From a virus: DNA of 24,041 nucleotides. Below are positions 1-24,041 of the stretch, piece by piece; positions within the stretch are counted from its first letter, which is position 1, and each line of letters starts with the position of its first letter. Below the pieces are notes generated by a model that was not told the DNA's origin, made no database searches, and worked only from the letters and a program-made list of their open reading frames with translations. The stretch is taken from the IMG/VR virus record IMGVR_UViG_3300032285_000689, positions 1 to 24,041 of that record; one strand, written 5' to 3'. The translations under genes and the position numbers were made by a program.

Positions 1-612
1 CTGTCCCCGCATTTCTTCAATGTAGGTATAACCACGCCAGTTGGATCTTTGAGCATATCTCTCACTTAATTTAATATACATTCTACCTAGGTTTTCAGTA
101 ATACGTCCGTGATCTTTGCTAAAATGCCCTTTGTCTACAGTACCTTTCCAATGGCTTTTGCCCACACATATTAGTTCGTCTTGATCATCAAACTTCCAAT
201 GTTGGAACGGCGGAAAGTTTACTTTATCGTGTGCATCGGCTGTGGTCTTGGTAGTCTTTTTACGTCCAGGCGCCAGCGGTATATGCTCGAACGTCATTAT
301 CCTAATGACAAGATCTGTTTTTGCAATTTTTTTATAGTCGACAACAAAATCTGCTAGTTTGCTTTTTTTGTCCCCTGCTATGCGAGCTTTTGAAAACGCT
401 TCTAGGCCTAGGCGTTTAGCACGATTACGTTTGGCATCTGCTAGGGTGCGTATGTTAATCTTATCCAAATTGGTTAAAATTATATCGTGTTGGCTGTATT
501 CTGATTTGGTAAAACTTGAAAAGCTACATTTGCTTTTGTGTATTTCTGCTAGTAGATCGCGGTTGTTTAGGTACTTTACCTTGCGACCCGTGGGTGATTG
601 AATTATGGTCAT
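1..612 (-). CDS. 55: Late-transcription sigma factor, T4 gp55-like (partial, C-terminus beyond left edge)
   Basis: In T4, gp55 is a small divergent sigma70-family factor that binds host RNA polymerase core and recognises TATAAATA late promoters, with the sliding clamp as activator. Reading leftward from an ATG at 612-610 gives 204 open codons to the window edge. The N-terminus has KVKYLNNRDLLAEIHKSK (residues 11-28), resembling the start of T4 gp55. Residues 169-201 include GRITENLGRMYIKLSERYA followed by RSNWRGYTYIEEM, which matches the gp55/sigma region-2 core-binding segment. Between these lies a long lysine-rich stretch (about 30-165) containing MTFEHIPLAPGRKK and VNFPPFQHW, absent from T4 gp55 as I remember it. 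The start is supported by a strong ribosome site (AAGGAGAAGT, 621-630) eight bases upstream. It is transcribed divergently from the baseplate genes. The sigma C-terminus and clamp-binding tail lie outside the window. Function is inferred from motif recognition. Confidence 0.8.
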   Translation of the reverse strand, partial: MTIIQSPTGRKVKYLNNRDLLAEIHKSKCSFSSFTKSEYSQHDIILTNLDKINIRTLADAKRNRAKRLGLEAFSKARIAGDKKSKLADFVVDYKKIAKTDLVIRIMTFEHIPLAPGRKKTTKTTADAHDKVNFPPFQHWKFDDQDELICVGKSHWKGTVDKGHFSKDHGRITENLGRMYIKLSERYAQRSNWRGYTYIEEMRGQ

Positions 613-620
613 TTATTATG

Positions 621-632
621 ACTTCTCCTTTT
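621..632 (-). promoter_or_regulatory. Strong ribosome binding site for gp55
   Basis: On the minus strand the sequence AAAAGGAGAAGT lies eight bases before the ATG at 612. It is the best Shine-Dalgarno match in the window and fixes the gp55 start, since no other ATG in that frame has such a site. Confidence 0.85.
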
Positions 633-640
633 ATTGTTAT

Positions 641-668
641 AGTATAACATAGAATTTGCCAAAGTCAA
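641..668 (-). promoter_or_regulatory. Sigma70-like promoter for gp55
   Basis: Minus strand: TTGACT (forward 663-668) and TATACT (forward 641-646) are separated by 16 bases. Each hexamer matches the bacterial consensus at five of six positions. The predicted start near 634 would leave a leader of about 20 bases containing the gp55 ribosome site. This suggests gp55 is transcribed by the host holoenzyme before late transcription begins. The spacing is one base shorter than optimal, and no activator box was recognised. Confidence 0.6.
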
Positions 669-685
669 CCAACTAATTAAGTTGG
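669..685. repeat. Short inverted repeat between divergent promoters
   Basis: CCAACT (669-674) and AGTTGG (680-685) form a perfect 6-bp stem around AATTA. It abuts the -35 hexamer of the gp55 promoter and lies about 15 bases before the late promoter, so it could be an operator or a DNA-shape element. It is too short to prove a function. Confidence 0.4.
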
Positions 686-699
686 TATATTATTTATCG

Positions 700-714
700 G
701 TTAAATACGCTATC
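700..714 (+). promoter_or_regulatory. T4-type late promoter before the baseplate operon
   Basis: GTTAAATACGCTATC contains a TAAATA core matching the T4 late promoter (TATAAATA), the element recognised by gp55. The 13 bases TAAATACGCTATC at 702-714 occur identically at 6262-6274 before gp6. If initiation is a few bases downstream, as in T4, the transcript starts just before GGAGAG (715-720), which then serves as ribosome site for the ATG at 726. Confidence 0.65.
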
Positions 715-720
715 GGAGAG
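715..720 (+). promoter_or_regulatory. Ribosome binding site of the first baseplate gene
   Basis: GGAG at 715-718, within GGAGAGAAGAA, sits seven bases before the ATG at 726 and supports that start. Downstream genes have much weaker sites. Confidence 0.7.
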
Positions 721-725
721 AAGAA

Positions 726-1466
726 ATGAATATTATCCCAGCGGCAATCACAGGAGCAGGTATTGGTCTTGTTATGAAATTCCTATCTGGAGGAAGTCCA
801 GGTGCTCCTACTTCTTTAAAACGACCCGACGTAAAGTTTGACGGCAAACAAGAGTATAGAGCTAGTCTACTTGTTCCACCTTCGTATCTAGCAGATGATT
901 ATTCGCCAGTTAGTCCTTTACAGTCATTTGGAGGAATTTTATTTCCGTACACTCCGCAGATTTCATATGACATGACAGCTAACTATTCTACTGCAAATTT
1001 ACAGCATTCTAATTTTGCCATCAGTTCTTATAAAAACAGTACTATAGGAAATTTTAGTGTCAGTGCAAAATTTACAGTACAGAATGACAATGATGCATTG
1101 TTTTATTTGGCCACAATGCATATGCTACGGGCACTGACAAAAATGAAATACGGTAACGACACTGATGCCGGTAGCCCACCCCCTGTGTGTAGATTTAATG
1201 CCTACGGAGATTACATGATCAAAGATGTTCCTGTAGTTGTATCTAATTTTAGGACTGAATTGCCGACAGAAGTAGATTACTACATGGTTGATCAATCATT
1301 AAATTCTTATAGTAGTGCATATACATTATTTGGAACAAATTTTATTCCTACTGTGAGCTCGATAAGTTTAACCCTAATACCAATGTTTTCTAGAGAAGAA
1401 CAGAATAAATTTAGTGTTGATCAATATCTTAATAAGAAAAAATTAAAAACTAGCGGGTTCCTATAA
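726..1466 (+). CDS. Baseplate/tail-tube junction protein, possibly T4 gp48/gp54-like
   Basis: A 246-residue protein. Its core (residues about 75-145) reads ILFPYTPQISYDMTANY, then SNFAISSYKNSTIGNFSV, then a helical segment DALFYLATMHMLRALTKM. This FPYTP...Y...H.NF...Y.N plus Phe/Leu-rich helix pattern recalls the tube-fold domain of T4 gp48/gp54 proteins, which cap the baseplate hub and start tail-tube assembly. The assignment is by eye and moderate; another tube-fold hub protein is possible. Residues 1-22 are unusually hydrophobic and glycine-rich (MNIIPAAITGAGIGLVMKFL), with no clear signal-peptide cleavage site. The C-terminus is lysine-rich. The ATG is supported by a good ribosome site and the late promoter just upstream. 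The stop overlaps the next start by one base (TAATG), so translation is probably coupled to gp53. Confidence 0.55.
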   Translation: MNIIPAAITGAGIGLVMKFLSGGSPGAPTSLKRPDVKFDGKQEYRASLLVPPSYLADDYSPVSPLQSFGGILFPYTPQISYDMTANYSTANLQHSNFAISSYKNSTIGNFSVSAKFTVQNDNDALFYLATMHMLRALTKMKYGNDTDAGSPPPVCRFNAYGDYMIKDVPVVVSNFRTELPTEVDYYMVDQSLNSYSSAYTLFGTNFIPTVSSISLTLIPMFSREEQNKFSVDQYLNKKKLKTSGFL

Positions 1467-1768
1467 TGAGTGTCACTTATACAGCATTTAGTCCTTACTA
1501 TAAAACTTCTATTACCAACGGGTACTTAGAAACACTTACCTATCGATCTTTTACCAGCTATCCCGACGATGCGCTGTATCAGGTGGCATCAAAATATGAA
1601 AATAGACCAGACCTTCTGGCCTATGACCTGTATGGAGATTCAAGACTATGGTGGGTATTTGCAGTACGGAATCCTTCTGTGATCAAAGATTCAATATATG
1701 ATTTGGTATCAGGTGTTTCAATATATATTCCAAAACTAGCTACACTTAAAAAAGATTTAGGAATTTAA
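1466..1768 (+). CDS. 53: Baseplate wedge protein, T4 gp53-like
   Basis: A 100-residue protein. The segment RPDLLAYDLYGDSRLWWVFA (about residues 47-66), followed by NP..IKDSIYDLVSG..IYIP, is the hallmark of the gp53 family, whose fold resembles a LysM domain (residues about 45-93). In T4, gp53 binds the gp6/gp25 part of the wedge and links wedges to the hub. T4 gp53 is about twice as long; here essentially only the LysM-like part and a short N-terminal lead remain. The start codon overlaps the previous stop. The upstream GCGGG is only a weak ribosome site, consistent with coupled translation. The stop is followed directly by a second TAA. Confidence 0.82.
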   Translation: MSVTYTAFSPYYKTSITNGYLETLTYRSFTSYPDDALYQVASKYENRPDLLAYDLYGDSRLWWVFAVRNPSVIKDSIYDLVSGVSIYIPKLATLKKDLGI

Positions 1769-1771
1769 TAA

Positions 1772-3823
1772 ATGGCAACCCCATCATACGGAGAAGTATT
1801 AGTTACTGCTAATAGAGAATTTGGAGCAGTTGATTTTTCTGAATTGTCCAAAAACACAAACATCTTACACTATTTTAGATCATACACCTATAACTTTACA
1901 CTCAGTTGCTTAGAAGATTCTGCATTCCAACAAGAATTAACTCCTCAGCAAATGGCTGATTACTCTAGCAGATTTGTGATTGCCAAAAGTGCAGGCAAAG
2001 GTACAACCGGATTATCTACTAGCACAGCCAAGGCAGAAGATGTAGACCAAATAAAAAAATTCAATGAGTTTAGTCCCGGACGTTTTGATTTTTATTTTGG
2101 CGATGTAGAAATTGGCACCTTGATGAATCCGACTGCTCGTGCAGGATATAGTCAGGCTACAAAAATTAATTTTACTGTTATTGAACCTTACGGCCTTGGC
2201 GGATTTCTTGAAGCACTGATGGCGGCCAGTTTAGCAGCCGGACATCCAAACTTTCTAGCATCGCCTTATTGTTTAAAATTAGAATTTATAGGTTACCCGG
2301 ATTCAGCAGTGTCGGGGCAACTAGTTTCAGATCCAGTAAATCCCGGAGCTCCTACCACTAGATATTTTCCTTTTAGATTTGCTGGTGTAGGAACGCAGTC
2401 AGACGAAAACGGTACCAAATATAATTGTACGGCGATTCCTATGAATGAATTTGGCCTGGGAGATCCAAACAAACTAGTTGCCACAATGTCTGTGTCCGGC
2501 GGAGCAGAAAATACTGTAGGCTCTGCCCTTAAAGACATGATTGAAAAACTCAATGACACAGTCAAAGGCATTGCCAAGGCCAATAACAAAGACGATTCTA
2601 CAAACGCATTTGACACCTATGTGGTAGAAGTTGATCCTAAGATTGCCAGCCAAACTCTAGCTGATTTGCAAAAAGACGAAGTGCAGAGCAATATGAAAAA
2701 CACCGCAGAAAATAACGGTGCGCTAGATAATCGACAGGCCAATGGATCTGCTGGAAAAAAATGGAATAAAGAATTCAGTGTGTCTTTTGCCAACTCCTCA
2801 AATATACACGACTGTATTTCTGCTATTATTCGAGATTCCGACTGGGTCAAAGGTATTTTTAAAAATTTAAAACAGCGGCAGGACGAAAGCGGGCATATAG
2901 AATATTTTATAATTGCGATTAAAGCAGAACCAAAGCCGGATGTCTGGGATGCTGTAAGAAGCAAGCCCTGTTATACCTATACCTTTCAGGTAAAACCCTA
3001 TAAAGTTCACGTTGCTAAAATACCTGGATTGGAAAGTCAAACTATTGACACTACTAAATTAGAACCTTATATACGAAGAAAATACAATTACCTATATACA
3101 GGAGAAAATAAAGATGTCCTAAGTATAGCTCTTAATTACGACACACTGTATTTTCAGTCAATGGCGGTATATGTGGGCGATTCTAAATCATTGGCTCGAG
3201 GCCAGGGTAGTGGAATTGCTACAAAAGATGACGCAGTAAATATTATCCAACTGTCTCCACCTAAGCAGATAAAACAAGGTGATGGTGTTACACCGCCGTC
3301 TCGAGGCGTTAACCATGATTTGTCAGACATTCAAGGATCTGGAGAAGCAACTAGACCATTCCAGGCAGGTGATGCATACACAGTATTTGCACAGACTCTA
3401 CATGCGGCCCTGATGAACAATGTTAGAGCTAAAATGTTAGAAATGGATATTCTAGGAGATCCATTTTATTTGGTTCAGAGTGGTATAGGTAATATGGTGG
3501 TTGCAGAAGATACAGATAATCCCGGAATCAGTAAGGTAGACGGTAGTGCCGCATATCAATCCGGCGACATATATGTCAATGTAAAACTTAATAGTGCATA
3601 CGATATTGACAGAGAGTCCGGTATGATGAAAATGAACGGAGCATCTAACTTTAGCGGAATTTATGTTGTGTACGAAGCACGTAGTAAATTTGCTGACGGA
3701 CAATTTAAACAACATTTAAAAATGATGAAACTGCCAGACCAACCAGGCGACACCGGATCAAAACCAGCCGCTGTAGTCGAGTCTCCGTACACACCTGAAG
3801 AGGGTAAAGACTGGTACGCTTAA
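1772..3823 (+). CDS. Probable baseplate hub protein (T4 gp27 position)
   Basis: A 683-residue protein directly before the gp5 spike, the place expected for a hub partner. Residues 27-50 (NTNILHYFRSYTYNFTLSC) and 100-180 (FDFYFGDVEIGTLMNPT, then NFTVIEPYGLGGFLEALMAA) have the tube-like beta pattern and IEP...G..EA motif I associate with T4-like hub proteins. Residues 265-335 are polar and lysine/asparagine-rich, probably flexible. Around 430-460, YIRRKYNYLYTGENKDVLSIAL recalls tail-hub domains in which a Y.YTG.N.D loop precedes a beta strand. The C-terminus (about 660-683) is proline-rich and acidic. No enzymatic motif was seen. T4 gp27 is shorter (about 390 residues), so this would be an expanded hub protein, or a different hub component; homology to gp27 was not shown directly. 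AGGA at 1759-1762 is a fair ribosome site. Tandem stops TAATAA end the gene nine bases before gp5. Confidence 0.5.
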   Translation: MATPSYGEVLVTANREFGAVDFSELSKNTNILHYFRSYTYNFTLSCLEDSAFQQELTPQQMADYSSRFVIAKSAGKGTTGLSTSTAKAEDVDQIKKFNEFSPGRFDFYFGDVEIGTLMNPTARAGYSQATKINFTVIEPYGLGGFLEALMAASLAAGHPNFLASPYCLKLEFIGYPDSAVSGQLVSDPVNPGAPTTRYFPFRFAGVGTQSDENGTKYNCTAIPMNEFGLGDPNKLVATMSVSGGAENTVGSALKDMIEKLNDTVKGIAKANNKDDSTNAFDTYVVEVDPKIASQTLADLQKDEVQSNMKNTAENNGALDNRQANGSAGKKWNKEFSVSFANSSNIHDCISAIIRDSDWVKGIFKNLKQRQDESGHIEYFIIAIKAEPKPDVWDAVRSKPCYTYTFQVKPYKVHVAKIPGLESQTIDTTKLEPYIRRKYNYLYTGENKDVLSIALNYDTLYFQSMAVYVGDSKSLARGQGSGIATKDDAVNIIQLSPPKQIKQGDGVTPPSRGVNHDLSDIQGSGEATRPFQAGDAYTVFAQTLHAALMNNVRAKMLEMDILGDPFYLVQSGIGNMVVAEDTDNPGISKVDGSAAYQSGDIYVNVKLNSAYDIDRESGMMKMNGASNFSGIYVVYEARSKFADGQFKQHLKMMKLPDQPGDTGSKPAAVVESPYTPEEGKDWYA

Positions 3824-3832
3824 TAATATATT

Positions 3833-5788
3833 ATGTCTAATCAACAATCAAGAAAACCATTTAAACCCAAAGGCCCTGGCCCGTATGTTGCTAGAGTAGT
3901 AGGCCACCTTGACTCAGATTTCATGGGAACATTAGAAGTGTCTATTATTAAAGGCTATGCAGATGATCCTGAGGATGTTTATAAACAAACAGTTCCAGCG
4001 CACTATCTAAGTCCTTTTTACGGAGTGACAAATCTAGATTTTTCAAACGGCGCCAACAAAACTGATTATGATGCCACGCAGAAAAGTTATGGCATGTGGA
4101 TGGTGCCGCCTGACATCGGCACAAGAGTATTGATTATATTTGTTGGGGGAAACTACAACGATTGTTATTGGATAGGTTGTGTTCCAGACAAATTTATGAA
4201 CTACATGATTCCTGGGATTGCATCTCAGGATCTTCCCGCAAGTACTCCTGGCATTTCACAATTTGGTTCATACACGTTACCTGTCGCTGAGTACAATAAA
4301 AAGGCCTATACTGATCTAGCCGACAACGATCCTCCTAGACCTATTCATACCTATTTTGCCAACACACTATTACAGCAAGGCTTGTTAAAAGATACCATAA
4401 GAGGTACTACAACCAGTAGTGCTAGACGTGAAGCACCTAGCATGGTATTTGGAATCAGCACACCTGGTCCAGTAGATAAGGCTTCTCCTTCTGGGCTGTT
4501 AAAATACGGACAGTTTTCAGCCTCTGTACCGTCCAGCAGATTAGGCGGAAGCACTTTTGTCATGGATGACGGAGACTTAGATGGCGAAAACGAGCTAGTT
4601 AGAATCCGCACAAGAACAGGACATCAGATCCTGATGCACAACACAGCTGATCTAATCTACATCATTAACAGTCAAGGTACTGCTTGGATAGAATTAACCA
4701 GCAACGGTAAAATAGATATCTATGCCAATGACAGTGTTAGCATACATTCAGAACAAGATTTTAACTTCAGAGCAGACAGAAACGTTAATATTGAAGCTGG
4801 TCAGAATGTTAATATTTCTGCTAATCAAATTAATGCAGAAGCCAAGCTGGGAGATTTTAATCTTTCTGTAGGCGGCACTACAAAAATTAGTTCGCAGGGA
4901 CAGTTATATATTAATTCTTTAGGAAACATTGATGTGTTTTCTAATGCAGAATTAAAAGTATTAGGCGCTAAAGGATTAGACCTATACGGCATGCCTGTAA
5001 AAATTACAGGTAGCGAGATTAGTAACAAGGCATCTAAAATAAAAAATACTGCCGGCAATATCTATAATAATTCTCCGGCTAATCAGGCAGATACATCTAC
5101 CCCTGCAGAATATCTAAGGCCTGATGCACTTCCTGTGTTTGGAGTCCCTACTTCGGGCGGAGGAGGCAGTATTAATTCTATATTACAGCGTGTTCCAACA
5201 GCAGAACCTTGGCCTCAGCATGAAAGTACTGACCCTAACAAATATTCTCCAATTAATACAGATAATACTCCCCCGGCAGCAGGAACCGAAACAATACCAG
5301 GATCTGAACCAGCTAACACACAGACAACAGGCGAAGTGGATCCTGCTGGAGCTATTATATTCAGCACGGGCTCTGGAGATGCCGCCCACTTTGCTAAAAC
5401 AACACCTGAATTCCAGCAGGCGTTTAAGGCTCTAGCGGTTGATTATAAAGGAATATATGGCAAACCTGTTAAAGTTGCTAGTAGTTTTAGAAGCTATACA
5501 GAGCAATTAGAATTATATAATTTGTGGTATGACAATGGAGGCAAGAACGGGCAGACTACTGTTAATGTTCCTGGCAGAGGTCGAATAACAACACCAGTTA
5601 AACCAGATAAAAACAATCCTAATACACACGGTCGAGGCATTGCGGCAGACATTGATCAAACGCAGGCCGCAACTATGTACCAAAAAGGGCTATTGAAGAA
5701 ATACGGATTTAGTTGGGGCGGCCTATTCAGCAGACCAGACCCTGTGCATATTTTCCTTAGCTCTCCAAACGCCACATCTACTGAGTAA
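3833..5788 (+). CDS. 5: Baseplate hub/tail spike gp5 with C-terminal M15 peptidase domain
   Basis: gp5 forms the trimeric needle below the hub that punctures the cell envelope. Domains seen: an OB-fold at about 17-135 (PYVARVVGHLDSDFMGTLEV, then MVPPDIGTRVLIIFVGGN); a linker with TTSSARREAPS and STPGPVD; a beta-helix-like needle stem at about 252-406, with short alternating strands such as NVNIEAGQNVNISANQ; a Pro/Ser/Thr-rich linker at about 410-505; and a C-terminal peptidase domain at about 515-651. The last has the M15 (VanY/D,D-carboxypeptidase-type) signature: SSFRSYTEQ (R553), HGRGIAADID (H599 and D606) and PVHIF (H639), the probable zinc ligands being H599, D606 and H639. T4 gp5 instead carries a muramidase between OB-fold and needle; none is present here. 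The domain should cut peptidoglycan peptides during injection (inferred). No good ribosome site precedes the ATG. The stop lies in a TAAATAC sequence before gp25. Confidence 0.88.
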   Translation: MSNQQSRKPFKPKGPGPYVARVVGHLDSDFMGTLEVSIIKGYADDPEDVYKQTVPAHYLSPFYGVTNLDFSNGANKTDYDATQKSYGMWMVPPDIGTRVLIIFVGGNYNDCYWIGCVPDKFMNYMIPGIASQDLPASTPGISQFGSYTLPVAEYNKKAYTDLADNDPPRPIHTYFANTLLQQGLLKDTIRGTTTSSARREAPSMVFGISTPGPVDKASPSGLLKYGQFSASVPSSRLGGSTFVMDDGDLDGENELVRIRTRTGHQILMHNTADLIYIINSQGTAWIELTSNGKIDIYANDSVSIHSEQDFNFRADRNVNIEAGQNVNISANQINAEAKLGDFNLSVGGTTKISSQGQLYINSLGNIDVFSNAELKVLGAKGLDLYGMPVKITGSEISNKASKIKNTAGNIYNNSPANQADTSTPAEYLRPDALPVFGVPTSGGGGSINSILQRVPTAEPWPQHESTDPNKYSPINTDNTPPAAGTETIPGSEPANTQTTGEVDPAGAIIFSTGSGDAAHFAKTTPEFQQAFKALAVDYKGIYGKPVKVASSFRSYTEQLELYNLWYDNGGKNGQTTVNVPGRGRITTPVKPDKNNPNTHGRGIAADIDQTQAATMYQKGLLKKYGFSWGGLFSRPDPVHIFLSSPNATSTE

Positions 5789-5792
5789 ATAC
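5785..5792 (+). promoter_or_regulatory. Possible late promoter overlapping the gp5 stop codon
   Basis: GTAAATAC at 5785-5792 contains the late core TAAATA, with the gp5 stop TAA as its first three bases. It lacks the upstream TA and the GCTATC block of the better promoters. Initiation at T4 spacing would fall at or very near the gp25 ATG (5797), so the transcript would be nearly leaderless. A chance match is quite possible. Confidence 0.3.
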
Positions 5793-5796
5793 TACT

Positions 5797-6234
5797 ATGC
5801 CATACGTTAGTCAAACCCTTAATCCTGTCAAATATTCTGACAGACATACTGCAAAACAGAGTCAGTTTTATAAAGGATTCAGCACGGTTAATCCTAACGC
5901 CACTGATGTTAAATTATATGACTATGATCTAATCAAACAAGACATACTGAATCAATTCCAGGTTAGAAAAAATGAAAGAGTCATGGATCCTAAGTTTGGT
6001 ACAATCATATGGGATCTGTTGTTTGATCCATTAACGGATCAAACTAAGCGTCAAATTGCAGACGATGTTACCAGGATAGTAACTAGTGATCCACGAGCAT
6101 CCGCATTAGAAATAAACGTAGTAGAACAAGAATACGGACTATTATTAGAGATAACTCTGCAATATATAGGATCAGATCAGACCCAGGTCCTTAAGTTAAA
6201 TTTTGACAAAGAAATTGGTCTTTCAGTTGTTTAA
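5797..6234 (+). CDS. 25: Baseplate wedge protein, T4 gp25-like
   Basis: A 145-residue protein, close to the T4 length of about 132. gp25 sits at the inner ring of the baseplate with gp53 and gp6, and its structural homologues form sheath-initiating wedges in other contractile systems. Key features: VRKNERVMDPKFGTIIWDLL (about 52-71) with the family's R...P.FG....L.F pattern, then FDPLTDQTKRQIADDVTRIV and SDPRASALEINV, the latter holding the DPR/EPR-type motif around residues 98-100 typical of the gp25/GPW family. It ends in two predicted strands (LLLEITLQYI and QVLKLNF). It lies eight bases after gp5 and before gp6, as expected for a baseplate cluster. There is no convincing ribosome site. 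Confidence 0.88.
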   Translation: MPYVSQTLNPVKYSDRHTAKQSQFYKGFSTVNPNATDVKLYDYDLIKQDILNQFQVRKNERVMDPKFGTIIWDLLFDPLTDQTKRQIADDVTRIVTSDPRASALEINVVEQEYGLLLEITLQYIGSDQTQVLKLNFDKEIGLSVV

Positions 6235-6250
6235 TATAATCTGCGTAGTT

Positions 6251-6274
6251 TATAAATCCAATAAATACGCTATC
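6251..6274 (+). promoter_or_regulatory. T4-type late promoter(s) before gp6
   Basis: Two late-type cores lie in tandem: TATAAATC at 6251-6258, and ATAAATACGCTATC at 6261-6274, whose last 13 bases repeat exactly those at 702-714. The 57-base gap before gp6 is one of the few non-coding spaces in the window, supporting a regulatory role. Initiation from the second core would give a leader of about 15-20 bases. Confidence 0.65.
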
Positions 6275-6291
6275 TACATGATTGAATAGCT

Positions 6292-9200
6292 ATGATACCA
6301 TCAACTACAAACAAATTATTAGTCGCTGAAGACTGGACCAAGATCTACGAAAGTTATAGAAACGCGGATTTCGAAAGCTATGACTTTGAAACTTTACGCA
6401 GAACTATGATCACGTATCTGCGTGAGAACTATCCAGAAGACTTTAACGATTATATTGACTCTAGCGAGTACATTGCATTAATTGATCTTATTGCTTACCT
6501 AGGTCAAAATATAAGTTTCCGTATTGATTTAAATGCTAGAGAAAACTTTTTAGAAACTGCCCAACGCAGAGACAGCGTGTTAAGACTAGCACGTCTTATT
6601 AGCTATAACGCTAAACGTAATATTCCAGCTAACGGATTTCTTAAAATTTTAGCAGTTTCAACAAACGACAACGTAACAGACGTTAATGGTAATAATCTAG
6701 CTGGTGCAGTTATTAACTGGAACGATCCTACTAACACCAATTGGTACCAACAATTTATATCTGTTATAAACAGCGCCATGCCTGGCTCTTTTGTATTTGG
6801 TCGTCCGTACGACCTTTCAACTATTGATGCTATTGAACATCATCAATATAGAATTAACAGTTCAAATACAAACATTCCAGTTTACAGTTTTAATGCCAAC
6901 ATCAGTGGGACACAGATGAACTTTGAAGTTGTTTCGAGTTCGTTTGCCAACAAAACATATGTATATGAAGAAGCTCCTAAACCTGCAACTCAGTTTAGCT
7001 TTATATATAAAAACGACAATCAAGGAAATGCCTCAGCCAACACTGGATTTTTTGTGCATTTTAGAGAAGGTGCGTTAAGCGTACAAAACTTCAATGTAGT
7101 TACTCCGGTACCAAACGCTATTGTTTCTGTTAACGCACCTGATGTAAACAATTCAGATACATGGTTATGGCAATTAGATGTGTCTGGAAATTACAGTAAA
7201 TTATGGACCAAGGTCAATGACTTTGTAGGTAATAATGTTATCTACAATAGTGTGAATAACAGTGAAAGAAACATCTACGGAATTTCTACTAGAGAAAACG
7301 ATCAGATAGATATTAATTTTTCTGATGGAAGTTTTGGAAATCTTCCCAAAGGACAATTTGCATTTTTCTATAGACAAAGCAACGGTCTAAATTATGTTAT
7401 TAAACCTCAACAGTTAAACAACATTAGATTGTCAATACCTTATGTTAATAAAAATGGTCAAAGTTCTGTTTTAACAATTATCTGTAGTTTACAGACTACT
7501 GTAAGCAACAGCTCTGCATCAGAAACAACTGAGCAGATTAAACTTAAAGCTCCACAAAATTATTATCTACAAAATAGAATGATCACTGCTGAGGATTATA
7601 ATATTGCTCCTCTGACAGCAGGCAACGATATTTTAAAAATTAAAAGCATCAACAGAATTTCCAGCGGAGTCAGCAAATATTTTGAACTTTCTGATGTCAG
7701 CGGAAAATACAGCAGTACAAATATTTTTGCCAACGACGGTATCTTATATCGCAGTCCACTAGAAAATAGTTTTAATTTTAACTTTTTTAACGAAAGCGAC
7801 ATTATAGGAATTATTGACAATCAACTGTCAGAAATCGTAACCAGTGCTGAGATGCGTAGTTTATATCTAGATCAATATCCTAGAATCAATGCCAGCGGTA
7901 CAGAACTTACATGGACTCAAGCACAAAAAAACACTAATCAGACTAACGGATATTTTAAAAATTTAACCAATCCTGTGCCTGTAGGCGAATACACAGATAA
8001 TGATCTCAAGTATGTAGTACCTGGATCTCTTATTAAATTTATTCCACCAGCTGGATATTATTTCTTACCTAATAGAACTTTAACTAGTGTTAAAGATTCC
8101 ACCACTAGAAATTATATATGGTCTAAAGTGGTAGGAGTTATCGGTGACGGATTTAATAACGGGTTAGCTTTACTGTCAACTGGGGCCGGTCCTATTACAT
8201 TGACTGGAACTGTGCCAGACGGTGCAGTGGTATCTCAAATTATACCTGCATATGCATCAATATTGTCAACTGCAATTAAATCTGAAATTGTTAAAATTTG
8301 TACTTCAAAACAAAATTTTGGGTTAAGTTTTGATTCAATAACCAGAGCTTGGTATATTGTTTCTACCAATAACGTAAATTTTATTAATGCGTTTAGTTTG
8401 GTATTCCAAAAAGATGTTTCAAACACTAACAAAGACAGCAGTTGGTTCGTGTCTTTTGAATGGACAGGCATGGACTATCGTGTGCGTTATAGAACATTGG
8501 ATTATCTATTCGAAAGTGTTGCCGAGACAGCATTTTATGTAGATAGCGATAAGAAAAGTTATGATTTTGTTAATAATACTGTTATTAAAGATCAGATTAA
8601 AGTGCTGTCTATTAATAACAGCATTTCAACACCAACGTCTGCAGAAATCGAAGTATATTCATCAAACGACAACGGATCAATTACAGGATTTTCAATTGTT
8701 AATTCCGGAACTGGTTATTTGTCAACTCCGACAATTTTAGTCGACGGGCTTACTGGCGGACAATTTTACCCTATTATAACAAATGGTTCTATTACTGGAG
8801 TATTAACTATTGACGGTGGCACCGGATATACTACTGGTACTGTAACAGTAAGTGCTCCTGATGCTCCAAGAGATATTAGTTTATTAGGAGTCGACTATCG
8901 TTGGCAAATAAACAGTGCAACTGTTGAGCCCGACGGATTTATTAATCCTAGTAAAGTTAAGATCAGTTTCTTTGATGCAGATGAAAACGGACAAATTGAC
9001 GATCCTGATGCATTTAATAATATTGTTCAACCTGACTCTGTCAGTTTACAAACTGCGTATAATGACAAATTTGTATTTTTTAAATATCTGAGCGATGGTC
9101 AAAGATATCAGGTTGCTACAGATGTTATTTTATCTTACCCAACAGAGCAGCCGGTAACAGATCCTGTCAACGGTCAGCTATATTATTTCTATGCACCGGA

Positions 9201-9924
9201 CATTAATGTTATTAAACGATGGTCTGCAGATGCACAAGAGTATGTGTTAGAACCTGACTATTTTGCATACTACGGTAGATCTAATTTAAAATTCCATTAT
9301 CTACACAACAGCGGTGAGGAACGTAGAATTGATCCTAGTAAAACTAATTTAATTGACGTATATCTATTAACAAGAAGTTACGATACTGAATATCGTAATT
9401 GGCTAACAACCAGGATTGGGTCAGAACCTACTCCGCCGACAAGCAGTAGTCTTGAAGAAAATTTTGCATCTAGTCTTGAACAGATCAAATCAATTAGTGA
9501 TGAATTAATATTTCAACCAACTCGCTATAAAGTATTATTTGGAAATCTAGCTGATCTACCGTTGCAAGGCACATTCAAAGCAGTAAGAAGCGGATCAAGT
9601 ACAGCCAGTAACAATGATTTAAAAACTAGAATCATTGCTGCCGTTGAAGAATTCTTTAGTATTGACAATTGGGATTTTGGAGATACATTTTATTTTAGCG
9701 AACTATCTACATATGTTATGAATAAATTAACTCCAGACATTACTAATTTTATTGTGGTTCCTAACTCAATAGGCACGTTTGGAAGTCTCTACGAAGTTAC
9801 TTGCCAGAGCAATGAAATTTTTGTCAGCGGAGCAACAGTCAGCGACATTGAAATCATTGATGCAATAACAGCATCACAACTAAAAACCTCAGGGTCAATT
9901 GTAACTAATACGAACGGACAATAA
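6292..9924 (+). CDS. 6: Baseplate wedge protein gp6
   Basis: A 1210-residue protein. In T4, gp6 dimers tie neighbouring wedges into the continuous ring of the baseplate core. The N-terminus is diagnostic: LRENYPEDFNDYIDSSEYIALIDLIAYLGQNISFRIDLNARENFLETAQRR (about residues 44-94), followed by VLRLARLISYNAKRN. Residues about 330-460 hold a conserved region with INFSDGSFGN and QNYYLQNRMITAEDYN, typical of gp6 and gp6/J-type wedge proteins. T4 gp6 is about 660 residues, so this form is nearly twice as long; part of the excess is two GxGY repeats (about 796-859). The C-terminal part (about 1060-1190) resumes the wedge-like pattern (TRYKVLFGNLADLPLQG). No clear ribosome site precedes the ATG, and a three-codon ORF (ATG ATT GAA TAG, 6278-6289) ends just before it. 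The next gene begins two bases after the stop. Confidence 0.88.
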   Translation: MIPSTTNKLLVAEDWTKIYESYRNADFESYDFETLRRTMITYLRENYPEDFNDYIDSSEYIALIDLIAYLGQNISFRIDLNARENFLETAQRRDSVLRLARLISYNAKRNIPANGFLKILAVSTNDNVTDVNGNNLAGAVINWNDPTNTNWYQQFISVINSAMPGSFVFGRPYDLSTIDAIEHHQYRINSSNTNIPVYSFNANISGTQMNFEVVSSSFANKTYVYEEAPKPATQFSFIYKNDNQGNASANTGFFVHFREGALSVQNFNVVTPVPNAIVSVNAPDVNNSDTWLWQLDVSGNYSKLWTKVNDFVGNNVIYNSVNNSERNIYGISTRENDQIDINFSDGSFGNLPKGQFAFFYRQSNGLNYVIKPQQLNNIRLSIPYVNKNGQSSVLTIICSLQTTVSNSSASETTEQIKLKAPQNYYLQNRMITAEDYNIAPLTAGNDILKIKSINRISSGVSKYFELSDVSGKYSSTNIFANDGILYRSPLENSFNFNFFNESDIIGIIDNQLSEIVTSAEMRSLYLDQYPRINASGTELTWTQAQKNTNQTNGYFKNLTNPVPVGEYTDNDLKYVVPGSLIKFIPPAGYYFLPNRTLTSVKDSTTRNYIWSKVVGVIGDGFNNGLALLSTGAGPITLTGTVPDGAVVSQIIPAYASILSTAIKSEIVKICTSKQNFGLSFDSITRAWYIVSTNNVNFINAFSLVFQKDVSNTNKDSSWFVSFEWTGMDYRVRYRTLDYLFESVAETAFYVDSDKKSYDFVNNTVIKDQIKVLSINNSISTPTSAEIEVYSSNDNGSITGFSIVNSGTGYLSTPTILVDGLTGGQFYPIITNGSITGVLTIDGGTGYTTGTVTVSAPDAPRDISLLGVDYRWQINSATVEPDGFINPSKVKISFFDADENGQIDDPDAFNNIVQPDSVSLQTAYNDKFVFFKYLSDGQRYQVATDVILSYPTEQPVTDPVNGQLYYFYAPDINVIKRWSADAQEYVLEPDYFAYYGRSNLKFHYLHNSGEERRIDPSKTNLIDVYLLTRSYDTEYRNWLTTRIGSEPTPPTSSSLEENFASSLEQIKSISDELIFQPTRYKVLFGNLADLPLQGTFKAVRSGSSTASNNDLKTRIIAAVEEFFSIDNWDFGDTFYFSELSTYVMNKLTPDITNFIVVPNSIGTFGSLYEVTCQSNEIFVSGATVSDIEIIDAITASQLKTSGSIVTNTNGQ
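8677..8868 (+). repeat. Two GxGY repeats inside gp6
   Basis: Residues about 796-859 of gp6 contain two copies of a roughly 25-residue unit: SITGFSIVNSGTGYLSTPTI and SITGVLTIDGGTGYTTGTVT. The pattern is I.(G/S)..(V/I)..gGtGY...P.v.v.g. The same unit occurs four times in the giant protein encoded next. Such units are common in structural proteins of T4-like environmental phages and probably form small beta modules. Confidence 0.7.
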
Positions 9925-9926
9925 GA

Positions 9927-12900
9927 ATGGCACGTAAATCTATAAATTTTCTACCGGTTTATTATAGAACAGATAAAAATTCAAAATTTTTATCTAGCAC
10001 CTTAGACCAATTTATATCTCCACCTCAGCTGGAAAGATTAAACGGATTCATCGGTAGTAAACTAAGTCCAAATTATAATCCTGAAAAAGATCAATATATT
10101 TCAGACCCATTGCCCTTAAGAAGAAAATATCAATTAGAACCTGGACTAATTATTCGTAAAAAAGACGGAACAGTTGATCGTGCTTATGGATATGATGATT
10201 TAATTAATCAGGTTGCATACCATGGCGGAAATGTTGACAACCTAGACAAATTGTTTAGACCTGACACCTACAGCTATGATCCGCAAATAGACTGGGACAA
10301 ATTAATTAACTATAGAAATTACTATTGGTTACCAACAGGCCCAGAACCAATTAGAATTACGGGAACACAACGAGAATTAGTTAGCACATTTACAGTAACA
10401 TTAAATTCAGATGGTCGTTTCTTTGTTTTTAGTCCAGACGGAATCACAGAAAGTCCTCAAATAACTCTGTATCGAGGCGTGACATACGTTTTCAATGTAG
10501 TTACCGATCATAAGTTTTATATTAGAAATAATCCTGACTACAGTATAACTGATTTATATACCACTGACGTAGTAGGCAACGGGTCGGCTGAAGGACAGGT
10601 AATAATAACTGTCACAGACACAACCCCTACAGTATTGTTTTACGGTGCAGACAGTGATCAAATTGGCATTGGCAAAATTGTAATTAAAAGTATTACTGAA
10701 AATAGTTTTATAGATGTAGACAACGAAATTGCCGGCAAGGCGCAATTTAAATCTGGCAACGGTGTAGAATTTGTTAACGGTCTTAAAGTAACGTTTGGCG
10801 GCACAGTAATGCCGGACACCTATGCCAATAAAACTTATATTGTTGAAGGTGTGGGTAAATCAATCAAACTAGTAGATTATGATTTATTGGTTACACCCGA
10901 AACTTCGGCGGAGCTTTACAATTCTAATTTTGATGCTGAAAATTTTGACGAATTTCCGTTCGACAATTTTAAAAACATTCCAATAGATCCTTCGTATGTG
11001 ACAATTAATCGAGCCAGTCTTGATTTAAATCCTTGGTCTCGATACAATCGGTGGTTTCATGCAAATGTACTAACTGCGGTAGCAGAAGCTAACGGCGAAT
11101 CGGTAATATTGCCTACTGACAAACAGGCACAACGTCCTATCGTTGAATTCATCCCTAACCTACAATTATTTAATTTTGGAAATCGTGCAGTAGCTAACAT
11201 TACTCTAATGGATACTTCCGTTAAAGATGCGTTTTCAAATGTTGAAGGTTCTGCAAGTTATTGGGTCGACGGAGTACTGTTAGATCAAGGACATAGAGTA
11301 GTTTTTAATGCCGATACTGATCCGTTAGTTCGAGGACGTATCTATGAAGTTAACTTTGTAACAATTGAAAATAGAAGAAAAATTAGCCTTGTGCCAACGG
11401 AAGATTCTATCCCGTTTACAGGCGCCTGTGTTGCGGTAGATCAAGGAACTAATAATTTTGGAGATTGGTGGTACAATACAGACAGTTGGATTTATTCACA
11501 ACAAAAAACTACAATTAATCAAGCACCACTTTTTGATGTTTTTGACAACCTTGGCAATAGTTACGGCGGCGATTCCTATACTAGTAATTTTGAAGGTACT
11601 CGCGTGTTTGGATATGGAGTAGGCACAGGAGCGAACGATCCAATTTTAGGTTTTCCCCTACAATATAAAAATACCTATCTTGAAAGTTCTTTTCTATTTT
11701 TAAATTATTTTAATACTGACCAGGTTATTAGAGTTTTTCCAGATATAGCAGAAACCTTTCCAGTTAGCCGCGGATATCTAAAGCTCAACGAAAATACAAC
11801 AACCTATTTAAATGTATGGACAAAATCTAACGAATACAAAATTCCTGTTATTCAGTTTCAGGTAACCGAAACAGTAACTGATCAAATTGAAATTACTGTA
11901 TTTGACAATCCTGGATACATAACTGATTTTGTTATTGATGTATATGTTGACAATTCTAAATATAAGTTAGATCAAGACTATACTCTGGTAGCAGAAAATA
12001 ATTTATTGTTTGTTAAATTTACAACTGACGTTGCCGTAGGATCAAAAGTTAAATTTGAAATTTTATCCGATACAGCCGCTAATGTCGACGGCACGTATCT
12101 AACTCCTATAAATCTTACCAACAACCCATTAAATGGTCCAGTTGCAGAATTAACACTGAGCGAATTGTACGACCATGTTCACACCATGGTCAATCGCGAT
12201 CCTGAGTTCAGCGGATCTTATATTGGTGTGAGTAATCTAAGTCAATTGCCTAACACAACTGCATACGGAACTAGGATTATTAGTAGTGCTAATCCGTTGT
12301 CAATGGCTCAATATTTTATAAGCAATAAAGACAACAATCTTATCGAAGCCATACAACAGGCTAACGATGATTATAATCAATTTAAATTAAATTTAATTAG
12401 AACCATTTCTCAATTAGAAAATAATGCGTCTGCTCCTGAATTATTAGACACAGCGATTTCAGTATTGAATAGTAGTAAAAATACTTCTTTTGCCTACCTA
12501 TTAAGTGACATGGTTCCATATGGAACAAATAAAAAGACTAGACAATATACTGTAACAGACAGTCGAAATACTGATTATTCAATTACTAATATTTTTAATC
12601 CTGATGCAGTTTCAAATCAAGCGGTATTGGTATACCTAAACGGCGAACAATTAATTCTTGGTAAAGATTATAGTTTTAATCAATATGAAACCAGTGTCGG
12701 ATTATTAGTTAATGTTATCCCTGGCGATCAAATCACTATCTACGAATACTTAGATACTGACGGGTGTTATATAGCACCAACTCCTACTAAATTAGGATTG
12801 TATCCAAAATATCAACCATCTATATATTTAGATACCTCTTATGCTAACGGACCTGTCAATGTAATACAAGGCCACGATGGCAGTTTATTAGTGGCATTCA

Positions 12901-15900
12901 ATGACTATCGCGATGCAGTTATCTTAGAATACGAAAAAAGAATTTATAACAATATTAAAACTACCTACGACAGCGATTTATTTGACATCAATAGTTTGTT
13001 GCCGGGGGTGTTTAGGAATGAACTATATTCATACAGAGAGACTTATAATTTAGTTACAGATTTATTTGTACAGTGGGCTGGCAAATATGGAGTTGATGTT
13101 GAAACAAATTTAACATACGATATAGACAATCATAAAACATACAATTATAAATCTGCCGTCGACTATGTGTTCAACAAGCCACTACCTGGAAGTTGGCGAG
13201 CAATTTACAAGTATTACTTCGATACCGATCGCCCAAATACACATCCTTGGGAAATGTTAGGTATTAGTATTAAACCTGATTGGTGGGACAGCTATTACGG
13301 ACCAGCCCCATATACAGCAGGTAATGCAAAATTATGGACTGATCTAGAAGCTGGGCTTATCGCTCAAGGACCAAATGCAGGCATCAATCCGTTGTATGCT
13401 CGCCCAGGGCTAGGTCAAATTATTCCAGTTGATGACAGTGGAAATGTAATCGATGTTAGATCTTGGGCAGGCATTGCCGCCAACGATTCTATACTTGACA
13501 CTGATCAAGAATGGGCATTCAGTGATTGGGGTCCCGCAGAAAACGCATGGCGCAAAAGTAGCAATTGGCCGTTCGCTATACAAATAATAATGGCATTGCT
13601 TAAACCAGCTGACTATGCCGCAAAATTATTTGACACCAGCAGAATGACATTGAATAATGCCGGACAATACACCTATAATGTAACTAATGGTTTTATTAAC
13701 CCAACTGATCTAGTGCTATTCGGTGATGTCGATTCTAACGGAAATACTATTCGAGCTTCTGGATATGGAGTATATGTAATTGAAGCAGGAAAGAAAAAAG
13801 CTAACTCATATACTAGTCAATTAAAAAATCAACTAACGTACGGTAATTTTAATTTATTTTCTAAACTAGGCGGGTTCGTTAACAAAGATAAATTAGAAAT
13901 TGTTATTGATGCGGTACAATTAGACACTAAGAGCACAATACCTTATCTACCAGATGAAGATTACACAGTACATTTTAATGTCAGTAATCCTGTTGAGACA
14001 ATTGCGATATCAGGAATTATAGTTATAAAACTAAATGGGAAATTTGTTGTTAGAGGCTATGACAAGAAAAATCTTTATTTTAAAACCTACAAACCTATTC
14101 ATTTAGTATCTGATCCGTCTATTGTTATTGGCGGAAAATCTGAAGAATTTTTAACCTGGCAAACAGGTCAGATCTATATTGCTGGACAAATTGTGTCTTA
14201 TCAAAACGCCTACTATAGAGTTATCGCAAATCATAGTGCCGGCGCAACCTTTAATCCAGTATATTATAAATCTATTTCTGTATTGCCAACTGTTGGAGGA
14301 ACCAGCGTCCAGCAGGCACTCCGTTATGAAACACAAGAAACAGTTGTTTCATACGGAACAAAATTTTCAACAGTCCAGGAAGTTACAGATTTTATATACG
14401 GTTACGGAAAGTGGTTAGAGGAACAAGGATTTATATTTGATGATTATAATTCTGATTTCCAACAGACAATCAATTGGTCTTTTACTGTAAGAGAGTTTGT
14501 GTATTGGACCACGCAAAATTGGGCCGATAATAGTGTAATTACATTAAGCCCATTTGCTAATAAATTAAAATTTAAGTTTCAAGAAGGTGTAGTTGACAAC
14601 ATATTTGACAGTTTCTATGAGTACAGTCTATTACGTGCAGACGGATTTGCTTTCCCTAGCAATAATTTTAGTTCTTTACGTGATGGAAATTTACTGACTA
14701 TTAATACTAAAAATACCTACGAAGGTATTTTCTTTGCTCGATTAAATGTAGTACAGAAAGAACACTCGTTAATTTTTAATAATACAACTATTTTTAATGA
14801 TGTGTTATACCAAATTGATTCTGGATACAGACAGTATAGAGTTAAATTACTTGGATTTAAAACCGCAGGCTGGGAAGGAGATTTCTTCAGTCCTGGATTT
14901 GTTTATGACAATGCTAGTATTCAGGCATGGACTCCCTATGTTGATTATCTTCCTGCTGATGTTGTTGAATATGTAGGAAAGTATTATTCTGCCAAATTAA
15001 AAATTACAGGATCGCAGTCTTTTGATTTTACACAATGGATTCCATTAAACAAAGCACCTACTCCGCAGTTGTTGCCTAACTTTGATTACAAGATTAATCA
15101 ATTTGAAGATTTTTATAGTCTAGATATTGACAATTTTGATGCCGGCCAACAGAAAATGGCTCAGCATCTAACCGGGTATAGTCCTAGAAATTATCTTGAC
15201 AATATTTTTGACAACCCTATTAGTCAATATAAATTTTATCAAGGTTACATCAGAGAAAAAGGAACTAAAAATTCTTTAACAAAATTAGAAAAAGCATCAA
15301 CTGCTAATCTTCAAGGTAAATTAGAACTCTACGAAGAATGGGCATTTAGAACAGGCTATTTTGGATCTTTTTCAAGTTTTAACGAGATTGAGTTTCCTCT
15401 TAGAGAGCAAGATTTTGTTGAAAATAGCCAACTAATTAATTTTGTTTCTGCAGTACCACAGGCAGAAAATAAATTAATATCTTATATAACTCCTCAAGAT
15501 GCTGTTATACTGCCTAAAGATTATGTGCCAGGTAACACGTTTGTTACAAGTTCTGGAACATTTAAAAATAACAATCTAATACTTCCTCATGCTGGATATG
15601 TAAGATTAGATGATGTTGCCCAGTCGGCATTAAATCTTGGCGCTATTACCACATCAACTAATACTATAACTTATCAAGAAGGAGATAAGGTATGGGTGGC
15701 ATTTAATGCAAGCGGAGATTGGGATGTACTAAGACATACTCGTCAGTCTAATCAAATTGTGAATGCTACATTGGTATCTGTTGGTAGAGTTAAAATTAAA
15801 ACTGCCAATAATCACAGTTTTAAAATTGACGATTTAATTCAAATTACTAATTTTGATGCCGGCCTAAATGGTTCGTATTTTTTAGATGAAATTAATTCAT

Positions 15901-18900
15901 TAACAGAATTTACATTACCAACACAGGTGCAAAATATTCCAGTAAAACTACCGCCTGGAGTAATAACAAAATTTGAAAGTGTAAGATTTAAATCTGTTGA
16001 CGATATTTCTAAACTAAAATACATTGCAGATATTCATCCTAATGAATTGATGTGGGTAGACGATATTGGTGACGGCCGGTGGGGCGTGTTAGAAAAAATT
16101 AAAAATTATTCTCAAACTGAATCTGTTGCCCCAACTAACTACCCTGGACAAGATTTCGGATATAAAATTGCTAAACAATCTAATAGTTCTACGGTGGTAG
16201 TGTCTGCTCCTAATAAAACTGATGCAGTTGGAGGTCACGGTCGACTATATGTTTATAAACTAAATGGAACCACATTAAGACCAGTTATTAATTATGGATT
16301 TAATGAAATTGACAGAAAATATCGTCCTCAAAACGATAACACACCTTTTGGAGATGCGCTATTTTATGACGAAACAGATGAATTAATATTTGCGTCTGCA
16401 TCTAAAGCCAGTTTTATTAGAATTAATAATTCTCCTTCATACTCTCGTCCTATTAATCTATCTCAGCCTTACTATAATACTACCACGTTTGTTAGCCTAG
16501 GTGCTGTTAAGATATCTGGATATTTTGATTCAAGTTTTTCAGAAACAATACCTTACGCTGTGATTACAGATCCTGTGCCTCAGAATAGATCATATTTTGG
16601 TACCAGTATTTTTGTTCAACGATCAACTGGAACTAAGATACTATTAGTAGGAGCGCCCGGGCATACATCAACTGCGCTAACAACCGCAACAGGTTTAGTC
16701 TATAGGTTTAATGTTTCAATAGAAGAATCAACTGCGGTCACATATACATCTACTGCATCTATTACTACCGGTACTGTGTTAATAGGTAGTGGGGCTACTT
16801 TTGATGTCACTGCCGCCGCCGGAAAGTATACTACAGAATTTAATGGTGTTGGCACTACTGGTACAGGTTATGTGGTAGGAAATGTACTTAAAATAACCGG
16901 AGATCTATTAGGTGGAATAAGTCCATTTAATGATCTTAAGATTAAAATCAGTGAAGTTAATGCCCTGGGGTCAATCGTTTCTTATGTTACAACCGGCACT
17001 GGTGCATTTAGAACAGTGTCAATTACAACTGGTAGCCAAACAAAATTAACGCTACCTACTGTTATTACAGACAATGTACACTACCAAACAAGCACTAGTC
17101 AATTTGGCGCAAAAATTGTTGGAACTCAAGACGGGACAACAGTTGCAGTATCTTCACCGGGTGTCGATCACTCCAAAGGAGCAGTCCACATCTATGTGTT
17201 AGATAACGATGAATATCAGTTAACTCAGACTATATCTTCAGAACTTGCAGAATTCGATAATAAAATTGGCTACGGTTCTGAACTAGGATCTGAAATTGCA
17301 ATGAGTGAAGATGGGACATACTTGTTTGTGTCATCAATTAAATCTCGATATGATGCTATTGGGCCAGGCAGGGTGTGGATTTATAAAATAAATTCTACAA
17401 CTGGGCTGTATGAAATACTACAAGAGATAGCAAATCCTACACAAGAACCAAAATTAAATTTTGGACATGCAATTAGCATCAGTACTGACAACACATTATT
17501 ATCTATAACCAGTCAAGGCGATAACTTTGCAAATCGAAGTACCTTCGATCGAGAAACAACTACATTTGACGGAGATGCCTGCCGATTTGGAGATATTATT
17601 ACCGGATCAGGTACTGCATATGTTTATAATAGATATAATGAACTATTCTTACTTGCGGAAGAATTATTTGACAATACAGTTGACGAATACAGTTCATATG
17701 GAGATAGCGTAGTTGTTTCTAATGATGTGGTATTAGTTGGCAGTATTAATAGCATAGTAAACGGTAATCAAAACGGATCTTTATACATATGGAATCCAAT
17801 AGACACAACTAAAAACAGTTGGAATTTATATAGAGAACAGCAACCATTAATTGACATCGGTCTAATTAAAAATGCGTCAACTATTGATGCACTACACGAA
17901 AGTGTACTTGATTACTTAGATATTTTAGATCCTTTAAAAGGACGTATTCCGGGTCTAGCAGATCAAGAATTAAAATATAAAACAGCGTTTGACCCAGCTA
18001 TATATGAAGAGGGTAACGACACTGTAGTAGTCAATGCTGATCGTTTTTGGACAGACGACCATGTTGGTGAATTGTGGTGGGACTTAACTTCTGTAAAATA
18101 TGTATGGTACGAACAAGGCGAGCTCGATTATAGAAAATCAAATTGGGGATCGTTATTCCCAGGTGTTGAAATAGCGGTATACGAATGGGTAGAGTCGTCA
18201 TATAATCCTAGCCAGTGGACATTATTAGCAGATACTAATGACGGGTTGACCAAAGGAATTAGTGGCGGTCCAAAATTCCCAGATAATACAGTTTATAGTA
18301 CCAAGCAAAAATACGATAACAACACAGGTGAATTCTCTACCTTGTATTATTTCTGGGTAAAAAATAAAACGATTGTACCGTTGTCAACCACAAGAAAAAT
18401 ATCTGCGGCCAATGTGGCAAATTTATTAACTAGTCCAAAATCTTACGGTTTGGAATATTTAGAAATCTTATCGTCTGATGCCGTAGCATTGACTAATTTC
18501 CAAACTAATTTAATTGGAGATCGGGTCTATCTTAACATAGCATTTGACAATTTAGGAAACAACATTAAAAAACACACCGAGTGGGCGCTGGTACAAGAAA
18601 ATAATGAAAACAGCGTTATCCCTAAAATGCTAGAAGCAAAATTGTTTGACAGCCTATTAGGAAAGGACAGCGTCGGTAATCTAGTGCCAGATCCTTCATT
18701 GCCGTCAAGACTAAAATATGGTATTGAAATTCGTCCTAAACAAGGAATGTTTGTTGACAGAAGAGCGGCTCTTCATAATTTAGTAGATTATACTAACGGC
18801 GTTTTGTCAACTATAAGAACACGAGGATTTTTTAATTTTAAAAATCTAAATGCCAAGAAAGAAATTCCAAATGCATTATTGGGCGAATACGATCTAGTAG

Positions 18901-21900
18901 TAGAAACAGTAGAAGCTCGCGGACTATTAATTACAGCAACACTAAAACAGGCGCAATTAAGCTGTCAGGTAACCAACGGAAGGATCACTTCGGTATCTAT
19001 TGATGATCCTGGATACGGATATAAAATTGCTCCAACTGTTTTAGTAATGGGAGTGTCCGCTAATAACGCAGTAATTAAAACTGTAATTGATTCAGTTACT
19101 GGGTCAATTGTAGATACTATAATTGACAATCCTGGATACGGTTTTGTTACAGCGCCATCACTACTGGTCAGACCATTTACTGTGGTTGTTCAAATTGATC
19201 CAGAATTCTCCAGCAAGTGGAGTAAATTTGAATGGAACGGATCTACCTGGGTACGAACATATACACAAGAATTTGATACATCAATGTATTGGAAATATGT
19301 TGATTGGGTTGACACCAGTTTTAACAAATTTAAAACACTATCTGCCACTGTAGAAGAAACATACGAATTGCCTAAATTAGATTTAGTATCGGGCGACTAT
19401 GTTAAACTTAATAATCCAGGAGATGGATATTATCTAATCTTAAGAAAAACAGATACAGGAATTAATGGAACATTTAATCCAGACTTTGATGTAGTGTATA
19501 GTGAAAAAGGTACAATCCAGATACTTGACACTATATGGGATTCTGCCAAGGCACAACTGGGATTTGATCAAGAAACAACGTATGATCAAACGCTGTATGA
19601 TCAAACTCCGGACGTTGAATTAAAGAATATTATTACCGCAATTAAAAATGACCTATTTGTAGGAAGTTATAGAATCTATTGGAATAAGTTTTTCTTCAAA
19701 GCAGTAAAATATGCACTGACTGAGCAGAAATTATTAGATTGGGCATTTAAAACTACATTCATCAATGTTAATAATGCCGCCGGCGTATTAGATCAACGTT
19801 CTACCTACAGATTCCAGGATCCAACTTGGTATGAAAATTATCTAGAGGAAATCAAACCATTCCATACTAAGATAAGAAATTACCAGGTAAATTACCAAAT
19901 AGGTAAATCTAATGATGCACCGTATGAACTTAATAATACATATCTAACAGATTTTGATTTACCGCCGGCATACGATACTACGATCGATTCTTTCATTACT
20001 ATAGGTACTGGTAACGAATTAATTAATCAATATCCGTATAAAGCATGGAATGACAATTATGGATATGAAGTAGACAGCATTGAAATTATTTCAAATGGTG
20101 CAGGATACCGAACAACTCCTGTGGTTAACATTATTCCTGCCGCCGGCGACACTGGCAGTGGTGCAGAAGCAGTAGCGTACATTGCCTACGGAAAAGTAAG
20201 AGAAATAGTATTAACAAAACCTGGTAGCGGATATACTAAAACGCCAACAGCAATAATTGTTGGCGGAGGCGATTCTAATCTAACTCCAGCTACTGCCTAT
20301 GTTAGATTAGCAAACCATAAAGTTAGATCTAATGTTGTTAAGATGAAATTTGATCGAGTCACATCTAATACTTCAACATTTGAAATACTTGATAAAACAG
20401 CTACTGACACATTTGTTGCTTCTGGATCTGATTTTATGTTTACCTTAACATGGTATGCATCTGCACTAGCATCTACTACTGAAATTACGATAGATGGTAT
20501 AACTTTGCTATCCAGTGATTATGCTATTACTGAGTATTCCACATTGTATAACGGATACCATAAAAAATACAGCGAATTAGTGTTGTCGACAGTTCCTTCT
20601 AGAGGACAGACAATCCAAATATCTTATAACAAAAATATTGGGTTATACTCAGCGGCGGAACGTATTAGAGATTATTATCTACCTACTACCGGAATGCCAG
20701 GAAATGAGCTAGGCCAGCTAATGGAAGGCTTTGACTATCCTGGAGTTAATATAGACACATTACCCTTTGCCTATAGTTCTGCATGGGATGTTTTACCATA
20801 TGAACAAAGTTCGTATGCTAACGATATTGATTTCTTTACCACAATAGATATTTTGTCAACTGCGCCTGCAGGAACAGACACTGTAGTGTTATCTACTATT
20901 GATGGAGTAAAACTCGGGCAGTATGTTAACATCCTTAACACCAGTTCAATATCTAATGTGTTCTCTACAACTGCTAGTACTTTTGTAACAGCAATCAATA
21001 CTATTACCAACGCAATAAAATTTAATTCTACACTAAGTCAAACTGTGTCTGGAACCGTTGGTAGTGTAGTCGAATTGTGGAGTTTTAACGATGTGTCAAG
21101 CAATCTTGACACAGTTATCGACGGCGGCGATTTGGCCTATACCACAGCCTTAGGACTACGTCCGAGCGATATTATTATTGACGGCGATGGGTTCTTAACA
21201 CCGTATACTAGCCATGCTCCTGAAGAGGTAGTACCTGGAGAGGTTCAAGAAAGTTTAAGTATTAGTGTGTTCACTAGAGAGCCAGGCGGCAGTCCTTTAA
21301 TTGTAACGCAAACAACTATAATTGATTCAACATCAAGTTCTTACACTATTGATTTAAAACAACAACCTACAAGTACTTCTTCAGTGCTAGTATCTTACAA
21401 TGGAAAATATCTAACCTACGATATAGATTACAGTCTTAACGTAATTGAAAAGACAGTGACTATTAATACACAAAGTTCAATCGGTATTGTAGGAATAACA
21501 GTAGTCGGTGTCGGTGGAAGCGAAATACTTGGATCAAGTATAACGACATCCACTGGAGTAACCAAACAGATTGTTAATACATGGATTTCTTATAACAATG
21601 TTGGTAGCATATATGTTACTGTCAACGGAGAGACATTGTCGGAATCAACAGCAACTACTCTTAGATATTCATTAGCTCCGGTTAGTAAAAAGAATAATTT
21701 GGCACAACTAACTGTATATGGATTAAATCCAAATACTACAAATTTAATTCAGGCATGGTTCTTCCAAGCTGAATTTAAGGGATACAGTGAAATTAAAGAG
21801 CAGATAATAAAAATGCCAGGGCAACAAGTAAATGTTACCTTTGATGTTAACAATGCTACTCCGCCGGTTGGCTCTGGCTGGGTGCTAGAGGAAAACGAAT

Positions 21901-23486
21901 CTACAAGACAAATACAGGCTGGTTGGACAATGAAAGATTCTACCGGAGCAGAATATACAGTCACTTATGCATCTCATAATAATCTATTTAATGGATGGGG
22001 AGTTGGATTTAATCAAGCAATAACTATATATTGGCCTCTTGTTTTTAGATCGCCAGATATTGTATCTACTTCTACATTTACCTTAATACAGCCTCCGGGG
22101 AATTTAGGACCATTCCATGCGCAGGCTATTGTTGAATTAAATGGAAAACGATTGACTCCTCCAGCAACTACATATTATGCAGTAACGGATAGTCAACTAA
22201 TTTACGATATTCGACCAAATGAAAGTAATCCAGGTGGCATATTCGGAATGTCGACTCTTGAAGTATATGTAAACGGACAAAAAATAAGGCCGTATACTGA
22301 TTTTATTTTAGACCAAGCAAATAATCAAATAATATTTAATGCCGGATTCCTTACTATTGGCGATGTAATTGCTATTACTGTGATCTTAGGAGCAGAATAT
22401 TTAATTTATGATAACGAAGTTAGATTATTAACTTCAGTAGAAAGTGGCGACATAATTAAAATTATTACATTTACTAATCACGATGCCTCTAACATTAGAA
22501 CAGAAGTGTTCAGAGCATCATCCAGCAATAAGTATCGGATGGAACGTGCTGTAGTCGATGATAGTTATGTATGGGTTTCTATCGGCGGCAAGCCTTTAAC
22601 AAACAGTTACGATTTTAGAATATCTGAAGATCATCGCACTGTTGAGATTAATAGAGCATACGAATATAGTCTTTCAGACAAAGTTGTAATTACTAGTTTT
22701 AGTGATACATTTATAGGAAAGCAAGTTGGATTTAGAATATTTAAAGACATCTTTGGAAGAACATCGTATCTTCGTTATAGCGGAGCAAACACTACATACC
22801 TAGCTCAGGATTTAGCAATCACTGACGCTGAAATTCATGTAGTCAACGGCGACATCCTGCAAATTCCGTTACCCGGACAAAATATTCCTGGAGTTGTTTG
22901 GATTCAGGGAGAGCGCATTGAATACTTTACTAAAACTAAGAATACACTTGGACAACTAAGAAGAACAACATTAGGTACTGGCGCAAAAGAACTATATCTT
23001 TCTGGAACTACAGTTGTTGATCAAGGTAAAAATCAAGCAATTCCGTATACTGAAAATGTTATTTCTGACACATTCATTACTGCAAATACCACTTCTTATC
23101 TATTAGTTAATGTTGATCCTGTTCAGTCAACCGCTACAAATTCTATTGAAGTATTTTATGCAGGAAGAAAATTGAACAAATTTACAAGCATTACACATAA
23201 TTCAGCCCTAGCATACGATTCTGGTGAGAATAATAGCGATACATATTATGATCCAGAGTTTACTATTAACACGTTAACTAATACTTTAATACTTCGTGAC
23301 TTGCCCGAGTTAGATAAAAAATTATTAGTGGTGCAAAAACAAGCAGAACTTTGGTATAATCTTGGTTTAGGTACAGCAACTGATGGAACAGGTCTGCTCG
23401 ACAGCACAACTCCACAGGCCCGATTCTTGTTAGAAAAACAATCAGCTTTGCCTACAATTTATATAGAGCGCCAAACTTACAGTTAA
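9927..23486 (+). CDS. Giant modular baseplate protein in the gp7 position (4519 residues)
   Basis: One uninterrupted frame, about 500 kDa. It follows gp6 by two bases, where T4 has gp7 (about 1030 residues), the wedge protein linking core to periphery. I recognise segments typical of very long proteins in this place in environmental T4-like phages: NRASLDLNPWSRYNRWFH (about 362-379), WEMLGISIKPDWWDSYYGP (about 1109-1127), NWGSLFPGVEIAVYEWVES (about 2739-2757), YGIEIRPKQGMFVDRRAAL (about 2931-2949), and near the C-terminus FRIFKDIFGRTSYLRYSG and GQLRRTTLGTGAKELYLSGT. Inserted modules: a cupredoxin-like domain (152-256), CBM5/12-like modules (about 1410-1451 and 1664-1708), an FG-GAP beta-propeller (about 2070-2625), GxGY repeats (about 3019-3085 and 3384-3445) and NG...DY beta modules (mostly 3518-4472). 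No signal peptide, transmembrane helix or catalytic motif was recognised. Base composition resembles the neighbours. True homology to gp7 is inferred from position only. The ribosome site is weak, so translation may be coupled to gp6. Confidence 0.75.
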   Translation: MARKSINFLPVYYRTDKNSKFLSSTLDQFISPPQLERLNGFIGSKLSPNYNPEKDQYISDPLPLRRKYQLEPGLIIRKKDGTVDRAYGYDDLINQVAYHGGNVDNLDKLFRPDTYSYDPQIDWDKLINYRNYYWLPTGPEPIRITGTQRELVSTFTVTLNSDGRFFVFSPDGITESPQITLYRGVTYVFNVVTDHKFYIRNNPDYSITDLYTTDVVGNGSAEGQVIITVTDTTPTVLFYGADSDQIGIGKIVIKSITENSFIDVDNEIAGKAQFKSGNGVEFVNGLKVTFGGTVMPDTYANKTYIVEGVGKSIKLVDYDLLVTPETSAELYNSNFDAENFDEFPFDNFKNIPIDPSYVTINRASLDLNPWSRYNRWFHANVLTAVAEANGESVILPTDKQAQRPIVEFIPNLQLFNFGNRAVANITLMDTSVKDAFSNVEGSASYWVDGVLLDQGHRVVFNADTDPLVRGRIYEVNFVTIENRRKISLVPTEDSIPFTGACVAVDQGTNNFGDWWYNTDSWIYSQQKTTINQAPLFDVFDNLGNSYGGDSYTSNFEGTRVFGYGVGTGANDPILGFPLQYKNTYLESSFLFLNYFNTDQVIRVFPDIAETFPVSRGYLKLNENTTTYLNVWTKSNEYKIPVIQFQVTETVTDQIEITVFDNPGYITDFVIDVYVDNSKYKLDQDYTLVAENNLLFVKFTTDVAVGSKVKFEILSDTAANVDGTYLTPINLTNNPLNGPVAELTLSELYDHVHTMVNRDPEFSGSYIGVSNLSQLPNTTAYGTRIISSANPLSMAQYFISNKDNNLIEAIQQANDDYNQFKLNLIRTISQLENNASAPELLDTAISVLNSSKNTSFAYLLSDMVPYGTNKKTRQYTVTDSRNTDYSITNIFNPDAVSNQAVLVYLNGEQLILGKDYSFNQYETSVGLLVNVIPGDQITIYEYLDTDGCYIAPTPTKLGLYPKYQPSIYLDTSYANGPVNVIQGHDGSLLVAFNDYRDAVILEYEKRIYNNIKTTYDSDLFDINSLLPGVFRNELYSYRETYNLVTDLFVQWAGKYGVDVETNLTYDIDNHKTYNYKSAVDYVFNKPLPGSWRAIYKYYFDTDRPNTHPWEMLGISIKPDWWDSYYGPAPYTAGNAKLWTDLEAGLIAQGPNAGINPLYARPGLGQIIPVDDSGNVIDVRSWAGIAANDSILDTDQEWAFSDWGPAENAWRKSSNWPFAIQIIMALLKPADYAAKLFDTSRMTLNNAGQYTYNVTNGFINPTDLVLFGDVDSNGNTIRASGYGVYVIEAGKKKANSYTSQLKNQLTYGNFNLFSKLGGFVNKDKLEIVIDAVQLDTKSTIPYLPDEDYTVHFNVSNPVETIAISGIIVIKLNGKFVVRGYDKKNLYFKTYKPIHLVSDPSIVIGGKSEEFLTWQTGQIYIAGQIVSYQNAYYRVIANHSAGATFNPVYYKSISVLPTVGGTSVQQALRYETQETVVSYGTKFSTVQEVTDFIYGYGKWLEEQGFIFDDYNSDFQQTINWSFTVREFVYWTTQNWADNSVITLSPFANKLKFKFQEGVVDNIFDSFYEYSLLRADGFAFPSNNFSSLRDGNLLTINTKNTYEGIFFARLNVVQKEHSLIFNNTTIFNDVLYQIDSGYRQYRVKLLGFKTAGWEGDFFSPGFVYDNASIQAWTPYVDYLPADVVEYVGKYYSAKLKITGSQSFDFTQWIPLNKAPTPQLLPNFDYKINQFEDFYSLDIDNFDAGQQKMAQHLTGYSPRNYLDNIFDNPISQYKFYQGYIREKGTKNSLTKLEKASTANLQGKLELYEEWAFRTGYFGSFSSFNEIEFPLREQDFVENSQLINFVSAVPQAENKLISYITPQDAVILPKDYVPGNTFVTSSGTFKNNNLILPHAGYVRLDDVAQSALNLGAITTSTNTITYQEGDKVWVAFNASGDWDVLRHTRQSNQIVNATLVSVGRVKIKTANNHSFKIDDLIQITNFDAGLNGSYFLDEINSLTEFTLPTQVQNIPVKLPPGVITKFESVRFKSVDDISKLKYIADIHPNELMWVDDIGDGRWGVLEKIKNYSQTESVAPTNYPGQDFGYKIAKQSNSSTVVVSAPNKTDAVGGHGRLYVYKLNGTTLRPVINYGFNEIDRKYRPQNDNTPFGDALFYDETDELIFASASKASFIRINNSPSYSRPINLSQPYYNTTTFVSLGAVKISGYFDSSFSETIPYAVITDPVPQNRSYFGTSIFVQRSTGTKILLVGAPGHTSTALTTATGLVYRFNVSIEESTAVTYTSTASITTGTVLIGSGATFDVTAAAGKYTTEFNGVGTTGTGYVVGNVLKITGDLLGGISPFNDLKIKISEVNALGSIVSYVTTGTGAFRTVSITTGSQTKLTLPTVITDNVHYQTSTSQFGAKIVGTQDGTTVAVSSPGVDHSKGAVHIYVLDNDEYQLTQTISSELAEFDNKIGYGSELGSEIAMSEDGTYLFVSSIKSRYDAIGPGRVWIYKINSTTGLYEILQEIANPTQEPKLNFGHAISISTDNTLLSITSQGDNFANRSTFDRETTTFDGDACRFGDIITGSGTAYVYNRYNELFLLAEELFDNTVDEYSSYGDSVVVSNDVVLVGSINSIVNGNQNGSLYIWNPIDTTKNSWNLYREQQPLIDIGLIKNASTIDALHESVLDYLDILDPLKGRIPGLADQELKYKTAFDPAIYEEGNDTVVVNADRFWTDDHVGELWWDLTSVKYVWYEQGELDYRKSNWGSLFPGVEIAVYEWVESSYNPSQWTLLADTNDGLTKGISGGPKFPDNTVYSTKQKYDNNTGEFSTLYYFWVKNKTIVPLSTTRKISAANVANLLTSPKSYGLEYLEILSSDAVALTNFQTNLIGDRVYLNIAFDNLGNNIKKHTEWALVQENNENSVIPKMLEAKLFDSLLGKDSVGNLVPDPSLPSRLKYGIEIRPKQGMFVDRRAALHNLVDYTNGVLSTIRTRGFFNFKNLNAKKEIPNALLGEYDLVVETVEARGLLITATLKQAQLSCQVTNGRITSVSIDDPGYGYKIAPTVLVMGVSANNAVIKTVIDSVTGSIVDTIIDNPGYGFVTAPSLLVRPFTVVVQIDPEFSSKWSKFEWNGSTWVRTYTQEFDTSMYWKYVDWVDTSFNKFKTLSATVEETYELPKLDLVSGDYVKLNNPGDGYYLILRKTDTGINGTFNPDFDVVYSEKGTIQILDTIWDSAKAQLGFDQETTYDQTLYDQTPDVELKNIITAIKNDLFVGSYRIYWNKFFFKAVKYALTEQKLLDWAFKTTFINVNNAAGVLDQRSTYRFQDPTWYENYLEEIKPFHTKIRNYQVNYQIGKSNDAPYELNNTYLTDFDLPPAYDTTIDSFITIGTGNELINQYPYKAWNDNYGYEVDSIEIISNGAGYRTTPVVNIIPAAGDTGSGAEAVAYIAYGKVREIVLTKPGSGYTKTPTAIIVGGGDSNLTPATAYVRLANHKVRSNVVKMKFDRVTSNTSTFEILDKTATDTFVASGSDFMFTLTWYASALASTTEITIDGITLLSSDYAITEYSTLYNGYHKKYSELVLSTVPSRGQTIQISYNKNIGLYSAAERIRDYYLPTTGMPGNELGQLMEGFDYPGVNIDTLPFAYSSAWDVLPYEQSSYANDIDFFTTIDILSTAPAGTDTVVLSTIDGVKLGQYVNILNTSSISNVFSTTASTFVTAINTITNAIKFNSTLSQTVSGTVGSVVELWSFNDVSSNLDTVIDGGDLAYTTALGLRPSDIIIDGDGFLTPYTSHAPEEVVPGEVQESLSISVFTREPGGSPLIVTQTTIIDSTSSSYTIDLKQQPTSTSSVLVSYNGKYLTYDIDYSLNVIEKTVTINTQSSIGIVGITVVGVGGSEILGSSITTSTGVTKQIVNTWISYNNVGSIYVTVNGETLSESTATTLRYSLAPVSKKNNLAQLTVYGLNPNTTNLIQAWFFQAEFKGYSEIKEQIIKMPGQQVNVTFDVNNATPPVGSGWVLEENESTRQIQAGWTMKDSTGAEYTVTYASHNNLFNGWGVGFNQAITIYWPLVFRSPDIVSTSTFTLIQPPGNLGPFHAQAIVELNGKRLTPPATTYYAVTDSQLIYDIRPNESNPGGIFGMSTLEVYVNGQKIRPYTDFILDQANNQIIFNAGFLTIGDVIAITVILGAEYLIYDNEVRLLTSVESGDIIKIITFTNHDASNIRTEVFRASSSNKYRMERAVVDDSYVWVSIGGKPLTNSYDFRISEDHRTVEINRAYEYSLSDKVVITSFSDTFIGKQVGFRIFKDIFGRTSYLRYSGANTTYLAQDLAITDAEIHVVNGDILQIPLPGQNIPGVVWIQGERIEYFTKTKNTLGQLRRTTLGTGAKELYLSGTTVVDQGKNQAIPYTENVISDTFITANTTSYLLVNVDPVQSTATNSIEVFYAGRKLNKFTSITHNSALAYDSGENNSDTYYDPEFTINTLTNTLILRDLPELDKKLLVVQKQAELWYNLGLGTATDGTGLLDSTTPQARFLLEKQSALPTIYIERQTYS
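10383..10695 (+). other. Cupredoxin-like domain lacking metal ligands (in giant protein, residues 152-256)
   Basis: The order ITLYRGVTYVFNV, then DHKFYIRN, then NGSAEGQVIITV, then VLFYGADSDQIGIGKIVI follows a motif of phage cupredoxin-like domains (RG.TY.F, GHPF, G...f.V, LYY.C..H..M.G.i). Only H195 of the usual ligands is kept. The positions expected for Cys, His and Met are A241, D244 and about G247, so copper binding is unlikely. Confidence 0.55.
14155..15050 (+). other. Two CBM5/12-like aromatic modules (in giant protein)
   Basis: Residues about 1410-1451 (TWQTGQIYIAGQIVSYQNAYY, then NP..YKSI) and about 1664-1708 (AWTPYVDYLPADVVEYVGKYY, then FTQWIPL) share the pattern W....Y..g..V.Y.g.yY.a.......f....W. 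This resembles the small chitin-binding-type modules of family CBM5/12. They are separated by about 210 residues. Sugar binding is possible but not demonstrated. Confidence 0.45.
16140..17805 (+). other. FG-GAP-type beta-propeller, seven blades (in giant protein, about 2070-2625)
   Basis: Seven repeats have an FG or YG start followed by strands ending in VVSAPN, LLVGAPG or AVSSPG and closing with a G.(V/L)Y(V/I)(Y/W) strand. Blade starts by nucleotide: about 16150 (DFGYKIAKQ), 16350 (PFGDALFYD), 16590 (YFGTSIFVQ), 17100 (QFGAKIVGT), 17275 (LGSEIAMSED), 17457 (NFGHAISIS) and 17690 (YGDSVVVSN). This matches integrin-type FG-GAP repeats, which fold as seven-bladed propellers. Calcium loops (DxDxDG) were not obvious. 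Blade 2 is degenerate. Confidence 0.6.
16737..17075 (+). other. Module inserted between propeller blades 3 and 4
   Basis: Residues about 2271-2383 interrupt the propeller. They contain TGTGYVVGNVLKITGDLLGG followed by SPFNDLKIKI and ending in a second TGTG. This is a recurring phage tail-fibre-type motif (GtGY.vGD.l.i.G..lGG..p.NDl.i.v). It appears to sit in the loop joining two blades, so it would project from the propeller surface. Confidence 0.5.
18981..20270 (+). repeat. Four GxGY repeats in two pairs (in giant protein)
   Basis: Pair one (18981-19170, residues about 3019-3082): RITSVSIDDPGYGYKIAPTV and SIVDTIIDNPGYGFVTAPSL. Pair two (20077-20270, residues about 3384-3445): SIEIISNGAGYRTTPVVNII and KVREIVLTKPGSGYTKTPTA. 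The two pairs are about 300 residues apart. They share the unit seen in gp6. Confidence 0.65.
20478..23340 (+). repeat. Array of NG...DY beta modules (C-terminal part of giant protein)
   Basis: At least five or six divergent units share the form V.V.(N/G)G..L....DY.......i.......GD.I.I. Examples: VLVSYNGKYLTYDIDYSL (about 3819), IYVTVNGETL (about 3895), LEVYVNGQKIRPYTDF (about 4111), VWVSIGGKPLTNSYDF (about 4214) and IEVFYAGRKL (about 4406). Related units lie earlier near 12615 (VLVYLNGEQLILGKDYSF) and 11925. They are too diverged to be recent duplications. Confidence 0.55.
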
Positions 23487-23506
23487 GAGCCAGAATTTAC
23501 TAGAGA

Positions 23507-23513
23507 ATAAATA
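23507..23513 (+). promoter_or_regulatory. Possible late promoter before the last gene
   Basis: ATAAATA lies in the 32-base gap between the giant gene and the next gene. It lacks the GCTATC extension of the other two promoters. Initiation at T4 spacing would be close to the first ATG (23519), which would favour the second in-frame ATG at 23543. Confidence 0.4.
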
Positions 23514-23518
23514 ACAAT

Positions 23519-24041
23519 ATGGAAGAATTTAAAGATAACAAAATGACTGAAAATCAACAAAATCCTGAAAATAAGCGTCCAGATGAACATGGCGGCGTAC
23601 ATCTTCAGGGTCATATTAAAATATTTGACCCTGAAACCAAAGAAGTATTTGTCGATAAACGTAATGCCATTCACTATGAAAATTTCAGTTATGCTCTAGC
23701 GCAGAGTATTAGTAATAACGGTGGTTTTATTGCCGACATGTGCTTTGGTAACGGCGGAAGTTTAGTAGATCCAACAGGTATTATTACCTATCTAACTCCT
23801 AATACCACTGGTATTGTTTCTAAGTTGTATAGTCCAACATATTCTAAGTCAGTTGATGCTACTAGTGTTCTGAATAAAGATCCTGTAAGAAATTTTATGG
23901 AAGTTCGCCATGTGAACGGTACATATTATACTGACATTCTAGTTACCTGTTTGTTAGATTATGGTGAACCTAGCGACCAATCAGCGTTTGACAACAGCAC
24001 AAGTCAAACTAGTTCTTCTGTTTTTGATGAATTAGGATTAC
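23519..24041 (+). CDS. Phage virion structural protein, unassigned (partial, C-terminus beyond right edge)
   Basis: An open frame of 174 codons to the right edge. Two in-frame starts are possible, 23519 and 23543 (MTENQQNPENK); neither has a good ribosome site. After a charged, low-complexity N-terminus of about 25 residues comes GGVHLQGHIKIFDPETKEVF, then DKRNAIHYENFSYALAQSIS, then DMCFGNGGSLVDPTGIITYL, then NGTYYTDILVTCLLDYGEPS. I recognise this as the style of virion proteins encoded beside the baseplate genes of environmental T4-like phages, but cannot tie it to a T4 gene. In T4 order this place would be gene 8, yet no gp8 motif was seen. The region FGNGGSLVDPTGI and the Tyr-rich strands suggest a beta-rich structural protein. 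Confidence 0.65.
   Translation, partial: MEEFKDNKMTENQQNPENKRPDEHGGVHLQGHIKIFDPETKEVFVDKRNAIHYENFSYALAQSISNNGGFIADMCFGNGGSLVDPTGIITYLTPNTTGIVSKLYSPTYSKSVDATSVLNKDPVRNFMEVRHVNGTYYTDILVTCLLDYGEPSDQSAFDNSTSQTSSSVFDELGL

Follow-up and report, generated by a model that had tools for sequence, protein, structure and literature searches.

The giant protein of 4519 residues encoded at positions 9927–23486 probably is the third subunit of the baseplate wedge, doing the job of T4 gp7 and P2 gpI. Where a jumbo phage encodes gp6, gp25, and gp53, a third wedge subunit (BW3) is to be expected as well, and within the baseplate cluster described here the giant is the best candidate for gp7. The gene, its family, the gene order, the folds of the modules, and the presence of homologs in virions are documented below or in published work, and the assignment to the wedge builds on these together with a short core motif.

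Reading frame and gene order

The window, i.e. the whole stretch of DNA analyzed, is a complete IMG/VR record of 24,041 bases, and the genome of this phage is visible over this contig only. On the plus strand, the frame at 9927–23486 runs for 4519 codons without a stop, with the chance of such a frame at this base composition being ~10^-145, and the G+C content shows a strong three-base periodicity (44/38/24% over the codon positions). The frame is a genuine gene, and the first-pass annotation was right in describing it as open for 13.5 kb. Its product (4519 aa, 504.0 kDa, acidic) is, as had also been claimed, more than four times as long as T4 gp7 (1032 aa), and the computed weight of six copies, 3.02 MDa, agrees with the earlier estimate of about 3 MDa added to the baseplate.

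By PHROG profiles, the order of genes in the window is a gp55-type sigma (minus strand), a 246-aa structural protein, gp53, a 683-aa structural protein, the gp5 hub/lysozyme, gp25, gp6, the giant, and then a protein of the phrog_11259 family. The genes for gp53, gp5, gp25, gp6, and the giant are on the plus strand. The gp53-like wedge protein (100 aa, 1466–1768) is recognized by its PHROG and by hhalign comparison with T4 gp53 (E 5e-6), and the gp25-like wedge protein (145 aa, 5797–6234) by a PHROG profile. The gp6-like wedge protein (1210 aa, 6292–9924; phrog_10646, E 8e-287; phrog_219, E 8e-21; hhalign with T4 gp6, E 8e-4) is the expected partner of the giant, and the start of the giant gene lies 3 bases past the gp6 stop. 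The gp5-like hub protein (3833–5788; PHROG and Pfam profiles) has a C-terminal VanY/M15 peptidase-like domain; at this place, the annotation of RaK2-type relatives gives a lysozyme domain. The 246-aa protein (726–1466), filed by PHROGs under head and packaging, presumably resembles the T4 gp54/gp48-type tube initiator.

The same gp25-gp6-giant order was observed in essentially all of those among the 80 best IMG/VR loci that reach far enough upstream. Relatives of the giant adjoin gp6 in RaK2-, 121Q-, CBB-, PA5oct-, and Atu_ph07-type jumbo phages, and the giant gene immediately follows gp6 in PA5oct, Atu_ph07, Phosso, RaK2, CBB, 121Q, XaC1, and the Vibrio phage. An exception is SCTP-2, where gp6 is at 231–235 kb and the giant at 128–139 kb (18001–29424 of the retrieved locus, L004), i.e. 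~92 kb apart; hence the adjacency of the pair is not obligatory. Downstream of the giant we identified no gp8 or gp9 homolog within the 24-kb window; in PA5oct, a gp10-like protein is encoded shortly downstream of the giant. The earlier statement that the giant sits exactly in the gene 7 slot holds as far as the gp25-gp6-giant order is concerned.

A widespread family of giant virion proteins

The giant matches the profile phrog_10938 'virion structural protein' (3324 positions, 1044 bits), the match extending across long conserved blocks, and it has the place beside gp6 in the baseplate cluster. Judged by its sequence, it is a member of a widespread jumbo-phage family already known as 'structural protein'. 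A tblastn search with the giant found relatives in 59 phage records, either jumbo genomes or pieces of such genomes, including Pseudomonas PA5oct-type phages, Agrobacterium Atu_ph07, Sinorhizobium Phosso, Salicola SCTP-2, Vibrio 2.275.O, and the RaK2/121Q/CBB/GAP32 group, and in the IMG/VR viral contigs at least 587 stretches encode relatives, of which the best 80 were retrieved for the analysis of gene order and length.

The giants are of 3857 aa in PA5oct, 4449 aa in Atu_ph07, 4555 aa in Phosso, 3807 aa in SCTP-2, 3771 aa in the Vibrio phage, and 3326 aa in RaK2. The complete giants (n = 57) span 3138–6436 aa, hence the length of the window protein is ordinary for the family; the largest one, of 6436 aa, is encoded by an environmental relative (L094, 5640–24950). 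In one more relative (L085), the giant is split into overlapping genes of 4420 and 970 aa (9703–22965 and 22965–25877), the split point corresponding approximately to residues 3620–3664 of the window protein, and thus the C-terminal part can be separate.

The jumbo-phage members of PHROG 10938 (Atu_ph07 FDI40_gp180, PA5oct gp355, RaK2 ORF070, CBB_236, phAPEC6 gp245, and the Phosso protein) have 23–31% overall identity to the window protein, with homologous conserved blocks, and share with it the slot after gp6; they are virion components where this was tested. That the giant is a part of the virion is backed by mass spectrometry of three of these homologs: the record of PA5oct gp355 carries an ESI-MS/MS note, CBB_236 yielded 21 peptides from purified virions (PMC5259590), and phAPEC6 gp245 (382 kDa), listed beside the baseplate wedge protein gp244, yielded 17 peptides in virion MS (PMC7247149). 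The papers on CBB and phAPEC6 label the homolog merely as structural or hypothetical (PMC5259590, PMC7247149), and we found no paper that names the giant family gp7. PHROGs v4 places family 10938 in the category 'head and packaging', at odds with the conserved location of its members within the baseplate cluster.

Conserved and variable modules

The giant is conserved at residues 1–1900 and ~2600–3400, where most 100-residue blocks have roughly 35–50% identity to the relatives, and variable at residues 1900–2500 and 3900–4100. Insertions in longer relatives occur mostly near residue 2150, and fewer of them near residues 3650 and 4350. AlphaFold2 models were built for residues 1–1000 (mean pLDDT 88) and 890–2000 (mean pLDDT 82). 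All modules lie on the plus strand.

The conserved N-terminal region (residues 1–150, 9927–10376) is present in all 56 of 56 complete relatives. It is followed by a module with the cupredoxin fold (residues 151–258, 10377–10700; VIA Z 10.9, rmsd 2.5 over 95 residues). The column of the copper cysteine is occupied by serine or alanine in 55 of 61 relatives and by cysteine in three; in the window protein it is alanine. As the His-Cys-His ligand set is not kept at the cysteine position, we rejected a copper sensor role or a type-1 copper protein for this module, and the suggestion of sensor modules in the first-pass annotation is not supported, since the cupredoxin fold is devoid of the copper cysteine. 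A fiber/adaptor-type beta module (residues 640–712, 11844–12062) superposes with rmsd 2.1 over 68 residues (Z 8.8) on a chain that cyanophage P-SCSP1u has in its portal-tail complex.

Two CBM5/12-type modules were found further on. The first (residues 1408–1453, 14148–14285) is matched by Pfam with E 1.6e-5, just under the cut-off, by profile comparison with chitin deacetylase at E 7.5e-4, and by fold with Z ~7; the second (residues 1663–1708, 14913–15050) is similar to a baseplate protein of the Milano phage (Z 8.3, rmsd 1.3 over 45 residues). Carbohydrate-binding-type modules are thus seen by both profile and fold, consistent with the modular build proposed earlier. The candidate gp7/gpI wedge core, comprising helices around K1778-G1779-T1780 (residues 1719–1794, 15081–15308; motif-level match, pLDDT ~54–66), is followed by a stem-type beta module (residues 1941–2000, 15747–15926), which resembles phage endosialidase stalks with Z ~7 and may be a common arrangement.

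In the variable region there is an FG-GAP-type repeat (residues 2587–2621, 17685–17789; Pfam E 0.0015, below the cut-off). The second conserved block covers residues ~2650–3340 (17874–19946). Two GxGY..P repeat modules (residues 3007–3081, 18945–19169, and residues 3381–3456, 20067–20294) are common to the cyanophage giants described below, the first one also to a Dpo31 tailspike domain, and, close to the C terminus, an RG..GT beta module (residues ~4326–4390, 22902–23096) matches the cyanophage gp7-slot giants with hhalign P 1e-4. The protein S-H9-1 gp074, annotated as 'baseplate wedge subunit', was rejected as an ortholog, the shared part being the generic GxGY module only. A search of solved structures with the giant sequence gave no direct match.

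RaK2-type members of the family differ from the window protein in having neither the cupredoxin module nor both CBM modules nor most of the variable insert, so the cupredoxin, CBM, and variable parts are accessories. Environmental relatives with up to ~58% identity in the conserved block carry a fuller module set. The domain set is common to the family, and the earlier expectation that it might be new does not hold for this contig.

Search for a gp7 core

No gp7 model of Pfam or PHROGs matched the giant or any of the 76 members of the core alignment, and no significant match was obtained for the whole T4 gp7 profile against slices of the giant. As a calibration of the hhalign method, comparison with T4 gave E 8e-4 for gp6 and E 5e-6 for gp53.

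We then scanned 107 windows of 130 residues, covering the giant and six neighboring proteins, against the cores of P2 gpI, cyanophage gp7, and T4 gp7 as anchors. The window containing the KGT motif ranked first of 107 in combination (gpI, P 0.003; cyanophage gp7, 0.006; T4 gp7, 0.06) and aligned with all three anchors on identical columns, over ~20–50 columns, each comparison being weak. Its only rivals were an overlapping window and the RG..GT module, the latter scoring mainly via one anchor. The motif had been spotted by eye ahead of the scan, and it is for this reason that the window scan and the shuffles matter; none of 300 column shuffles reached the score of the KGT window. The lysine and glycine of the motif are invariant in all 89 of the 89 relatives with letters at these positions. 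In the same test, the accepted relatives gpI and T4 gp7 match each other with P 0.1 only, also on the KGT motif, and hence a true but distant member would be expected to give a signal about as strong as that of the giant.

The AlphaFold2 confidence in the KGT core is low (pLDDT 54–66). Among the matches that VIA and Foldseek listed for residues 1–2000 there was neither a T4 gp7 nor a TssG chain, the list being one that cannot exclude such a chain. The N-terminal 150 residues, suspected by eye as the gp7 core, gave no signal against gpI, Mu gp48, T4 gp7, or cyanophage gp7. Mu gp48 was dropped as an anchor, since it was uninformative and matched no gp7 either. No gp7-core signal was seen in the other small proteins that the cluster encodes, i.e. 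those of 246 aa and 683 aa and the downstream one of 174+ aa. With the T4 gp7 model, a separate gp7 of the T4 type was found in none of the records of 12 relatives (10 isolate genomes). Thus, the claim that the giant replaces gp7 keeps a motif match, weak as it is, in the KGT core, while the anticipated match of some slice to the gp7 family model was not obtained.

Giant proteins in cyanophages and other known systems

Very long proteins in this position had been said to be known in environmental T4-like phages, and cyanophages provide this precedent: the gene after gp6 encodes 3530 aa in S-H9-1 (gp068, L115: 2281–12873) and 6076 aa in syn9 (gp101, L114: 16763–34993). The KGT core of these giants matches T4 gp7 with hhalign E 3e-9 and 96% probability. 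They are annotated as 'putative fiber' or 'virion structural protein' despite the T4 gp7-type core, and the published list of T4 core genes passes from gene 6 to gene 8, without gene 7 (PMC2993671). The cyanophage giants share with the window the gp25-gp6-giant order, the KGT core, and the GxGY and RG..GT modules; however, their core is closer to the N terminus, compared to residue ~1778 in the window protein, and there is no overall sequence homology between them and the jumbo family.

T4 gp7 is similar to the giant in the place of its gene after gp6 and in the KG[IT]..S helix-turn-helix core motif, but is four times shorter, and beyond the motif no similarity can be detected. P2 gpI (Tail_P2_I, 176 aa) shares the KGT..A helix motif and, at the corresponding position after it, an E-W segment; it is, however, a minimal protein, and the single comparison is not significant. 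The (gp6)2-gp7 heterotrimer is common to contractile systems, including TssF2-TssG (PMC6300606, PMC10811340), and BW3 proteins make up the periphery of the baseplate and in many phages bear the receptor-binding proteins (PMC10811340).

Proposed arrangement and alternative explanations

In the arrangement that we propose, there would be one giant per wedge and six per virion, and the small helical core at residues ~1719–1794, which includes the invariant KGT turn, would bring two gp6 chains together in a heterotrimer. Everything outside the core would be an expansion. Ahead of the core, beta modules would make up an N-terminal scaffold, and a conserved domain with a chitin-binding-type module on either flank would come last before it; past the core there would be a variable insert, containing an FG-GAP-type repeat, and a C-terminal set of fiber-type domains, likewise variable. 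Together, the added parts would make up the periphery of the baseplate, where they may attach fibers and touch host glycans before contraction. The cupredoxin fold, the two chitin-binding-type modules, and the fiber-type beta domains would fit a wedge arm with a role in anchoring or in contacting receptors; that the giant forms an outer shell, as the first-pass annotation suggested, is a possibility.

Against the gp7 reading stand the lack of a match to the family models, the shortness and weakness of the motif, the low pLDDT of the core, the separated genes of SCTP-2, and the head category of PHROGs. The giant could be a fiber or whisker attached to the baseplate and not equivalent to gp7, the third wedge chain being another, unrecognized protein and the KGT match a coincidence. 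Fiber-type and carbohydrate-binding-type modules would be in place in such a protein, the syn9 protein of the same slot is annotated 'putative fiber', unassigned hair-like tail fibers are present in CBB and phAPEC6, both of them Rak2-like phages (PMC5259590, PMC7247149), and the giant has no significant gp7 match. However, the N-terminal two fifths are conserved and the link to gp6 is tight, the gp7-core signal is missing from the other small proteins of the cluster, and the cyanophage giants of the same slot do have a gp7 core; moreover, RaK2 belongs to the family, yet the other Rak2-like phages published are described as lacking whiskers (PMC5259590). We therefore consider a fiber or whisker unlikely.

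It also seems rather improbable that the giant is a fusion of gp7 with the functions of gp8–gp11, replacing most of the outer T4 wedge. The size of the giant permits this, gp8 is not recognized in the window, and the C-terminal ~900 residues form a separate gene in L085, but no window of the giant stands out in comparisons with T4 and cyanophage gp8, gp9, gp10, and gp11, and the gp10-like protein of PA5oct is a separate one. A head or packaging protein, as the PHROGs v4 category would have it, is hardly credible given the conserved position in the baseplate cluster and the tail-type modules.

Implications

Few proteins of these virions reach the size of the giant, and hundreds of environmental jumbo-phage contigs encode it in conserved form. 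With the giant placed as third subunit of the wedge, the jumbo branch would have the conserved gp25-gp6-gp7 core in full; this would also account for the whereabouts of gp7 in phages where gp6, gp25, and gp53 are retained, and would locate the host-contact modules. More tentatively, the gene-7 product could be present across the jumbo and cyanophage branches, hidden in giants, with a KGT core of ~80 residues tolerating thousands of residues of receptor-facing modules on both its sides, in which case the wedge subunit itself would act as the main evolvable platform for contact with the host.
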